The notes beneath the pieces are model-generated. The model was not told the DNA's origin, ran no database searches, and saw nothing but the letters and a program-made list of their open reading frames with translations. A stretch of DNA of 64,000 nt, taken from the NCBI RefSeq assembly GCF_900096945.1, contig NZ_FMKA01000004.1:1-64000 (forward strand), read 5' to 3'. Source of the stretch: Anaerobium acetethylicum (lineage in GTDB: Bacteria > Bacillota > Clostridia > Lachnospirales > Lachnospiraceae). Each line of letters opens with the position of its first letter. Positions within the stretch are counted from its first letter, which is position 1. The translations under genes and the position numbers were made by a program. Shown here piece after piece: positions 1-64,000 of the stretch.

Positions 1-93
1 CATTACTGATACCAACTTGTGGTTCACTACACTTGGCGGTAAATACCCGTGGCTGGACTTTCACCAGCTAGATTAGTGCCATGCCTGGCACAC
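1..93 (-). ncRNA. 5' end of a probable group II (IIC-like) intron, cut by the window edge
   Basis: Read on the minus strand, the segment opens with GTGTG, matching the GUGYG 5' end of bacterial group II introns. It continues with a short stem and then GCTGGTGAAAGTCCAGC, a hairpin of the kind found in intron domain I. The upstream exon is the 42-bp palindrome followed by TTTTCATT. Group IIC introns are known to insert just past terminator-like stem-loops, so position and sequence agree. The intron body and any maturase lie outside the window. The assignment is pattern-based and not verified by a covariance model. Confidence 0.45.
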
Positions 94-101
94 AATGAAA
101 A

Positions 102-143
102 GGTACCTGACACCATAAACAAAAGTTTATGGTGTCAGGTACC
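102..143. repeat. 42-bp palindrome, copy A
   Basis: Perfect inverted repeat with 19-nt arms GGTACCTGACACCATAAAC around an AAAA loop. It begins 9 bp past the stop of the DUF3307 gene. On the minus strand the stem is followed by TTTT, so it may terminate that operon. It is also the apparent target of the adjacent group II intron. Confidence 0.95.
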
Positions 144-152
144 ACTATTCTT

Positions 153-887
153 TTAAAGGAAATTGTATATACCAATACAAGATATCGCAATGATTGTACT
201 TAAAAGAGTTCCAACCAGATACTTTTCCGCGAATTTCTGGTCTTCAAGCTGTTTATACCTGGCTACGCTCTTTGCCGCAAGAACAAAGCCTATAGCACCA
301 AACTGTCCCATTGTCCCCAAAAAGAAAATAATTATTCTTTCCATGACCCCAATATATGACCCTACCTTAGGATTTTCCTCTGTTTCCTGTATTTGATTAA
401 ATATCCTGGCAAATATTTTTTTTACCAATATAGATGCTGGCGTTCCGCAAACCACAACTCCCATTCCCAGATCAGCTATGTTAGTCCATTTTTCAACAAT
501 GTGACTTGTCCCTAATAGCTGAACGCTTGTTACCTCAGTAAACTTAAATACTTTACATATTACAAGCATCATCACAATATGTATGATCTGATCTAACAGA
601 AAAACCGCTACATTATTGTTGATTTTCGGATGCTCTTTTTTCTTGATAATCCGCTTAATAAAATCGACTGCATAATGCAAAGCAGCAATAACCGCAGCGA
701 AGAGAACATACTTCATTATTTCCTTGGGGATAATGATGAATATCGAACTGCATAATATAGCCAAGCCATACAGCAGAGAGTGTTTCGCCAATGCCTTATC
801 ATTACTTCGCTTCTCTTTTGCAATATTGTCTGTCTGCAAATAGAAATCGCCAATAAAATGTCCAATAACAAGCAATTTATAAATCAT
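153..887 (-). CDS. DUF3307 membrane protein
   Basis: A 244-residue multi-pass membrane protein of the DUF3307 family. The N-terminal segment with GHFIGDFYLQTD and the later HYAVDFIKR stretch are typical of the family. Further hydrophobic segments follow near residues 45-70, 95-115, 185-205 and 225-244. Biochemical function is unknown. It overlaps the 3' end of the SatD gene by 11 bp, and the two families commonly sit together, so they probably form one translationally coupled unit. Copy A of the palindrome follows the stop. Confidence 0.8.
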   Translation of the reverse strand: MIYKLLVIGHFIGDFYLQTDNIAKEKRSNDKALAKHSLLYGLAILCSSIFIIIPKEIMKYVLFAAVIAALHYAVDFIKRIIKKKEHPKINNNVAVFLLDQIIHIVMMLVICKVFKFTEVTSVQLLGTSHIVEKWTNIADLGMGVVVCGTPASILVKKIFARIFNQIQETEENPKVGSYIGVMERIIIFFLGTMGQFGAIGFVLAAKSVARYKQLEDQKFAEKYLVGTLLSTIIAISCIGIYNFL

Positions 888-1731
888 TCATTCCACCATA
901 ATTCCTTTTTATATATTGTAAGGCTATGTAGTCCATATTTCTTATTATTATAATTTTTCCTCGCCTCATCACTGTATCTATGTTCTGTCTGCTTTGCTTT
1001 AATATCTCAGCAATTTTACCGGCGGCATTTTTTTTGGCCGTATATTTTTCCGCCTCTACAATTTCATCTATAATATAGATTGGCTCCTCTACATTTATAT
1101 CAAACATGATTTTAGAAATCTCATTTGACTTTTGGGCACTCTTTTTTAAATTATAGTTTTCTTTTATTTCTAAAAGATTGCTTGCATACCCTGCGTGTTG
1201 CAGTACAGAATTTTTCTCTATAAAAGGATACATGATCTCACTAATCAACTGGATTCTATTTTGTACCATATTCTGTGCTTCCAGTAAACTCTTAGATACA
1301 TTAAGCAAATAGCTGGCCATTATATCCGTCTCTTTGTCATCTGAATATATTTTGAATCTTTGCGTCTGCATTTTATATACATCTTCAATTGCAGCTCTTG
1401 CCATATGATATGTCGGCCCGTCTTGCTGTGTGGATATCCCGCCTTCAATTTTCACATTCCATTCCCCTACTCCGATTCCCGCTCTTATTTGAACCGGATG
1501 AACCATTATTTCTAATAGTCTTAAATACATGACTGCCCACATTGTATTCGAGAATAATCCTTGCAACTCATCGCCAGCACTAAAGGTTATATCAAAAACT
1601 ATACCAGGTTCAAATAATACGTTTAACTTCTCAATTACATGCACTAAATAATATTGCAATAAAGTTCTGTCTTCAACACTATATTTTCTTGATCCTTTTA
1701 TATCAATTATTAATGATGTGTATTTTCTCAT
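877..1731 (-). CDS. SatD family protein
   Basis: A 284-residue SatD-like protein. The N-terminus, with SLIIDIKGSRKYS and later FSAGDELQGLF, matches the SatD family, described in streptococci in a locus linked to acid tolerance. The exact activity is not established. The C-terminal third (about 220-284) looks like a helix-turn-helix and may bind DNA; that is inference. The start is set by AGGAGG upstream of the ATG. An IS lies 2 bp upstream of that ribosome site and has probably separated the gene from its native promoter. Confidence 0.75.
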   Translation of the reverse strand: MRKYTSLIIDIKGSRKYSVEDRTLLQYYLVHVIEKLNVLFEPGIVFDITFSAGDELQGLFSNTMWAVMYLRLLEIMVHPVQIRAGIGVGEWNVKIEGGISTQQDGPTYHMARAAIEDVYKMQTQRFKIYSDDKETDIMASYLLNVSKSLLEAQNMVQNRIQLISEIMYPFIEKNSVLQHAGYASNLLEIKENYNLKKSAQKSNEISKIMFDINVEEPIYIIDEIVEAEKYTAKKNAAGKIAEILKQSRQNIDTVMRRGKIIIIRNMDYIALQYIKRNYGGMNDL

Positions 1732-1906
1732 AATATTACCTCCTGGTCTGATGGGGTAGTGTCAAGTCTACTACCTCTTCTTTTTATTTCAAACCCTTTA
1801 TTTTCAAGGATTACAGTACTTTTTTACACAAAAAAAGCAATGACCTCCCTTTTTGGTGTATAATGTCAATCGCCAAACAAACAAAAATACAAAGGAGTCA
1901 TTGCTC

Positions 1907-3364
1907 ATGGACATTATACTTTATTTACTTCAATTAATTCAATACCTTTACCAACAAAATTGCTGGCTTTTAAATTTTATCTGCAGATATATTCCTCTGA
2001 AGCAGTGGGCTTTCGATGATTCACATTCTCCTAAATACCAGAAATTCAAGACCGATGAGCTTCCCGTCATCATCTGCCATAAGCAGGACTGGGATTGGAA
2101 CGACCTTTTGAACTACTATCAGCAGCGTTACCACAAGATTCTTAAGCCCGTAAACCGCCGGAAAGAATGCGACATCCCAGAAGACTGCCATTGTCCTTCC
2201 TGCAAGGCTCCTATGCCTTATCTCTACCGCAATAACGGATCGAAAGGCCAGATTCTGTGCAAAGTCTGCCAGACTCCTTTCTCGCCGGAAGAAAACCGTT
2301 TTGAAAAACAGTATTCTTTAAAGTGTCCTCACTGTTCCCATTCTCTCGCTCATAAGAAGGACCGCAAGCATTTCATCCTCCACAAATGCGTTAATCCAAA
2401 GTGCACCTACTATCTGAATAATCTTAAAAAAATCGATAAAGCACACCTTGAAAAAGACTACGGAAAGAACGAATATAAGCTACATTATCTCTACCGCGAA
2501 TTCACGATAGATTTCTTTCGCATGGATTTGAACTCGCTTCCAAAAAATGCTTCTTCCTTAAAATTTTCAAAACATAACGCCTATATCATGTTCCTCTGTC
2601 TTACCATGCATGTGAATCTCCAGCTCTCCTTACGTAAGACTGCACAGGCCCTCAAAGACCTCTACGGTATCGAAATCTCTCACCAGCAGGTCGCTAACTA
2701 TGCCCGCACAGCAGCTCTTGTCATCAAGCCTTTTGCTGATACCTACGACTACCAGACGAAATCTGTCTTCACTGCAGATGAGACCTACATCAAAGTTCGG
2801 GGAGTAAAAGGCTATATCTGGTTCATCATGGATGCCGTATCCAGATCCATCATCGGCTATCGTGTATCTGACAACCGTGGTGTCGGTCCGTGCATCCTCG
2901 CAATGCGTATGGCTTTCCGAAACCTGAAAGAGCTCCCTGAAAACTTTAAGTTCATCGCTGATGGTTATAGCGCCTATCCACTTGCGGCACAACAGTTCTT
3001 CCATGAATTCGGTGATAAGTTTAAATTTGATATCACCCAGGTCATCGGCCTCTCCAATAATGATGAGGTATCAAAAGAATTCCGCCCATACAAGCAGATG
3101 ATTGAACGCTTAAACAGGACTTTCAAGTCCTCCTATCGTGTCAGCTGTGGCTATGATAATTACGAAGGTGCCAACTATAACGTTGCTCTCTGGGTTGCCT
3201 ATTACAACTTCCTCAGACCTCACAAGCACAACGGCTATCAGGTGCTTAACAAAGTCGACCTGCTCGAAGGTGCCGGCAACATGCCCGGTAAATGGCAGCT
3301 GCTTATCCTTCTTGGCCAGCAGGCCATTCTGAAAATGCAGGCCGAAGGCTCTAACTGTTCTTAG
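1907..3364 (+). CDS. DDE transposase with N-terminal zinc ribbons
   Basis: A 485-residue transposase. The start is the ATG nine bases after AAAGGAG, not the upstream in-frame ATG at 1853. Cysteine pairs at about 96/99 and 118/121, and at 140/143 and 161/166, suggest two zinc ribbons. A helix-turn-helix-like stretch (about 240-270) precedes the catalytic core, with D291 in TADETYI, D352 in IADGYSAYP and E400 in QMIERLNRTF. The D-E-T-Y-I context resembles the IS6 family rve domain, but the 47-residue spacing from the second Asp to Glu is longer than the usual 34. No frameshift is seen, so it is probably active. Confidence 0.85.
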   Translation: MDIILYLLQLIQYLYQQNCWLLNFICRYIPLKQWAFDDSHSPKYQKFKTDELPVIICHKQDWDWNDLLNYYQQRYHKILKPVNRRKECDIPEDCHCPSCKAPMPYLYRNNGSKGQILCKVCQTPFSPEENRFEKQYSLKCPHCSHSLAHKKDRKHFILHKCVNPKCTYYLNNLKKIDKAHLEKDYGKNEYKLHYLYREFTIDFFRMDLNSLPKNASSLKFSKHNAYIMFLCLTMHVNLQLSLRKTAQALKDLYGIEISHQQVANYARTAALVIKPFADTYDYQTKSVFTADETYIKVRGVKGYIWFIMDAVSRSIIGYRVSDNRGVGPCILAMRMAFRNLKELPENFKFIADGYSAYPLAAQQFFHEFGDKFKFDITQVIGLSNNDEVSKEFRPYKQMIERLNRTFKSSYRVSCGYDNYEGANYNVALWVAYYNFLRPHKHNGYQVLNKVDLLEGAGNMPGKWQLLILLGQQAILKMQAEGSNCS

Positions 3365-3416
3365 ATTCAAAGCCTGAGGTAAAAACCAGCCATCAGAACC
3401 TTTGGTTCTGACTATG

Positions 3417-3539
3417 CCCTTGATGGCACGCAAAAGCAATGCTACAATGCTGTGAATCAGACGGGAAAACTCTAACTGTTCTTGAGTTCTTCGCCGTCGG
3501 TGATACGTTCAGAGCATTGCTTTTGCGTGCAGTCAAGGG
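3417..3539 (+). other. Long hairpin in the IS 3' tail
   Basis: Two 27-nt arms (3417-3443 and 3513-3539) are inverted copies differing at two positions, the inner 18 nt being perfect. A short sequence CTCTAACTGTTCTT occurs at the transposase 3' end and again inside the loop (near 3471). It could act as a terminator, a subterminal transposase site or a small RNA; the sequence does not decide. Confidence 0.7.
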
Positions 3540-3626
3540 TGGCGTACGTCTCCTCAGACTATAATATCTGCAGTTTTCAAGGTTCGATGGAACCTATTTT
3601 TTTGGTTCCAAGTTTTCATAACTCAC

Positions 3627-3655
3627 TTGACACTATCTCTGATGGCTTTATTATA
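3627..3655 (+). promoter_or_regulatory. Possible hybrid promoter at the right IS end
   Basis: TTGACA lies inside the right inverted repeat (3627-3632). ATTATA in the flanking DNA (3650-3655) follows after 17 bp. IS ends with outward -35 boxes are known to create such promoters. No plus-strand gene follows closely, and a strong hairpin sits 20 bp downstream. Confidence 0.3.
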
Positions 3656-3674
3656 TACCTGCCACTATCAATTT

Positions 3675-3723
3675 AGCAAACGTTTTTGTTTGCTTTGTTT
3701 TAATGCAAACAAAAACGTTTGCT
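3675..3723 (+). terminator. Strong stem-loop terminator
   Basis: A perfect 19-bp stem (arms AGCAAACGTTTTTGTTTGC and its complement) with an 11-nt loop is followed by TTTTT on the plus strand. It would stop transcripts leaving the IS. Confidence 0.75.
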
Positions 3724-3950
3724 TTTTAAAGCTAGGACCATTGCTCTCCCTCAAAAACGGAAACAGGATTACCAAGAAAGCAGATTGAACTCTATCAGAC
3801 CTGAACATATCAAATCAATTTTCGACTGGGTTTCGTTTGGATTTTGTATCCTTGAAATGGATTAAGAATAAAACAAGATTTGAATAAAAGATATGTATAT
3901 ATTATCCTATTATTTGGAATATTACAACTAAAAAAAGGTACCTTAAAAAA

Positions 3951-3992
3951 GGTACCTGACACCATAAACAAAAGTTTATGGTGTCAGGTACC
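3951..3992. repeat. 42-bp palindrome, copy B
   Basis: Same arms and AAAA loop as copy A. The TAA stop of the lipoprotein gene lies inside it, so the last codons are encoded by the repeat. On the minus strand it is followed by TTTTTT, compatible with termination. The remaining gap on this side, between the IS terminator and this copy (3724-3950), shows no recognisable gene. Confidence 0.95.
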
Positions 3993-5034
3993 AATTTATC
4001 AACTCATACACTCTGGCTTTTGTCATTTCTGCGGCTTTCATATTCATGACCATCGGCTGCATGCTTCCACCCTCATACTCAGCACCAGCTTCGGTAACCG
4101 CCTCTTCCTTCCGGGCAATCCATTCACGTTCTTCCAGCGTGAGCAAACGCATGGTCTCTTCATCCTTTGTCTGCTTCAACACACTCCATGCATTATTCAA
4201 TGCAGCGTCCCACAAGTCATACAGCTCTTTTGTTGTTTCATTATACTCAAATTGAGTAAGCAGATCATTTTCGATAGAGTTTTCCAGAAAAGCAGCCCTG
4301 TCTTCGGTATAGGTCATGACTTCTTTCAGACTCTCAATGATGTCATAGCTTGAAAAGCCAAGTTGCTGCGCTTCGTTATTCAAGGCATAGAAGGGGAGTT
4401 CTGTATCTGTGGTATCTGAAAGATCATAATAGCCCACCCAGCCTCTGAATTCCTCCGGAAGCTCTGCAAGGGGAGCACCCGGCAGATAGATCAGGATATT
4501 CTCTGCGCCTTCCAAACCATAAACATCGCTATAGCAAAACAGCACTCCGTCTATTATCTCCTCCTTACCAGCCACTTCTTCATAGTTCATTTCACGAATC
4601 TGTATCGAATATGTATACTCATTTACCTTAACAGGCTGAGTAAATTGTCCACTGAAATCACACCGGTACACCGTTCCTTTTGGGTAATCATCGCTTACAA
4701 GGCCCATTTCACCGTCATGATACTCACCGGAAAAACTCCCATCTTCATTGATCGTCAGCATGGTGGCCCAGCCGCCCGCTCCACTGGAAAAACAAAACTG
4801 AAGAGCTGCAAGCTCTGCGAATGAAAATGTCTCTTCTGTCGTTTCGGTGGTTTCTGGCTGTTCAGCGGTTTCTGGCTGTGCTTCTTCCTTTTCTTCAGAT
4901 GATTCCGCCTCCGATGTAATCTCAGTTTCAACCGTTGTGGTATGGTTGGGTTTTTCTGATTCCTTTTTTCCACAGCCGCATAAAGATAATGCTATGATTA
5001 CGGCCAAAATGGGGGTTATGATGTTCTTTTTCAT
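3976..5034 (-). CDS. Lipoprotein with C-terminal LprI-like (DUF1311) domain
   Basis: A 352-residue predicted lipoprotein. The signal peptide ends in a lipobox (LSLCGC, Cys about 21). A Thr/Glu/Ser-rich linker (about 25-70) would span the cell wall. A beta-rich middle region (70-210) is unassigned. The C-terminal region (about 260-345), with LYDLWDAALNNAW and LTLEEREWIARKE, resembles the DUF1311/lysozyme-inhibitor LprI domain. A role in resisting lysozyme is possible but inferred. The last residues YLTP and the stop come from palindrome copy B. A GAGGAG ribosome site lies a little far (about 12 bp) from the ATG. Confidence 0.7.
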   Translation of the reverse strand: MKKNIITPILAVIIALSLCGCGKKESEKPNHTTTVETEITSEAESSEEKEEAQPETAEQPETTETTEETFSFAELAALQFCFSSGAGGWATMLTINEDGSFSGEYHDGEMGLVSDDYPKGTVYRCDFSGQFTQPVKVNEYTYSIQIREMNYEEVAGKEEIIDGVLFCYSDVYGLEGAENILIYLPGAPLAELPEEFRGWVGYYDLSDTTDTELPFYALNNEAQQLGFSSYDIIESLKEVMTYTEDRAAFLENSIENDLLTQFEYNETTKELYDLWDAALNNAWSVLKQTKDEETMRLLTLEEREWIARKEEAVTEAGAEYEGGSMQPMVMNMKAAEMTKARVYELINWYLTP

Positions 5035-5112
5035 GTTTTGAATTGTCTCCTCTCACTGATGTTTTGCATCATGATGTTTGGGTATTACCTTAATGGTACC
5101 GTATACCATTTT

Positions 5113-5154
5113 GGTACCTGACACCATAAACAAAAGTTTATGGTGTCAGGTACC
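5113..5154. repeat. 42-bp palindrome, copy C
   Basis: Perfect copy. It contains the stop codon of the RmlC-like gene and encodes that protein's last five residues, GYLTP. Copies B and C bracket the lipoprotein gene; C and D bracket the RmlC-like gene. Confidence 0.95.
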
Positions 5155-5683
5155 CTCCGTTCCGATTCTTCTCCGACAGATTCGGCACGTCCGGCGAAAT
5201 CAGCCCTCCTACAGTCCAGTCGATCCCGATAGCCGGATCGTCATACCGGATGCTCTTGGCATGCTCAAGCGAAAATTTGCTGTTCGTAAAATACTGCAGC
5301 TCTGTCCTGTCTTCCAGGGCAATCACACCATGGGCGAATCCTGCCGGCACGTACATGATCCGGTGGTTTTCTGCGGAAAGGATCTCCCCGACCCACTTAC
5401 CGAAGGTCTCCGAGCCCTTCCTGATGTCGGCAGCCACGCTGTACATGGAGCCCGCCGTACACCTTACCAGTTTTGCCTGTTCAAATGGCGCCTCCTGATA
5501 GTTCAGCCCTCTGATGGTCCCCCTGCTTTCCGTGAAAGAATGATTTTCCTGGCATATGTGGAATTCGATTCCCAGCTCCTGCAATCCGTAAAAATCAAAT
5601 GCAATCTGGAACCATCCTCTGTTGTCTGTTACGATTTTCGGTTCTATTATTTTGACTCCGATTTCCTCGCGTTTTATCTTCAT
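5138..5683 (-). CDS. RmlC-like dTDP-sugar epimerase family protein, catalytic His replaced
   Basis: A 181-residue cupin of the dTDP-4-dehydrorhamnose 3,5-epimerase (RmlC/RfbC) family, normally acting in dTDP-rhamnose synthesis. The family landmarks are QENHSFTESRGTIRGL, MYVPAGFAHGV and YDDPAIGIDW. The residue equivalent to the catalytic His of RGLHYQ is Asn here (codon AAC, about N61), so ordinary 3,5-epimerase activity is doubtful. The start is set by GGAG upstream of ATG 5683; an upstream in-frame start (5737) has no good ribosome site. No rmlA, rmlB or rmlD accompanies it. The C-terminus runs into palindrome copy C. Confidence 0.75.
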   Translation of the reverse strand: MKIKREEIGVKIIEPKIVTDNRGWFQIAFDFYGLQELGIEFHICQENHSFTESRGTIRGLNYQEAPFEQAKLVRCTAGSMYSVAADIRKGSETFGKWVGEILSAENHRIMYVPAGFAHGVIALEDRTELQYFTNSKFSLEHAKSIRYDDPAIGIDWTVGGLISPDVPNLSEKNRNGGYLTP

Positions 5684-5725
5684 CTTATCTCCATTCCTTT
5701 CCTGCCGGCTAGCAGCCGGGTACCA

Positions 5726-5786
5726 CCGGCCTGCCATCTCACCGGCCTGGTACCCGCCGGCCTGGTATCCACCGGCCTGGTACCTG
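5726..5786. repeat. 15-bp GC-rich tandem repeat
   Basis: Four units beginning CCGGCCTG (5726, 5742, 5757, 5772), the last three 15 bp long and close to CCGGCCTGGTAYCC. The last unit merges into palindrome copy D, sharing GGTACC. It lies in the leader of the RmlC-like gene. Confidence 0.8.
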
Positions 5787-5820
5787 ACACCATAAACTTT
5801 TCTTAATGGTGTCAGGTACC
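5779..5820. repeat. 42-bp palindrome, copy D (diverged centre)
   Basis: The outer arms are intact (GGTACCTGACACCAT and complement) but the centre differs from the other copies. It is followed on the right by AATATTATC, also found after copies F and G. Confidence 0.9.
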
Positions 5821-5900
5821 AATATTATCGGATTTCATTCCGTTTTTTTATCAAATTACCATTTCCCAGGATTTTAGTTCTGACAATAATTATCTGTGAA
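5821..5900 (-). repeat. Leader-like direct repeat, copy 1
   Basis: About 80 bp closely matching 12454-12535, the sequence upstream of the DUF4143 ATPase gene, including a shared CGGATTTCATTCCG dyad. Here it abuts palindrome copy D with no ATPase gene between them, as if that gene had been deleted. The rest of the gap to 6066 holds the hairpin block and nothing else recognisable. Confidence 0.75.
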
Positions 5901-5938
5901 CCAGATTAAAATATTGCATTTGCCCCATAAACTAAAAT

Positions 5939-6036
5939 GACCCGACGTGGTCCGCTTCATAATGAGAGGCGTGTCGGGCTCTGTTAGAATTATCGTACCT
6001 GGTTTTACCTTTAAAGTCAACGAATGCTTACATTTA
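5939..6036. repeat. Hairpin block, copy 1
   Basis: About 98 bp similar to 15133-15232. It carries a stem (5939-5949 with 5970-5980) in which two base pairs of the other copy are replaced by G-U wobbles on the plus-strand RNA, so the fold is kept. It lies just past the Panacea pseudogene and may be its worn terminator. Confidence 0.6.
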
Positions 6037-6066
6037 TCCCTAATTCAAATTACCAACTTCAGTAAA

Positions 6067-6625
6067 TCAATTAATCTTTTCAAACATCCGCTTTGCATAA
6101 ATTTCAATATCTGATGGATCCAGCATTTCATAGCGCTCTTTTACCGCAACAAAATATTCCCCAATTAATTTTTTGGGAATGATTTTTGTGGATGCTACAG
6201 ATGCAGGCAAATCGCCTCTCGTCTTTAACCATGGCGCTTCCAGATGTGTAAACCGCTCTAGTGTTTTTCCACTATAGCAGCACAAATTTTTAACTATGCT
6301 ATCAATAATCGTTTTTTCATATCCTGTAAATTTTGAATCATCACAGGAAAACTCAATTTTTAATAGGGTCGCATTTATAAGAACTGTATTTAAAATAAAC
6401 ATCACTGTACACCGGTCCATGAACCCAGGCTTCGCACTCGTCTGGAATTAAGAACTCTTCTAAAAACGCATAGTAAAATCCCTGTATATAATATAATGCT
6501 TTTTGTAATGCTAATGGTGTTATATCTTCACACCTGCAAATCAAATAATCCACTAAGGCATCAATTTTAGTAGAACCTTCTTCTCTAAGCCCAAGAAGTT
6601 TTTGAGCCGCCAGTTTACTTTTTAA
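6067..6625 (-). pseudogene. Panacea (SocA/GepA, DUF4065) antitoxin-like gene, broken
   Basis: Two frames together encode a Panacea-domain protein, a family of antitoxin-like proteins paired with varied toxins. The first part includes EDITPLALQKALYYIQGFYY and EAWVHGPVYSDVY. The second, from about 6360 in another frame, includes APWLKTRGD and ends at 6067. A stop codon precedes the first part at 6626, so the N-terminus is missing as well. At least one frameshift and one 5' truncation are needed, and no partner toxin is seen nearby. Confidence 0.65.
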
Positions 6626-6826
6626 TTACATTACTTTATTTTTTTGGCTATATACCTTCTATTTACATTGATAGGGATTTTCTAAAATCAAAAAAAAGAA
6701 GCCCTTCCAGCTTTTTCGCTAAAAGAACTCCTCTGATATTAAAATTTCATACAAAAAATAGTTTCTATCACAATATAATTATCAAACCAAAAGATTCCTC
6801 TAACAGTATCTGGCGTCGGTATCCTC

Positions 6827-6855
6827 TTGACATTTGAACGTCTATTTCATATTAT
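6827..6855 (+). promoter_or_regulatory. Orphan promoter
   Basis: TTGACA, 17 bp, then TATTAT, with further AT-rich sequence after it. No plus-strand gene follows; a terminator-like hairpin lies about 10 bp past the expected start site. The gap around it (6626-7010) shows no protein gene. Confidence 0.45.
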
Positions 6856-6868
6856 AATAATAACAGGA

Positions 6869-6919
6869 CTCCCCACACCTCTCACGTAAGTGATGTGTCC
6901 CATGGGGAGACATTTTTTT
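6869..6919 (+). terminator. Terminator-like hairpin after the orphan promoter
   Basis: CTCCCCA pairs with TGGGGAG across a structured loop, followed by seven T. With the promoter it would define a transcript of about 55-60 nt. Confidence 0.5.
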
Positions 6920-6986
6920 ATACAGAAAAGGTTGATGATAAGATTATAATTTTAAAAAAACTGGGCTACTTTGTTTTCAAACATGC

Positions 6987-7007
6987 AAAAAGGCCCCCGC
7001 AGGAGCC
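6987..7007 (-). terminator. Terminator, minus strand
   Basis: On the minus strand GGCTCC-TGCG-GGGGCC forms a short GC stem followed by TTTTT. It lies just past the SdpI/zinc-ribbon remnants. Confidence 0.5.
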
Positions 7008-7010
7008 TTC

Positions 7011-7133
7011 TCAGGTTACAGGCCTCGCAGGTATCTGTAACACGTTCACTACTATCGATGTATCAATAAATAAAGATTCCTTCTCTTCTTTGATTTCAAT
7101 TTCTCTTTCCTCTCCACATTCCGGACAGTACAC
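7011..7133 (-). other. Possible zinc-ribbon remnant ORF
   Basis: A 40-codon frame from a GTG reads YCPECGEEREIEIKEEKESL and soon stops. The single CxxC and following charged strand resemble the N-terminus of YgiT/MqsA-type zinc-finger antitoxins. It overlaps the frameshifted end of SdpI and lacks a clear ribosome site. It is most likely debris. Confidence 0.2.
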
Positions 7134-7410
7134 AAGACAACCATAACCATCGCCTGCACATCTTCGCTTTCATTCCGAACCAGCACCATTATTGCTGCTG
7201 ATATACCAGCAAGATGACTCCGCAGGACAGCATCAACCTGGCAGAATACCGGTTGGCAAAGTCCCAGGCCTTCTGGCTTTTCATAGATCTGACCGTCCGG
7301 TAACCAGCGAAGCTGTTGATTTTTTTCGGAGGGTGTTTTTTGAATACAGCCCCTATGACAATTATAATGGCTGGAACCATGATGCAAAAAAGCATATTCG
7401 TCCAAAACAT
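7052..7410 (-). pseudogene. SdpI family membrane protein, frameshifted
   Basis: The N-terminal part, from ATG 7410 behind GAAGGAAGG, has a membrane segment and the family signature GYRTVRSMKSQKAWDFANR. SdpI proteins are multi-pass immunity or signalling proteins related to Bacillus SdpI. After MLSCGVILLVY the frame is lost; the next frame continues with a plausible family sequence (AAIMVLVRNESEDVQAMVMVV), then diverges. One indel near 7195-7205 explains it. Confidence 0.55.
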
Positions 7411-7477
7411 AAATTTCCTTCCTTCTGTTAACATCCACTATTCCTACTTGTTAATGATGGCCCTGCGATGCCCTCTC

Positions 7478-8314
7478 TTAGTCGATTTGATCCATGAGGT
7501 TACCTACCGCCGCACAGACGTCAGTAAATACAATCTCTTTTGCATAACCAAAATCTTTCTGATAACGTTTCCAATGATTTTGCATAGCTTCGCTGCTTTG
7601 AATCACTTCCAATATAGCTTGGTAATTGCCAAGAACAGCCGTTGATCCCCTTTTTTCCGAAGTTGCCACAACTGCTTTCTTCAAGATATCCAGATCGATA
7701 TTTTTGTTTTGCAGCCTGGAAAGTACGTATACGTCATAGAAATCTCTCGGGCGTGTATTTTGGTCCCCTCGGGATACGATGGTTTCCAGCTTTTCCGCTA
7801 AAACAGTTTCTAAATTGTATGCCAGCACTTTGATGGCCCTTTCTTCTAAAAGCAGCTTGAATTCATAATTTATTTCCTTTGGCGTGATTTTATCTCCTGT
7901 TGTAATATCTAACTTTAACGGAACCGACATAGGTAAAAAATTAGCTGTCAATGAAACCCGGTATCCAGTGTATTCATCCCCCTCTCTTATTTCATCTATG
8001 GCGACAAAAGAAAAGGTAACATCATCCTGTAATGGAATCTTGCAAATATCAAGAAACATTTCTTTCACAGTTTCTTGCGTGACAGGTAAACCTTTTATTG
8101 TCGCATCCATATCCATGGTAGCCCTTGTATCCAATCCCACCATAGACGCAATCAAAAAACCACCTTTCAAAATAAATGAATCGTGATATTTTGAAAGAGA
8201 TATCCTCTCCAACAATCTTTCCAACATAAAATTCTGCATCACAAGTTGGGCAGACATGTTTTTTTCTTTTGCAATGTTTTTAATAATTGCTTTTAACTGC
8301 ATCGCATTTTTCAT
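7478..8314 (-). CDS. abiEii: AbiEii/AbiGii nucleotidyltransferase toxin
   Basis: A 278-residue AbiEii-type toxin of a type IV toxin-antitoxin pair, used for abortive infection against phage. The nucleotidyltransferase core shows ILKGGFLIA (about 48-56) and TRATMDMDATIKG (63-75), with the paired acidic residues expected for metal binding. KLETIVSRGDQNTRPRDFYD (about 195-214) is also typical. In characterised members the enzyme adds nucleotides to tRNA acceptor ends. The ATG overlaps the antitoxin stop by 4 bp, the usual coupled layout. The frame is intact. Confidence 0.85.
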   Translation of the reverse strand: MKNAMQLKAIIKNIAKEKNMSAQLVMQNFMLERLLERISLSKYHDSFILKGGFLIASMVGLDTRATMDMDATIKGLPVTQETVKEMFLDICKIPLQDDVTFSFVAIDEIREGDEYTGYRVSLTANFLPMSVPLKLDITTGDKITPKEINYEFKLLLEERAIKVLAYNLETVLAEKLETIVSRGDQNTRPRDFYDVYVLSRLQNKNIDLDILKKAVVATSEKRGSTAVLGNYQAILEVIQSSEAMQNHWKRYQKDFGYAKEIVFTDVCAAVGNLMDQID

Positions 8315-8904
8315 AACAGTACCTCCAGATAATTACGCAATCTCTTTTCAACCCTCAATTCCCTGGAATATTCAGATAACAAAGGAATATTTTTATCCGA
8401 TCTCCTGGCATATCTTTTAAACGCCTCCGATACAATCTGGATATCTGTATTGCTCTGTTTCCGCAAGATATCACAAAGTGTCCGTTCCATATTATATACC
8501 TTGACTGGATTTCCAGCTGGAGTTTTCATTTGTACGACACCAAGCCCATATAACTTAGGAATTGTTCTGACACACTTTACATTTTCATTTTTCAATGCAT
8601 TTACATTATAATTCAGTGGAAACGTCATTTGGAAGCGCATGGGCGTTCTATCAGTCAAATCATATAAAAAGAGCGCTGTTTCTCCTGAAAAGATGCCTTT
8701 TTTATATCTGACTTGAAGATGGTACATTTCATCATCCCATACCTCTGCCAATTGGTACACACCTCTTGCCGAATGCTCTAATATGCCAATATCAGTAAGA
8801 TGCTTTAGGCTAGCTCTTGAGATACCAGCTTTTGTAACTTCTGATGCGGTTATGACCCCTCCATTCTTTTTTACCATTTCCATAATCAACTCTGAATTCG
8901 ACAT
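8311..8904 (-). CDS. abiEi: AbiEi family antitoxin/transcriptional regulator
   Basis: A 197-residue AbiEi antitoxin. The N-terminal winged helix (about 1-60: GGVITASEVTKAGISRASLK) binds DNA. The C-terminal domain carries the family features RFQMTFPLNYN and YNMERTLCDILRK. The start is chosen by GAGGAGG six bases before ATG 8904. AbiEi proteins repress their own operon and block the toxin without direct binding. An inverted repeat over the -10 box upstream fits autoregulation. Confidence 0.85.
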   Translation of the reverse strand: MSNSELIMEMVKKNGGVITASEVTKAGISRASLKHLTDIGILEHSARGVYQLAEVWDDEMYHLQVRYKKGIFSGETALFLYDLTDRTPMRFQMTFPLNYNVNALKNENVKCVRTIPKLYGLGVVQMKTPAGNPVKVYNMERTLCDILRKQSNTDIQIVSEAFKRYARRSDKNIPLLSEYSRELRVEKRLRNYLEVLL

Positions 8905-8937
8905 ACCGCACCTCCTCAAAAATAATTTCTAACTTTC

Positions 8938-8975
8938 ATGCATATAATTATCGATTAGTTATGCATAAAAGTCAA
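8938..8975 (-). promoter_or_regulatory. abiE promoter with operator-like dyad
   Basis: Minus-strand promoter: TTGACT (8970-8975), 17 bp, GATAAT (8947-8952). Inverted heptamers ATGCATA/TATGCAT (8938-8944 and 8960-8966) flank the -10 box. This is a likely AbiEi-binding operator. Confidence 0.6.
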
Positions 8976-9069
8976 ACATTATATTATTGTTTTTATTGTG
9001 AACTTCCTGAGTTTTTTCCACTCAAACGGCATTTCGGCACCAGTGCCTCATAGGCCGTTTATACCATCG

Positions 9070-9111
9070 GGTACCTGACACCATAAACAAAAGTTTATGG
9101 TGTCAGGTACC
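9070..9111. repeat. 42-bp palindrome, copy E
   Basis: Perfect copy of the family. It lies between the abiE leader and the 3' end of the TetR gene, 66 bp past the latter's stop. Confidence 0.95.
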
Positions 9112-9177
9112 AAATTGGGAAAACTGTTGCTAATCCAAGTTTTTCAAATAGACGATTACGGATTATCAAACCCACTA

Positions 9178-9753
9178 CTACAATTTTTGTTCTAATCCGT
9201 TTTTTAATACCTTTATTATGAGAAGCAGCTTTTCTTCTATCTTAGGTATATCATCGTTTTCTTCGATTAATTCATTTATATTATTTAATACCATTTGTAT
9301 AAAGTTACCGATAAATTCTTCCGGAAATTCATTGCTAAAAATTGTTCTATCATATTTCATCTCAGTTATAGAATTAAAACTTTCATTATTATATTCATTT
9401 GTGATTTCTTCTAAAACACGATTATATATTTTCGTATTTTTTTCTTTTGCAAATCTTCTGCTAAGTTGATAATATTCAGGATTTTCTCTCGAAAACCTAA
9501 TTCCTGCTAACACCTGCTTTTCCAAAAAAACAAAGATGTCATTTTCATCAGCAATATTCATAAATTCTGCCTTTTTTCGCATGGCTTCTTTCAATAATGC
9601 AATATATAATTCTTCCTTATTGCTGAAATAATGATAGAAGTTACCTTTACTGGTATTTGCCTCCTTAATAATATTATTAACTGATGCATTCTCAAAGTCA
9701 TTGCTGCTAAATTCTGTTAATGCAGCCTCTAATATAGCTTCTCTCTTATTCAT
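9178..9753 (-). CDS. TetR/AcrR family regulator
   Basis: A 191-residue TetR-type repressor. The N-terminal helix-turn-helix (about 3-48) reads AILEAALTEFSS then NIIKEANTSKGNFYHYFSNKEELY, which is canonical. The C-terminal ligand domain is divergent, as usual. The start is ATG 9753, which overlaps the glycosyltransferase stop by 8 bp, so the regulator is co-transcribed as the second gene. Paired 14-bp dyads in the operon promoter are its likely operators. The ligand is unknown; it may be a small molecule handled by the glycosyltransferase. Confidence 0.85.
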   Translation of the reverse strand: MNKREAILEAALTEFSSNDFENASVNNIIKEANTSKGNFYHYFSNKEELYIALLKEAMRKKAEFMNIADENDIFVFLEKQVLAGIRFSRENPEYYQLSRRFAKEKNTKIYNRVLEEITNEYNNESFNSITEMKYDRTIFSNEFPEEFIGNFIQMVLNNINELIEENDDIPKIEEKLLLIIKVLKNGLEQKL

Positions 9754-11014
9754 TACTTTTAGCCCATTCCTTATATAGCTGCTCAATATAACTTACTGCT
9801 TTTATATTAGCATTGTCCTGTTTTATAGCTGCTGCTATTTTTTCAGCTTGAAGAATAGCATCCTTATGATTCATTTCTAAAAATCTGCTAACAAACTCAT
9901 CCTCTGTATCACTTTCCTTTAATGGTCTGAGTGCATAGCCCAAATCAAACAGACGCTTTGCCCAAAACGGCTGGTCAACGTTAAATGGCATAATCACTTG
10001 TGGTATTCCGCTACGTAATGCTGCAGCCATTGTTCCGACTCCTCCGTGATGTAAAATCCCTTTAGATCTTTTGAAAATTTCATCATGAGGCAAAAACTCT
10101 TTTATTAGGATGTTATCACTCGATGACATATTAATTCCACTATTTCCAGTAATAATAATTCCTCTATTCCCGCTTATTGATAAAGAGGCAACTATTTTCT
10201 TCAAAAAAGATTGCGGATTATTCAATGGCATAGATGAAAACGTAACTATAATTGGCTTTTGTCCATTCTTTAAAAATTCCTCTGTTTCTACATCAAGGGA
10301 ACTTCCATCTTCTAATATGGGAAAACCTGATAAGTAAACTTCTTCTTCAAATTCTTTTGTATCTAAAAATAAACTTGGAGAAATAGGATAAATGATCGGT
10401 ATTGGACAACCATTTCTATTAATCATATACTCTCCTTGCTTTCTTTTTTTTAGTTTTAGCTCTTTTTCTCTAAAATCATTAATATCTTTTATATTATTAC
10501 TTTCAGCACCCAGGTTAGTCAATTTATATGTCAGTTTATTCAAAAATCCACCAAGATTTTTTGTGGTAATAGCAAGATTAGGGAATGCCGAAACAGGATA
10601 TATTATTGGTATAGGTGGCATTGATATACATAATATTCCTAATTTTTCAGCTATATCAACTGCACCAAATGCCTTTGGATGATATATAATAACATCCTTT
10701 TCATGACATGCCTCATAAAATTCTGTCATTGCTTTTCTGTATAAAGGATTAATTACTCTTTTAGCATACTGTATTGCTTTTATGGGATGTTTTAATCCTT
10801 CTTCAAACACTTGCTTTCCTTCCTGCGTCTGCAGTATTGCCATTAAATCCAAACTACATTCTTGAAACTCCAGTCCATTCTGTTCAACAAAATTCTTAAA
10901 CATTTTTCCTGTACATATTGTGACATTATGACCTGATTCACAAGCAGTTCTTCCTATTGCTACATATGGTTGTACATCTCCCCGCGAACCTAAACACAAA
11001 AATATAATATCCAT
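9746..11014 (-). CDS. UGT/MGT-type glycosyltransferase (GT1 family)
   Basis: A 422-residue GT-B enzyme of the natural-product or macrolide-glycosyltransferase type. The N-terminal acceptor domain begins FLCLGSRGDVQPYVAIG. The C-terminal donor domain has the GT1 signature HHGGVGTMAAALRSGIPQVI and NVDQPFWAKRL. These enzymes transfer sugar from a UDP or dTDP donor to small hydrophobic acceptors, often inactivating them. The start is ATG 11014 behind AAGGAGG. Being autoregulated by TetR, it could be a detoxification or antibiotic-inactivation module; that is inferred. Confidence 0.8.
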   Translation of the reverse strand: MDIIFLCLGSRGDVQPYVAIGRTACESGHNVTICTGKMFKNFVEQNGLEFQECSLDLMAILQTQEGKQVFEEGLKHPIKAIQYAKRVINPLYRKAMTEFYEACHEKDVIIYHPKAFGAVDIAEKLGILCISMPPIPIIYPVSAFPNLAITTKNLGGFLNKLTYKLTNLGAESNNIKDINDFREKELKLKKRKQGEYMINRNGCPIPIIYPISPSLFLDTKEFEEEVYLSGFPILEDGSSLDVETEEFLKNGQKPIIVTFSSMPLNNPQSFLKKIVASLSISGNRGIIITGNSGINMSSSDNILIKEFLPHDEIFKRSKGILHHGGVGTMAAALRSGIPQVIMPFNVDQPFWAKRLFDLGYALRPLKESDTEDEFVSRFLEMNHKDAILQAEKIAAAIKQDNANIKAVSYIEQLYKEWAKSNE

Positions 11015-11026
11015 GGTTACCTCCTT

Positions 11027-11075
11027 AGACCACATAGTCTATTACTAAATTAGACCATGTGGTCTGTTTTGTCAA
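11027..11075 (-). promoter_or_regulatory. TetR-controlled promoter with two operators
   Basis: Minus-strand promoter TTGACA (11070-11075), 17 bp, TAATTT (11047-11052). Two dyads, AGACCATGTGGTCT (11052-11065, inside the spacer) and AGACCACATAGTCT (11027-11040, past the -10), are near-copies of one palindrome. This is a textbook layout for repression by the linked TetR protein. Confidence 0.75.
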
Positions 11076-11156
11076 GAACTATAACATCGGGTATCGTAAT
11101 CACACCAGAACCAGTTAATCCTGCAAAAGTGTTTGTAGACTAATTCTTAACCCAAA

Positions 11157-11175
11157 GTTTATGGTGTCAGGTACC
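11157..11175. repeat. 42-bp palindrome, half copy F
   Basis: Only one arm (GTTTATGGTGTCAGGTACC) is present, followed by AATATTATC. It lies 14 bp past the ATPase stop. The other arm is replaced by unrelated sequence, suggesting a deletion junction. Confidence 0.9.
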
Positions 11176-11189
11176 AATATTATCCCGCC

Positions 11190-12407
11190 TCACTCTTCTA
11201 ACATCCATTTTAGGGCATTAAGTTTCTGGATCCCGCCATAATCCATCTCACCAAACGCTTCATCCAATGTTAATAGATATTTTGGATAATTATCTTCTAT
11301 ACTTCTTAATGGAGCTAATTCTCTCTGCAGCACCTTCTCATCTAATGTCGTCTGTGATACCTGGAAATATACCGGTATCCCATCTTTGATCGCAACAAAA
11401 TCCACTTCTCCATCTGCACCTATCTGTCCAACATAAACCTCGGGGTATCTTCTCCGTAATTCCAGATAAACCAGGTTTTCCAGGATATGGCCAATATCTG
11501 TGTCCTTGCCGCTTACTTTCATGTTTCTCATCCCAATGTCACAGATGTAATATTTATTGATTGTAGTTAAAAACATTTTTCCTTTTATATTATACCTGCG
11601 TGCCTCATAAAACAACAAGCTGTCTGTAAGCCCACGGATGTATCGGTCAACTGTTTTGGGATCGATTTTTTTATGATTGGACGTCATTGTATTGGCGATT
11701 GTCGTCGGCGATGTCCGGTTGCCAATATTGTGCATCATGAATTTAGTCACTGCCTCTAACATATTGACATCCGCTATTCTTAGCCTCTTCACGATATCAT
11801 TTAACAGGATTGTATTATAGATGCCGCTCATATATTCTTTTGCGTCCTGAGCATCATATCCGTACTTTAAGACATAGGGAAAAGAACCACAGGAGATATA
11901 AAGATTCATCTTTTCATTCAGCGACAAAGTCTGCTTTTCATCATCCAGTCCCGTACAATATTCCCGGAATGATAATGGCATCATCGATAGCTCGACATAT
12001 CTTCCGGTAAGCAGCGTCGCAAGTTCCCCGGACATAAAATAAGCATTGGATCCTGTAATGTAGACATCACAGTTTTCTTTCAAAAACAAGCTGTCTACAA
12101 CCTTTTCATACTGTTCGACATGCTGGATTTCATCCAGGAAAATGTAGTTTTTCTTATCTTCCTTCAAATGTTCCTTCACATAGTTGTATAGGGATTTATA
12201 ATCAAGCAGCTCTTCAAACTCAAGGTCTTCAAAATTAACAGAAATAATCTGCTCTTTTTCAACACCCTCCTGCATAAGAAAATCCTGATAAATTTTGAAA
12301 ATAGTTGACTTTCCACAACGACGAACACCAGTAACTACTTTTATGATTTGTTTATCTCTCCACTTTACTAACCAATTCAGATAATCCTGTCTTTGCAATC
12401 TCTTCAT
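11190..12407 (-). CDS. AAA ATPase with C-terminal DUF4143
   Basis: A 405-residue ATPase of the AAA_14/DUF4143 type. Walker A GVRRCGKST is at about 27-35 and Walker B FLDEIQHVEQ at about 90-99. The C-terminal DUF4143 region (about 200-370) includes ILENLVYLELRRRYPEVYVG and an EVDFVA motif resembling restriction-endonuclease-fold nucleases. Function is uncertain; the family is widespread and mobile in Clostridia. The start is the second of two close ATGs, 8 nt from AGGAGG; the first is only 2 nt away. Confidence 0.8.
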   Translation of the reverse strand: MKRLQRQDYLNWLVKWRDKQIIKVVTGVRRCGKSTIFKIYQDFLMQEGVEKEQIISVNFEDLEFEELLDYKSLYNYVKEHLKEDKKNYIFLDEIQHVEQYEKVVDSLFLKENCDVYITGSNAYFMSGELATLLTGRYVELSMMPLSFREYCTGLDDEKQTLSLNEKMNLYISCGSFPYVLKYGYDAQDAKEYMSGIYNTILLNDIVKRLRIADVNMLEAVTKFMMHNIGNRTSPTTIANTMTSNHKKIDPKTVDRYIRGLTDSLLFYEARRYNIKGKMFLTTINKYYICDIGMRNMKVSGKDTDIGHILENLVYLELRRRYPEVYVGQIGADGEVDFVAIKDGIPVYFQVSQTTLDEKVLQRELAPLRSIEDNYPKYLLTLDEAFGEMDYGGIQKLNALKWMLEE

Positions 12408-12453
12408 TTTCATCGCCTCCTGGCTATAGTATATTCCGTTTTTTCATCAATAT

Positions 12454-12535
12454 CAATATTAATCGGATTTCATTCCGTTTTTTTATCAAATTACTTTTTT
12501 ACAGGATTTTAGTTCTAACAATAATTGTCTGTGGA
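12454..12535 (-). repeat. Leader-like direct repeat, copy 2 (upstream of the ATPase gene)
   Basis: Near-identical to 5821-5900. On the minus strand it forms the leader of the ATPase gene and holds AAAAAACGGAAT twice (the second just downstream) and a CGGA/TCCG dyad, possibly an operator. The gap 12414-13058 otherwise contains copy G, a recombinase remnant and the XRE promoter; 12735-13000 shows nothing recognisable. Confidence 0.7.
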
Positions 12536-12555
12536 ACTTCCTGAGTTCCCAAAAA

Positions 12556-12597
12556 GGTACCTGACACCATAAAAAAAAGTTTATGGTGTCAGGTACC
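12556..12597. repeat. 42-bp palindrome, copy G
   Basis: Same arms with an A-rich centre differing at one position. It is followed by AATATTATC. On the minus strand it is followed by TTTTT and then a GGAACT/AGTTCC mini-dyad also seen in the leader after copy E. This is the last intact copy in the window. Confidence 0.9.
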
Positions 12598-12612
12598 AAT
12601 ATTATCGTCACT

Positions 12613-12730
12613 TTACCATAGCGCCCAAACTATCTCAATCCGTTTTTGCATAAGGATGTCTCCGGCATACTTCTCGTTGCGGAGTATTTGAAGCACGCTG
12701 CTGGCATCTTTTTTGGATAGACCAGCGCAC
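12613..12730 (-). pseudogene. Serine recombinase C-terminal remnant
   Basis: A minus-strand frame reads SSVLQILRNEKYAGDILMQK before a stop. ILxNEKYxGD is the hallmark of the recombinase domain of large serine recombinases (resolvase/integrase). Nothing of the catalytic N-terminus is present. It is the scar of an integrated or transposed element at the edge of the palindrome array. Confidence 0.6.
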
Positions 12731-13002
12731 GTTTTCAGAAATATTTTTTGCTCATTGAGAAGGAAATGATAGAGTATTTACTTTACAATTACATTTATTT
12801 ATATTTTTTAGCGAAAATACTAATTTTAGAACATTTCTGCTTATGCCTAATTTAACAAACAAAAAATGAGAAGTTTCTTTAGTCAAACCAAGAAGAACTC
12901 CTTATTTTTGCTTTTAACAAATCCAATCCATGTATTATTGTGACTTCAGATACCCAATATGATGTTAATATTTTTATCACTATTCATATAAATTTCTTTT
13001 TA

Positions 13003-13031
13003 TTGACTTTTTTTGTTATTTAAATTATCAT
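13003..13031 (+). promoter_or_regulatory. Promoter of the XRE/ImmA cassette
   Basis: TTGACT, 17 bp, TATCAT, placed 45 bp before the XRE start codon. Confidence 0.55.
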
Positions 13032-13076
13032 TACAGTAGATGCAATCATACTATACAAATGAAAGGTGGCTCTATT

Positions 13077-13442
13077 ATGAAAACTCTATCCACTAAAAAA
13101 TTAGCTGAGACCGTGAAAATGCTTAGAGAAACAAAAGGTTTTACAAAAGAAGAACTTGGGACTATAACCGGAATAAACAGAATTATGATTGGTCGAATCG
13201 AACGAGAAGATTTTATTCCCTCTATTATACAATTTGAGGCACTAGCTAAAACACTTGGATTTGATATTACAGATATGTTTGTAGAAAAGGAAAAAACTAA
13301 TTCCTTTATTGCTCTTCGAAGCGAGGCATTGAGTGATAATGAAAAAGAAGGCGTAGATAAACTTTTTAAAATGATGCTTTCTATGAGGCAGCAAATCATC
13401 TTAAGGAGAAAATTTGAGAATGAAACAGAATATAACGCTTAA
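13077..13442 (+). CDS. XRE family helix-turn-helix regulator
   Basis: A 121-residue regulator. The helix-turn-helix spans about residues 5-60 (KLAETVKMLRETKGFTKEEL, then IMIGRIEREDFIPS). The C-terminal half is charged and probably helical. The start is the ATG behind GGTGG. The 3' end overlaps the ImmA-like protease gene by about 23 bp. XRE repressors next to ImmA/IrrE proteases are usually cleaved by them to induce an operon, here one with a PIN-like toxin. Confidence 0.85.
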   Translation: MKTLSTKKLAETVKMLRETKGFTKEELGTITGINRIMIGRIEREDFIPSIIQFEALAKTLGFDITDMFVEKEKTNSFIALRSEALSDNEKEGVDKLFKMMLSMRQQIILRRKFENETEYNA

Positions 13443-14304
13443 TGAAATACAAATCGAGGAAATCCGTAAGCTTGTTAGAGATACGCGTCAATCTTTAGGT
13501 TTTATCGGAGAAACTCCTGTTGCAAACGATATTTTTACAATCCTGGACCATTTAGATATCAAGCTGCTTGAATATCCCATCGAATCCGAAGATGATAAGC
13601 CAGCTTTTTCTGCTGCCATAATGTATTTAGAAGAAGGGGATAACGAATTGTCTTTTATCGTTCTCAATACAGCAGACTATTTTGATAAGCAGATTTTTTC
13701 TCTTGCTCATGAATTATATCACTACTATACAAAAACCGGAGCTCACCTCAGCCGATTTGACGATACAGAAAACACTTTAATTGAAGTAAATGCTAACCGT
13801 TTTGCAGCTGAGTTCCTTCTACCAGAAGTAGCGCTGGAAGGAATCTTACTGGAGGAATTCAAAACTTCGTCTTTAGTAAAAATCACTATAAAAACTCTTC
13901 TCCGCTTTATCGCAAGACTCCAATGCACCTGGTGGCTTCCTTACCATTCTCTTGTTAAACGATTGAGAGAAATTGGAGCCATTACAGAACAACAATATAA
14001 AGATTTATATTCTATTAACGAAAGAGATCTAAGCGGTGAATATGGTAAAATCGGTCTTGCCTTTAATATTGAAACATTCACAAAGCTAAATACAAAAACA
14101 AAAAACATTGGCACCTCCGCCAATAACATCGAAATTATCATTCGTAACTTTGAAGATAATCTAATAGACGAGGATAAATTCACTGATACATTAAGCCTAT
14201 TCAACAAATCACCTGGTGATTTTGGTTATGAAATCACTATTTCCGATGAAGATATCGATGAACTGAACGCCTTCTTTGACAGGGAGGACTACGATGAAGA
14301 TTGA
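13420..14304 (+). CDS. ImmA/IrrE family metallo-endopeptidase
   Basis: A 294-residue protein with the zinc-protease motif HELYH at about 97-101 and a downstream third-ligand candidate in NRFAAEFLLP (about 127-136). The C-terminal part (150-294) is specific to the cassette and acidic. ImmA-like proteases cleave XRE repressors. It overlaps both the XRE gene and the start of the PIN-like gene, so the three form one operon. Either TTG 13414 or ATG 13420 could start it; ATG was chosen. The reading frame is intact. Confidence 0.8.
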   Translation: MKQNITLNEIQIEEIRKLVRDTRQSLGFIGETPVANDIFTILDHLDIKLLEYPIESEDDKPAFSAAIMYLEEGDNELSFIVLNTADYFDKQIFSLAHELYHYYTKTGAHLSRFDDTENTLIEVNANRFAAEFLLPEVALEGILLEEFKTSSLVKITIKTLLRFIARLQCTWWLPYHSLVKRLREIGAITEQQYKDLYSINERDLSGEYGKIGLAFNIETFTKLNTKTKNIGTSANNIEIIIRNFEDNLIDEDKFTDTLSLFNKSPGDFGYEITISDEDIDELNAFFDREDYDED

Positions 14305-14994
14305 CACAGATAAACCGAATCCTTCCCTCATCAGCATCTTTGAAGATCCTAACCAAGTCATAACCTTAGACGCGAATTTTCTAATCCCACCAGATCGAAG
14401 CAGTTATGCAAAACGTGGATTTGACTTTCCAACGTTTAAAAAAGTATGGCTCGATCCGATTTTTCCGCTTTCCCGAATCTTGCCATTCACCAGGCGGTCT
14501 ATGATGAGTTATTACTTACAGCCATACAGGAATATATCCAGACGCTTTTAGCTAAAAATCCTCAGGGTATTATTATTCACAATGATTCTGCTCTGACAGA
14601 AACGGAAAAGGTATTACGTGATTCAATCGAAATTAAAATCTACCCACATACCAACTATGAACCTGTGATTGATAACAAAGATGATCGAGGCGAAGTAAAA
14701 TCTCTTTCATTTATAGCGGTAAAAGGTCTCTTGTATTTCGCCGCTCATGACAACAATGCTATCCAACTCATCGAAAAGGCTGAAGAATGGGCAACAGGCC
14801 TTGATAATGTACACGCAATTCAGATGTATGAACTTATTTACTATCTTTATGTAAAAGAAGTCGGCGATAAAAATTCTTTACGATTTTTATATAAGTACCA
14901 GTATCATCTTACGCCCCGCGAAAAAAGCACAAATCCAGAATGGGGTAAATTTATTTCTCATATGAATGATCTTTATCAAGCATACCTGGATTAA
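14294..14994 (+). pseudogene. PIN-like domain toxin, frameshifted
   Basis: The first frame starts at ATG 14294 behind GGGAGG and reads VITLDANFLIPPDRSSYAKR, a PIN-type N-terminus with an acidic metal ligand. After FKKVWLDPIF the frame is lost. A second frame picks up exactly there with SAFPNLAIHQAVYDELLLTA and runs to 14994. It includes DNKDDRGEVKSLSFIAVK and AAHDNNAIQ, which supply further acidic residues. Rejoined, the protein would be about 233 residues. A single indel near 14455-14470 (in a TTTTTCC context) inactivates it, while regulator and protease remain intact. Confidence 0.6.
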
Positions 14995-15126
14995 AGTCCT
15001 ACATGTTTTAAAATTTTTCAGCCCGGATTTCTGTCCCTAACAGTGAATCAGATATAAAAAATCCACTTTACTTTTTCGCTTTAATATTCCAAAATAGACA
15101 GCGTGAAAGTAAGGTATCATCAAAAC

Positions 15127-15174
15127 AAAAAAGACCCGACGCGGTCCGCTTCATAATGAGAGACGCGTCGGGTC
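15127..15174 (-). terminator. Terminator of the surface-protein gene
   Basis: An 11-bp perfect stem (GACCCGACGCG with CGCGTCGGGTC) is followed by TTTTTT on the minus strand. The loop holds CTTCATAATGAG. It is part of the hairpin block shared with 5939-6036. Confidence 0.75.
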
Positions 15175-15232
15175 CTGTTGGACTTATTGTACCTGGTTTT
15201 TTTTCAGAATCATCAATGAATACTTGCTTTTT
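15133..15232. repeat. Hairpin block, copy 2
   Basis: Similar along about 100 bp to 5939-6036, including the stem, the loop and GTACCTGGTTTT. It reaches into the last codons of the surface-protein gene. A weaker match to the ATPase leader repeat lies at about 15020-15060. Confidence 0.6.
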
Positions 15233-16973
15233 TTCTTCCAAAACAAATAGCTGTTGCCAATGAGATGACTGCAAGAATGATATATAAGCCTGTCATTGCA
15301 GTGTCACCCGTCTGAACTGCCTGTGTAGTTGTCGGTATTATTGTCGGTATTATTGTCGGTATTATTGCTGCTTCCTTGACAGGTGTTCCGATTACTCCAT
15401 AATTGCTGAAATGATCTGTTACAAACATGATTTCATCTCCGCTTACTGTATGAGGAATAATTGTTGCACTTCCATCTTCTGCCAAATATATAATCTGAAG
15501 ATTTGTATATTTTTTCATTTCTTCTGTCATCTTCAGGGTTACCCTGACATTTCCAGCTGGCTGAACCGGTTGCCCGTTTACCAATAGCTTGATATCAAAA
15601 AGCTGGATCAGCTGCTGGCCTTTTGCTGCCTTCTCAATCCCTGCTGCATATAAAGCTTTTGTCTGTTCAGTAAGTGTGCCCATTATCGGGGTAACGGATA
15701 ACGTTGTTCGAAAATCTAATACTGTGCCATCAATTCCTTCCACTTTTGTTCCCGTTGCTTCATCCTGAAGAAGTAATATCGACAGCGCTTTGACTGCGTC
15801 TGCGAGCTTCGTTTTAACTCCGGCATCTATCAGATTTTTCTGCGCATCTGGCAGGCTGTCGTATGCATTTTTTGCATTTACAACGGCAGTAAAATCAGTT
15901 TCCGTCAAGTTTGCCACATCCGGGAGGCCGGTAATCAGATCTTTCGCATTCACTATTTCCGGCACAAGCTCAAACGATGCATAAATCGTCACATCGGAGC
16001 CCGGCATGATAAATGTATTTTCGGTTACTGTAGTATCATTATATTTCAAACTTCCTGCCACCAGCCTGTATCCCTCTTCCGGAGTCACTGTTATATTGAC
16101 TGTGTCACCTGCTGCAGCTGTTATTTTATCCGCAGTCACAGTACCATTTTGCATGGATTCGACACTGATGCTTCTTGGTATAAGCTCAAATTCAGCCGTA
16201 ATCGTCACGTCTGCTTCCGGCATGATAAAGCTGGTTCCAAGTATTGCCGTATCGTTGTATTTCAGGCTTCCTGCCACAAGTCTGTACCCGTCCGCCGGAG
16301 TCACTGTTATATTGACTGTATCGCCTGCCGCTGCTGTTGTCTTGTCTACGGTTACGGTTCCCCCTGCCGAAGTATAACCGGCAATATTATGAGTTGCCGC
16401 TCCATACTCTGCCCTTATCATATAGTTGTTCGGAAAGCCGTATCCCGCCAACGATCCCATTGAAAAAGCATCTAAACCGGCAAATGAATCTGCTCCCCCA
16501 TCTGTTGCCGTATCTCTTCCTGTGAAAATCCCGTGATTTGAAAAATACGCATCCAGGCCGATAAACAGGGTGTCTTCACTAGAAGTAAGAGGCGTAGTTA
16601 ATTCAATACATTTCCATCCATATCCCGAGAACTCCGAAACATCTATCGGTTGTGTGTAAAGCAGCGTCGCAGGCTGGCTTCCACCTTGTGAATATATCAA
16701 TACATTTGCTGCTGTGATTCCGGGATCGATATTATCTGCCTCATTCCCGTAAAAAATCCATACATTCGTAACTGTTTTGTCTGCCAGTCCGGAAAGCCTG
16801 TTTAAATATACCGCATAACCGGTTCCCGTAAATCCAATTGCTCCGTCATTCGTTCCATTGTCAACTGAAACGCAGTTTTCAGGCGGAGTTGTTCCTGCCG
16901 CATCCGCCCGAAGCGGGAACACTGCAAGCAGGCAGAGTATAGCAATAATCTGGTAAATCCATCTCTTTTTCAT
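15213..16973 (-). CDS. Large surface protein with QTG-type sorting tail
   Basis: A 586-residue exported protein. A signal peptide (1-26) is followed by an unassigned beta-rich domain (about 30-190). Two repeats of about 70 residues share TAAAGDTVNITVTP and FIMP and resemble bacterial surface repeat modules. A helical module (about 335-395) and another beta domain follow. Before the C-terminal membrane helix comes a small minisatellite (three IIPT units) and AVQTGDT. The hydrophobic helix ends in GRKK, so a QTG-type sortase motif is likely. It may be anchored by the sortase of locus 1; that is inferred. Upstream 16974-17207 shows only the ribosome site (GGAGG). Confidence 0.75.
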   Translation of the reverse strand: MKKRWIYQIIAILCLLAVFPLRADAAGTTPPENCVSVDNGTNDGAIGFTGTGYAVYLNRLSGLADKTVTNVWIFYGNEADNIDPGITAANVLIYSQGGSQPATLLYTQPIDVSEFSGYGWKCIELTTPLTSSEDTLFIGLDAYFSNHGIFTGRDTATDGGADSFAGLDAFSMGSLAGYGFPNNYMIRAEYGAATHNIAGYTSAGGTVTVDKTTAAAGDTVNITVTPADGYRLVAGSLKYNDTAILGTSFIMPEADVTITAEFELIPRSISVESMQNGTVTADKITAAAGDTVNITVTPEEGYRLVAGSLKYNDTTVTENTFIMPGSDVTIYASFELVPEIVNAKDLITGLPDVANLTETDFTAVVNAKNAYDSLPDAQKNLIDAGVKTKLADAVKALSILLLQDEATGTKVEGIDGTVLDFRTTLSVTPIMGTLTEQTKALYAAGIEKAAKGQQLIQLFDIKLLVNGQPVQPAGNVRVTLKMTEEMKKYTNLQIIYLAEDGSATIIPHTVSGDEIMFVTDHFSNYGVIGTPVKEAAIIPTIIPTIIPTTTQAVQTGDTAMTGLYIILAVISLATAICFGRKKASIH

Positions 16974-17207
16974 GATCCTTGTTCCTCCACATTTTCTATT
17001 TTTTTATCGGCCAGCATTCCTGATTCTCATGCTGATTGATCAACTGCAGCCCTCAAAAGCGCTCCGATAATTGTCTGGCACCGTATCATTGCCTTTTTTG
17101 AATAAAAGTACAATTTCAAAGTTCTGTTCACCGATCCTTAACGCAACATGCATCCGCCTGGTCCTATGGAAGGGTTCCATGTTCCCAGCGCAGATACACC
17201 CATCCTG

Positions 17208-18137
17208 TCAGCCGAACAGCTTCTCGTTATAAATCCCTTCAGCAATCAGCATCCTAAACGATTCCACCACCGACTTCTTGTCTTCCTTATAGGTTACCCC
17301 AAACCAGCTGTCATTGGTCTCCAGCAGCCTGACGCTTGCCTCGCCTGATTTGATCAGACTGTCGATTATGGTCGGGAGCAGATATTCCGATTTCACATCC
17401 TCTTCCGACAGGTTTGAAAGGAATTCCACGAATCCCGCTTCAAGAGTCTCAAGAAAATCCGGTGTAAGCCCCCACATATTCATGGAGACATAGGAATCTG
17501 CATCAATGGCTTCGCTTTCTCCGTTCTCCTGGCAGATTTCCGGGCCGAAGAGGGTCTTGATGATGTTATGGGTCTCGACGACGTCTACGAGCATGCCCTT
17601 TTCATCGATGCTGCACACGCCCCGGGTAACTCCGCCGTTTTCGCTGAGGGTGTTCTTCAGCTTGAATCCCGCCATGCAGAACTCGGAAGACTTTTCGATG
17701 GAAAGGTCCGAAAGATATCCGTGTACCTTCACGAAGGCTTCCTTTCCGTAATAGTCGTCCGCATTGATAACTGCGAAAGGTTCGTTTACAACGCCTTTGC
17801 ATGCCAGTACAGCCTGGCCGGTTCCCCATGGCTTTGTGCGGCCTTCCGGCTTTTCAAATCCTTCAGGAAGGTCGTCTGTCTCCTGGAATACGTACTCTAC
17901 GTCGCATATTTCTTCTATCCTGTTTCCGATCACTTCCCTGAAGTCCTTTTCAAGGTCTTTTCGTATAATGAAGACGACCTTATTGAACCCTGCTTCCAGA
18001 GCGTCATGGATCGAATAGTCCATGATGATTTCGCCGTTAGGACCGACCGGTTCCAGCTGCTTGATTCCGCCTCCGAATCTGGATCCTATTCCGGCGGCCA
18101 TGATTACTAATGTTGTTTTTAAATTATAATTGTTCAT
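17208..18137 (-). CDS. Sugar-phosphate nucleotidyltransferase family protein
   Basis: A 309-residue nucleotidyltransferase. The signature MAAGIGSRFGGGIKQLEPVG (about 13-32) is the nucleotide-binding loop of the NTP_transferase family. AVINADDYYG (about 121-130) carries the metal-binding Asp. It would activate a sugar 1-phosphate or related substrate with an NTP for polysaccharide synthesis. The exact sugar is unclear, because it is more divergent than RmlA or GalU. It lies downstream of locus 1 on the same strand. Confidence 0.7.
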   Translation of the reverse strand: MNNYNLKTTLVIMAAGIGSRFGGGIKQLEPVGPNGEIIMDYSIHDALEAGFNKVVFIIRKDLEKDFREVIGNRIEEICDVEYVFQETDDLPEGFEKPEGRTKPWGTGQAVLACKGVVNEPFAVINADDYYGKEAFVKVHGYLSDLSIEKSSEFCMAGFKLKNTLSENGGVTRGVCSIDEKGMLVDVVETHNIIKTLFGPEICQENGESEAIDADSYVSMNMWGLTPDFLETLEAGFVEFLSNLSEEDVKSEYLLPTIIDSLIKSGEASVRLLETNDSWFGVTYKEDKKSVVESFRMLIAEGIYNEKLFG

Positions 18138-18208
18138 GATTTATTGTCTCCCCTTTATGATCAATTGGAACTGCAGGCAATCGCCATTGCTTATTATCCG
18201 GGTTATGA

Positions 18209-18290
18209 TTCCTGCCGCGGTTAAATAACCAGCAGGATTTTTCAATATTCGGTGGCTCACCCTTTTCACACTTTTGCCATGCAGTGACTT
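18209..18290 (+). repeat. Hairpin-bearing direct repeat, copy 1
   Basis: Matches 18388-18480: a CCTGC/GCAGG stem, a T-run, then GGCTCACC and GTGAC. It fills most of the 310-bp gap before the nucleotidyltransferase gene; no gene is seen there. Confidence 0.6.
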
Positions 18291-18387
18291 CTGTGACTTC
18301 TGAACGCATTACCATAGATAAAAGATTGGTTTCCTCCTGCCTGGCCGATTTCCATTCTCAGTTGAAAAGGAGATAATGCTTGTTTCA

Positions 18388-18480
18388 TTCCTGCCGATGC
18401 AAATAGTCGGCAGGATTTTTTCTGTTTTTTAGCGGCTCACCATTTTTTCACCGTTGCCGCGCCGTGACACTTCTTTTTGC
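18388..18480 (+). repeat. Hairpin-bearing direct repeat, copy 2 (terminator-like)
   Basis: CCTGCCGA and TCGGCAGG form a perfect 8-bp stem followed by ATTTTTT on the plus strand, opposite to all nearby genes. It overlaps the ferredoxin 3' end. Confidence 0.6.
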
Positions 18481-18693
18481 CTCTTTTATCGGGCAAACCT
18501 TCATACACATCTGACAGCGGATACACTTCTCCGCATCAATGTGTGGGTATGCGAACCCTTCTAGGTCATCTTCCATAGAAATTGCTTGTCTAGGACATAT
18601 AGCATAACATGCCGTGCAGCCGCAGCAGTCTTCTTTGCGTTCGTAGAGGATTGGGATGGGGTTTGTATTTTGTATTTTATTATTTGGTTCCAT
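18448..18693 (-). CDS. Small 2x[4Fe-4S] ferredoxin
   Basis: An 81-residue bacterial-type ferredoxin with two cluster motifs, CCGCTACYAICP (about 23-34) and CIRCQMCMKVCP (about 57-68). Its sequence resembles the N-terminal ferredoxin half of the long F420-hydrogenase-beta-like proteins of polysaccharide loci. The C-terminal half of such a protein is the separate gene at 20009-20944. It may be a split partner or a leftover. It overlaps the Cys-rich peptide gene by 14 bp. Confidence 0.75.
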   Translation of the reverse strand: MEPNNKIQNTNPIPILYERKEDCCGCTACYAICPRQAISMEDDLEGFAYPHIDAEKCIRCQMCMKVCPIKEAKRSVTARQR

Positions 18694-18892
18694 CAGTTTC
18701 CCCCCTTACTTTCATTCTTTGTTCAAAGAAATCCTCACTGTTTCTCATGACGCACTTAACGCAAAAACAATCGCACTTGCAGCCGGTAGCATCATCTTGT
18801 TCTATTCCCCAGCCTTGATTATGATTACAAACTTTACCAGTCTCAATCCAATCCAGTTGGAGTTGTTCAACTTCACTCGTTCTTAATTTCAT
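18680..18892 (-). CDS. Small Cys-rich protein of unknown function
   Basis: A 70-residue protein with Cys at about 22, 38, 40, 42, 44 and 47, including the cluster GCKCDCFCVKC, and an Asn/His-rich stretch before it. It could bind a metal or Fe-S centre. It starts 5 bp after the KwaB-like stop and overlaps the ferredoxin gene, so it appears translationally coupled. The family is not recognised. Coding status is supported by tight packing and by charged termini rather than by homology. Confidence 0.5.
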   Translation of the reverse strand: MKLRTSEVEQLQLDWIETGKVCNHNQGWGIEQDDATGCKCDCFCVKCVMRNSEDFFEQRMKVRGETDGTK

Positions 18893-18897
18893 TAATA

Positions 18898-19794
18898 CTA
18901 TTTAACCTTTCTTTTCGATGTGGATATAAAGGTATCATTAGAAAAAGATCCAACCCAGGATCCTTCATCAAGAAATGTCAATAGTACCTTTACCTTTTCA
19001 AAATCATTCGGGAATTCGATCATTTTATCTTTTACAGTTAAATCAACAAGTCCTGAATGCTTTTTTGCAATTCTTTTTATTTCCATTGCACTATATTTGT
19101 CTAAAACTCCAGAATCATTTATAAGTGCAACTTTCCTTCTAACCCAGCTATTAGCTTTAGCCATAACTTGTTCACGGCCATCGCCCAAATTAATCTTTTC
19201 CGTTAACAAGAAATTATTAATATCTTCATCCGTGGCTGTCCTATAATAGCCCGCTGAATCAAAAATCTGCCTTGCATAATAAAATGAATCAAAAATCAAA
19301 TTGGTTCCATTCAGAAAGCAATCTATTGAATAGGATACTGAAATACCCACACTTTTATTTTGTGTAAAAGTGCCATCATTAAACAACAGATTCAGTTTAC
19401 TTGTCGATATATACTGTTCTTTTCTAAAACGCTGAAAAGCCCCAATAAATTTTTCGCTTTTTTCTGTATTCTCACTATATCCAACGCAGATACCTTTAAT
19501 GTTTTCTATAGTTTCATCAGTGGGTTGAAAAGAGTCAATAGAAATAGGATTTCTAAAAGCGTCCTTAAGGACATCCGGCAACACAAAGTTTGCAATGCAT
19601 AAGGTTTCATCTTCTAATGGAGTATAGCTACCGTCAAAAGATACATTAGTTTTTCCAGCCAGTTCGTTTGTAGCTTCATCAAAGATGCCATTTATAAGAT
19701 TTTGCGTGTCTAAATTTGTTTCAAGTTTATAAACGACATCCGTTTTATCTTCTTTAACACTCAAAAAAATATCATTAGCTTTAAACCTACTCAC
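18898..19794 (-). CDS. KwaB-like (DUF4868) anti-phage protein candidate
   Basis: A 298-residue soluble protein. The middle region, with KLNLLFNDGTF, VSYSIDCFLNGTNLIFDSFY and ARQIFD (about 130-180), follows the pattern of DUF4868/KwaB, the cytosolic partner in the Kiwa phage-defence system (KwaB of E. coli is about 315 residues). The start is a GTG that overlaps the TGA of the small upstream gene (GTGA), so translation is probably coupled. A full-size KwaA membrane partner is absent. The family call comes from remembered sequence pattern and needs a profile search. Confidence 0.5.
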   Translation of the reverse strand: MSRFKANDIFLSVKEDKTDVVYKLETNLDTQNLINGIFDEATNELAGKTNVSFDGSYTPLEDETLCIANFVLPDVLKDAFRNPISIDSFQPTDETIENIKGICVGYSENTEKSEKFIGAFQRFRKEQYISTSKLNLLFNDGTFTQNKSVGISVSYSIDCFLNGTNLIFDSFYYARQIFDSAGYYRTATDEDINNFLLTEKINLGDGREQVMAKANSWVRRKVALINDSGVLDKYSAMEIKRIAKKHSGLVDLTVKDKMIEFPNDFEKVKVLLTFLDEGSWVGSFSNDTFISTSKRKVK

Positions 19795-19916
19795 AAGCCT
19801 ATAACTGCTATTACTGATGTATCTTTTCTATTTACATATCCTAACACAAAATTAATAATTAAAATCGGAGATAAAAGGCCACACCGATACAAAGATTTTT
19901 GCAATCCATTAATCAT
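19791..19916 (-). CDS. 41-residue membrane peptide coupled to the KwaB-like gene
   Basis: A short gene with an excellent ribosome site, AAGGAGG seven bases before the ATG. It encodes MINGLQKSLYRC followed by a hydrophobic run (GLLSPILIINFVLGYV) and a second short hydrophobic end (SVIAVIGL). Its TGA overlaps the GTG of the KwaB-like gene by four bases. It could be a single-pass membrane partner standing in for KwaA, or a leader peptide for translational coupling. No homologue is recognised. Confidence 0.5.
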   Translation of the reverse strand: MINGLQKSLYRCGLLSPILIINFVLGYVNRKDTSVIAVIGL

Positions 19917-20008
19917 CTTCTGGCCTCCTTCCCTAAATTTCCTTAGTCACTTACATACTCTTTTCCGCTGCATCCATTTGGTAAGGTCAAAGGTGTGCGA
20001 GGGATGTG

Positions 20009-20944
20009 TTAATCTTTTCCCAGCACTTTCTTTATTAGATGTTTAGCTTTTCTCAAAGTTCGACGCCACAACGGAGTATAATTTCCATACTTCCTTGCAA
20101 TATATGAAAAATCTTTATTCTCGAAATCTTTCCAGAACTGATTTCGCTCATCCGGAACTTTTTCTGGTTCAATTAGTGGATGTTGCATTGAGTCTTCGAT
20201 TCGAGTTTTATACCAAACTATGTCATTTTTTGCTTTTTCAAAATACAAACTTCCTTTTTCCGTATTAACCAATACAAGTGAAACACCTTTATTATCATCT
20301 AACCGAGGACAAGCTTTCTCTATTCCCCAATAATCAGCAATAGTTATATCGCCGGGATGATCAATAGACTTGTACGGACATTCGTAGCATACAGGTCGAA
20401 GAATATTGTGGCTATAAAATAAATAAGTCCATACTTGGCTGTTTATTTTTTTATTCTTACAAAAAATTGTTTCCACATGGTCTCGCCACCCGAAGTCCTT
20501 TTTGTTTCTAAAGTCAACATTAATTATAGTTTTACCCTTAGATATCCAGTCAAGATATGTTTTCCATACTTTCGGACTAGGAACCCCATGACAAACAATA
20601 TCTATACAAAGAAGATTATTATAATCTTTTTTAAGGAAACATCTAAATCCTGCAACTTGACACGATGTGCCTGAGAATAAAACGTGTCTTCCATCTTCTA
20701 AATCATTTTTTATTTGTTTATAACAATCTCCCAATCGACTCTGTATATATTTGGAGCCTCTCATCAGATCTCGGCCAGTTTTATTTTCTGTTCTAACGTG
20801 AATCGCATTATAATTTTCATCTAATACGCATCCATAAACTACTCCGCCGTCCAAAAAAAGATCAGAAATAGCTGTAAATATTCCTCCTGAGCGCGAAGTA
20901 GCTCGTATTCTTTCATCTTTATGTTTAACCGCATATACATTCAT
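20009..20944 (-). CDS. Coenzyme F420 hydrogenase/dehydrogenase beta-like protein
   Basis: A 311-residue protein of the FrhB C-terminal family often found beside polysaccharide pyruvyltransferases. Characteristic features are ATSRSGGIFTAISDLFLDGG (about 16-35), FSGTSCQVAGFRCFL, CIDIVCHGVPSP and ITIADYWGIEK. The usual N-terminal ferredoxin domain is missing; a free ferredoxin is encoded 1.3 kb downstream. It probably carries out a redox step on a sugar or its pyruvyl group, but substrate and cofactor are unknown. ATG 20944 overlaps the flippase stop (ATGA). Confidence 0.8.
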   Translation of the reverse strand: MNVYAVKHKDERIRATSRSGGIFTAISDLFLDGGVVYGCVLDENYNAIHVRTENKTGRDLMRGSKYIQSRLGDCYKQIKNDLEDGRHVLFSGTSCQVAGFRCFLKKDYNNLLCIDIVCHGVPSPKVWKTYLDWISKGKTIINVDFRNKKDFGWRDHVETIFCKNKKINSQVWTYLFYSHNILRPVCYECPYKSIDHPGDITIADYWGIEKACPRLDDNKGVSLVLVNTEKGSLYFEKAKNDIVWYKTRIEDSMQHPLIEPEKVPDERNQFWKDFENKDFSYIARKYGNYTPLWRRTLRKAKHLIKKVLGKD

Positions 20945-22434
20945 CGTTTCAAAATATATCTCCTTACTACTTGCCAACAATCCCTATTTACAAGAAAATT
21001 TAATCCCATTCCTATAGTACTAAATACAACAGTCAGAATAATTCCCCATACAGCGCATTGACCATAAGAAGTAATTTTAGGCGTATAAAATTTAGATAGC
21101 AAAACTACACTAAAGAAAAATAAAAGATTCACGCCAATTATAGAGATTGATCGCCAATATGATCTTTGCATTACTTTTTTATCAGCAATATATGTACACC
21201 AGACAACTTTTAGGGGAAGTGCGATAACAGTTGCCAGTGTAACTCCCACTATTCCAAACCTATGTACAAACAAGACTGATAAAATCAAATTTGTTAAAGC
21301 TTCTACAAGTGAAATGTAACCTGTTTGCATTGCATATCCTGCAATACCGGTTAATTGTCCTCCAACATAACGACTCCAAGATAATATCTGTATTAAGCAA
21401 AACATTAATGGAAGTGAACTATATATGTAGTTAACATCCGTAATGCCTCTCGTATATAAAGACACGAACGGAATCGTCAAGACATAGCATACACTCATTA
21501 AAATCGTCACTAATCCAATAAAAATAGAATTTAATGAATCATGTAACTTTTTATAAGTTTCAGTACCATTATGATATGAATACCCTATTAAATAACCAAT
21601 GCTTATAAAAACAGCAGACAGTAATGAGGAAATATTGGCAAATATCATATTATAAATTCCATATACTGAAGAAAGCTGTGTACTAACAAAAATTGATAGG
21701 ACAATCATATCGGTTGAAGAAAAAATAGTCCAACAAACTTCTGTCAATATATATGAATTTCTATCTTTTAATTTTAATGAATTAACTTTTCTTTTAGGAG
21801 CAATCCATCCATAATGCTTCTTAAAATATATTTCATAAGCAAAAACTTTTGTTATAGTTACAAAAAAGTGAACTACCTGAAGAATTACAATACTAATGCC
21901 AAGTGAAGCCATAATAATTTTTGTGGCATATCCTATGATTTTATCTGTAAGACTGATTGCATTATTAACATAGCCTTTCCCATCAACGCTTAAAATTATA
22001 GACGGTGTCTGTATAAAATAAAAAGAGACCACTCCAGACATTCCTTCAAGCATAACAAGTAAAAAAATTGTAAATCTATCTATATTTGTTTTTAATACAA
22101 AAGGAAGAGCAAACGACAATATTGTCACACCAATAGCATAACAAATCGTAAATTTCCTAAAATAACAATTGGCCAAATAAGTGATCTCTGATATTTCATC
22201 TTTATTTTCATCTCCAAATGGCTTGAATAGTGCATTTCTAGCTGCTTGTCCTATGCCAGCTTCCAATAATGCCATATAAGTAAAAATTTGCGTCAAAGTA
22301 CTCAAAAAGCCATTTGCATCAGAACCATAACTAGTAATAAAAATGCGCGGGACTATAAGACCAAGAATCAAAGTTATACATTGACCGCCGAATCCTGTAG
22401 CTACGTTTTTGATGATTCTATTATCTTTACTCAT
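20941..22434 (-). CDS. Polysaccharide flippase (Wzx-like, MATE fold)
   Basis: A 497-residue membrane protein with about 12-14 hydrophobic segments. The N-terminus NVATGFGGQCITLILGLIVP and the motif ALLEAGIGQAARNALF are typical of the polysaccharide-transport family that flips undecaprenyl-linked repeat units across the membrane. It belongs to locus 1 and overlaps the pyruvyltransferase gene by 8 bp. Confidence 0.85.
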   Translation of the reverse strand: MSKDNRIIKNVATGFGGQCITLILGLIVPRIFITSYGSDANGFLSTLTQIFTYMALLEAGIGQAARNALFKPFGDENKDEISEITYLANCYFRKFTICYAIGVTILSFALPFVLKTNIDRFTIFLLVMLEGMSGVVSFYFIQTPSIILSVDGKGYVNNAISLTDKIIGYATKIIMASLGISIVILQVVHFFVTITKVFAYEIYFKKHYGWIAPKRKVNSLKLKDRNSYILTEVCWTIFSSTDMIVLSIFVSTQLSSVYGIYNMIFANISSLLSAVFISIGYLIGYSYHNGTETYKKLHDSLNSIFIGLVTILMSVCYVLTIPFVSLYTRGITDVNYIYSSLPLMFCLIQILSWSRYVGGQLTGIAGYAMQTGYISLVEALTNLILSVLFVHRFGIVGVTLATVIALPLKVVWCTYIADKKVMQRSYWRSISIIGVNLLFFFSVVLLSKFYTPKITSYGQCAVWGIILTVVFSTIGMGLNFLVNRDCWQVVRRYILKR

Positions 22435-23542
22435 AATCTATACCTTCTAATGATGAAAGCAAAACAGCCTTTGAGTATGATGAATACTTTTCAAGGACTT
22501 CATTCACCTTTTGATAATCTATTTCAGAACAAGTTGGAATATTACTGTCAGTTATCTCTCTATCATGTAAGTCAAATATTTCTGCCAAAGTATTTAATCG
22601 ACTGTTTGTGCCATTTTTATTTAACTCATAATAAAATTGCTTTCCAAGCCTAATCGACAAAGCCATCCCATGAAAAGATGTTGTAACTACATATTTTGCG
22701 CTATTTAACGTTTCCATAAACTTTCTTGGGCCTATATCCATAAGTTTTTCACACCAATCTGGAATATTTTTTTCAGTTCCATATGAGTGACAATACTTTA
22801 CAGATAATCCTGTCTTTTCATGCAAACTCTTAGCAATATCTAAACTATGAATTGGGTCATTAACGAAAAATGCAAAAATATAATCTGAGCTTTTCTTTTT
22901 TAAACCAAGTTTTTCTTCCCATTCACATTTTGTTAACAAGAAAACAGGATCACAAACTACCTTTGCTCTGGCATAATTTGTCGCATTCAGCTTCTTTAAT
23001 ATTTCAACTCCATCATTTTCTCTAATCAATGGAATCTTAATAGTAGAAATTAATTCTGTCATCTCTTCTTTTGCGGGATATGTTAATATTGAATTATTGC
23101 CAAAAGAAGCTGCATATGAAAACCTATTTTCTGGATTTACAAACTTTAAAAAGTAGTTCAAATCATCTTGGACCATTGAAGCATTCCATACCTGGTCACT
23201 TCCAGTAATAAACAAATCATAATTTTTAGATGCTTCACTTATATTATTTGAACTATACGGTTGTGAACATACTAAATATTTTTGTTGGAATTTTTCAAAA
23301 GTCTTTTTTCTGCGTATCTTCAAACTAAGCTTGCTAATAGAATCACGTCCGAGAATCACTGATTTAATCATAGATTTCAATCTTAATGGTGAATAATAAT
23401 AGTTTTCTATACATTTTGATCTATAGTCTAATATTTCTGCTTCATTATTTATTGATAAAAATTGTTGTAAAGCAAAAGCTTGTAACATTGCACCAAAATT
23501 ATGTGCTCTATGAAACGTAATTATTCCAATCTTTTTTTCCAT
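22427..23542 (-). CDS. Polysaccharide pyruvyl transferase
   Basis: A 371-residue member of the PS_pyruv_trans family, which adds ketal pyruvate from phosphoenolpyruvate to sugar residues. The N-terminus ITFHRAHNFGAMLQAFALQQ, the central FITGSDQVWN and the C-terminal TTSFHGMALSIRLGKQFYYE are diagnostic. Pyruvylation would give the polymer a negative charge. The FrhB-like gene two places downstream is a usual neighbour of this family. Confidence 0.85.
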   Translation of the reverse strand: MEKKIGIITFHRAHNFGAMLQAFALQQFLSINNEAEILDYRSKCIENYYYSPLRLKSMIKSVILGRDSISKLSLKIRRKKTFEKFQQKYLVCSQPYSSNNISEASKNYDLFITGSDQVWNASMVQDDLNYFLKFVNPENRFSYAASFGNNSILTYPAKEEMTELISTIKIPLIRENDGVEILKKLNATNYARAKVVCDPVFLLTKCEWEEKLGLKKKSSDYIFAFFVNDPIHSLDIAKSLHEKTGLSVKYCHSYGTEKNIPDWCEKLMDIGPRKFMETLNSAKYVVTTSFHGMALSIRLGKQFYYELNKNGTNSRLNTLAEIFDLHDREITDSNIPTCSEIDYQKVNEVLEKYSSYSKAVLLSSLEGIDYE

Positions 23543-23604
23543 TAAATAACCTCACCAAAAATACTTTGTGATAGACTATATGAACCAATTCATCATCAAA
23601 AAAT

Positions 23605-24195
23605 CTATTTCCAAAGTACTTCTTTCTTTATGATTTTTGCTGGTATACCGGCAACTAAACAATTCCCTGGAACATCTCTTGTTACTATTGCACCAGCTGC
23701 AATAACAGCGCCATCTCCTACATTTACACCTTTAAGAATTTTAGCTCCTTCTCCTATCCACACATGATTTCCAATACATACTTTTTCTGTCATGTGATAA
23801 TCATCTCTGATCATTTCGTGATTATCCGAATCTCTTATAATCACATTCTCTGCAATGTAAACATTATCGCCGATTGTAATTTCCTGATGACAGTCAATCA
23901 TACTTCCCTGATTCATATATCCACTGCCAATCGTTAATGAAGCACCATCTGCAACAAAAAGTTTACATCCAGCATAAATCAAAAAGTCATCGACTCTCAA
24001 ACTACCTTTACCAATTGAAAATGTAGAAACCGTTTTGTTAGTAAGTGTAAGTTTTCTATTCCATTGAAGTCCAAAAACTAACTTCTTGTTTATTTCAATA
24101 CTTGACTGTTTGTTTATGTATTTATTACAAGGGGAATATATTACTAATTTTCTTTTTAGAAAATGAGAACATATCATTTTTAACAAATTTATCAT
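23605..24195 (-). CDS. Left-handed beta-helix acyltransferase
   Basis: A 196-residue hexapeptide-repeat acetyltransferase (CatB/WbbJ type). Repeats such as [35 protein letters not shown] and [20 protein letters not shown] form the helix. The C-terminal [10 protein letters not shown] is standard. His in the SDNHEMI stretch is a candidate catalytic residue. It probably O- or N-acetylates a sugar of the locus 1 repeat unit. Confidence 0.85.
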
Positions 24196-24207
24196 TTAGA
24201 TTCTCCA

Positions 24208-25179
24208 TCAATTAGTGCAAGTCAACTTCTCTTTAATTTTCAGTAATTGCAAATAAGTAAGCGCACTCATTATTTTATTATTGCTTATCAATTTATGAAG
24301 CATAACATACCTTTTACCAAACAAACATGATTTTGCAGTGTCAGTATTACCGAACATACGAAGTAGGGATTGATAAGCTCTCATTAGTTTCTTTTTATTA
24401 GTAAAATTCACCTTGCTAAGATCATCAATAATATATTTCAGACAATATCTCGATAAGTTTTTTTGAATAAAAGTATCAAATAAATTTCGTTCTTTTAAAG
24501 TTTCAATAAGAATATTAAAAGATTCGCAAATTGCAAGCGGCTTTTTATCGATAGTAGTTGACAAGGAATTTTCTGCAATTCGATAATATATAAATGTTTC
24601 CTCGAAGATATCATTGCGTGGGAAATAACACTGTGCAAGACAGTTAAAATACATGTCCTCACCAGTACGCGCATTATTGAACTTTATATTATTATCTATC
24701 AAAAACTTCTTTCTGAAAAATCTTCCCCATGGAGCTGGAGATGTTCTAAGTAAATAATCATATTCATAATCAGAACTATAATAAGTATCAAATATCTTAT
24801 CACCATTAAAGTTTTTAAATTTTAGGAATAGAATATCCGTATTCGAATAAGTAAGTTTCTCTATTATTTTTTGAATACATCCCACATTAAACAGATCATC
24901 TGAATCAATAAAAGTTATATACTTGCCTTGTGACTTTTCTATTCCTAGATTTCTTGCATATCCCGCTCCTGCATTTTCTTGATGAAAAATTTTAATTCGC
25001 TTATTTTTTTTAGCATAGTCCAATAACAAATTCCAGGAAGTATCAGTCGATCCATCATCAACAAAAATAATTTCTATATCTATTCCAGAATCTATTTGTT
25101 CACAGCATTCAAAAAAATCAGATAAATAAAGTGATTTATTATATACCGGAATTACAATAGATATAAAAGGTTTATTCAT
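24208..25179 (-). CDS. Glycosyltransferase family 2
   Basis: A 323-residue GT-A enzyme. The N-terminus SIVIPVYNKSLYLSDFFECC and FVDDGSTDTSW are the nucleotide-binding motifs. GNARNLGIEKS-like AGYARNLGIEKSQGKYITFI and DSDDLF give the DxD metal site. It overlaps the UDP-galactopyranose mutase gene by 8 bp. With galactofuranose precursor made next door, it may be a galactofuranosyltransferase; that is inference. Confidence 0.85.
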   Translation of the reverse strand: MNKPFISIVIPVYNKSLYLSDFFECCEQIDSGIDIEIIFVDDGSTDTSWNLLLDYAKKNKRIKIFHQENAGAGYARNLGIEKSQGKYITFIDSDDLFNVGCIQKIIEKLTYSNTDILFLKFKNFNGDKIFDTYYSSDYEYDYLLRTSPAPWGRFFRKKFLIDNNIKFNNARTGEDMYFNCLAQCYFPRNDIFEETFIYYRIAENSLSTTIDKKPLAICESFNILIETLKERNLFDTFIQKNLSRYCLKYIIDDLSKVNFTNKKKLMRAYQSLLRMFGNTDTAKSCLFGKRYVMLHKLISNNKIMSALTYLQLLKIKEKLTCTN

Positions 25180-26287
25180 TGTCTTTCAATTCCTTTATCT
25201 TTGATAGAGCTTCAATAACAACCTTGTCCATATCATAATATTTGTATTGCCCAAGTCTGCCGCCAAAATGAACATTTCCTAAATGACTTGCTTCTTCCTT
25301 ATATTTAGCATATAAATCGTTATTCTTGTCATTGTTAACTGGATAGTATGGTTCATCCCCAGGCTTCCATGCAGTAGAATATTCTCTTGAAATAACAGTT
25401 TTAGGTGATGTGATATCAAACTCAAAGTGCTTATGTTCAATAATTCGAGTAAAAGGTACTTCAAATTCTGTATGGTTTACAACGGCATTGCCCTGATAAT
25501 TTGATCTATTTAAAATTTCTGTTTCAAAACGAACTGTACGATACTCAAGTGGGCCATATTTGAAATTAAAAAATTCATCAATTGGACCAGTATAAATAAT
25601 ACTATCTGCAATATTTTTAAATTCTTCTCTATTGTCAAAGAAATTAGTATTTAGTCTTACTTCAACTCCATCAAGCATTTTTTCAATTATACTTGTATAA
25701 CCACCAACAGGAATCCCCTGATAGCGATCGTTGAAGTAATTGTTATCAAAAATAAATCTAACAGGTAGTCTTTTAATAATAAATGCAGGCAGTTCATTGC
25801 AAGCTCTTCCCCACTGCTTTGCTGTATAACCTTTTATTAATTTTTCATATATAGTCGGACCTACTAAATTAATAGCCTGTTCTTCCAGATTTTTAGGTTC
25901 ATCAATATGATACGCTGTTTTTTCCGCCTCTATTTTTTTCAAGGCATCTTCAGGTGTAAAAACATCATTCCACAGTTTTGTAAATGTATTCATATTAAAT
26001 GGTAAGTTATATAATTCATTTTTATACCTAGCTACTGGCTGATTAATATAATTGTTAAATTCAGCAAAACTATTTACATAATCCCACACTACTTTATTTG
26101 AAGTATGGAAAATATGAGCACCGTAAACATGTACATTAATTCCTTCAATGTTTTCGGTAAAAATATTGCCAGCAACATGATTGCGTTTATCTACTACTAA
26201 ACACTTTTTACCAGCTTTGTTTAATTCGTATGCGCAAATAGCCCCGTATAAGCCAGCACCAACTATTAAAAAATCATATTTTTTCAT
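25172..26287 (-). CDS. glf: UDP-galactopyranose mutase
   Basis: A 371-residue flavoenzyme that interconverts UDP-galactopyranose and UDP-galactofuranose. The FAD motif VGAGLYGAICAYELNKAGKK is at the N-terminus. HVYGAHIFHTSN and the later VGGYTSIIEKML are conserved in Glf proteins. ATG 26287 is preferred because AAAGGA lies six bases before it. The polymer of locus 1 therefore probably contains galactofuranose. Confidence 0.9.
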   Translation of the reverse strand: MKKYDFLIVGAGLYGAICAYELNKAGKKCLVVDKRNHVAGNIFTENIEGINVHVYGAHIFHTSNKVVWDYVNSFAEFNNYINQPVARYKNELYNLPFNMNTFTKLWNDVFTPEDALKKIEAEKTAYHIDEPKNLEEQAINLVGPTIYEKLIKGYTAKQWGRACNELPAFIIKRLPVRFIFDNNYFNDRYQGIPVGGYTSIIEKMLDGVEVRLNTNFFDNREEFKNIADSIIYTGPIDEFFNFKYGPLEYRTVRFETEILNRSNYQGNAVVNHTEFEVPFTRIIEHKHFEFDITSPKTVISREYSTAWKPGDEPYYPVNNDKNNDLYAKYKEEASHLGNVHFGGRLGQYKYYDMDKVVIEALSKIKELKDNE

Positions 26288-26306
26288 ATGCATTCCTTTT
26301 CTTTCA

Positions 26307-27470
26307 CTATTTTTTTAAGCATTCATTCAACATTGTTACGTTGTTTTCATAGAAAACAGGGACGTCAAACTCTGTTTCAAAAAGTTGTCTATTAGATTTT
26401 CTTAATTTATCTAGTTGCTTGATATCTAGCTTAAATATATTCTCAACATTTCTAAAGAAATCTTCGTCATCTCTATAAACAAAAATTCCTTCATAAGCAT
26501 CTTTATCAAAATACTTGTTTCCACCAGTATGAGAAATCAGCGGTATTGTTCCCAAGGATAAGACTTCCAATAAGACTAAGTCAAAATAAGTCTCTCTATT
26601 AGGAAGTACAAATATATCGCTTGCATTTATCAAAGAATGAGGATCATTAGTCCAACCTACTTCGATCCAGTGCGGATGATTCAGCCCCTTAATCGGCTCC
26701 TCCTTGCCTGCCACTAAAATATAAGCATCCGGGTATTTTTCCAGCAATTTAATTCCAAATTCTTCAAGTTTATCATATCCTTTAATTTCATTATGTCTGC
26801 CAACATAACAAATAACCTTAGCATCAAGAGGAATATTAAATTTTGATCTTATCTCATCTCTACTAACTTTGGCAGTTCTTTTATTTGTACCAGTGAGCAA
26901 ATATCTAAATTTTTCTGAGTTTTCGCTTTTAAACTTTTCAAACCCGTTCCATGCATGTATATACGGCTCTTCTGCCTCCTCGCATGGAAAGACTATATAG
27001 TCGGCTAGGCCAAACGAACGTTTATCAGCCATTTCGGATAACTTAAAAACAGGCCAAAACAAGATTTGTTCCCATCTTTTCTTGCCATTATATGTTTCAA
27101 TAGAACCTAAAGTTGGGCAATGAGAAGTTAAAACAACAACTCCTTTGTATTTCTTCAGGCTTTTTCTGAATTTATAAACATCAGAAGTTCTATGAAAATG
27201 TATTAAAGCATATTCATTGCTTTCGATATCTTCGCTTCTATTTCCTATCACGACATGCTTGATTGTTCTAAATTCATTAATTATGCTTTCTTTAACACTA
27301 GAGCTAGAAGAAACTGCTACACTAGTGTCTTCAATTTCTCCTAAATGAGTTAAAAAATTTAATTGATTACTTCTCTTTATATCTTCTTGATATAATGTAT
27401 AGAGATATCCAGCTGGTCCACCAACAGGTTTTAGCAAGGATTTCTCCATGAAAATTAGGAATTTACTCAT
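26307..27470 (-). CDS. Glycosyltransferase family 4
   Basis: A 387-residue GT-B enzyme. The C-terminal donor domain includes VICYVGRHNEIKGYDKLEEF, ILVAGKEEP and the EX7E-like FVLPNRETYFDLVLLEVLSL. The first half is divergent, which sets acceptor choice. It is transcribed between the acyltransferase and glf genes of locus 1. Confidence 0.8.
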   Translation of the reverse strand: MSKFLIFMEKSLLKPVGGPAGYLYTLYQEDIKRSNQLNFLTHLGEIEDTSVAVSSSSSVKESIINEFRTIKHVVIGNRSEDIESNEYALIHFHRTSDVYKFRKSLKKYKGVVVLTSHCPTLGSIETYNGKKRWEQILFWPVFKLSEMADKRSFGLADYIVFPCEEAEEPYIHAWNGFEKFKSENSEKFRYLLTGTNKRTAKVSRDEIRSKFNIPLDAKVICYVGRHNEIKGYDKLEEFGIKLLEKYPDAYILVAGKEEPIKGLNHPHWIEVGWTNDPHSLINASDIFVLPNRETYFDLVLLEVLSLGTIPLISHTGGNKYFDKDAYEGIFVYRDDEDFFRNVENIFKLDIKQLDKLRKSNRQLFETEFDVPVFYENNVTMLNECLKK

Positions 27471-27479
27471 ATACCCTCC

Positions 27480-28458
27480 TCAACAAATAGTTCTAATAAT
27501 TCTTTTCACAGATATTTCATAAATATAATTAATAACAAAACTTACCACATAGCTAAGCACAAACGTTAGAGTGAACGCCATCAAAAGAGATTGCATACCA
27601 TATACAAGATTATTAAGGTAATAGAAGCAAAAGAACGTATGCGTTAACCACATAATTGTTATAGTATTACCAGGAAACAGTTGAACAATCTTTTCAGCCG
27701 TCTTACTCGATAATACAGAAAAAGCTAAAATTAAAATACCGACAATAAAAGCATCAAGCCTATATACTTGTCTTACAGTAAATGAACGTATTAAGAGCAT
27801 TACTACCACCAAAACCGGTGATAAAATCTTTGAATACTTTTGTTTTTTTACTCTATTAATTAAATCGACATCAGCTAAATGGATTCCTATACTCATTGGG
27901 TACTGATACACGCAGAAATTTTCTACCCCATTTATGAAAATATTAGAATCCGTTATTTTAGGAATAATTATTCCAACAACATAAATCAAACTTGTGATAA
28001 CAAAGAATTTTATTTTGCCTTGTTTGTAAATAAATTGGTAAGCTGGTGATGAAAGCAGCAGTAATACATATAATCCTACAAACCACCACTCTTTATTAAA
28101 ATTACTTTGCAAGCCTAGCAGTTCAAGAAACGAAAAATCTTCTAGTCTGTACCCCCCCCCCGATAAATCCGTAGGGCAATGTAATAATCATAATAAACCA
28201 GTAAAATGAATAGAACTGGACAGTCTTAACCAAAGAATACTTCCATGATATTTTGTCATTTAATATTTTCCTACCAAAGCCATACCCTGATATAATAATA
28301 AATATCGGCACACACAATCTGCAGCCTTCTGCCAACTTTTGAATACTTGTGCTTACAACAAAAGTATTCGAAATTCGATCAGGGAATGCAAAGCAATGAT
28401 GAAATACCATCAGCATTATCGCAAATACTTTCAAAAGCTTACTTTGGTATTTATCCAT
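27480..28458 (-). CDS. Acyltransferase family 3, out of frame at a ten-G tract
   Basis: An integral-membrane O-acyltransferase split by its own sequence. The first frame (from 28458) has the family start LLKVFAIMLMVFHHCF and ends shortly after GFIGGG at 28123. The second frame resumes immediately after the G tract and runs to 27480 with eight or so membrane segments. With nine or twelve Gs instead of ten, the protein would be continuous (about 325 residues), the normal family length. This is the classic design of a phase-variable contingency gene, here in the OFF state. A sequencing error in the homopolymer is the main alternative. Confidence 0.75.
28152..28161 (-). repeat. Homopolymer tract, ten G on the coding strand
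   Basis: Ten C on the plus strand, inside the acyltransferase gene, exactly where the reading frame is lost. No comparable tract lies in the neighbouring AT-rich genes. Confidence 0.9.
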
Positions 28459-30082
28459 TACCTAGAATCTCCTCCCACTTGTCTACTATTTTATCTATAT
28501 TAAAACGCCTTGAATCTTGATATGCATTTTCAGAGAAAGAAGTTAATTCCACCTCATTACTCATCAGTTCGTCTAATTTTCTTACAAATGTTTCTTTGTC
28601 CCCTTGCTCGATCAGGAAACCATCATTTCCATCGATAACAATCTCGCTAGGACCAGTAAAACAATCATATGAAATTATAGGTAAGCCAGCTTTTTGTCCT
28701 TCCAACAACACCATTGGAAAGCCCTCAAATCTAGAGGTCATTACCATTATTTTGGATTTGTTATAGTAGTTTTCAATGTTCTTTACAAACCCAGCAAATA
28801 CAACATTTTTAAGTTGTTGTTTGTTTACATAGCCTTTCAGTTCAGCTTCTTCTTCTCCACTCCCGCAAATAATAAGTTTCCAATCACTGTGATTTGCTTC
28901 TATTTCATTCCATATTTCAAGAAGTTCTAAGAAGTTTTTTTGGTAGGCCAATCTACCACTGGCTATAACAACATTTTCTCTCAAATCAAAGTTAACTTTT
29001 GCGCTATCTCCCACAGTAGGATTATATATGTAATCAATAGAATGCTTGATTTTTAAATTCTTCTTATATTCTTCAAGATCCGCCTTGGTTAATACAATTA
29101 TTTTATCAGCATATTTGGCTGCAAGAACACGTGCTCTATCTCTATTCTTAACACCATTATTAGAGCTAAAATTAAAATGTTCCCAGGCAATCATTTTCAC
29201 CTTGCAAAACAACTTTAATGGCAAGGAATATAAACACAATAGAACATCAATATCAATCAAAACATCCGGTTTCTCTTTCTTCAAGAATTTAAGAAGTCTT
29301 ATATACGGAAAAACTTTTCTTTTTATTTTTCCTTTTGCATTTTCCATATGCAAAGAATATAAGTTTATTTCCTTTTCCTTCTCAAAAGTAGCCTTCTCTC
29401 CATTTTCATAACTCAAAATACTTATATCGTATCCTCGACTTGCAAGTTCGTTTGCAATCAGAAGAGAAACTCTTTCTGTTCCACCGGTCCTTGTTATATT
29501 TCCAGAGAAAAAGCAAATCTTCATATTTAAGTCCTGAAACAAAGCTGCATTCAAATTTGAATGTGAATTTTTATTACTAATTTTCTTAGCGGGTACACCA
29601 GCTACCGTTATACCTTCCTCTAAAATGTCCTTTACTACAACACTCCCAGCACCAATACAAACATCATTGGCAATCTTTATATTTCCAATAATTTTAGCGC
29701 CGGATCCAATAAAAACATTATCTCCAAAAATCGGAGCAGCAGTTTCACCATTAGTGGCGCCAATGGTCACACCTTCTTGGATTCTACAGTTTTTACCTAC
29801 TCTTGCATTACCATTAACAACAATTGTTCCATAATGCGCTATACTCAATCCTGAGCCAAATACATTAATTGGTATAGAAAATCCTAATTTTATAGATAAG
29901 GATTCAAATCTTTTTTTTAAAAAGTAAATATACGGATAAAATATATATGTACATTTACAATTTCTATAGTATTCATACTTGCGATACAGCTTCTGCCATT
30001 TAGTTACAATCGTTTTTCTGTTTCCATTTGCAACATTATCAAGTATCAAATATTCGTCAAAATCATTTTTACTACTAATCAT
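28451..30082 (-). CDS. Fusion of a serine-acetyltransferase-like domain and a GT4 glycosyltransferase
   Basis: A protein of about 543 residues. The N-terminal region (about 60-170) is a hexapeptide-repeat acetyltransferase of the CysE/SAT kind: GSGLSIAHYGTIVVNG, GVTIGATNG, GDNVFIGSGAKIIG, VAGVPAKKIS. From about 185, MKICFFSGNITRTGGTERVS begins a complete GT4 enzyme, with SGRLAYQKNFLELLEIW and TSRFEGFPMVLLEGQKAGLP. Such genes are usually separate neighbours. The fusion keeps an internal ATG where the GT4 would start, so both a fused and a separate product are possible. It overlaps the Wzy gene by 8 bp. Confidence 0.8.
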   Translation of the reverse strand: MISSKNDFDEYLILDNVANGNRKTIVTKWQKLYRKYEYYRNCKCTYIFYPYIYFLKKRFESLSIKLGFSIPINVFGSGLSIAHYGTIVVNGNARVGKNCRIQEGVTIGATNGETAAPIFGDNVFIGSGAKIIGNIKIANDVCIGAGSVVVKDILEEGITVAGVPAKKISNKNSHSNLNAALFQDLNMKICFFSGNITRTGGTERVSLLIANELASRGYDISILSYENGEKATFEKEKEINLYSLHMENAKGKIKRKVFPYIRLLKFLKKEKPDVLIDIDVLLCLYSLPLKLFCKVKMIAWEHFNFSSNNGVKNRDRARVLAAKYADKIIVLTKADLEEYKKNLKIKHSIDYIYNPTVGDSAKVNFDLRENVVIASGRLAYQKNFLELLEIWNEIEANHSDWKLIICGSGEEEAELKGYVNKQQLKNVVFAGFVKNIENYYNKSKIMVMTSRFEGFPMVLLEGQKAGLPIISYDCFTGPSEIVIDGNDGFLIEQGDKETFVRKLDELMSNEVELTSFSENAYQDSRRFNIDKIVDKWEEILGNG

Positions 30083-31364
30083 ATATTTTAATTCCATTCC
30101 TTAATTTTTTTGATAAAGCAAATCCAACCATTATACCTATAACTATGTTTTGTGGCGAACTGTTGAATATTTGCTCTCCGGTTGATTCCACCAAGGCCTG
30201 GACGAATACTAATAACGAAGATAAAGCGATAAAAGAACAAGACTTGCCATTAACTGATACATCTGTCTTATAATTTCGATATAACGCTTTCATAATAGTT
30301 GCCAAAAGCACTACATAAATAATTGTTCCAAGTACTCCTGTCTCCCCCATAATTGCAGGCCAGAATGTATCCATACCGAAGAAAATATTTCCAGGCTTGA
30401 GTCCCCAAACCGTGTTTAATCCATAAGCGTAATACCATTCTGAATAATTAACTTGAGCATAATATGTTCCAAATTTACTAAATCCTACGCCTAAAGGGAA
30501 AAAGTCCTTTATAATTGATAACGAACCAACTAAAAATGCATATCTGGCGCTGCCACCTGAATCCGTAAAATACATCTGATAGGTTTCGCTTATTAACCCT
30601 CCAAAAAAGAATATAACAAAACCTACGCCAATGAATGGAATGATGATTTTTTTTGCATCAATTCTCTTTTTTTGTAGCACAAACGAATCAAATAATAAAA
30701 TTGTAGCAATTCCTAATACTACTTTGACTTTCATCGATAAGCATGCCAAACATGCATAAACAATAAATAAATATAGTGACCTCTTTTCCTTATTTGTCCT
30801 ATATTTTGAATAGTAAAGTATGCTTATAAACAACATGAACCATCCATATTGCCCAGCATGAATAAATAACCCCATTACAGACGGTAGTCCTTGTCTCGTA
30901 TAGTCATAGGCAAACGGAATTAATTTCGTCCATAATGAAGGAGCAATAAAATTGACGATACCAGTAACAGCTGTAATTTTTCCAGCAAACAAAAGGGCAT
31001 CTACAAAATGGTAATACGTCTTTTCCTTAATTGGATGAATTATAAGAGACATTATTAAAAGATAAATTTTTACCATCAAAATGCTTGCCATTAATAGTGA
31101 AGAAAATCTATAAGAACTGTGAATAAGGCAACTTACAACTCCTACCACCCAAAATAACGACAAAAGTATGAATATTTTGGTAGTTAACGAAGATATATTA
31201 CTACGTTTTGCTAAGTAGAATATTGCTCTAGCGACAAAAAACAAAATGAAAAGTTCGTCTATATGATCTAGAAATCCTAAATGTGTAATACTAATTAATG
31301 AGTCCTGATAAACTATAATAAATGTCAATATGTATATTAACAACTTATTTTTTGATATTTTCAT
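30075..31364 (-). CDS. O-antigen-ligase/Wzy-type polymerase
   Basis: A 429-residue membrane protein with about ten to twelve membrane segments and a large extracytoplasmic loop (about 270-340: GGSARYAFLVGSLSIIKDFF, then PLGVGFSKFGTYYA). This topology and the GGSAR...GVG motif fit Wzy polymerases and WaaL-like ligases. It probably polymerises the locus 1 repeat unit. It overlaps the adjacent GT4 gene by 20 bp. Confidence 0.75.
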   Translation of the reverse strand: MKISKNKLLIYILTFIIVYQDSLISITHLGFLDHIDELFILFFVARAIFYLAKRSNISSLTTKIFILLSLFWVVGVVSCLIHSSYRFSSLLMASILMVKIYLLIMSLIIHPIKEKTYYHFVDALLFAGKITAVTGIVNFIAPSLWTKLIPFAYDYTRQGLPSVMGLFIHAGQYGWFMLFISILYYSKYRTNKEKRSLYLFIVYACLACLSMKVKVVLGIATILLFDSFVLQKKRIDAKKIIIPFIGVGFVIFFFGGLISETYQMYFTDSGGSARYAFLVGSLSIIKDFFPLGVGFSKFGTYYAQVNYSEWYYAYGLNTVWGLKPGNIFFGMDTFWPAIMGETGVLGTIIYVVLLATIMKALYRNYKTDVSVNGKSCSFIALSSLLVFVQALVESTGEQIFNSSPQNIVIGIMVGFALSKKLRNGIKIYD

Positions 31365-32445
31365 TACTATAGTCCTCCATTAAATCTACATACTTTGAAA
31401 CCGCATTTTCTAAATTGAATACTTCAGATCTTTCTATAATTTCATCTTTTTCAAATCTAAATCTCCCAGATAAAAATCCAATAATGCTTTCTGATATTTC
31501 ATCTTCTTCAAAGGATGTCAAAATGCCATATTTTCCGTCCTCCAATATTTCTTTTGGGCCAGATTTGCAATTTGTACTTACCGGAACACAGCCACATGCC
31601 ATAGCCTCAATCATTACAGTAGGCAAACCTTCCCAAAGTGATGTCATCCAAAAGCAATCAGCATTGTAGAAATATTTATATGGATTCTGTTCAAATCCTT
31701 TAAATACTACACGATCTGTTATATTCAATTGGTCTGAAAGGTTATGCAATGCGTTCTCAAGTTCTCCTTGTCCTAAAATCAATAGATAAGCATCTTTTTT
31801 CTTTAAAACCTCTTTAAAAGTTTTTAGCATTAATTCATAATTCTTTTGCTTCGTCAATCTGCCAGCAGCTACAATAATTGGTAGTCCTTTATATTCATCT
31901 AAATTTAAAGGAACTGACATTTTTTCTTTTAGTTCTCTTGAAACAACTGGGTTATAGATTGTTACCGTCTTCTCATCTTTTACACCTATACTATCGATGT
32001 AATCTAGTCTTGCTTCGTTTGACACAACAATTGTTTTTTCAACTAGATAATCTAAATGTCGCAGAATAAAGAACTTTGCTTTTTTATGATCTATTTTTTC
32101 TGAACTAGTAGTATTGTGTATCACTATAAAAAGTCTACATTTTGCATTTGAAAAAAATTTTGCCAGAAGTGTAAAAAAGCTCATTCCAAGAGAAACCAAA
32201 AAAACTTCAGTATAGTTTCTCAACTGGCTTGCTAGGTTCTTAAAAAAGATATATTTACTTGTTCCAAGTTCAATAACGTTAATATCATGAGACAAACTAC
32301 TATTAAAATCACCATTATTCTCTTTAACCAAAAATGTAATCTTGTATCCTCTTTTGCTCAATTCGTTAGCAAGGGTTATTGTAATACGTTCCGCTCCGCC
32401 GCCTGTAAATCTATGCATAACGAAAGCAATATTTCTATTTTTCAT
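31345..32445 (-). CDS. Glycosyltransferase family 4
   Basis: A 366-residue GT4 enzyme. FVMHRFTGGGAERITITLAN is the N-terminal glycine loop; IVAAGRLTKQKNYELMLKTF and TSLWEGLPTVMIEAMACGCV are the donor-site motifs. The start is ATG 32445 behind AAGGTGG, not the longer upstream frame. It is one of three successive retaining transferases in locus 1. Confidence 0.85.
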   Translation of the reverse strand: MKNRNIAFVMHRFTGGGAERITITLANELSKRGYKITFLVKENNGDFNSSLSHDINVIELGTSKYIFFKNLASQLRNYTEVFLVSLGMSFFTLLAKFFSNAKCRLFIVIHNTTSSEKIDHKKAKFFILRHLDYLVEKTIVVSNEARLDYIDSIGVKDEKTVTIYNPVVSRELKEKMSVPLNLDEYKGLPIIVAAGRLTKQKNYELMLKTFKEVLKKKDAYLLILGQGELENALHNLSDQLNITDRVVFKGFEQNPYKYFYNADCFWMTSLWEGLPTVMIEAMACGCVPVSTNCKSGPKEILEDGKYGILTSFEEDEISESIIGFLSGRFRFEKDEIIERSEVFNLENAVSKYVDLMEDYSNENIKK

Positions 32446-33508
32446 TGCAACACCACCTTGCCTGGTACAAATCCAATAAACGTTTAAAATATAAAGAATC
32501 CGAAAAATTGTTATAACATATTGATTTCGAACCAACACTCAATTTTGTAAATTCATCTATATTAATAAGTTTTTTTATAGCATTCGTAAGCTGTTTTACA
32601 TCACCAGGATCTACTAAATAGCCATTATCTCCATCAATAACAGCTGAGGATATATCCCCAACATCCGTAGCAACTATAGGCATTCCATAGCTCATAGCTT
32701 CAAGAATAGCAATTGGCAATCCTTCATTATAGGAAGGAAGCACCAACATTTGGCACTCTCTCAGCAATTTCTGTTTCTTTTCACCATCAGTCCATCCAAC
32801 GAAATTAACAACATCATCTATCTTTAATTCTTCAAATTCATTTTTTAGGTTTTCTTCTTCTGCACCACTACCGGCAATAATTATCTTAAACTTATTATTT
32901 CCCAAATCATCTTTGAGTAACTTTGTAGCCTTTAGTAAATCCGAAACCCCTTTTCTTTTTATCAAAACACCTAAGAATAAAATATTAAGCGGCTCTGCCC
33001 ATTTAACGGTTTCTTCAGGAATATGTACTGTATTGTTAACTACAACTGTGTTAGTTGTAGGCTCTATCTCTTTAATAACTTTATTCCATTTTTCACCAAG
33101 CACTATAAAAGCACTTGCTTCCTTTAGTAAGGTTCTAATCTCTTTCTGTTTCTTCTGATTAGAAGAGTCATACCACTTTTTGAACTCTGATCCATGTAAA
33201 TGAATGATGTCAGGAATCCCATTATTCCTACACAATTTATGAATCAAAAACTTTCTAGTAAAACTACCCTTGTAAGACATATGAATATGAACTACATCTG
33301 GTTTATTTGTTTTTATTTCCGTCTTTATTTTTGAGTATGCCTTTTCAAAAAATATAATTTTTTTGAAATTGTTAGCCTCAATATAGGTAGGAATAAATTT
33401 CATTTCTACGCCATCTGCTACCCAATCATGCGAAAGCATTTGTGTTATTACGCTTGTAATTCCACCTTTAACAGATGAATCATTTCCCACCATTAATACT
33501 TTAACCAC
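32435..33508 (-). CDS. Glycosyltransferase family 4
   Basis: A 357-residue GT4 enzyme with VLMVGNDSSVKGGITSVITQ at the N-terminus, LFLGVLIKRKGVSDLLKATK in the donor domain and LPSYNEGLPIAILEAMSYGM as the EX7E motif. It overlaps the next GT4 gene by 11 bp, consistent with one operon. Confidence 0.85.
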   Translation of the reverse strand: MVKVLMVGNDSSVKGGITSVITQMLSHDWVADGVEMKFIPTYIEANNFKKIIFFEKAYSKIKTEIKTNKPDVVHIHMSYKGSFTRKFLIHKLCRNNGIPDIIHLHGSEFKKWYDSSNQKKQKEIRTLLKEASAFIVLGEKWNKVIKEIEPTTNTVVVNNTVHIPEETVKWAEPLNILFLGVLIKRKGVSDLLKATKLLKDDLGNNKFKIIIAGSGAEEENLKNEFEELKIDDVVNFVGWTDGEKKQKLLRECQMLVLPSYNEGLPIAILEAMSYGMPIVATDVGDISSAVIDGDNGYLVDPGDVKQLTNAIKKLINIDEFTKLSVGSKSICYNNFSDSLYFKRLLDLYQARWCCNEK

Positions 33509-33512
33509 AATT

Positions 33513-33974
33513 TCACCCCTCTATAAATTCCTCTAAGCTCTTAATTATTGTCTGCGTGTTACTCTTATATTCATTGTACTCAGTCTTCTTCACTACATCT
33601 AATGCCTTCTGTAGATTCATATCTTCACACGCATAAATCAAACCTAATTCTTTAAATTGCCCAATCAGCTGGATTTGATGATCATCAACATGCTCTCCAT
33701 ATTTAGCCAATCTTGGAACTGCAATTACTTTCTTTCCCTTTTTTACAGCCCCAATAATTGCACCAGTGCCACCGTGAGTAATAACTATATCCGACTTACT
33801 CATGACATCAGCAAATTCATCTCTGTCGAGAAATTCTTTGTACTTATAATTTACTGGCTTGTAATCGCTATATCCAATCTGAGCAAATATCTCTTCATCT
33901 GTTTTTAACTCGTCTACAGCTTTAAGCAGCCTATTAAACTGAAACTTTTGTGAACCTAATGTAATGAAAATCAT
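33513..33974 (-). CDS. Alg13/PssE-like glycosyltransferase catalytic subunit
   Basis: A 153-residue protein of the GT28 C-terminal type. FITLGSQKFQFNRLLKAVD starts it and VITHGGTGAIIGAVKKGKKV is the UDP-sugar-binding motif. Such half-size enzymes work only with an Alg14/PssD-like membrane partner, here encoded directly upstream with a one-base overlap. The pair probably adds the second sugar to the lipid-linked primer. Confidence 0.85.
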   Translation of the reverse strand: MIFITLGSQKFQFNRLLKAVDELKTDEEIFAQIGYSDYKPVNYKYKEFLDRDEFADVMSKSDIVITHGGTGAIIGAVKKGKKVIAVPRLAKYGEHVDDHQIQLIGQFKELGLIYACEDMNLQKALDVVKKTEYNEYKSNTQTIIKSLEEFIEG

Positions 33975-34435
33975 CAGTAAATTCCTCCCAGGAATATTGC
34001 ATTAGGATAGAATTTCTTCATTGACTCCCACTGCACGTAAAATATGTCAGCATACTTATACATAAGCTTTCCGGTTTCCGTTGGAGATGAAACCTTTGCG
34101 AATGACTCTATGTACACAAGTTTCTTTCCAAAGAGCTTAGCTAAAAGGCAAAGAGGAATCATTGCGAGAACCCCAGTTGTGATTATCACATCAGGCTTTT
34201 CAACAATCATCAGTTTTAAGCTCTTGAATGCATTGACAATCATCCACAGTGGCATCGATTTTTCTTTACGATTAACCTGATGCATGTAGTACATCTTCTG
34301 CCCTTTAATCACAGCTTTGTATTCAGTTTCTTCTGTTACTACACAGCTCTCATATTTTTCCATAAGAGGTTTCAGCATAGAAAGCTGTTCAAAATGTCCA
34401 CCTGATGAAGCAGCAAAACACAACTTTTTTCCCAT
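33974..34435 (-). CDS. Alg14/PssD-like glycosyltransferase subunit
   Basis: A 153-residue protein with the family start LCFAASSGGHFEQLSMLKPL and the later PDVIITTGVLAMIPLCLLAK. It tethers its Alg13-like partner to the membrane and binds the acceptor lipid. Together with the downstream gene it makes up one full GT-B enzyme. Confidence 0.85.
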   Translation of the reverse strand: MGKKLCFAASSGGHFEQLSMLKPLMEKYESCVVTEETEYKAVIKGQKMYYMHQVNRKEKSMPLWMIVNAFKSLKLMIVEKPDVIITTGVLAMIPLCLLAKLFGKKLVYIESFAKVSSPTETGKLMYKYADIFYVQWESMKKFYPNAIFLGGIY

Positions 34436-34440
34436 ATCAA

Positions 34441-35688
34441 TTAATCCCTCTTAAAAATGTCTCTCGTGCAAACTTTCTCGCTCACATCATCAAGACAAAC
34501 ATCATAACGATTAGCGATAATAGCCATTGACTGTTTCTTGAACGCTTCCAAATTATTAACGACCTTACTTCCAAAGAAAGTCTCACCGTCTTCGAGAGTT
34601 GGTTCGTAAATAACTACGGTTGCGCCTTTAGCTTTAATACGCTTCATTACACCTTGGATAGATGACTGACGGAAATTATCAGAATTACTCTTCATCGCGA
34701 GTCTATACACCCCAATAATACATTCCTTTTCATCCTCTTTTGAATAATCTCCGCAGTTGAAATAATCGTAATAACCAGCCATATTGAGTACCTGGTCCGC
34801 GATAAAGTCTTTTCTCGTTCTATTAGATTCAACAATTGCTGAGATCATGTTCTGAGGTACGTCTGCGAAATTAGCAAGTAACTGCTTTGTGTCCTTCGGT
34901 AAACAATATCCACCATAACCAAATGATGGGTTGTTATAATGAGTTCCAATGCGAGGATCAAGACACACACCATTAATAATTTCTTCTGTATTCAATCCCT
35001 TTGTTTCAGCGTAGGTGTCTAATTCGTTAAAGTAAGAAACTCGAAGAGCGAGGTACGTATTAGCAAATAACTTGACTGCCTCTGCCTCAGTAAATCCCAT
35101 GTGGAGAACATCGATATTTTCTTTCTCTGCTCCTTCCACAAGGAGTTTTGCAAACATCTCAGCTGCTTCCCTTGACTCTTCATCACAAGAAACGATGATT
35201 CGGGAAGGGTATAAATTATCGTAGAGTGCCTTACTCTCTCTTAAAAATTCTGGGCTGAAAATGATATTCTTCGTTCCATACTTCTCCCTCACTGAAACTG
35301 TGTAACCCACAGGAATTGTGCTCTTAACGACCATCATTGCTTCCGGATTTACTTTAAGCACAAGCTCAATAACAGCTTCCACAGCAGAACAATCAAAGAA
35401 GTTCTTATTGCTGTCATAGTTCGTAGGAGCTGCGATAATTACGAAGTCTGCATCCTTATATGCAGTCTCACCATCTGTTGTGGCTTTCAGCTTCAGATCT
35501 TTCTCAGCTAAATACTTTTCAATATATTCATCCTGAATAGGACTGATCTTTTTATTTATCTTTTCTACTTTTTCAGGGATTATATCCACTGCTGTCACTT
35601 CATGATGCTGAGATAATAAAACGGCCAGTGACAGACCAACATATCCAGTTCCTGCGACTGCAATTTTTAAATCTTCAAATTTTCTCAT
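34441..35688 (-). CDS. ugd: UDP-glucose/nucleotide-sugar 6-dehydrogenase
   Basis: A 415-residue enzyme oxidising a UDP-hexose to the uronic acid with two NAD. The N-terminal Rossmann motif is [19 protein letters not shown] (about 9-27). The catalytic Cys is about C262 in [23 protein letters not shown] and [15 protein letters not shown] are also family markers. It implies a uronic acid in the locus 1 polymer. It is the first gene of the AT-rich distal block. Confidence 0.9.
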
Positions 35689-35796
35689 CGTTTTGCTCCT
35701 CTTTGTTACTAATTTTCCAATGCCCCTGCGGGCCCGTTTTTCTTTTCCACATCATTGTGGTTATCCACGCCGTACCCCGGTGCTTCTCTATATCAG

Positions 35797-35862
35797 CCAC
35801 TAAACAAAACATCTAAACTCTCTCCTCACCGGGAGAACCAATTTAGGTTTTCTGTTTAGTGG
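35797..35862. other. Long stem-loop in the leader of ugd
   Basis: Ten-bp arms CCACTAAACA and TGTTTAGTGG enclose further imperfect pairing and a small CTCC/GGAG hairpin. Read on the plus strand a T-run follows; on the minus strand it lies 110-175 bp before ugd. It may be an attenuator or the terminator of a lost gene. The gap 35689-36499 otherwise holds only the glmM remnant. Confidence 0.5.
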
Positions 35863-36093
35863 TGGATTTTTTCATGAGCACACTCCGGTCTCACCCTATC
35901 AGCCCAACAATCTCATCTACCTATGCTCCTTTAATCCCAATAACCTCTATTTCGGTGTGTTATGAAAATAGGGGCCTTGATCTCATGACCTATGCTATCC
36001 TCACTCATATACAGTGGTAAAGGACTCAACTGGCATTTCGACGGTGGGTATTCCCGGCGTATGAATGGAATTTTCAATTGTTCAAGGTATTTA

Positions 36094-36177
36094 TTTACCC
36101 ACCTTATAGGCATGATCTGCTATCAAATTCATGTTTGCTTATCCACGGAAGCCACCAGTGCCAAAATATTTCCCCAT
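36094..36177 (-). pseudogene. 5' remnant of glmM (phosphoglucosamine mutase)
   Basis: The minus strand reads ATG behind GGGAGAG and encodes MGKYFGTGGFRG, a stop, then ANMNLIADHAYKVGK and another stop. This matches the conserved GlmM N-terminus, with the first stop where Glu normally stands. No catalytic Ser loop follows. The rest of the gene is gone or unrecognisable. Confidence 0.65.
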
Positions 36178-36499
36178 TCTTATCTCTCCCACAGTCTTCT
36201 GAACTATTTTTGTCAATGTGGACATCCCATCTCATCTATCTCATCTATAACTCATAATCCGATTTTTGATTTTTTTGTTCAAAACATGATAATCAGCAAT
36301 CAGAATTTCTTCCAATCGCTGAACACGGCTCTCCCCTCCTCGAGTGTCAAAACTCCTTGATTTTACAAGGTTTTTGTTCATTTTCTCGGGTAAGAAAATA
36401 TGAACTCAGCAGACCTCCCATCTAGGACTACCTGCTTTTGTCCCTATTATGCCGTATTCATATTATGTCGCATTTATAAAACAAACCCTTAAAAAGGAT

Positions 36500-37909
36500 T
36501 TACCTCGACCCTTTTCTCCCAATTACCACCATCACCGTCTGCAACAATATCTTCAAATCCAACCCAATATTCCATTCCTCAATATACCTCGCATCCAGCG
36601 CCACAACCTCTTCAAAATCCGTAATATCGCTCCTGCCACTCACCTGCCACATCCCCGTAAGCCCCGGCCTCGTCGCCAGCCTCTTCCTGTGATGCAGTTC
36701 ATACTTCTCATATTCATCCACGGTTGGAGGCCTTGTTCCTACAAGACTCATATCCCCCTTCAGCACATTGATGAACTGTGGCAGCTCGTCAATCGAATAA
36801 TCCCTCAATATCTTCCCAAACGGAAAGATCCTCGGATCATCCTTCATCTTGAACATGAACCCCGACATCTCATTCTGAGCCATGAGCTCTTTCTTCCGTT
36901 CCTCCGCATCCATATACATGGACCTGTACTTATACAGGTAGAACGTCCTTCCATTCTTCCCGACCCTCTTCTGCTTGAAGAACACCGGCCCGGGACTCTG
37001 CAGCCAGATACCAGGCGCCACGAACACCGTGGCCACCAGCACGATCAACGTCCCTGCCAGGCCTCCGCAGACATCAATCGCCCGCTTCAGGAACAACTGC
37101 CTCAGGCTTGCCATCTTGAAGCTGCTGGTAAACACCGTATACCCCGCAATCTTCTCGACCACCTCATTGCTCGTCAGATCCGTGTAAGGCATGAAGGCGA
37201 TATGGCTTGTGATCCCCATCTCGCTGCAGGCATCCAGCAGATCTACCGGGATGTCCATGCTCCTTGGCAGATTGATGAACACCTCGTCGATGATATGGGT
37301 GCCGATATATTCCACCAGGTCCTCGCCGCAGGCCAGTACCGGGAATCCGGCACGGCGGCTGCCACGCAGGTCCCTGTCAATGACCGCGATCCCCTTGATC
37401 ATGTAGCCGTTGTACTGGTAGGACTGGAACTTCTTAGCCGTGTCGTCTACCAGGTCCGAAGACACCACCAGGATGATGTTCCTGTCGCATCTGGTCTTCA
37501 CCTTCCGCAGGACCAGCATCTTCCAGATCACCCTCGCATCGAAGATATAGAGCACCGATACGATCCAGTATGAAATGAGCATGATCCTTGAAAAATAAGT
37601 CGTTTCCTTCATGACGAACAGGTAGATGAATATCAGGCTCATCACCGTCGTCGTATGCATGACCACAGCCTTGAACTCCTGCCAGTGTCCTCTCTTCAGG
37701 ATGTTCTTGTAGCTTTCAAAGAAAAAGCCGATGCACAGATCAGCCATCAGTATAAACATGGCCAGCTTGGCATACTTGATATACTCATACGGAAGGCGCA
37801 GGCCGTTCCTGAGCATGTAAGCCATGACAAATGTAATCTGCAGTCCGGCCGCATCAATGAGAATAAAGTCCCAATGCTTTCCCCAGCCGGATTTGATATT
37901 TTCGTACAT
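36500..37909 (-). CDS. Initiating polyprenyl sugar-phosphate transferase (WbaP/CpsE type)
   Basis: A 469-residue membrane enzyme that loads the first sugar phosphate on undecaprenyl phosphate. Four or five membrane segments and a Rossmann-like region occupy the first 270 residues. The catalytic bac_transf domain follows: GPVFFKQKRVGKNGRTFYLY, YKYRSMYMDAEERK, DELPQFINVLKGDMSLVGTR and RPGLTGMWQVSGRSD. It is the last clearly GC-rich gene of locus 1 before the AT-rich block. Confidence 0.9.
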   Translation of the reverse strand: MYENIKSGWGKHWDFILIDAAGLQITFVMAYMLRNGLRLPYEYIKYAKLAMFILMADLCIGFFFESYKNILKRGHWQEFKAVVMHTTTVMSLIFIYLFVMKETTYFSRIMLISYWIVSVLYIFDARVIWKMLVLRKVKTRCDRNIILVVSSDLVDDTAKKFQSYQYNGYMIKGIAVIDRDLRGSRRAGFPVLACGEDLVEYIGTHIIDEVFINLPRSMDIPVDLLDACSEMGITSHIAFMPYTDLTSNEVVEKIAGYTVFTSSFKMASLRQLFLKRAIDVCGGLAGTLIVLVATVFVAPGIWLQSPGPVFFKQKRVGKNGRTFYLYKYRSMYMDAEERKKELMAQNEMSGFMFKMKDDPRIFPFGKILRDYSIDELPQFINVLKGDMSLVGTRPPTVDEYEKYELHHRKRLATRPGLTGMWQVSGRSDITDFEEVVALDARYIEEWNIGLDLKILLQTVMVVIGRKGSR

Positions 37910-38090
37910 TCCTTGTATCCCCCTTCATCATCTGCTCGCTTCTGTTTTTGGCGCAAAAAAATGAGCGCCCTTCTTCATATCAGATCCCTTTCCAGGGATG
38001 CCGCGGAAGACCGAGCGCCTCTTAACCGTACTGCCATAAAATTTCCGTCCCCGACGGGTTCCGGCTCCATTGCCGCCCCCCACGGTTTTT

Positions 38091-38834
38091 CTATTTTACT
38101 ACATTCACTATAAGCGTCTCTGCTTCCGACCTGTTTCCATCCGTATCCACTACTGAGATCAGGATCTCGTAGGTTCCGGTGGTGTCTGTATCCACCGCGT
38201 CACCGTTTACCCTCAGACGTCTGAAAAGGGTTCTTTCGTCGTCCTCATTATCGGTAATAGATTCAATGTAGTTCATGTAGTTGAAGGCCTCACCCTTTTT
38301 CAGAGTGACCTTGTTCACTGTCAGCACAAGCGCCGGCATCTCCCCTTCAACATCGTCATTTCCCTCAGAATCAACGGTGTTGCTGTCTTTCGCATCCTTG
38401 CTTTTTGTATCCTTCTCCTCTTCGCCATCCCCGCTCTCTCCCGCGGTCGCAGCGCCTGCATCCTCTTCCCCGGCTTCGGCTCCCTCTTCTTCATCCGCTT
38501 CAGAATCGCTTCTGTATGTAATTACCCTGCTGCTCTTGGTGATGTTGTTGCTGCCGTCCTTGGCAGCGTAGATCACCTTCAGGGTGTCCCCGTCTATGAA
38601 GGGGATGATGCTTTCCACGATCAGCGAGTCGCTGACGTCGCCTTCCCGTTCATCCACGGCTGTCACGCCTTCCAGCAGGAGGGCCTCGTCTCCGCCCTTC
38701 CTGTAGCTTATTTCCCTGCTGTCAAAAACGATTTCGGGACCTTTCCGGTCCTCCGCTGCTATCATGTAAATGCCCATTCCAGCCAGCACCATAACAATGA
38801 AGCAGGAAATTCCGACTATTGCTGTCTTCCGCAT
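38091..38834 (-). CDS. Exported protein with two Ig-like (DUF5011-type) domains
   Basis: A 247-residue protein with an N-terminal membrane anchor or signal (about 5-27). A first Ig-like domain (about 33-110: TAVDEREGDVSDSLIVES, VIYAAKDGSNN) and a second (about 165-247: NYIESITDNEDDERT, EILISVVDTDGN) flank an acidic Glu/Asp/Ala-rich linker (about 112-160). DUF5011-like domains are usually adhesive or structural. It lies between CpsD and the initiating transferase and may act at the cell surface where the polymer is attached. Confidence 0.65.
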   Translation of the reverse strand: MRKTAIVGISCFIVMVLAGMGIYMIAAEDRKGPEIVFDSREISYRKGGDEALLLEGVTAVDEREGDVSDSLIVESIIPFIDGDTLKVIYAAKDGSNNITKSSRVITYRSDSEADEEEGAEAGEEDAGAATAGESGDGEEEKDTKSKDAKDSNTVDSEGNDDVEGEMPALVLTVNKVTLKKGEAFNYMNYIESITDNEDDERTLFRRLRVNGDAVDTDTTGTYEILISVVDTDGNRSEAETLIVNVVK

Positions 38835-38871
38835 GTTGTCCTCCCCTTTTACATTCTATTTTCAGCTGGTG

Positions 38872-39615
38872 CTATTTATCCTTGTTCTCTTCATGCCCGT
38901 AGTACTTGCCGTAGTACTTGCCGTAATATTTTCCGTAGTACTTGCCGTAGTATCCGCCATAGTACCTGCCGTAGAGGCCTCTTTCCCTGCGTTCCACCTT
39001 GTTGAGGACGACGCCCAGGATCTTGCAGTTGCTCCGCTCCAGCTGTTCCTTGATCTTGCCTGCGAACTTGTAGCTGACTGCCTTGGACTCCACTACCATG
39101 ATGGCGCCGTCGCACTGTTCAGCCACAACCGCCGCATCGATGACGTACCCCAGAGGCGGCGTGTCGATGATGACATAGTCATACACCTTGCGCAGCTCAT
39201 TCAGCAGGAGCTCGAACTTCCTGTTTCCAAGGAGCTCGGCCGGGTTCGGAGGAACCGGTCCTGAAAACACCATGTGCAGGTTCTCGATTTCCGTCACGCA
39301 CACCACCTCGTCGAACTTCTCCTGTCCCGAAAGGAAATGGGAGAGGCCTCTCAGAGGCTTGTCAAGCTTGTAGCATCCCGCCAGCACCGACTTTCTCAGG
39401 TCGGCATCGATGAAGAGGACATTTTTTCCGGCTTCCGCCATGGAAATGGCCATCTTCAGGGAAACGGAGGACTTTCCTTCATTGGGCGTACAGCTTGTAA
39501 AGGCAATTACCTTGTTTTCGCTGCCGCAGAAGAGGATGTTGGTCCTGAGGCTCTTGAAGGATTCGCTCATATAGTAATCCATTTTCTGTTCTAAACCGAC
39601 GCTTATATGCTGCAT
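38872..39615 (-). CDS. cpsD: CpsD/CapB-type tyrosine autokinase, locus 1
   Basis: A 247-residue BY-kinase. Walker A TSCTPNEGKSS (about 40-50), Walker A' VLFIDADLRKS (about 69-79) and Walker B YVIIDTPPLG are clear. The C-terminal Tyr cluster is unusually regular: five YYGG/YYGK-type units from about residue 218 to 241, encoded by 12-bp tandem repeats. It is phosphorylated in trans, pairs with CpsC and is dephosphorylated by CpsB. The neighbours on both sides fit this cycle. Confidence 0.9.
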   Translation of the reverse strand: MQHISVGLEQKMDYYMSESFKSLRTNILFCGSENKVIAFTSCTPNEGKSSVSLKMAISMAEAGKNVLFIDADLRKSVLAGCYKLDKPLRGLSHFLSGQEKFDEVVCVTEIENLHMVFSGPVPPNPAELLGNRKFELLLNELRKVYDYVIIDTPPLGYVIDAAVVAEQCDGAIMVVESKAVSYKFAGKIKEQLERSNCKILGVVLNKVERRERGLYGRYYGGYYGKYYGKYYGKYYGKYYGHEENKDK

Positions 39616-39618
39616 ATC

Positions 39619-40365
39619 CTACCTGCCTTTCTTTCCGTCTTTTTTCTTATCTTTTTTCCTGCCCTTGCTCTCTTCTTCCGCCATGGGAATCGATCCCAGG
39701 ACGCTGAGGTTCAGGTATTTTTCAATGTCGCTCTCGTCCTTGATGGAATCGTCCAGGATGAAGATCAGGAGGATCACCGCGCAGGCAAGGACCATCCCTA
39801 AGACCGCGCCGATTGCCGTGTTCTTCATGATGCTCGGGCTTACCGGTGCTGTGGGAAGGTTTCCGTCTTCTGCCACATTTACCTTCTCAATGTCCATGAC
39901 CTCGGCGATCCTGACGGAGGACACTTCCGTGAGCTCGTCTACGATGTTCTTTGCCATGTACGGGTCCGTATTCGAAACCGTGATCTCAAGGATACGGGTA
40001 TCCACAGGGCTGTTGACCGTGATCATTTCGCTGAGCGCTTCTGCAGTGAGGTTCAGGTCCAGTCCGCTGATGACCTGTTCCGTGACCGGCCTGCTCTTGA
40101 TGAGTATCTGGTAGTCCTTGGTGAGCTGCGTGGAGCTCTGGATGTCGCTCAGTGTCGTGGTGCCGGTATCCTGGCGGTTCAGGATGTATACCTTTGAAGT
40201 CGATTCGTATATTGGATCAATCATGAATCTGCTGAATATGAACGCTGCAAGGCCGATGGTGATGGCTGCCAGAAGTATGATCCACAGCTTGTCAAGGAGT
40301 ATGAACACCAGCTGCTTTAAATCTATTTCCAGCTCATCTGGGCTTTGGTTGTTATTCGGTTCCAT
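39619..40365 (-). CDS. cpsC: CpsC/Wzz-type chain-length and kinase-activator protein, locus 1
   Basis: A 248-residue membrane protein. An N-terminal membrane helix follows ELEIDLKQLVFILLDKLWII; a second helix lies at about 170-195 (SIMKNTAIGAVLGMVLACAV). The domain between them is extracytoplasmic. The cytosolic tail, rich in Lys, activates the CpsD kinase. ATG 40365 is preferred (AGAGGA nine bases before) over ATG 40395. Confidence 0.9.
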   Translation of the reverse strand: MEPNNNQSPDELEIDLKQLVFILLDKLWIILLAAITIGLAAFIFSRFMIDPIYESTSKVYILNRQDTGTTTLSDIQSSTQLTKDYQILIKSRPVTEQVISGLDLNLTAEALSEMITVNSPVDTRILEITVSNTDPYMAKNIVDELTEVSSVRIAEVMDIEKVNVAEDGNLPTAPVSPSIMKNTAIGAVLGMVLACAVILLIFILDDSIKDESDIEKYLNLSVLGSIPMAEEESKGRKKDKKKDGKKGR

Positions 40366-40381
40366 GCTGTTATTTCCTCTC

Positions 40382-41119
40382 TTATCTTTTTGCATCTATG
40401 ATTTCATTCTCTAAAAGCTTTTTCGGATTATCGCAGAACAGCGTCCTGACATAGTCCTCTCCGTATTTCTTCTCCATCCTTCTGATGCCGCCCTGTATCT
40501 TCGGCGACCTGGAGCCCGTGCCGTGGGCGTCCGTGGCAGCAAAATGGATCAGGTCTTCCTTCATGAGCTTGTCTGTGAATCTCTTCACGAAGAAGCCTGC
40601 GTCACCCTGGATGCTTGCCGCATTGACCTGGATGTAGTAGCCCATACGCACCAGCTCCTTCACCCGGCCGATGTCTTCCCGCAGGCAGCTGTACCGTTCG
40701 GCATGGGCCAGAACCGGCCTGTAGCCGCCAAGGAGAAGGCCGTGGAGGGCGTCGCTCATGTGGCGGTAATCCTCCGCCGGCGAGAACTCCACCAGGATGT
40801 AGCTGGTCTTTCCGAGGGTCAGGATCCTCCTGCTCTCGAGCTTTTCAAGGACGCTGCCGTTGTAGTAGATCTCGTTTCCTAAGGACAGCCTGACTGGAAG
40901 GCCGGCCTGTCTGACCGCCTCCCTGACTTCCTTCAGCCTGCTGATCAGCTCGCTGGAAGGCCGTCCGTATCTGCCCTGGTGATAGTGGGGGGTCGCGATC
41001 ATGTGGGATATCCCCTGCTCATGGGCCAGCCTGATCATGTTGATGGTGTCTTCCATTGTCTTCGGGCCGTCATCCGCACCTGGCAGGATGTGGCAGTGTA
41101 TATCGATATATCCCTTCAT
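40382..41119 (-). CDS. cpsB: CpsB/YwqE-type tyrosine phosphatase (PHP domain), locus 1
   Basis: A 245-residue metal-dependent phosphatase. PHP motifs are DIHCHILPGADDGPKT at the N-terminus, MIATPHYHQGRYG, LAHAERYSCL and FAATDAHG. It removes phosphate from the CpsD Tyr cluster. The start is ATG 41119 behind GGAG. The paralogue in locus 2 shares nearly all of these motifs. Confidence 0.9.
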   Translation of the reverse strand: MKGYIDIHCHILPGADDGPKTMEDTINMIRLAHEQGISHMIATPHYHQGRYGRPSSELISRLKEVREAVRQAGLPVRLSLGNEIYYNGSVLEKLESRRILTLGKTSYILVEFSPAEDYRHMSDALHGLLLGGYRPVLAHAERYSCLREDIGRVKELVRMGYYIQVNAASIQGDAGFFVKRFTDKLMKEDLIHFAATDAHGTGSRSPKIQGGIRRMEKKYGEDYVRTLFCDNPKKLLENEIIDAKR

Positions 41120-41203
41120 GCTCTGCTCCACTTTTTTATCTCTGTTTTCTATGGCGGGGACACGGGTTCTGGCCCGTCCTCTGGGGCTTCTGAACAGTTA
41201 ACC

Positions 41204-42067
41204 CTAACTGTTCAGAACGCTTTTTCTCATAAGATTCGTCGCAATGATGGTTCCTGCGGATATGACAAGCCACACCGCTCCCAGATACAGGAATGCCTGA
41301 ATGCCCTTTGACACATAGGTGGACACGAACTGGTAGAAATATTCCGGCGTAATGGTAAGCCTCTCATAGAACCTGGTAAACAGTACCGCTGCCGGAAGGA
41401 TGATGCTCATGAACCCGGCTGCGATGGTGCTGTAGGTGATGAACCGCAGCGCCCTGTGCTTGAATCTGTATAGTCTGAATATGACCGCTCCCAGTGCCAG
41501 TGAAACCAGAAGACATACGGGAAGGGCGATCACAAGGATCTTCGTATAGAAGTTTTTTGCCTTGACGAAATAGGACAGGAATGGCATCTTCACGTTTTCC
41601 GTATAATCGGCCGCGATCTGCTTCGTGAACTCCGTGACGTTGTTCTTCTGCTCATCGGTGAGGACGACGCCTGTTCCTGTGGTATAGGCCTCTACGTTTG
41701 CCGCCAGGTTCTCCTGGAGCTGCGTGGTGTCGACCTCATAGCTGATTCCGTTAAAGGAGGCTTCCATGTAGCCCCTCACATCCTGGTAGACCATGTCCAG
41801 GGTGATGGCGTCTTCAAACACCTCCGCCGGAAGTCCGATGGGAAGTGCGATGGATTCGCCGCTGTCATAGGTGTATGCAAGGACGCCGTTGTAGTAGTTG
41901 TTCCTGTTCAGATGATCCAGGATCAGCCCTTCATTGAAAAATCCAAGATACAGCCCGAGCATATAGGTCATGGCCGTCAGTACGATGGTCAGTATGAAGC
42001 CTATGATGGCGCTGATGATGAACCTTGCGGTCCTTGTTCCTTTGTTTCTTTTTCTGTCCTTCTTCAT
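41204..42067 (-). CDS. Four-helix membrane protein of unknown function
   Basis: A 287-residue protein with hydrophobic segments near 15-40, 180-205, 215-240 and 255-278. An extracytoplasmic domain of about 130 residues lies between the first two. A basic start (KKDRKRNKGTRTAR) gives an N-in topology. The family is not recognised. It sits between the sortase and CpsB genes, so a role in anchoring or export of the sorted protein or polymer is plausible but unproven. The ATG six bases after GGGGGG was chosen. Confidence 0.6.
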   Translation of the reverse strand: MKKDRKRNKGTRTARFIISAIIGFILTIVLTAMTYMLGLYLGFFNEGLILDHLNRNNYYNGVLAYTYDSGESIALPIGLPAEVFEDAITLDMVYQDVRGYMEASFNGISYEVDTTQLQENLAANVEAYTTGTGVVLTDEQKNNVTEFTKQIAADYTENVKMPFLSYFVKAKNFYTKILVIALPVCLLVSLALGAVIFRLYRFKHRALRFITYSTIAAGFMSIILPAAVLFTRFYERLTITPEYFYQFVSTYVSKGIQAFLYLGAVWLVISAGTIIATNLMRKSVLNS

Positions 42068-42078
42068 GTCCATCCCCC

Positions 42079-42735
42079 CTATTCTACATCCGGCCCGGAT
42101 ATCTTGTCTGCATAAACGAACAGTCTGTCCTGTTTTGTGCCGACCAGCATCTCGAAGGGATAACAGGTATACAGGACGAGCTGCTCCTTATCCTGGGTCA
42201 GGCTGTAGGCCGACTCGTCGGATTTGTGGAGGACCTTCGTTTCCGTCACTTTGTAGACGTATACGCCGTAGTTCGTGGTGAAGGTGATCTCATCGCCGGC
42301 CCCGATATACTGGAGCGGGGCGAAATAGGTGGTGTTGTGTGCCGAAAGCAAGATGGTCTTTCCAAATCCAGGCATATAGCTGCCGTTGTACTGGCCTGCG
42401 CCGACCTTCAGGATTCCCCTGTCGTCGCCGAAGTACACCGGTGCATCGAGCCCGATCTTCCCGCAGGTAAGCTGTCCATAATGAGTAGAATATTCAGGTA
42501 TCACCACTTCACTTATAGGAACTGTAGCCCTTTCCGTCAATTCCTTTTCCGGTTCGAAGATGGAATTGGTGTTGGGTGAAAAATCCGGCGCCTCGGCGGC
42601 AACCACCATGCTGCCAAGCCCCATTGCAAGCTCTGCGATGGGCCTTACCGCGATATAAATAACCAGATAGCCTGCTAACGTAAAAATTAATGGCATATAG
42701 AAATATGCCATTAATCGTTTCATTCTGTCATTCAT
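42079..42735 (-). CDS. Sortase (class D/E-like)
   Basis: A 218-residue sortase with an N-terminal membrane anchor (about 12-32). The catalytic triad is visible: H133 in LLSAHNTTYF, C191 in LVLYTCYPFE and R204 in KQDRLFVYA. Sortases cleave a C-terminal sorting motif and join the protein to the cell wall or another acceptor. The start codon directly follows the stop of the sorted surface protein, its obvious substrate. The TLTC-like TCYPF context places it near classes D and E. Confidence 0.85.
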   Translation of the reverse strand: MNDRMKRLMAYFYMPLIFTLAGYLVIYIAVRPIAELAMGLGSMVVAAEAPDFSPNTNSIFEPEKELTERATVPISEVVIPEYSTHYGQLTCGKIGLDAPVYFGDDRGILKVGAGQYNGSYMPGFGKTILLSAHNTTYFAPLQYIGAGDEITFTTNYGVYVYKVTETKVLHKSDESAYSLTQDKEQLVLYTCYPFEMLVGTKQDRLFVYADKISGPDVE

Positions 42736-43317
42736 TTATGCTTCTGTCTGGCCAACAAATAATTTCTTTTTAGATGCTACTGTTACGCTTGCAGCTGCTA
42801 CTACTGCAAGGAATGCGATCACTGCTACTGTAGCGTTGAGATCGTATCCAGTCTGGTTGATCACGTTCTTGTTAGAGAACACGGTTGATCCGCTTTCGCC
42901 GATAACGGTTACTGTTACCGGTGAGGCTGCGGTATCGATCGACACCTTGTAATCCATGGCTGCAGCCGCTTCCTGTACTGCTGCCATGATTGCTTTCTGG
43001 TCTGCAGCTGATAAAGCCTTAGGATCTGTAACGCCTGCTTTCTGCATAACTGCTGCAGCTTCTGCGATATTTGCGCTGATGACGCCTGCCTGGTCTCCAG
43101 TCACGTCTACACCGTCTTTCATGAATTCGGTTTCAGCCTGGTTGATGTATTCTGCAGGAATGTTGTAAGTTGTTCCTCCAACTGTAACACCCGCTTTAAG
43201 CTGTGTCAGAATGGCCTGTTCCTGTGCATTTAAGCCTGTTGCCGCGAAAGCGACTGTTGAGTAGAGCGTGCAAGTTAATGCAACGACGATTGCTGTGCTA
43301 AGTTTTCTGCTTCTCAT
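42736..43317 (-). CDS. Sorted surface protein, first gene of locus 1
   Basis: A 193-residue protein with a signal peptide (1-25, ending AFA), an Ala-rich helical body and a C-terminal sorting tail: INQTGYDLN, a hydrophobic helix (about 160-183) and KKK. AEYINQAETEFMKDGVDVT (about 52-70) has a close counterpart in the first gene of locus 2. The dedicated sortase follows immediately. NQTG is the likely sorting motif. Its position ahead of the CpsBCD genes suggests a wall-anchored partner of the polysaccharide. The ribosome site is AAGGGGG. Confidence 0.75.
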   Translation of the reverse strand: MRSRKLSTAIVVALTCTLYSTVAFAATGLNAQEQAILTQLKAGVTVGGTTYNIPAEYINQAETEFMKDGVDVTGDQAGVISANIAEAAAVMQKAGVTDPKALSAADQKAIMAAVQEAAAAMDYKVSIDTAASPVTVTVIGESGSTVFSNKNVINQTGYDLNATVAVIAFLAVVAAASVTVASKKKLFVGQTEA

Positions 43318-43698
43318 TTCTTTCTTGTCCCCCTTGAGTTAATTCGATTGTCTTGAATAGTATGGTGTATCCTAATATATATCTTTATCGGCATCAGTCC
43401 CTGCATCCTTTAGATGATCATGGACATGAACCGCCAATTTTTCTCGTATTCTGTTAAGGAAAGCGCTTATGTGGCTATGGATCACGTCATTCTGTATAAT
43501 TATGAATCTAACATTATGAATTTGCAATCCTGCAGATATGCAGGTCAGAATTCTGTGTGACTTGAAAGGAGCTGGTCCTGAACAGTCGCGCATCTGTATG
43601 ATTTCAACAGGCAGATAGGATTTCTTCTATATGATGATATGTATGTTTTTGCACTATCTTTGCACTTGTTTGCATAATCGGTTCCTTTTACCGTTATA

Positions 43699-43727
43699 AA
43701 TGTAACACTCTTACTGGATTTATTCAA
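43699..43727 (-). promoter_or_regulatory. Candidate promoter of locus 1
   Basis: TTGAAT (43722-43727), 17 bp, TACATT (43699-43704) on the minus strand, preceded by an A/T-rich stretch. It would give a leader of about 370 nt. No gene is seen in 43318-43945, but two palindromic structures are. Confidence 0.3.
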
Positions 43728-43849
43728 CCAATATATTGTTTTTTTTCCAGTACAATCTGTAAAAATGTGTTTTTATTTTTAGTCTCCTGGATATTTTGCA
43801 GAATTTGGTTTACATAACATAGAGCCTTTTTTATATCATAGGACGAAAT

Positions 43850-43882
43850 TGCGAACCTGTCGGAAATTCCGACAGGTTCGCA
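43850..43882. other. Perfect 33-bp palindrome
   Basis: Sixteen-nt arms TGCGAACCTGTCGGAA and complement around a single A. No T-run follows on either strand, so it is not an ordinary terminator. It lies upstream of the candidate locus 1 promoter and may be a protein-binding site. Confidence 0.75.
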
Positions 43883-43944
43883 TGAAGGAAATAAATCAAG
43901 GGAATAAATGTTCTTGTTATCAATATCATATTGTGACAGAGCCT

Positions 43945-43991
43945 AAAAAATCCCCGCAGAAACAAGGAGAGTTAAAGCTCCTGCGGGGATT
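43945..43991 (-). terminator. Terminator of locus 2
   Basis: On the minus strand an 11-bp stem (AATCCCCGCAG with its complement) with an inner GGAG/CTCC pairing is followed by TTTTTT. It lies about 100 bp past the WbsX stop, marking the end of locus 2. Confidence 0.8.
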
Positions 43992-44087
43992 GGGGGGGCA
44001 AAATCAGGACTGCCGTTTTATCACGTATGAATACGGCTCCTTCTATACTAATGTTGTTCACTTTATACTGGATTTGTTCATTTTATA

Positions 44088-45197
44088 CTATTTGGTTTCC
44101 TCTGTCTGCCGCAGTGCGTTCCGCACTGCCTCCAGCATTCTGTAATTGTTGTGGGTGTCCGGCTCCAGGTAGCCGCATTCGCCCCACTCGTTCCATGCGA
44201 ACAGAAAGAGCATGTCCTTTTCATAGACGTCCTTCGCCCGCTTCAGCTGCAGGGTCAGGTACTGTTCGAATTTCTCCGGGGTGACTCCCCGGCAGAAGGA
44301 CCCGCGGTCCTTCCTCCTGGCGGTATTGTCCCAGTCGGCGAAAGCTCCGGGCACCATTTCTTTATTGGCGGGCGTCCTGTCCAGGATGCGCTTCCAAAGC
44401 TCGTCGTAGTCGTATATGGTAAGGCCGCTGTTCTTGAACAGGGCCGGGACGGCACGGTTGATGCGCCGCTCTGCACGGGTCACGATGTCCTGGTGCAGGC
44501 TGGTGCTGTCTGTCAGTTCATGGATGGCATAGGAGGGCTGGTATTCGATGCCGAAGTCGAAAGCTTCTCCCCCGGGATCTCTCTTGTGGTCGTAGCCGTA
44601 CTGCTGGTAAGCCAGGACCAGGCCGGGGATTCCCTGCTCTGCTGCCAGCTCCTTCCAGTACGCTGCCATCTCAGCCCAGTCGTTCACGAGCTGGGGCCTG
44701 TAGAGGATGACCAGGGGCTTTCCTTCTATCTTGATGTACCTGTCGTCCCGGAAGAAAGGGAGGAGGTAGTCGAAATGGGCCTTCCACATGTCCCTGCCAC
44801 CGTAGGTCTGCTCGATGAGGACCTTGTCGCTCCTGTCTACCCAGGAGTTGGTCCAGGTCTCATTTGCCCAGCAGAAGCAGAAAGGCAGATCGATGGTCCT
44901 GTCCTGCAGCATGATCTCCGCCGGCTTCTGGAGGAGGAGCTTCCCGTCGAACCAGTAGTGGTAGTAGCAGAAGCCGTAGATCCCGTATTTTTTTGCAAGG
45001 GCGGACTGCCACCTGAGGGCGTCCGGATCGGTCAGGTCATAGTAGTTGCCGTCCAGGGGGCGCCTGGGCTGGTTGTGGCCTGCGGTCAGGGGTTCTGCTT
45101 TTTTCACGTTGGTCCACTCGGTGAACCCCTTTCCCCACCAGAGGTTGTTTTCCGGTATTTCATGAAACTGGGGCAGATAGAATGCGATGATTTTCAT
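44088..45197 (-). CDS. WbsX family (GH99-like) protein
   Basis: A 369-residue protein of the WbsX family found in O-antigen and capsule loci. Markers are YLPQFHEIPENNLWWG at the start, YGFCYYHYWFDGKLLLQKP, FCWANETWTNSW and FAWNEWGECGYLEPD. The fold is that of GH99 endo-mannosidases; whether it transfers or cleaves sugars in these loci is unsettled. It overlaps the flippase gene by 4 bp and is the last gene of locus 2. Confidence 0.85.
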   Translation of the reverse strand: MKIIAFYLPQFHEIPENNLWWGKGFTEWTNVKKAEPLTAGHNQPRRPLDGNYYDLTDPDALRWQSALAKKYGIYGFCYYHYWFDGKLLLQKPAEIMLQDRTIDLPFCFCWANETWTNSWVDRSDKVLIEQTYGGRDMWKAHFDYLLPFFRDDRYIKIEGKPLVILYRPQLVNDWAEMAAYWKELAAEQGIPGLVLAYQQYGYDHKRDPGGEAFDFGIEYQPSYAIHELTDSTSLHQDIVTRAERRINRAVPALFKNSGLTIYDYDELWKRILDRTPANKEMVPGAFADWDNTARRKDRGSFCRGVTPEKFEQYLTLQLKRAKDVYEKDMLFLFAWNEWGECGYLEPDTHNNYRMLEAVRNALRQTEETK

Positions 45198-46732
45198 GTT
45201 CTGTGCCTCCTGTCGCCAAGCATCATTTTGATCAGGTCCTTCAGGTACCTGAACTGCTCGGTCTTATGGAAAAAGATGATGTATAGAACGTTTGTCACAA
45301 TGATGCAGATGATGCAGCGGATGAGGAAGCCGGTCAGGCCGGCCACGGGCACCAGGCCCCCTAAAAACGTGCAGGCCAGATAGGCGGCGGCTGTGGCTGC
45401 CAGGTTTCCTGCGTATTTTATATAGTGGGGAAGGACGCTTTCCCTGAAATAGTATTTATACAGGATATAAGGCTCTATCCAGACGCTGGTGGCGAGGGTG
45501 CTGATGGAGGTTCCGACGAATACCCCCAGCATGCCCAGGGGGCGCACCAGAGCGATGGAAATCACCAGGTTCAGTACGGCTTCCACGATGGCCTTCAGCT
45601 TCAGCTTCCAGAGGAGGCCGTTGGCAGTTGCAAAGGCAAGGGCCGCCTGCCTGGAATTTGCGAAGTAGAAATTCAGCACGCAGACGATGATGACTGCCGT
45701 GCCGATCTCGAACCTGTCCCCCAGCCAGATCCTGACGAAGGGCGTCATGAGCACGCTGAGGCAGACCGATGCAAAGCTGTAGATCCAGAAATACACGAAG
45801 TCCACGTTCAGGAAACTGGCTCTGGTCTTCCCGCTTTCCTCCACTGCGCAGAGGTTGCCGATGCTGGCCTGGACCGCCGACATGGCAAGGCCGATGAAGG
45901 TAGAGATGGTGCTGACCACCAGGCTGTAGTTGGAGTAGAGGCCAACGGCGACGCTTCCTAAAAAGGTGGAGATCACGATGTTGTCGGTGCCGTTCATGAC
46001 GGTAAATCCAACCCTCTGGGAAAATATCCCCACTGCGTTCCTGACCAGGGTCTGCTTCTCCTCAGGGGTGATCCTGCTGCCGTCCTTCTCCTTCAGGTAG
46101 GGGAACATCCTCCTGACTGTGCGGGAAATGCTGAATCCCGCCAGAAGGTTGAAGGCAATCTTGATTACCAGGTACAGCAGGAAATTTCTGAACAGGAAGA
46201 GGCAGATGATCTGGACGATCACCTGGAGCACGATGAAGATGCTCCTGTTTATGGTATTGATGTAGTCCTGCTGGTTCGCGCTGAGCATGGCCCTGTAGTG
46301 GGCGAAGAAATAGGTGAATACGGAGTCAGTCAGGTACAGGAGGTAGATGGAGGTCAGCCCTTCGATGGCCGATGCATCCTTGATCAGGTAGGGAAGGAAT
46401 GGAACCAGGCAGAGACCGGCCACGCCGATGACTGCGCCGATGAGGGCATAGACCTTCCTGTATGCATTGATATGGGCTCTGATGCTTCTGGTGTCCTTCA
46501 GGGCGAGAGGCTTGTACATATTTGTCACCAGGGCTGCCCCAAGGCCAAGCTCCGTCAGGGACAGTACCGACAGGATGTTGGTGAAGAGCCCTTCGGCGCC
46601 GAGATAGCTGATGCTCAGATACCGTATGAACACGCTCCGCAGGATGAACTGCATGATGATGGTGACAGTCTGCCCTGCAAGCACGTATGCTGTGTTTCTG
46701 ATGGAATTTCTGATCCTGGACTCGGTTTTCAT
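45194..46732 (-). CDS. Polysaccharide flippase (Wzx-like)
   Basis: A 512-residue membrane protein with 12-14 segments. SIRNTAYVLAGQTVTIIMQF and LSLTELGLGAALVTNMYKPL are typical of the PST flippase family. It would move the locus 2 lipid-linked repeat unit outward, a job separate from the locus 1 flippase. Confidence 0.85.
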   Translation of the reverse strand: MKTESRIRNSIRNTAYVLAGQTVTIIMQFILRSVFIRYLSISYLGAEGLFTNILSVLSLTELGLGAALVTNMYKPLALKDTRSIRAHINAYRKVYALIGAVIGVAGLCLVPFLPYLIKDASAIEGLTSIYLLYLTDSVFTYFFAHYRAMLSANQQDYINTINRSIFIVLQVIVQIICLFLFRNFLLYLVIKIAFNLLAGFSISRTVRRMFPYLKEKDGSRITPEEKQTLVRNAVGIFSQRVGFTVMNGTDNIVISTFLGSVAVGLYSNYSLVVSTISTFIGLAMSAVQASIGNLCAVEESGKTRASFLNVDFVYFWIYSFASVCLSVLMTPFVRIWLGDRFEIGTAVIIVCVLNFYFANSRQAALAFATANGLLWKLKLKAIVEAVLNLVISIALVRPLGMLGVFVGTSISTLATSVWIEPYILYKYYFRESVLPHYIKYAGNLAATAAAYLACTFLGGLVPVAGLTGFLIRCIICIIVTNVLYIIFFHKTEQFRYLKDLIKMMLGDRRHRT

Positions 46733-46867
46733 GTCAATGCCCCCCGGCTTTCCTGTCTGTTATGCTGGTGTTATCCTGCGTCTTTTCTGGTTCTTTTGTG
46801 CTTCTCTTTTGCTTTTCTCCTGCTTCTGTTTTGCTTTTCTTTTGCTTCTTTTCTTCTAACGTTCAAC

Positions 46868-46906
46868 TTCGTCAATTTGCACTTCCGCCAGCTATCACGT
46901 CCTCAT
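46868..46906. repeat. Collapsed remnant of the 133-bp structured repeat
   Basis: Contains only the outer flank sequences seen around the full copies: TTCGTCAATTTGCACTTCCG and CACGTCCTCAT, without the palindromic core. It sits at the 3' end of the GT2 gene. A low-complexity CTTTTGCTTTT run precedes it. Confidence 0.55.
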
Positions 46907-46908
46907 TA

Positions 46909-47979
46909 CTACAGCTTCCTCAGCATCTCCATCGTCCGGGAAAGGATCCAGATTCCCGTTGCGGACTTCCTCTTTCCGCACAGGAAGAATACCTTCCAGT
47001 GGATGGGGAAATATCTGAGATCCAGGTTCCTGCAGGCCCTCTGATACCGCTCCCTGCTGATGATGTATCTGATCTTTCTGATCTGTTCCAGGGTGCCGGC
47101 TCCGCTGTTCAGCTCGTTGAAGCCGTGGCCGATGAGGCCAAGGGCGATGCGGTTGTCAAGGGCTGTCCTGTAGCTTTCCCCCAGATGATTGCTTTCTATA
47201 TAATCCTCCATCCTGTCGTAGAGGCGGTCCCACTGGCTGTAGAGCTGGGGCCTGTATTTCGTGGTCACAGAGGCGGCGTTGGTCCTCCTGTAATGGTAGA
47301 GGTACCTGTTGATATAGACGCATTTTTTCACATGCCCGAAGTATTCCAGGTTGAAAAGGGCGTCCTCGCTGGAGCCGATTTCCTTCAGATCCACGAACCG
47401 CAGACCGTTGTCCCGGATGATGCTGGTCCTGTAGAGCTTCATGCAGACGGATACCAGGGAATCGGCGCTGTCGGGATGGAGCAGCTCCTCTCCCACAAGG
47501 CCGATCATGCGCCTCTGGATGTTGTCCCTGACGCTGTCCTTCCCCTCGTCCCCTTCGAAGATGCGCACATCCTCGGGAAACAGTTCCCTCTTCTTGGTCT
47601 TGTCTCCCATCTCCCTCAGATAGGGCCATAGGACGGCGTCGGCTCCGTGCTCTTCCATGGCCTCATAAGCTGCCCTGCAGGTGTCCGGATCAATCCAGTC
47701 GTCGCTGTCTATAAAGGTCACAAACCTTCCGGTCGCCATATCCAGCGCATCGTTCCTGGCCGCAGACACGCCCCCGTTCCTCTTATGAAGGACCCTTACC
47801 CTGGCATCCTTCAGGGCGTAGCTGTCGCAGATCGCACCCGAACCGTCCGTGGAGCCATCATCCACCAGCAGGATCTCCGTATTCTTCCAGCTCTGTCCCA
47901 CCGCACTGTCCAGGCATTCCGCCAGGTAGGACTCTACATTATAGACCGGTATGATGATAGTGATTCTGTCCTGTTCCAC
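46909..47979 (-). CDS. Glycosyltransferase family 2
   Basis: A 356-residue GT-A enzyme. TIIIPVYNVESYLAECLDSA, LLVDDGSTDGSGAICDSYA, GGVSAARNDALDMATGRFVT and DSDDWIDPDTC are the canonical motifs. The C-terminal part is helical and family-typical. It belongs to locus 2. Confidence 0.85.
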   Translation of the reverse strand: MEQDRITIIIPVYNVESYLAECLDSAVGQSWKNTEILLVDDGSTDGSGAICDSYALKDARVRVLHKRNGGVSAARNDALDMATGRFVTFIDSDDWIDPDTCRAAYEAMEEHGADAVLWPYLREMGDKTKKRELFPEDVRIFEGDEGKDSVRDNIQRRMIGLVGEELLHPDSADSLVSVCMKLYRTSIIRDNGLRFVDLKEIGSSEDALFNLEYFGHVKKCVYINRYLYHYRRTNAASVTTKYRPQLYSQWDRLYDRMEDYIESNHLGESYRTALDNRIALGLIGHGFNELNSGAGTLEQIRKIRYIISRERYQRACRNLDLRYFPIHWKVFFLCGKRKSATGIWILSRTMEMLRKL

Positions 47980-48033
47980 GGGAACCCCTCCCTTCCGGCT
48001 TCATCGATTTGCACTTTCGCCATCCAACACGCA

Positions 48034-48166
48034 GTGATGTAAAACATGATTCGATGAGCAGCTTTATGAAGACGTCGGTACTTAGGACGCGTATTGTGCG
48101 TCCTTACGTACCGCTACGTCTTCATCTAAGCGAGAGCGCGCTGCGAATGAACATGTTTTACATCAC
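48034..48166. repeat. 133-bp structured repeat, copy 1
   Basis: Outer perfect 15-bp inverted repeat (GTGATGTAAAACATG and complement), a middle GAAGACGT/ACGTCTTC pairing and an inner AGGACGC/GCGTCCT hairpin. Compared with the other copies, the inner stem changes on both sides together. It lies just past the stop of the FnlC-like gene. Confidence 0.85.
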
Positions 48167-48173
48167 GTCCTGC

Positions 48174-49298
48174 TTATTTCCCCCAAACTACGCGGTTGAC
48201 ATAATCCGTGTAGGAGAGGATGATCCTGAGTACTTTTTCGGAGACGTTTGGCATGCCGTAGTCTCCGACCCGCCTCAGGGTTTCGCTGGTCTGGGTCTCC
48301 AGGACTGCCAATCCCTGCATGATCCTTTCCTTTTTCAGGCCTGTCATCATGACCGCAGCCTCTTCCATCGCCTCCGGCCTTTCATGGGCCTGGCGTATGT
48401 TCAGGGCCCGGAATCCCAGTATGGAGGACTCCTCGCTGATGGTGCCGCTGTCGCTTAAGACCGCTTTTGACTTGAGCTGGAGCTTTACGTAATCATTGTA
48501 GCCCAGGGGCTTCATGGTCTGGATCAGGGGGTTGAACTCGATGCCCTTGGCCTCCAGCATGATCCTGGTCCTCGGATGGGTGCTCATGATGACCGGGAGC
48601 CCAAACTTCTCTGCCACCGCGTTGAGGCTGTCCACCAGGTCCCGGAAATTCTCTTCGGAATTGATGTTTTCCTCCCTGTGGGCGGAGACTACAAAATAAT
48701 TGCCCTCCTGAAGGTTCAGCCGCTCAAGGACGTCGGAATTCTCGATGTCCCAGAGCCTTGACCTGATCACTTCCGGCATGGGGCTTCCCGTCTTGATGAC
48801 CCTGTCCGGCAGAAGGCCTTCCCGGAGCAGGTATTCTCTGGCGATGCTGCTGTAGGTCAGGTTGATGTCAGCGATATGGTCCACGATCTTCCTGTTCAGT
48901 TCCTCAGGCACACGCTCGTCGAAGCACCGGTTGCCTGCTTCCATATGGAAGACCGGTATGTGCCTGCGTTTTGCCGCTATGGCGCAGAGGCAGCTGTTGG
49001 TGTCTCCGAGCACCAGGAAGGCATCCGGCCTCACTTCCTTCAGGACAGGATCGATCTTGGTCAGAATGTTTCCTATTGTCTCAGCCGCCGTCCCCAGAGC
49101 CGCCTCCAGGAAATAATCCGGCTTCCTCAGGTGGAAATCCCTGAAGAAGATCTCATTCAGCTCATAGTCGTAGTTCTGGCCCGTATGGACCAGCACGTGG
49201 TCTATGGCCTCTGATTCCTCCAGCCTGCCAATCACCGCCGACAGCCTGATGATTTCAGGCCTTGTTCCAACCACAGTCATTACCTTTAATTTTTTCAT
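48174..49298 (-). CDS. fnlC: UDP-sugar 2-epimerase of the WecB/FnlC/CapG family
   Basis: A 374-residue non-hydrolysing 2-epimerase. VMTVVGTRPEIIRLSAVI starts it; VLVHTGQNYDYELNEIFF, MEAGNRCFDERVPEELNRKI and SDSGTISEESSILGF are diagnostic. Together with FnlA- and FnlB-like neighbours it would perform the last step to UDP-N-acetyl-L-fucosamine. By sequence alone it could be taken for a UDP-GlcNAc 2-epimerase; context decides. The start is ATG 49298 behind GGAGG. Confidence 0.85.
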   Translation of the reverse strand: MKKLKVMTVVGTRPEIIRLSAVIGRLEESEAIDHVLVHTGQNYDYELNEIFFRDFHLRKPDYFLEAALGTAAETIGNILTKIDPVLKEVRPDAFLVLGDTNSCLCAIAAKRRHIPVFHMEAGNRCFDERVPEELNRKIVDHIADINLTYSSIAREYLLREGLLPDRVIKTGSPMPEVIRSRLWDIENSDVLERLNLQEGNYFVVSAHREENINSEENFRDLVDSLNAVAEKFGLPVIMSTHPRTRIMLEAKGIEFNPLIQTMKPLGYNDYVKLQLKSKAVLSDSGTISEESSILGFRALNIRQAHERPEAMEEAAVMMTGLKKERIMQGLAVLETQTSETLRRVGDYGMPNVSEKVLRIILSYTDYVNRVVWGK

Positions 49299-49300
49299 TG

Positions 49301-50410
49301 TCACACCTCCAGAAAGTAAGTATCTGCCTTTGCCGGATCGAAGGCTTCGTTCACCCACATGAAGGTGACGAGGTCCTCTTCCCCTATATTGGTGATGTTG
49401 TGGGTGTAGCCCGTGGGGATGTCCACAACCTCCATCTTTTCGCCGCTGACGTAGTATTCATGGACTTCCTCCGTGCCGACTTTTCTCAGCTTTATGAGGC
49501 CCTTCCCGGATACCACCAGGAATTTCTCGTTTTTCGAATGGTGCCAGTGGTTTCCCTTGGTGATGCCGGGCTTTGCGATGTTTACGGAGAACTGGCCCCT
49601 GTCGGGGGTTCTGATGATTTCTGTAAAGGATCCGCGGTTGTCCACGTTCATCTTCAGTGGGTAGCTGAGGCTTTCCGGCGGGAGATAGCTCAGGTAGGTG
49701 CTGTAGAGCTTTTTCTCCAGTTCGTTGGCCATAAAGGGAACTCCCAGGCTTTTCCTGGTCTCCCCGAAGGAGCGGATCAGGTCTGCCACCAGGCCCACGG
49801 TGACGGAATAGGAAACGGGGACTGCACAGAAGCCGCCTGCCCTGTTCTCCCTGCCCTCCAGGGCATTCAGGAGCTCTTCCACCACGTCATCTATGTACAC
49901 AAGCCGCAGGGGCGCATCAGGATCATTCACCTGGATGGGCAGGCTGCGGGCGGTGTTGTGGCAGAAGGTGGCCACGGCGCTGTTGTAATTGGGCATAGCC
50001 CATTTTCCGAATATGTTAGGGAACCTGTAGACCAGGACTTTTGCCCCCGTCTCCCCGGCATAGGCGAACATCAGGTCCTCTCCGGCCTTCTTGCTCTGGC
50101 CGTAGGGATTGTCAAGCTCCGCCTGTATGGAGGAGGAGATCATGACCGGGGCCTTGTTTCCATGCTTCTTCAGCAGCTCCAGCAGTATGGAGGTCAGGCC
50201 GAAATTTCCCACCATGAACTCTTCCTGGTTCTGGGGGCGGTTCACCCCTGCAAGGTGGAATACGAAGCCGCATTCCTTTGCATACTCATCCAGCAGCCCT
50301 GGATCCGTGTCCCTGTCGTATTCGAGAATATCCGTGTAGTTCCTGTTCCTGAGTTCCGTTATCAGGTTCTTTCCAACGAACCCCTCCGAGCCTGTTACAA
50401 GTATCTTCAT
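49301..50410 (-). CDS. fnlB: FnlB/CapF-like reductase-epimerase with C-terminal cupin
   Basis: A 369-residue bifunctional enzyme. The N-terminal short-chain dehydrogenase (ILVTGSEGFVGKNLITEL; SSSIQAELDNPYGQSKKAGE with the YxxxK pair) reduces the 4-keto sugar. The C-terminal cupin (about 255-369, with NHWHHSKNEKFLVVSGKG) epimerises C3. This domain order is specific to CapF. Its long leader holds a 17-bp minisatellite and two structured repeats. Confidence 0.9.
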   Translation of the reverse strand: MKILVTGSEGFVGKNLITELRNRNYTDILEYDRDTDPGLLDEYAKECGFVFHLAGVNRPQNQEEFMVGNFGLTSILLELLKKHGNKAPVMISSSIQAELDNPYGQSKKAGEDLMFAYAGETGAKVLVYRFPNIFGKWAMPNYNSAVATFCHNTARSLPIQVNDPDAPLRLVYIDDVVEELLNALEGRENRAGGFCAVPVSYSVTVGLVADLIRSFGETRKSLGVPFMANELEKKLYSTYLSYLPPESLSYPLKMNVDNRGSFTEIIRTPDRGQFSVNIAKPGITKGNHWHHSKNEKFLVVSGKGLIKLRKVGTEEVHEYYVSGEKMEVVDIPTGYTHNITNIGEEDLVTFMWVNEAFDPAKADTYFLEV

Positions 50411-50533
50411 TGCGTGTCCCCCTGTTCCTGGCGTGCTCCGTTCGGTTGTCTGTTCTGTTGCCTGTTCTGCTTGGATTGTTTATATTGTGTATATTATTTA
50501 TATTGTTTATGTCTTCATGCTGTTTATGCTGTT

Positions 50534-50635
50534 TATGCCTTTATGCTGTTCATGCCTTTATGCTGTTCATGCCTTTATGCTGTTCATGCCTTTATGCTGT
50601 TCATGCCTTTATGCTGTTCATGCCTTTATGCTGTT
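50534..50635. repeat. 17-bp minisatellite upstream of fnlB
   Basis: Five perfect tandem units CATGCCTTTATGCTGTT (50551-50635) preceded by one with a single change and by partial units. It lies about 125 bp before the FnlB start codon in the 574-bp fnlA-fnlB gap, which holds no gene. Confidence 0.9.
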
Positions 50636-50710
50636 TATTCTATTCGTTCTGTTAAAATCACATCGTAAAACTCGGCTTCGTCAATTTACACTGTCGCCAC
50701 CTGACACGCA

Positions 50711-50843
50711 GTGATGCAAAACATGATTCAATGAGCAGCTTTATGAAGACGTCGGCACTTAGGCCGCGTATTCTGCGGCCTTACGTACCGCTACGTCTTC
50801 ATTTAAGCGAGAGCGCGCTGCGAATGAACATGTTTTCCATCAC
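50711..50843. repeat. 133-bp structured repeat, copy 2
   Basis: Same architecture as copy 1, with the inner stem AGGCCGC/GCGGCCT and one mismatch in the outer stem. It is nearly identical to copy 3, which follows in tandem after 5 bp. Confidence 0.85.
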
Positions 50844-50848
50844 GTCCT

Positions 50849-50980
50849 CATCGCAAAACATGATTCAATGAGCAGCTTTATGAAGACGTCGGCACTTAGG
50901 CCGCGTATTCTGCGGCCTTACGTACCGCTACGTCTTCATCTAAGCGAGAGCGCGCTGCGAATGAACATGTTTTGCATCAC
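50849..50980. repeat. 133-bp structured repeat, copy 3
   Basis: Tandem to copy 2 and ends 5 bp past the stop of the FnlA-like gene. The flank CACGTCCTCATCGCAAA is shared with the junction between copies 2 and 3, suggesting tandem duplication. Confidence 0.85.
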
Positions 50981-50984
50981 GTCC

Positions 50985-52013
50985 TCATCGCAAAGCCTTC
51001 TTCCAGGCCTCAAGCTCATCCCTTATATACTGCAGGCTCAGAAGCTTTTCCTTGATCTCCTCCACATTCAGGAGAACCGTATTGCTGGAATTGAATTCGG
51101 TGATGGTGGAGCGCTCCTGGTTGCCGATCTTGAAGTACTTGTCATAGTTCAGGTCCCTCTCGTCCGCCGGCACCCGGAAGAAATCCCCCATGTCGATGGC
51201 ATGAGCGCATTCCTCGTTGGTGAGAAGGGTCTCGTACATCTTCTCGCCGTGGCGGATGCCGATGACCCGAACCTCGTTATCCGCATCAAAGAGCTCCTTC
51301 ACTGCCTGTGCCAGGGCCCCAATGGTGGTGGCCGGGGCCTTCTGGACCATGATGTCGCCGCTCTTTGCATTCTCGAAGGCGAACACCACCAGCTCCACGG
51401 CCTCCTCCAGGCTCATGATGAATCTGGTCATGGCGGGATCTGTTACGGTCAGGGGCTTGCCAGCCTTGATCTGTTCGATGAACAGGGGAATGACGGAGCC
51501 TCTCGAGCACATGACGTTCCCGTACCTGGTACCGCAGATGGTGGTCCTGTCGGGATCCACTGTCCTTGACTTGGCCACGAAGACTTTTTCCATCATGGCC
51601 TTTGAGGTGCCCATGGCGTTTACCGGGTAGGCCGCCTTGTCCGTGGACAGGCAGATGACCTTGCGCACGCCGGCTTCGATGCAGGCCGTCAGGACGTTGT
51701 CCGTTCCCAGGATGTTGGTCTTGACCGCCTCTATGGGGAAGAATTCGCAGGACGGCACCTGCTTCAGGGCTGCCGCCTGGAATACGTAGTTCACGTCATG
51801 GATGGCATTCTTGATGCTGCCCATGTCCCTGATATCGCCTATGTAGTATTTGATCTTATCGTTCTGGTATTTGTGCCTCATGTCGTCCTGCTTCTTCTCG
51901 TCTCTGGAAAAGATGCGGATCTCCCTTACGTCCGTTTCCAGAAGCCTGTCCATCATGGCATTCCCGAAGGAACCTGTTCCCCCTGTGATCAGTATTGTCT
52001 TATCTTTAAACAT
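50985..52013 (-). CDS. fnlA: FnlA/CapE-like UDP-GlcNAc 4,6-dehydratase/5-epimerase
   Basis: A 342-residue SDR enzyme. ILITGGTGSFGNAMMDRLLE is the NAD motif; the active-site region reads LSTDKAAYPVNAMGTSKAMM, where Met takes the place of the usual Tyr as in CapE/FnlA-type enzymes. GSVIPLFIEQIKAGKPLTVT is also typical. It starts UDP-L-FucNAc synthesis from UDP-GlcNAc. The start is ATG 52013 behind GGGGGG. Confidence 0.9.
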   Translation of the reverse strand: MFKDKTILITGGTGSFGNAMMDRLLETDVREIRIFSRDEKKQDDMRHKYQNDKIKYYIGDIRDMGSIKNAIHDVNYVFQAAALKQVPSCEFFPIEAVKTNILGTDNVLTACIEAGVRKVICLSTDKAAYPVNAMGTSKAMMEKVFVAKSRTVDPDRTTICGTRYGNVMCSRGSVIPLFIEQIKAGKPLTVTDPAMTRFIMSLEEAVELVVFAFENAKSGDIMVQKAPATTIGALAQAVKELFDADNEVRVIGIRHGEKMYETLLTNEECAHAIDMGDFFRVPADERDLNYDKYFKIGNQERSTITEFNSSNTVLLNVEEIKEKLLSLQYIRDELEAWKKALR

Positions 52014-52116
52014 ATAGACACCCCCCGTTATATTCTGCAGCTGTTCAGAGCCGCCTGTGCTTTCCGGATGCTTGTCAATGATGCTTCTCAATCATGCTTC
52101 TCACTGATGCCATACC

Positions 52117-53181
52117 TTACTTCTGCCAGAAAAAGACGTAGTACTGCTCGTTTGACACGAACAGCAGGATCAGCATCACCGTGGCGGCATAGCCAAGCAC
52201 ATACCGTTCCTTTTCCCTGAAGGTACTGATGATCTCCGGTATCATCAGAACGATGTAAAGGGAATAATACTGGACCACCCTCATGGTCGCCGCCTCCACA
52301 AAGGTCAGCGGTACAAAGACCATTGCCATGAGAAGGGCATTCATATAGATGGTGACATCCGGATTTTCTGCAATCATGGCTTCATGCTTCCAGACGGCAA
52401 GTCCGAGGATAATGACCATGATCCCCGTGAACGTCCAGGTTCCGGCTCCCTGGGCCTGCCTTGCATATTCCTCGTATCCCGTGAACCTTCCCAGGATGCC
52501 GATCATTGGCCCTTTCAGGACGAAGGCGGAGGCGATGAATCCGAACATGCATGCCAGATATGGTTTCGTGATTTTTTTATGGGCCAGGAAGAAGAAGGGC
52601 AGGTAGCTGATCGACGACTTGTGGATCGGCAGCGCGATCAGGATCAGCAGCAGGAACGGCAGGAACTTCCTGTCCCTGACGAAACGGTAGCCGATTAGCA
52701 CTACCAGTGCCGTCGCGATGGTCTGCCGGTGCCCCGTTATGGCAAAAAATGCGTAGAACAGGGTCGAATACAGCAGGTAGCTGATCATGGGCCCTTTGGA
52801 ATTCTGATAAATCCAGATCCCTAATGGAATGGTGAAGAACAGCCCGATGAGCATCAGGTAGACCTGGTAGTCGTCGGAAATGATATGGGCAGCCCTTTCG
52901 ATCATCAGGTACCCGGGATCCTTGCCTTCCCCGTTCCGGAACATGATGCTGACGAAGTTCTCCCAGAGGTCGTCCCATCTGTAGCGCTTTGCGGCGTCAA
53001 AGTAGAGCTTGTAGGTCAGGGTGTCGGCGCCCACGCTTTTGTCCCTGAGGCCGGAAAGGAGAATCCACTGCAGGGTGGCAAGGATGCAGAAGGTCTTTTT
53101 ATTCTGGGGCGAGGGTCTGAGCAGCAGAAATATAAAGCCGAACAGGATGAGAAAAAGCATATTCACAAGATATATAGCCAT
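52117..53181 (-). CDS. EpsG family polysaccharide polymerase
   Basis: A 354-residue membrane protein with about ten segments. LLSGLRDKSVGADTLTYKLY and FYAFFAITGHRQTIATALVV are hallmarks of the EpsG family, which takes the Wzy role. It probably polymerises the locus 2 repeat unit. No other polymerase is present in this locus. Confidence 0.85.
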   Translation of the reverse strand: MAIYLVNMLFLILFGFIFLLLRPSPQNKKTFCILATLQWILLSGLRDKSVGADTLTYKLYFDAAKRYRWDDLWENFVSIMFRNGEGKDPGYLMIERAAHIISDDYQVYLMLIGLFFTIPLGIWIYQNSKGPMISYLLYSTLFYAFFAITGHRQTIATALVVLIGYRFVRDRKFLPFLLLILIALPIHKSSISYLPFFFLAHKKITKPYLACMFGFIASAFVLKGPMIGILGRFTGYEEYARQAQGAGTWTFTGIMVIILGLAVWKHEAMIAENPDVTIYMNALLMAMVFVPLTFVEAATMRVVQYYSLYIVLMIPEIISTFREKERYVLGYAATVMLILLFVSNEQYYVFFWQK

Positions 53182-53252
53182 ATGTCCTCGCCTCCCCTTG
53201 TTTTGTCCTATTCCTGGTTCCGTCCTGTTCCCCGATTTCGTTCAATCCCGCG

Positions 53253-54497
53253 CTATGCGGGATGATGTCCTTTCCTCGGGCTGCCCCCGCTCTGCTGATT
53301 GGAAATTTCCCGGTACACACCGATATAATCCTCAATCCTGTCCGCCTTGCTGAAATTCTTCCTTGCGTTTCCAATGCAGGTCTCCCAGTAATAATCCGGC
53401 CCCTGCAGCTCTATTTCCTTCAGCGCGCTTATGATTTCACCGATGTTGTTTTCCTCCAGGATGTAGCCGCAGCCCGGCCTCACAAGCTCCGGATTTGCCG
53501 TGGAACCATTGGAGATGACCGGCGTTCCGCAGGCCATGGCTTCCGCCGCCACCTTTCCGAAGCTTTCCTCGCTGGAGAGGTTGAGGAACACGTTCGCCAT
53601 TGAATAATATTTCACAAGCTCTTCCACGTCATTGGTTTCCGGAACATGCAGGATGTTTCCCGGCACCACCAGGTCGCATCCGATATTGCCTACAAGGACG
53701 ATCGCCATGTTCTCTGGAAGAAGCTCCGCCAGCCTGATGAAGCCTCCCAGTCCCTTGTCCCTGGTCCATACGCTTGCGACACCGAGGACGACGAACCGGC
53801 CTTCCAGGCCCAGACTCTTTCTCAGCTCATCAGCTTCCACCGGCCTGAACACCTCCGTGTCGATCCAGTTGTAGATCCTCCTGATCATCTTTGCGGATTG
53901 GAGGATGGACTTTTTCGTCTCTCCTGTGATCCAGTCCGACACGCCGATGACGGCAAGCCTTGGGATTCCGGCAAACAGCTGCTTCTTGTCTTTCAGCATC
54001 TTTTTTGTCCTGTCGAAGAACCAGCTGGGATTATCATTTTTCAGTCTGGGACATTGTCCACATGCGTCCTTCCATTTCGGACACTTATCCACCGTATAGT
54101 GGCAGCATTTCCCCGTATAGAACCAGCAATCGTGGAGGGTAAGTACCGTAGGGATGTCCTTTTCCTTCAGATATTCCGCCAGCATCCTCAGATTGATGTA
54201 GTTGCTGTGGAGATTGTGCAGGTGGACCACATCCGGCTGCAGGTCGTCCATGAACTGCAGGAGCTTCCTGGTGGCATGCTTTGAAAAATATGCCTGGGTA
54301 CCTGACACCCTGGACAGCAGCCCGTGGATCCTGACATCCATGGGGCTTCCTATCCGGTAGTCCTTCTGGTATGGGATCCCTGCGGAGTATGCAATGAAGC
54401 ATTCCTCCCCATGGTCGTTCAGGTAATCGGCTATCTCTGTGCACATCCTGCCTGTGCTCCTTATTCCGCTCACTGCGTTGATCAGTAGTACCCTCAT
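53253..54497 (-). CDS. Glycosyltransferase family 4
   Basis: A 414-residue GT4 enzyme. LLINAVSGIRSTGRMCTEIA and VVHLHNLHSNYINLRMLAEY mark the N-terminal half; a Cys-rich stretch (TGKCCHYTVDKCPKWKDACG) is typical of this subfamily. Donor motifs are LGVASVWTRDKGLGGFIRLA and LNLSSEESFGKVAAEAMACG. It overlaps its upstream neighbour by 4 bp. Confidence 0.85.
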   Translation of the reverse strand: MRVLLINAVSGIRSTGRMCTEIADYLNDHGEECFIAYSAGIPYQKDYRIGSPMDVRIHGLLSRVSGTQAYFSKHATRKLLQFMDDLQPDVVHLHNLHSNYINLRMLAEYLKEKDIPTVLTLHDCWFYTGKCCHYTVDKCPKWKDACGQCPRLKNDNPSWFFDRTKKMLKDKKQLFAGIPRLAVIGVSDWITGETKKSILQSAKMIRRIYNWIDTEVFRPVEADELRKSLGLEGRFVVLGVASVWTRDKGLGGFIRLAELLPENMAIVLVGNIGCDLVVPGNILHVPETNDVEELVKYYSMANVFLNLSSEESFGKVAAEAMACGTPVISNGSTANPELVRPGCGYILEENNIGEIISALKEIELQGPDYYWETCIGNARKNFSKADRIEDYIGVYREISNQQSGGSPRKGHHPA

Positions 54498-55792
54498 CGA
54501 TCCGCCTCCAGTATCGTCTCAAAGTCATGCATCATCTCTTTTTGGATCATCGACTTCCTGTGGTTCCTCTCGCTGCATGCATAGGCCTTTTCCGCATAGA
54601 CCCTGATGATGTCCGGATTGTCCACAATCTCTTTGAGGGTCTTCCCGATGTCCTTCAGGTCGTCGATGCAGATTGCCGCATCCTCCCTTTTCAGGTACCG
54701 GTAGCCCGACTGGCCGTTCCAGCACACTGCCATGACGGCGCATCCGCTTGCCAGGCAGTCCACGATTTTCGTGGAAAAGGAAAGCCTGGTGATGAGCCTG
54801 TTCTGCAGCTCAAAGGATTCCGCATGGATCGCGATGTCGCTCTCCCTGTATTTCTTCTTCAGCTCCCTGGGCGGGACCGCTCCGCGGAAAAAGGAGTTTA
54901 CGCCGTCATCCAGCAGGGCTTTCTGCTTCTCGCCGATCTCATTTCCCGAATAGATATCCAGGACCATCCTGACGCCGCCTTTGTTGATCTCCCTCAGGGC
55001 CTTGGAAATTTCTCCTAGCGTCTTCCAGCGTCCGCAGTAGATGTTGCCTCCGTAAATGAGCCTGATGGGCTTGTTGACGGTTTCCTTCTTCGGGATTTCC
55101 AAAATATCGCTGCCCTTTCGCAGGATCTTCATGCTGCAGCCGAAGGCCTCGATGCATTCCTTCATCTGCTCTTCCGTGGTGGTATAGGTCAGATCATAAT
55201 AGGGAAAGGTTTTCCTCAGGTTTCTCCTGAGTGCCAGCCTGTTCAGCCAGTAGACCAGGGAAAGCCTGAACTGCTTCATGGAGTAGTGGTCATCCATGAT
55301 ATAGGAAATGACCGGCTTCCTGGTAAGCTCTGCCACGTACCTGTCCATAGCCAGCAGGATATGACTTCCGTAACAGGGAGCAAATATGATGTCAGGATCG
55401 AACTCCTTTACGAAGGTCTCGAACTCCTTATTCTTCCAGTCGGAAAACTTCCAGATCAGCTCCTTGAACACATAGAACAGCTGCACCCTGTGGTGCCTGA
55501 AGAAGCTGTAGAAATTTCCGGTTTCCTTCTCCACCTTTTCACATTTGACCTCGTCATCGGGGAAGTCCTCGAACTCCAGGGCCCGGCCGGCCGGCTGCCT
55601 CTTCAGGATGCTCCTGATGCAGTCGATATCTGTGAACTGGTAATACTTTTTGCATATTTTATTGGATGGCATGCCCGGATTGCAGTAGATCTGGGCGAAT
55701 TCCGCATCCATGCCATTGAACAGATTGGTAAATGTATTTCCGCCGCTCGTGTCGCTCCTCCACACCTCGGCTGCAACGATCAGAATCCTCAT
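54494..55792 (-). CDS. Glycosyltransferase (GT4-like)
   Basis: A 432-residue GT-B-like enzyme. The N-terminus is ILIVAAEVWRSDTSGGNTFT; the donor half has LIYGGNIYCGRWKTLGEISK and a degenerate EX7E region around HAESFELQNRLITRLSFSTK, followed by DCLASGCAVMAV. It is more divergent than its neighbours, so the substrate is open. ATG 55792 behind GGGGGG is preferred over the repeat-derived upstream starts. Confidence 0.75.
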   Translation of the reverse strand: MRILIVAAEVWRSDTSGGNTFTNLFNGMDAEFAQIYCNPGMPSNKICKKYYQFTDIDCIRSILKRQPAGRALEFEDFPDDEVKCEKVEKETGNFYSFFRHHRVQLFYVFKELIWKFSDWKNKEFETFVKEFDPDIIFAPCYGSHILLAMDRYVAELTRKPVISYIMDDHYSMKQFRLSLVYWLNRLALRRNLRKTFPYYDLTYTTTEEQMKECIEAFGCSMKILRKGSDILEIPKKETVNKPIRLIYGGNIYCGRWKTLGEISKALREINKGGVRMVLDIYSGNEIGEKQKALLDDGVNSFFRGAVPPRELKKKYRESDIAIHAESFELQNRLITRLSFSTKIVDCLASGCAVMAVCWNGQSGYRYLKREDAAICIDDLKDIGKTLKEIVDNPDIIRVYAEKAYACSERNHRKSMIQKEMMHDFETILEADR

Positions 55793-55812
55793 TTTGCATC
55801 CCCCCTGACTCT

Positions 55813-55893
55813 GCATCCTGTATGCGCTCTCTGTCTGTATCATCATGCATCCTGTATGCGCTCTCTGTCTGTATCATCATGCATCCTGTATGC
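55813..55893. repeat. 34-bp tandem repeat
   Basis: Two full identical units and 13 bp of a third, each starting GCATCCTGTATGC. It lies in the leader of the glycosyltransferase gene and contains in-frame ATGs. Confidence 0.9.
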
Positions 55894-55912
55894 CGCTTTC
55901 TCCGTAAACCCC

Positions 55913-57004
55913 TCACTCTGCCATCAGCCGGCTTATGGTTGCCTCCACTACCTTTTTCTTGTCAAAGGCGTTCTCTATGTGACACCTGCCCTTTTCCCCG
56001 ATGTGCATCCTTTCGTCACGGGAAAGCCTCAGGAAATCCTCCATCTTCTCATACAGGTCCCTGCTGTCCTTCACCCTGACCAGGTAGCCTGTCTCGCCGT
56101 CTATGACGGCTTCCCTGCACCCCGGAATGTCGCTGGTGATCAGCGGCCTGCCCATGGCTGCACACTCCAGGAGGGTGTTGGCCATGCCCTCATGATAGGA
56201 TGGAAGCACGAAGCAGTCGGCCTGCCTGATGAATGGCCTGACATCGGCCTGGAAGCCATAATACCTGATGCATCCCTTGTCCTCCAGCGCTTCTACCCTC
56301 TGCCTGTAATCCTCCTCGAAGGTCCCCAGGATGTCAAAGACCACATCCCCGTACTTTTCCATGATCCGCTCCGCCGCTTCAAACAGCTCGTCCACACCCT
56401 TTTCCTTCATGATTCTTCCCATGAAGAGGAAATGGGTCTCACCGGCATGGCAGGGCGGTCCGCAGAACTGGAATTCTTCCAGGTTCACGCCTGCACCGTT
56501 GAGCCTGCAGGCCTTTTCTTCTCCCACGATCTTTTTGTCTATGAAAACCTGCCGGTTCTCCTCGTTTTCAAAAAATATGGTCTTTGCATGTTTTCCGGCT
56601 ATCCTGTAGAGGAACACCACCAGGTCCTTCAGCAGCCCGTCCTTCTGGAAGGCTGTTCCAAGCCCGGTTACATTCATGGCATAGGGCACCTTTTTTATCC
56701 GCCCGGCAATCCCTCCGTAGAGATTGGGCTTGATGGTATAGGTTACCAGAAGATCCGGCCTGATTTCGTCCACGATCTTCATATAATGCCGCAGAAGCCT
56801 GAAATCCCTGACGGGATTGATTCCCCTTCTGTCCAGATCCGCATCTATGAACCGGCATCCCATATCTGTCAGGGACTTTATATAGGGTCCGTCCGGCAGG
56901 GCTATGAAAACCTGGTCTCCCTGGTCTATCATTTCCTGAATCAGTTCCTTCCTGAATTTATAAAGCCCGGAATCCAGATTTGTCAGTATCAGAATCTTCT
57001 TCAT
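55913..57004 (-). CDS. Glycosyltransferase family 4
   Basis: A 363-residue GT4 enzyme. The start ILILTNLDSGLYKFRKELIQ and the motif ETHFLFMGRIMKEKGVDELF resemble CapM/WbuB-type N-acetylfucosaminyl or galacturonosyl transferases. The EX7E site is LPSYHEGMANTLLECAAMGR. With UDP-FucNAc made in the same locus, an N-acetylfucosaminyltransferase role is possible. Confidence 0.85.
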   Translation of the reverse strand: MKKILILTNLDSGLYKFRKELIQEMIDQGDQVFIALPDGPYIKSLTDMGCRFIDADLDRRGINPVRDFRLLRHYMKIVDEIRPDLLVTYTIKPNLYGGIAGRIKKVPYAMNVTGLGTAFQKDGLLKDLVVFLYRIAGKHAKTIFFENEENRQVFIDKKIVGEEKACRLNGAGVNLEEFQFCGPPCHAGETHFLFMGRIMKEKGVDELFEAAERIMEKYGDVVFDILGTFEEDYRQRVEALEDKGCIRYYGFQADVRPFIRQADCFVLPSYHEGMANTLLECAAMGRPLITSDIPGCREAVIDGETGYLVRVKDSRDLYEKMEDFLRLSRDERMHIGEKGRCHIENAFDKKKVVEATISRLMAE

Positions 57005-57088
57005 GTCAACCCCTGCCTTTCCATCTGAAGGGGCGAACTCCCTTCCAATGAATGTATCGTTACTGTCCGCATCATGAACAGCAACGCT

Positions 57089-58153
57089 TTACCCCCTGTA
57101 TTCCGGGAAAAATGACGTCTTCAGCTCCCTTTGCCCGTTGCATGTCCTGATGTCCATGCACCTTTGATAGCATTCCTGGTCAAATATCTTTTTCCCGATA
57201 TAGAAGGTATAGTTGGAATTCCGGTTGAAGGAGCTCTTGAATCTGTAGAGGCTGTCTTCCCCGCCTCCAAGCCCGCCTCCCATATGAAGGGTCTTCATGC
57301 CGTTCCTGCATCCCCATACGGCCATTTCATGGACCATCAAGGATACGGGTTCCAGATCCTGGTATTCCCGCAGGGACGTCATCAGGTGGCAGTGCATCTT
57401 TTTATTGACAAATAGCACGATGGACATGGCGACGATCTTATCCTGATAAACGCTGTAGAACATCAGGGAATTGTACCGGCAGTCGTTCAGTATGCTGTCA
57501 TAAAACTCTTTTTTGAAATAGTAATACGGGTCGGCATTGTCCTTGTCCATGGTCTTGTTGTACATCTCCATAAAATAGCCCATAAGCTTTTCGCTGAGCC
57601 CCCAGTATACCTGTATTCCGTTGGTCCGGGCCTTCCTGATCCTGTTCCTTTTCTTGCTTTCTATATTGTCCCAGATCAGGGATTCCGAATCCAGAGCCAG
57701 GCCGATGGTCTTCCCCTTGTCCAGGATGTCGTACATCTGGTCCAGCTTCTTATGGTTTTCAAGAATGGGATGGAATCTCACGAACTCGCTTACGATCTTC
57801 TTCTCCCTGCAGAGCCTGATGTATTCTTTATCGAGAAGCCTGATCTCTTCTTCTGATGTATTTCCCTCCAGGAGGAACCCGCCGTATCCATAGGGGGTCG
57901 CGATGTCATAGCATTCCCGGGGCTTCAGCACGTCGCAGAGCTCACTGCATGCCCAAAGCTCCCTGAGCATGACCACGTTGATTCCCTTTAGCCTGCCGTT
58001 GTTGTAGTAGAACAGACAGGGGTTTCCATCGCCGTGGAGCATAAATGCCTTTACATAGCCGCTGAAATAATAGATATCATGGTTTTTGAATGACCTTACC
58101 GTATCATCCCATATATCGCTCTCCTCTATGGAAATCATCTTTATATTCTGCAT
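57089..58153 (-). CDS. FemAB-like GNAT acyltransferase
   Basis: A 354-residue protein with a duplicated GNAT fold. SKKRNRIRKARTNGIQVYWG (about 167-186) and the second half with YNSLMFYSVYQDKIVAMSIV and HLMTSLREYQDLEPVSLMVH match the FemX/BioF2-like acyltransferase group. Such proteins transfer amino acids or acyl groups, for example to an aminosugar of the repeat unit. The aminotransferase genes next to it would provide the amino group. The exact substrate is unknown. Confidence 0.75.
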   Translation of the reverse strand: MQNIKMISIEESDIWDDTVRSFKNHDIYYFSGYVKAFMLHGDGNPCLFYYNNGRLKGINVVMLRELWACSELCDVLKPRECYDIATPYGYGGFLLEGNTSEEEIRLLDKEYIRLCREKKIVSEFVRFHPILENHKKLDQMYDILDKGKTIGLALDSESLIWDNIESKKRNRIRKARTNGIQVYWGLSEKLMGYFMEMYNKTMDKDNADPYYYFKKEFYDSILNDCRYNSLMFYSVYQDKIVAMSIVLFVNKKMHCHLMTSLREYQDLEPVSLMVHEMAVWGCRNGMKTLHMGGGLGGGEDSLYRFKSSFNRNSNYTFYIGKKIFDQECYQRCMDIRTCNGQRELKTSFFPEYRG

Positions 58154-58157
58154 CTTC

Positions 58158-59276
58158 TCAACCCCTCTTGAATTTCTTCAAAACCTCAGCAAAATACACC
58201 ATCTCCTCGTCGCCATATCTCTGGTCGCACACGAGGGACAGTTCCATCTCATAAAGCCCAAGAGCTTTTTCCGAATCGAACCTGTGGTATCCGGTCAGAG
58301 GCCAGTGCTGGGGGCAGTATATGCCCTTCTCGATCAGGTAGCGGCTCAGCTGCTTTCTCGTTTCGCTTTCTGCCAGGACCGGAAGGAACAGGGGACAGTC
58401 GTTTTCACGGATCTCCCCGAACAGAGGCCTGATTCCATCCAGCTCCCTGACGGCCTCCAGCAGGATGCCTGCATTCCGTCTCCTGCGTTCTGCCATCTTT
58501 TCCGTATCCGTATTGGCAAAGATGGACCTGGATTCCCGGTCCGCCCCGTAATTTTTGTAGTCCTTGTCCAGTATGGCCGTTGCTTCGCCATACAGCTTCA
58601 GATATGCCTCTTTTTCTCCCCTGGCGTCTTCTATAAAGGCCTGTTTTGCCCTTGCAGCCGCTTCCCGCTTCTCCACGTATTCGTGGTTGACGGCTTCCGG
58701 TTCTTCCAGACAGAAGGCCCCTGTATGCTTCCTTGCTGTTGCCAGCCCAGGCAGGTACATCCATTTTCGCAGGCTTGAAAAGCTGTAGTCCGGCTGGACT
58801 TCCATCCTGCTGCCCGTGAAGCAGGAATGGGTGGTGTCTTCGATGACGGCTCCCGCCTTCCGAAGCTTCTCATTCTGAAGCTTCTCCTTGTGCTGCTCTT
58901 CCTTGTGCTGCTCTTCTTTATGCAGCTCTTCCCCGGCAGCCGCCTGGCCGAATCCGAAATAGGTCATGACCAGGATGCCGTCATCACCGCCCAGGTCGGG
59001 ATATTCCTGCACCAGATGTCCGCCTTCCACGTACACCGGATAAAATTTGATGCCGGCCCTGTTCTCCATAAAGGGAATCACCATCCACTCGCAGCAGTAG
59101 GTGGGAAGGTAGAACCTTTTGATATGCCTGTACCGTTCATCCTGCTTCATGTCCCGGAGTATGAAGTCAAGGGCCGTCCTTCCGGACAGCAGGCAGAAGG
59201 AATCAGGTGCAGAATGCATCTCTGCGCTTCCATCCTGCTTTATTCTCCAGAACTCACTTCCGATCTCCCTCATCAT
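58158..59276 (-). CDS. Divergent DegT-like PLP aminotransferase
   Basis: About 372 residues, fold-type I PLP enzyme. FCLLSGRTALDFILRDMK is the cofactor phosphate region; AGAVIEDTTHSCF holds the Asp that pairs with the PLP nitrogen; YSFSSLRKWMYLPG carries the probable Schiff-base Lys. It is shorter and more divergent than DegT. An insertion of near-repeated HKEEQ units (about 135-155), encoded by an 18-bp tandem repeat, interrupts the domain. ATG 59276 (or 59273) follows GGGAGG; it overlaps the sugar transferase gene by about 23 bp. Confidence 0.7.
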   Translation of the reverse strand: MMREIGSEFWRIKQDGSAEMHSAPDSFCLLSGRTALDFILRDMKQDERYRHIKRFYLPTYCCEWMVIPFMENRAGIKFYPVYVEGGHLVQEYPDLGGDDGILVMTYFGFGQAAAGEELHKEEQHKEEQHKEKLQNEKLRKAGAVIEDTTHSCFTGSRMEVQPDYSFSSLRKWMYLPGLATARKHTGAFCLEEPEAVNHEYVEKREAAARAKQAFIEDARGEKEAYLKLYGEATAILDKDYKNYGADRESRSIFANTDTEKMAERRRRNAGILLEAVRELDGIRPLFGEIRENDCPLFLPVLAESETRKQLSRYLIEKGIYCPQHWPLTGYHRFDSEKALGLYEMELSLVCDQRYGDEEMVYFAEVLKKFKRG

Positions 59277-60042
59277 GCCACCTCCCCGATTCTTTCCTGT
59301 ACAGGTCGAAATCCACATTGACCCCTTCGCCGCGTACAAGGATGTTGCTTCTCTTAAGCACTTTCAAAGCCGTCTGCAGGATGATCTTCATGTCCATCAG
59401 AAAGGACATGTTCTCTATGTATTTGAGGTCGTATGCAAACCGCTGGTCCCAGTCGATGAGGTTCCTTCCGCTGACCTGGGCAAGGCCCGTAAGACCCGAC
59501 CTGACGTCATGCCTGCGCTTCTCGTCTTCTGTGTAATAGGGCAGATATTTGAGCAGGAGAGGCCTCGGCCCGACAATGCTCATGTCTCCCTTCAGTATAT
59601 TGAGGATTTCAGGAATTTCGTCAAGGCTTGTGTTTCTCAGAAAGTATCCTAATTTTGTTATCCTCCTGTCGTCAGGCAGGAGCTCGCCCTTTTCATCCCT
59701 CTGATCCGTCATGGTCCTGAACTTATAAAGCCGGAACTCCTTCTCTCCCATTCCAAGCCTCTTCTGCCTGAAGAATACTGGGCTTCCCATATCCACCCTG
59801 ACAAGGGCTGCCACCACCAGGAGCACCGGGCTCAGCAGGATGATTGCAGCTGCCGACAGCAGGATGTCAAAAGGTCTTTTTCCGAACCGGCTGTATATGC
59901 CGTCCTTGCCTTTCCAGATGGATTTTCCGATTTTATTTTGTTTTGCAGGTTGTTCTGTACCTGGTTTTACATGCGGTTCTGTATCTTGTTTTACATATGA
60001 CTCTGTACCTGGTTTTACATATGATTCTGTACCTGTTTTCAT
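59254..60042 (-). CDS. Initiating sugar-phosphate transferase (short PglC/WcaJ-core type), locus 2
   Basis: A 262-residue enzyme holding only the catalytic bac_transf domain: KRPFDILLSAAAIILLSPVL (membrane hairpin), FFRQKRLGMGEKEFRLYKFR, LDEIPEILNILKGDMSIVGP and RSGLTGLAQVSGRNLIDWD. It loads the first sugar of locus 2. The N-terminal 35 residues are four eight-residue repeats (TESYVKPG type), a coding minisatellite not normal for the family. The start is ATG 60042 behind GGAG. Confidence 0.85.
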   Translation of the reverse strand: MKTGTESYVKPGTESYVKQDTEPHVKPGTEQPAKQNKIGKSIWKGKDGIYSRFGKRPFDILLSAAAIILLSPVLLVVAALVRVDMGSPVFFRQKRLGMGEKEFRLYKFRTMTDQRDEKGELLPDDRRITKLGYFLRNTSLDEIPEILNILKGDMSIVGPRPLLLKYLPYYTEDEKRRHDVRSGLTGLAQVSGRNLIDWDQRFAYDLKYIENMSFLMDMKIILQTALKVLKRSNILVRGEGVNVDFDLYRKESGRWHDEGDRK

Positions 60043-60044
60043 AT

Positions 60045-61157
60045 TTATCTCCACACCCCTTTTATGATGCCGGCGACCCTGTCCATCTGCTCTCCGGTCA
60101 TCTTCGTATCGCTTGGCAGGCAGACGCCGTTCTCAAACAGCTGTTCCGCCACATGGCTTCCTACGAAGTCATAGCTGCGGAAGAAGGGCTGCATGTGGAG
60201 CGGCTTCCATACGGGCCTGGACTCGATGTTCTCCTTCTCGAGGGCTGTCATGATATCCAGGGGCCTTACCTTTCCACGGAGGGTAATGCAGCTCAGCCAG
60301 CAGTTCGGCTCATCCCAGTCATTTTGAGGCATGAAGCCTACGCCTTCAAGTCCTCCCAGTTCCTTCCGGTAAAACTCACAGATCGCTTTCTTCTTCGCGA
60401 CCCTTTCCTCCAGGACCCTGAGCTGCCCCCTGCCGATTCCTGCGACGACGTTGCTCATCTTATAGTTATATCCAAGCTCCTCATGCTGATAATGTCTGGC
60501 CGGCTCCCTGCTCTGGGTCGCCCAGAACTTCACCTTTGCGATCCGCTCCTGGTCGTCCGACACCAGCATCCCGCCTCCGGAACTGGTTATGATCTTATTT
60601 CCGTTAAAGCTGAATATCCCGTAGTCTCCTATGCTCCCCGTGTATCTTCCCTTGTACAGGGATCCCAGGGATTCCGCCGCATCCTCGATCATCACGGCAT
60701 TGTGTCTCCTGCAGATCTCTCCGATCCTGTCCATATCTGCGGAAAGGCCGAATATGTGGACCACGATCACGGCTTTTACATTCCTGTGGGTCTGGAAGGC
60801 CCTCTCCAGGGCTTCCGGGTCCATGTTCCAGGTCTCGTAGTCGCTGTCTATGAAGACAGGCACTGCATTCTGATAGATGATGGGATTTACGGTTCCTGCG
60901 AAGGTCAGGCTCGAGCAGAAGACGATGTCCCCGCTTCCCACTCCGGCCGCCTTCAGGGCCATATGGATGGCTGCCGTGCCGGAAGTCAGCGCAGCCGCAT
61001 ATTTCACGCCTGTCTTTTCCGACATCTCTTTTTCAAATTCGTCCACGTTCTTTCCAAGCGGCGCGATCCAGTTGGATTCGAATGCCTCGTGGACATACTG
61101 AAGCTCATAACCCTCATCGCTCATATGAGGCGACGATAAAAAGATTCTCTCTCCCAT
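60045..61157 (-). CDS. DegT/DnrJ/EryC1/StrS sugar aminotransferase
   Basis: A 370-residue PLP enzyme. LTSGTAAIHMALKAAGVG, EDAAESLGSLYKGRYTGSIG and FSFNGNKIITSSGGGML, where Lys binds PLP, are diagnostic. ESNWIAPLGKNVDEFEKEM is typical of PglE-like 4-aminotransferases, which make a 4-amino-4,6-dideoxy sugar. Its partner transferase next door may be PglC-like, supporting a bacillosamine-type first sugar; that is inference. The start is ATG 61157, seven bases past the G-run. Confidence 0.9.
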   Translation of the reverse strand: MGERIFLSSPHMSDEGYELQYVHEAFESNWIAPLGKNVDEFEKEMSEKTGVKYAAALTSGTAAIHMALKAAGVGSGDIVFCSSLTFAGTVNPIIYQNAVPVFIDSDYETWNMDPEALERAFQTHRNVKAVIVVHIFGLSADMDRIGEICRRHNAVMIEDAAESLGSLYKGRYTGSIGDYGIFSFNGNKIITSSGGGMLVSDDQERIAKVKFWATQSREPARHYQHEELGYNYKMSNVVAGIGRGQLRVLEERVAKKKAICEFYRKELGGLEGVGFMPQNDWDEPNCWLSCITLRGKVRPLDIMTALEKENIESRPVWKPLHMQPFFRSYDFVGSHVAEQLFENGVCLPSDTKMTGEQMDRVAGIIKGVWR

Positions 61158-61233
61158 ATCCATACCCCCCTTGTGGCCATCAGGATTCCATGCTGTGCAG
61201 GCAGATCTGCCTGCCATGGCCTCTGATGCCCGG

Positions 61234-61920
61234 CTAATACTGTCCGTAGTATTTTCCGTAATATTTTCCATAGATTCCCTTGTCTTTGTGCTCCACCTTG
61301 TTCAGCACGGCCCCAAGAATCCTGCAGTTGCTCTTTTCGAGCTGCTCCACGATCTTCTGGGCAAATTTGTAGCTGATGGCATTGGATTCGATGACGAGCA
61401 CGGCTCCGTCGCTCTGTCCGGCGATTACCGCCGCATCGATGACCCTTCCCAAAGGAGGCGTATCGATTATGATATAGTCATACATCTCCCTGAATTCCGC
61501 TATCATGCTCTGGTATCTGCTGTTTCCAAGCAGCTCTGCCGGATTTGGCGGAACCTGGCCTGAAAATATGACTTGCATATTCTCCGCACTTGTAGTGCAA
61601 ATTATGGAATCCAGGCTTTCCTGGCCCGACAGATAATGGGAGAGCCCTTTTAAGGACGTCTCCACTTTGTAGCGTCCTACCAGCACGGATTTCCTCAGGT
61701 CTGCATCTATGAACATGACTTTTTTCCCTGCCTCAGCCATAGAAACAGCCAGCCTAAAGGAGATTTCCGTCTTTCCTTCATTGGGCGTGCAGCTGGTAAT
61801 GGCAATCACCTTGATATCGCTGCCGCAAAACAGGATATTGGTCCGCAGCCCCTTATATGCTTCATTACTTAGATAATCCATCTTCCGGTCGATATCTATC
61901 TTCACGTTCTGCATAGCCAT
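61234..61920 (-). CDS. cpsD: CpsD-type tyrosine autokinase, locus 2
   Basis: A 228-residue BY-kinase paralogous to that of locus 1. Walker A TSCTPNEGKTE, Walker A' VMFIDADLRKS and YIIIDTPPLG are conserved. The Tyr tail is shorter, about three YYGK-type units. The start is taken as ATG 61920; ATG 61914 is equally possible. It overlaps the CpsC gene by about 55 bp. Confidence 0.9.
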   Translation of the reverse strand: MAMQNVKIDIDRKMDYLSNEAYKGLRTNILFCGSDIKVIAITSCTPNEGKTEISFRLAVSMAEAGKKVMFIDADLRKSVLVGRYKVETSLKGLSHYLSGQESLDSIICTTSAENMQVIFSGQVPPNPAELLGNSRYQSMIAEFREMYDYIIIDTPPLGRVIDAAVIAGQSDGAVLVIESNAISYKFAQKIVEQLEKSNCRILGAVLNKVEHKDKGIYGKYYGKYYGQY

Positions 61921-62707
61921 CCTGTCCTTTCTCATATCGGGCGTCTTTGACTCTGGTATATTTCTCCTTGCTATACTTGTCCTTGATTTTTTTCGTCTTC
62001 CTGTCATGCTTCTCTTCCTCTTCCGCTATTGGAATCAATCCCAGAATGCTCAGATTCAGATACTCTTCAATATCGTTCTCATTCTTGATTGAGTCATCAA
62101 ACATGTAGACCAGCAGGATGACAAAGCACGAAAGAACGATGCCTGCCATTCCGCCTATGGCCACGTTCATAAGGACATTAGGGCTCACCGCATAAATAGG
62201 AAAATTCCCTTCTTCCACCGTCTTAACCTTTTCAATGTCCATGATCGCAGCGATTCTTGCAGCGGATACATCAGCCAGGGCATCGGCAATACTTTTTGCC
62301 ATTTCCGGATCCTTGTTTCTGACTGTGATCTGCAGGATGCGCGTATCCGGCAGTTCACTTACCGATACCATCTGCAGCACTTCCTCAACACCGTAGGACA
62401 GACCCAGCTTATGGATCACCTTTTCTATAACGGGCCGGCTCTGCACCATGACCTGGTAGTCCTTGGTCAGCTGGGCCGAGGTCTGAAGGTCGCTGAAGGT
62501 GGTCGTGGCTGTGTCCTCCCGGTTCAGCACATAGATCTTTGTGCTGGATTCATACACCGGATCGATCATGACCTTGGTGAAAATGTACATGAATAGCGCC
62601 ATACCCACGGCTGCGAGCATGATGATCCAAAATTTTTCAAAGAGTATGAAAAACAGCTGCTTCAAATCGTAATTGTCCTCTGTCTTCTTTTTCTTCTCTC
62701 GCTCCAT
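61865..62707 (-). CDS. cpsC: CpsC/Wzz-type chain-length protein, locus 2
   Basis: A 280-residue membrane protein with helices near 25-45 and 178-200 and the family start YDLKQLFFILFEKFWIIMLA. The middle domain is close to the locus 1 paralogue (PVYESSTKIYVLNREDTATT). A long charged C-terminal tail (about 225-280) is cytosolic and would contact CpsD. Confidence 0.9.
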   Translation of the reverse strand: MEREKKKKTEDNYDLKQLFFILFEKFWIIMLAAVGMALFMYIFTKVMIDPVYESSTKIYVLNREDTATTTFSDLQTSAQLTKDYQVMVQSRPVIEKVIHKLGLSYGVEEVLQMVSVSELPDTRILQITVRNKDPEMAKSIADALADVSAARIAAIMDIEKVKTVEEGNFPIYAVSPNVLMNVAIGGMAGIVLSCFVILLVYMFDDSIKNENDIEEYLNLSILGLIPIAEEEEKHDRKTKKIKDKYSKEKYTRVKDARYEKGQDGYAEREDRYRPEDGLSK

Positions 62708-62763
62708 ATCTCTCCCCCATTTATACAGAGTCGTCGCAGCGATTCAGCCCTCACGGCCAAAAG

Positions 62764-63486
62764 TTACAAGTCATCCTCTAATATTTTTCCCGGGTTGTCG
62801 ATCAATAATGTTCTTACGTAGTCTTCTCCGTATTTCTTCTCTATTTTTCTGATGCACCTGTCCAGTTTCGGAGGCCTTGATTCTATGCCGTGGGCATCCG
62901 TAGCGACATAATGGACCAGATCCTCCCTCATCAGCCTGTTTACGAAAAGCTGTTTGAACAAGCCTCCCCCACCGCTGATGCTGGACGCATTGATCTGGAT
63001 GCAGAAGCCCATTCTGACCAGCTCACGCAGATTGCGGATATCGTTCCTCAGGCAGCTGTATCTTTCCGCATGGGCCAAAACCGGACGATATCCCGCAAGG
63101 AGCAGCGCATGCAATCCTCCTTTTATCTGACGGTATTCCTCGCCAGGTGAAAATTCAATCAGAACGTATCTGCTTCCTCCAAGAGTAAGCAGCCTTTCGA
63201 CTTCCAGTTTTTCCAGAACGCTTCCACTGTAATAGATTTCATTTCCAAGTGATACTGTTACGGGAATATCCGCTTCCCTGAGTGCCTCCACCACTTGTCC
63301 AAGTGCCTCCATGAGCTCTTCTACAGATCTTCCATACTGTCCCTGCCTGTAATGGGGCGTTGCTATCATATGGGTAATGCCTTCCGCATATGCGGCCCTT
63401 ATGATAGCAACAGACCCCTCAATCCCTTTGGGACCATCATCCACGCCCGGCAGAATGTGGCTGTGTATGTCTATAAATCCATTCAT
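62764..63486 (-). CDS. cpsB: CpsB-type PHP tyrosine phosphatase, locus 2
   Basis: A 240-residue PHP phosphatase with DIHSHILPGVDDGPKG, MIATPHYRQGQYG, LAHAERYSCL and VATDAHG. It is the paralogue of the locus 1 enzyme. Start ATG 63486 follows AAGGTG. It begins 16 bp after the exported-protein stop, so the sortase and membrane-protein genes of locus 1 have no counterpart here. Confidence 0.9.
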   Translation of the reverse strand: MNGFIDIHSHILPGVDDGPKGIEGSVAIIRAAYAEGITHMIATPHYRQGQYGRSVEELMEALGQVVEALREADIPVTVSLGNEIYYSGSVLEKLEVERLLTLGGSRYVLIEFSPGEEYRQIKGGLHALLLAGYRPVLAHAERYSCLRNDIRNLRELVRMGFCIQINASSISGGGGLFKQLFVNRLMREDLVHYVATDAHGIESRPPKLDRCIRKIEKKYGEDYVRTLLIDNPGKILEDDL

Positions 63487-63502
63487 GCCATCACCTTCCG
63501 CT

Positions 63503-63934
63503 TCAGCTGTCCCTGTGGTCGACATACAGTTTTTTCTTTGATGAAACCGTAATGGCTGACGCTCCGATGGCCGCGCCTACAAGGCATACCGTCAGAGCCT
63601 TATTCAGATCGATTCCATCCTCATACTTTTCGCTTGCCGATACTCTGGTGTCCGATGCGCCGTGTGCCAGTTCTGTATCCATATCTGTAGCCAGAAGTTC
63701 CTGATCTAATGTAGTTATAATGCCGTCCTTTTCTAATTCGTCCTGCGCCTGGTTGATGTACTCGTGAGGTATCTGAGATGAGATGCTGATTAGAGATGCA
63801 TCTGCTTCCAAAAATTCTGGAATCCCTTTTTCCATTTTCTTTTCATCTAACCCTTTTACTGCAAATGCATCAGCATAACATAACGAACCCACAAGCATCA
63901 CCAACAGCATTGTTAACATTTTCCGTTTTTTCAT
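63503..63934 (-). CDS. Exported protein, first gene of locus 2
   Basis: A 143-residue paralogue of the first protein of locus 1. It has a signal peptide (about 1-22), PHEYINQAQDELEKDGIITT in the body, and a C-terminal membrane helix followed by SKKKLYV, nearly the same tail as SKKKLFV in locus 1. In place of NQTG it has EDG, so sortase cleavage is uncertain. The start is ATG 63934 behind GGGAGG. Upstream sequence to the window edge is too short to judge a promoter. Confidence 0.7.
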   Translation of the reverse strand: MKKRKMLTMLLVMLVGSLCYADAFAVKGLDEKKMEKGIPEFLEADASLISISSQIPHEYINQAQDELEKDGIITTLDQELLATDMDTELAHGASDTRVSASEKYEDGIDLNKALTVCLVGAAIGASAITVSSKKKLYVDHRDS

Positions 63935-64000
63935 GTCAATTCCTCCCGAAAGTGTCAATAATCCCGTTACTGTATACTTATAGTCTATATATGAATGTTA

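Follow-up and report, generated by a model that had tools for sequence, protein, structure and literature searches.

Introduction

Campylobacter carries many poly-G loci. In Campylobacter jejuni, Cj1295 contains a homopolymeric tract, and its product modifies a surface glycan (PMC3068675); it acts on the flagellin glycan of a Gram-negative bacterium, unlike the gene studied here. In Haemophilus influenzae, oafA encodes an acyltransferase family 3 (AT3) O-acetyltransferase of a surface glycan, and its expression is phase-variable (PMC9558356, PMC11868660). Our gene also encodes an AT3 protein, whereas the oafA product acts on Gram-negative lipooligosaccharide.

Two pneumococcal genes are closer in kind. 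The capsule acetyltransferase gene wciZ of Streptococcus pneumoniae has been found out of frame at a TA repeat (PMC5028725), and wciG contains homopolymeric regions prone to slipped-strand mispairing (PMC11934437). WciG is a stand-alone AT3 enzyme that acts on galactofuranose (PMC9558356, PMC11934437). As in wciG and wciZ, a putative acetyltransferase gene in a probable Gram-positive capsule cluster is here put out of frame at a repeat; in contrast, the repeat is a ten-G tract, which the passages describing the pneumococcal genes do not name, and the host belongs to another bacterial class.

In the gut commensal Bifidobacterium breve, the sortase pilus loci bbr_0113 and bbr_1889 contain intragenic tracts annotated as G11 and G10, respectively; each tract splits one gene into two ORFs that are joined by slippage, and deep sequencing revealed mixtures of tract lengths (PMC9187656). 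An intragenic G-tract also splits the gene of the present study, in another Gram-positive host. However, the split gene encodes a putative glycan enzyme instead of a pilus protein, and the length mixtures of B. breve are experimental, whereas our locus is known from its sequence. From the published descriptions, the B. breve pilus tract stands closest among proven cases in Gram-positive gut commensals, and wciG, wciZ and oafA are the closest in kind of gene.

A survey of 99 prokaryotic genomes stressed poly-A and poly-T tracts; poly-G was mostly under-represented there, and runs of 7–8 G were over-represented in nine genomes only (PMC2831843). A 2025 review of phase variation cites Clostridioides for invertible promoters (PMC11868660). 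In this study, we analyzed a stretch of 64,000 nucleotides from Anaerobium acetethylicum (the window), in which a ten-G tract interrupts an acyltransferase gene. The type of mechanism is already known; what appears to be new is the host and the breadth of such tracts in Clostridia.

Results and discussion

A ten-G tract separates two open halves of one gene

As assembled, the frame runs from the ATG at 28458 through 99 codons and the ten G to the ORF end at 28123, giving a product of 111 aa. Past the tract, 223 codons are open in a different frame down to the stop at 27480, and reading of the frames revealed no further stop within the 322 codons flanking the tract. Changes in the length of the ten-G run open or close the reading frame of the gene. 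The sequence-only reading had placed a gene at 27480–28458 that is readable on both sides of a ten-G run in different frames. These coordinates are correct, the run is exactly ten C on the forward strand, and the two open halves are colinear with seven relatives. It had also derived a protein of 325 residues from either nine or twelve G; the figure fits one of these lengths, and the longer tract gives one extra glycine.

The first 8 bases of the acyltransferase gene, which has a good ribosome-binding site, also form the end of the gene upstream, and the next gene starts 10 bases past the acyltransferase stop. The GC content of the C-terminal half is 30%. No run of at least nine A or T and no other long homopolymer occurs in the window. 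The tract lies 28 kb inside a contig of 238,805 bases, a position that does not fit the poly-G produced at contig ends by two-colour sequencing.

Table 1. Coordinates of the split acyltransferase gene and of the genes around it, in window positions
Feature	Position	Strand	Basis
Priming sugar transferase (Bac_transf and CoA_binding_3)	36500..37909	-	Pfam
Nucleotide-sugar dehydrogenase (UDP-glucose/GDP-mannose dehydrogenase family)	34441..35688	-	TIGR03026 above cut-off
Two GT group 1 glycosyltransferase ORFs (31345-32538, 32435-33508)	31345..33508	-	Pfam
Hydrophobic protein, putative Wzy-like polymerase by look and place	30075..31364	-	no family match
Hexapeptide acetyltransferase and GT4-type glycosyltransferase, single 548-aa ORF, upstream	28451..30097	-	Pfam; NCBIfam matches below cut-offs
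Shine-Dalgarno-like GGGAGGAG preceding ATG 28458	28469..28476	-	sequence read
AT3 acyltransferase, N-terminal half, 99 codons	28162..28458	-	Pfam PF01757 on 28123-28458; profile and alignment
Ten-G homopolymer (putative switch)	28152..28161	- (ten C on + strand)	sequence read
Out-of-frame tail and stop reached with ten G	28123..28151	-	ORF read
Acyltransferase, C-terminal half, 223 codons and stop, other frame	27480..28151	-	frames, profile, homologues; no own Pfam match
GT group 1 glycosyltransferase, downstream	26307..27470	-	Pfam; sequence
UDP-galactopyranose mutase (GLF)	25172..26293	-	Pfam 1.1e-84
GT2 glycosyltransferase	24208..25179	-	Pfam
Hexapeptide acetyltransferase	23605..24195	-	Pfam
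Polysaccharide pyruvyl transferase	22427..23542	-	Pfam

The split gene encodes a probably divergent AT3 protein

The N-terminal half matched Acyl_transf_3 (PF01757) with 39.4 bits against a cut-off of 31; the C-terminal half alone had no match in Pfam, and neither half matched NCBIfam. A profile built from seven homologues scored 64 bits on the N-terminal half and 110 bits on the C-terminal half. These seven AT3 relatives (L007, L009–L014) all match PF01757 across nearly their whole length. The acyltransferase identity proposed earlier is thus borne out, as the first half passes PF01757 and the second fits a profile of PF01757-positive homologues. PF01757 matched the host genome once at 1e-5, with an E-value of 3.8e-8 that is compatible with the N-terminal half. 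When the halves were aligned with the seven relatives as separate fragments, both met in one loop, with the tract between them. GGG or poly-glycine was absent from all seven homologue sequences, indicating that the enzyme does not need the tract.

Of the 396 further genomes in the family, 6 had relatives of the C-terminal half, with 22–29% identity. A distant relative with 30% identity in Clostridium lacusfryxellense was the sole match in genome_contigs, and the plasmid search with this half gave one distant match, from Cetobacterium; no relative was found in viral_contigs or phages. The searched collections, which may leave out records very near the window, contained no near copy of the gene.

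The R-X10-H motif of AT3 proteins lies in the first membrane helix (PMC9833829). By eye, the N-terminal half has K10-X10-H21 in its first membrane helix as a possible counterpart of this motif, with R replaced by K. The cytoplasmic RXXR of the third helix, which is highly conserved though not absolute, was not evident by eye; K-X-X-Q stands at the likely place, where the homologues in the alignment also vary. With K in place of R and RXXR not evident, the chemistry of the acyltransferase may differ. These features suggest that the enzyme belongs to a divergent AT3 branch.

The gene lies in a putative polysaccharide cluster

The GC content was 33% over 20–36 kb, compared with 43% for the whole window. 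Judging from its gene content (Table 1), this low-GC group looks like a capsule or exopolysaccharide cluster. The ORFs at 30075–31364 and 20941–22434 are hydrophobic or long, have no family match and stand at the places expected of a polymerase and a flippase. Surface-sugar acylation is accordingly a function that we infer from the AT3 family and the polysaccharide neighbours. As WciG acetylates galactofuranose and a gene for the precursor-making mutase is close by, second downstream of the acyltransferase gene, galactofuranose would be a natural first guess for the acceptor sugar.

In the 548-aa ORF at 28451–30097, a hexapeptide domain resembling serine acetyltransferase is continuous with a GT4-type glycosyltransferase, which may represent either a real fusion or a lost stop. 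Elsewhere in the window, 15213–16973 encodes an InlB-type-repeat protein with a weak sortase-B sorting signal, and a sortase gene is present at 42079–42735. The protein encoded at 18898–19794 weakly resembles KwaB, a component of the Kiwa defence system, with a score under the Pfam cut-off. Tandem arrays occupy 50506–50994, where a 17-bp unit in 7.6 copies is followed by a 137-bp unit repeated twice at 98%.

Long G-runs exceed chance in the host genome

Across the 4.6-Mb genome, we counted 38 runs of exactly seven G, three of eight, one of nine and two of ten. Geometric decay predicts approximately 0.02 runs of at least ten G, whereas two were observed (Poisson P(≥2) ~2e-4). The count of eight-G runs within the window alone is not out of the ordinary, being reached by 29 of 100 shuffles, a procedure that preserves the tract's own GG pairs. 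A chance G-run was rejected on the excess in the genome-wide run-length counts.

Among the three runs of at least nine G in the genome, only the tract in the acyltransferase gene splits a gene with a family match. The second ten-G run (L141:3001-3010, contig C23) lies between ftsH, identified by eye, and an alpha-amylase gene; it reads as C on the sense strand, is near a TATAAT and is covered by an 80-aa antisense ORF. The nine-G run lies just 5' of the point where a cupin-like ORF probably starts, or within a longer form of that ORF.

Ten-G tracts in relatives are associated with glycan genes

Ten-G tracts were present in 148 of 397 Lachnospiraceae genomes and in 64 of 245 genomes of a class sample; the window's genome is in both sets, and the class sample includes nine genomes of the family with such a tract. 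Switching by such tracts had been called less often described in Clostridia. A search of the open-licence literature agreed, finding no papers that describe phase variation through poly-G tracts in Lachnospiraceae or Clostridia, a weak negative given this scope; the counts above, however, indicate that the tracts themselves are not rare.

Among the matches listed, the family survey comprised 97 loci from 43 genomes (L015–L044, L075–L141). One repeat was removed from 101 tracts, and eight of the remaining 100 were dropped at less than 150 bases from an end, leaving 92; this set omits the tract in the acyltransferase gene and includes the other ten-G run of its genome. Seven places approximately 1.3 kb or less from a contig start were left out of the survey (G259:C136, G098:C104, G341:C204 and G195:C10, C26, C34 and C39). 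The 92 tracts among the matches listed comprised 72 of ten G, 16 of eleven, three of twelve and one of thirteen.

We defined an associated ORF as one that traverses the tract, ends at it or begins at most 150 bases 3' of it. Among the matches listed, such an ORF was present on the G strand at 70 of 92 tracts and on the C strand at 25 of 92. When only downstream ORFs of at least 100 codons were counted for the same 92 tracts among the matches listed, the numbers were 60 and 19, respectively; all survey counts depend on simple ORF rules. Of the 23 internal tracts on the G strand among the matches listed, 9 were in frame and 14 shifted, close to the two thirds that a floating length would leave shifted; part of these 23 calls is background, since the same rule scores 8 of 92 as internal on the C strand. 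Outside the family, the bias was weaker (26 tracts, L174–L202; G strand 15/26, C strand 8/26).

The 70 G-strand products were then compared with Pfam. Among the best 25 of 56 families, GT2 had five matches, AT3 four, Hexapep four, MBOAT one and Wzz one; many families had a single match, among them housekeeping ones and the non-surface HSP90, pterin-binding and MurB_C. As a control, 30 ORFs at an arbitrary 12-mer, chosen by a looser rule that allowed either strand, gave no AT3, GT2 or Hexapep match and one match each to GT group 1 and Bac_transf; three of these 30 ORFs encode tRNA synthetases, in whose genes the 12-mer recurs, and the 12-mer therefore does not sample genes neutrally. GT2, AT3 and Hexapep together accounted for 13 of 70 products and 0 of 30 controls (Fisher P 0.009), with family matches counted as separate proteins and one Hexapep match possibly being the GlgC-like L087. 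From 190 PF01757 matches in 60 genomes, and assuming 2,800 genes per genome, approximately 0.08 AT3 matches would be expected in 70 genes, whereas four were observed (Poisson P ~1.5e-6). These survey tests overstate independence, as some genomes (e.g., G272 and G145) give several tracts.

Three of the four AT3 genes are shifted at the tract. L018, from a single-contig genome, has 98 codons before the tract and 221 after it, with profile matches over 5–94 and 119–323; that is, it is split at nearly the same place as the gene in the window. L042 has 183 and 174 codons, the second half being without a Pfam match, and L127 has 248 and 81 codons. In L106, the tract is near the start and in frame. 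The MBOAT acyltransferase gene L120 is also shifted. Searched at the DNA level, the L018 gene was found in none of 7 other genomes of its genus and the L042 gene in none of 2. In genome G169, L040 (12 G) and L110 (10 G) hold two copies of one short repeat that share 95.9% identity over 146 bases; the pair is a mere hint of length change, as the homology starts approximately 20 bases before the tract.

A proposed slipped-strand switch and its alternatives

We consider it likely that the gene encodes an AT3 acyltransferase, probably an O-acetyltransferase of the cluster, and that its ten-G tract is a slipped-strand ON/OFF contingency locus assembled at an OFF length. Four observations make this the best account: the ten-G tract, the intact halves on its two sides, the surrounding cluster, and G-tracts that recur at AT3 and other glycan genes. 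The sequence-only reading of the gene as phase-variable is partly supported, the survey making it the best explanation; switching itself, its rate, the acetyl group and the sugar acceptor are what we infer from the DNA. The stand-alone AT3 enzyme would acylate, and probably O-acetylate, the repeating unit of the polymer (capsule or exopolysaccharide) made by the cluster, and the ten-G run would sit in a loop between early membrane helices. Slipped-strand mispairing in replication would alter the tract length; one in three length classes would fuse the halves (ON), and the remaining classes would stop translation soon past the tract (OFF), the assembly representing an OFF length. OFF cells would make the polymer without the modification, and, as a guess, the OFF state may also reduce expression of the downstream genes by polarity.

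Alternatively, the tract is real and its length was miscounted, i.e., the sequenced strain has an unbroken frame, which we regard as unlikely. The genus has no other genome, and the window is known from one draft of 105 contigs with an estimated contamination of 4.5%. Draft assemblies tend to err in homopolymer length. The lengths of G-runs are difficult to read: at one B. breve locus, the reference gives G11, and cultures contained approximately 60% G12 and 37% G11 (PMC9187656). However, the excess of long G-runs over chance stands whatever the exact run length, and a single-contig genome carries an AT3 gene split in the same way (L018). A miscount would alter which state is read; the slippery tract would still be there.

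A fixed pseudogene caused by an ordinary frameshift appears quite improbable. The gene is out of frame in the assembly and is the sole PF01757 match in its genome, so the enzyme may simply be lost; however, the 223 downstream codons contain no further stop or frameshift, an ordinary indel does not need a ten-G run, and AT3 genes are over-represented among the genes linked to tracts in the family. The most doubtful reading is that RNA polymerase or the ribosome undergoes programmed slippage at the G-run, which would give some full-length enzyme in every cell: programmed transcriptional realignment takes place at homopolymers of at least eight bases, A and T runs being the best-known case (PMC3711429), but the relatives encode the protein in an unbroken frame without a tract, and the mixed frame relation among the matches listed (9 in frame, 14 shifted) gives no single fixed offset.

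Putative promoter-spacer tracts and flanking bases

Some tracts are adjacent to promoter-like sequences. A -10 box (at least 5/6) stood directly after 13 of the 92 tracts among the matches listed, compared with a mean of 1.07 and a maximum of 5 in 500 control draws taken 40–120 bases away. When a -35 box (at least 5/6) at 14–20 bases was also demanded, five of these 92 tracts remained, compared with a control mean of 0.06 and a maximum of 1. In L036, L111, L112, L032 and L085, a promoter-like site precedes a long ORF, and the tract fills the spacer between its -35 and -10 boxes; judging from this arrangement, transcriptional phase variation is likely at such poly-G spacers. Transcriptional phase variation through promoter-spacer tracts is known for porA of Neisseria and fim of Bordetella. 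By eye, poly-G also lies in a putative promoter spacer in L190 and L182.

The bases flanking the tracts were biased as well. TA directly followed 39 of the 92 tracts among the matches listed, compared with 59 of 847 runs of 4–6 G in the same loci (P 2.6e-21), and C immediately preceded 44 of the 92. In other families of the class, TA followed 10 of 26 tracts. We considered TA as a mere mark of the -10 box and rejected it, as internal tracts have TA equally often (10 of 23 among the matches listed); i.e., promoters alone do not account for TA.

We lean, with modest confidence, towards the view that poly-G contingency loci form a broad set in Clostridia, for the most part unrecorded, with the acyltransferase gene as one member. 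These loci would be of two kinds, in surface-glycan coding sequences and in promoter spacers, tending to have C before and TA after the tract, and simple repeats would, as in Campylobacter, control how surface polymers switch at the strain level. The polymers concerned would be antigens and phage receptors. If the switch in the acyltransferase gene is real, one colony of this bacterium would be a mix of cells with and without the modified surface polymer, which would bear on phage attack, on immune recognition and on how differences between strains are interpreted in metagenomes. Judging from the survey, several broken glycan genes of Clostridia may be switchable, and the survey yields sites that can be checked in existing long reads.

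Four genomes of the family (G368, G147, G195 and G369) had very many G10 matches, at 63 to 121 positions; these genomes may be multi-locus switchers, or the matches may be artefacts.
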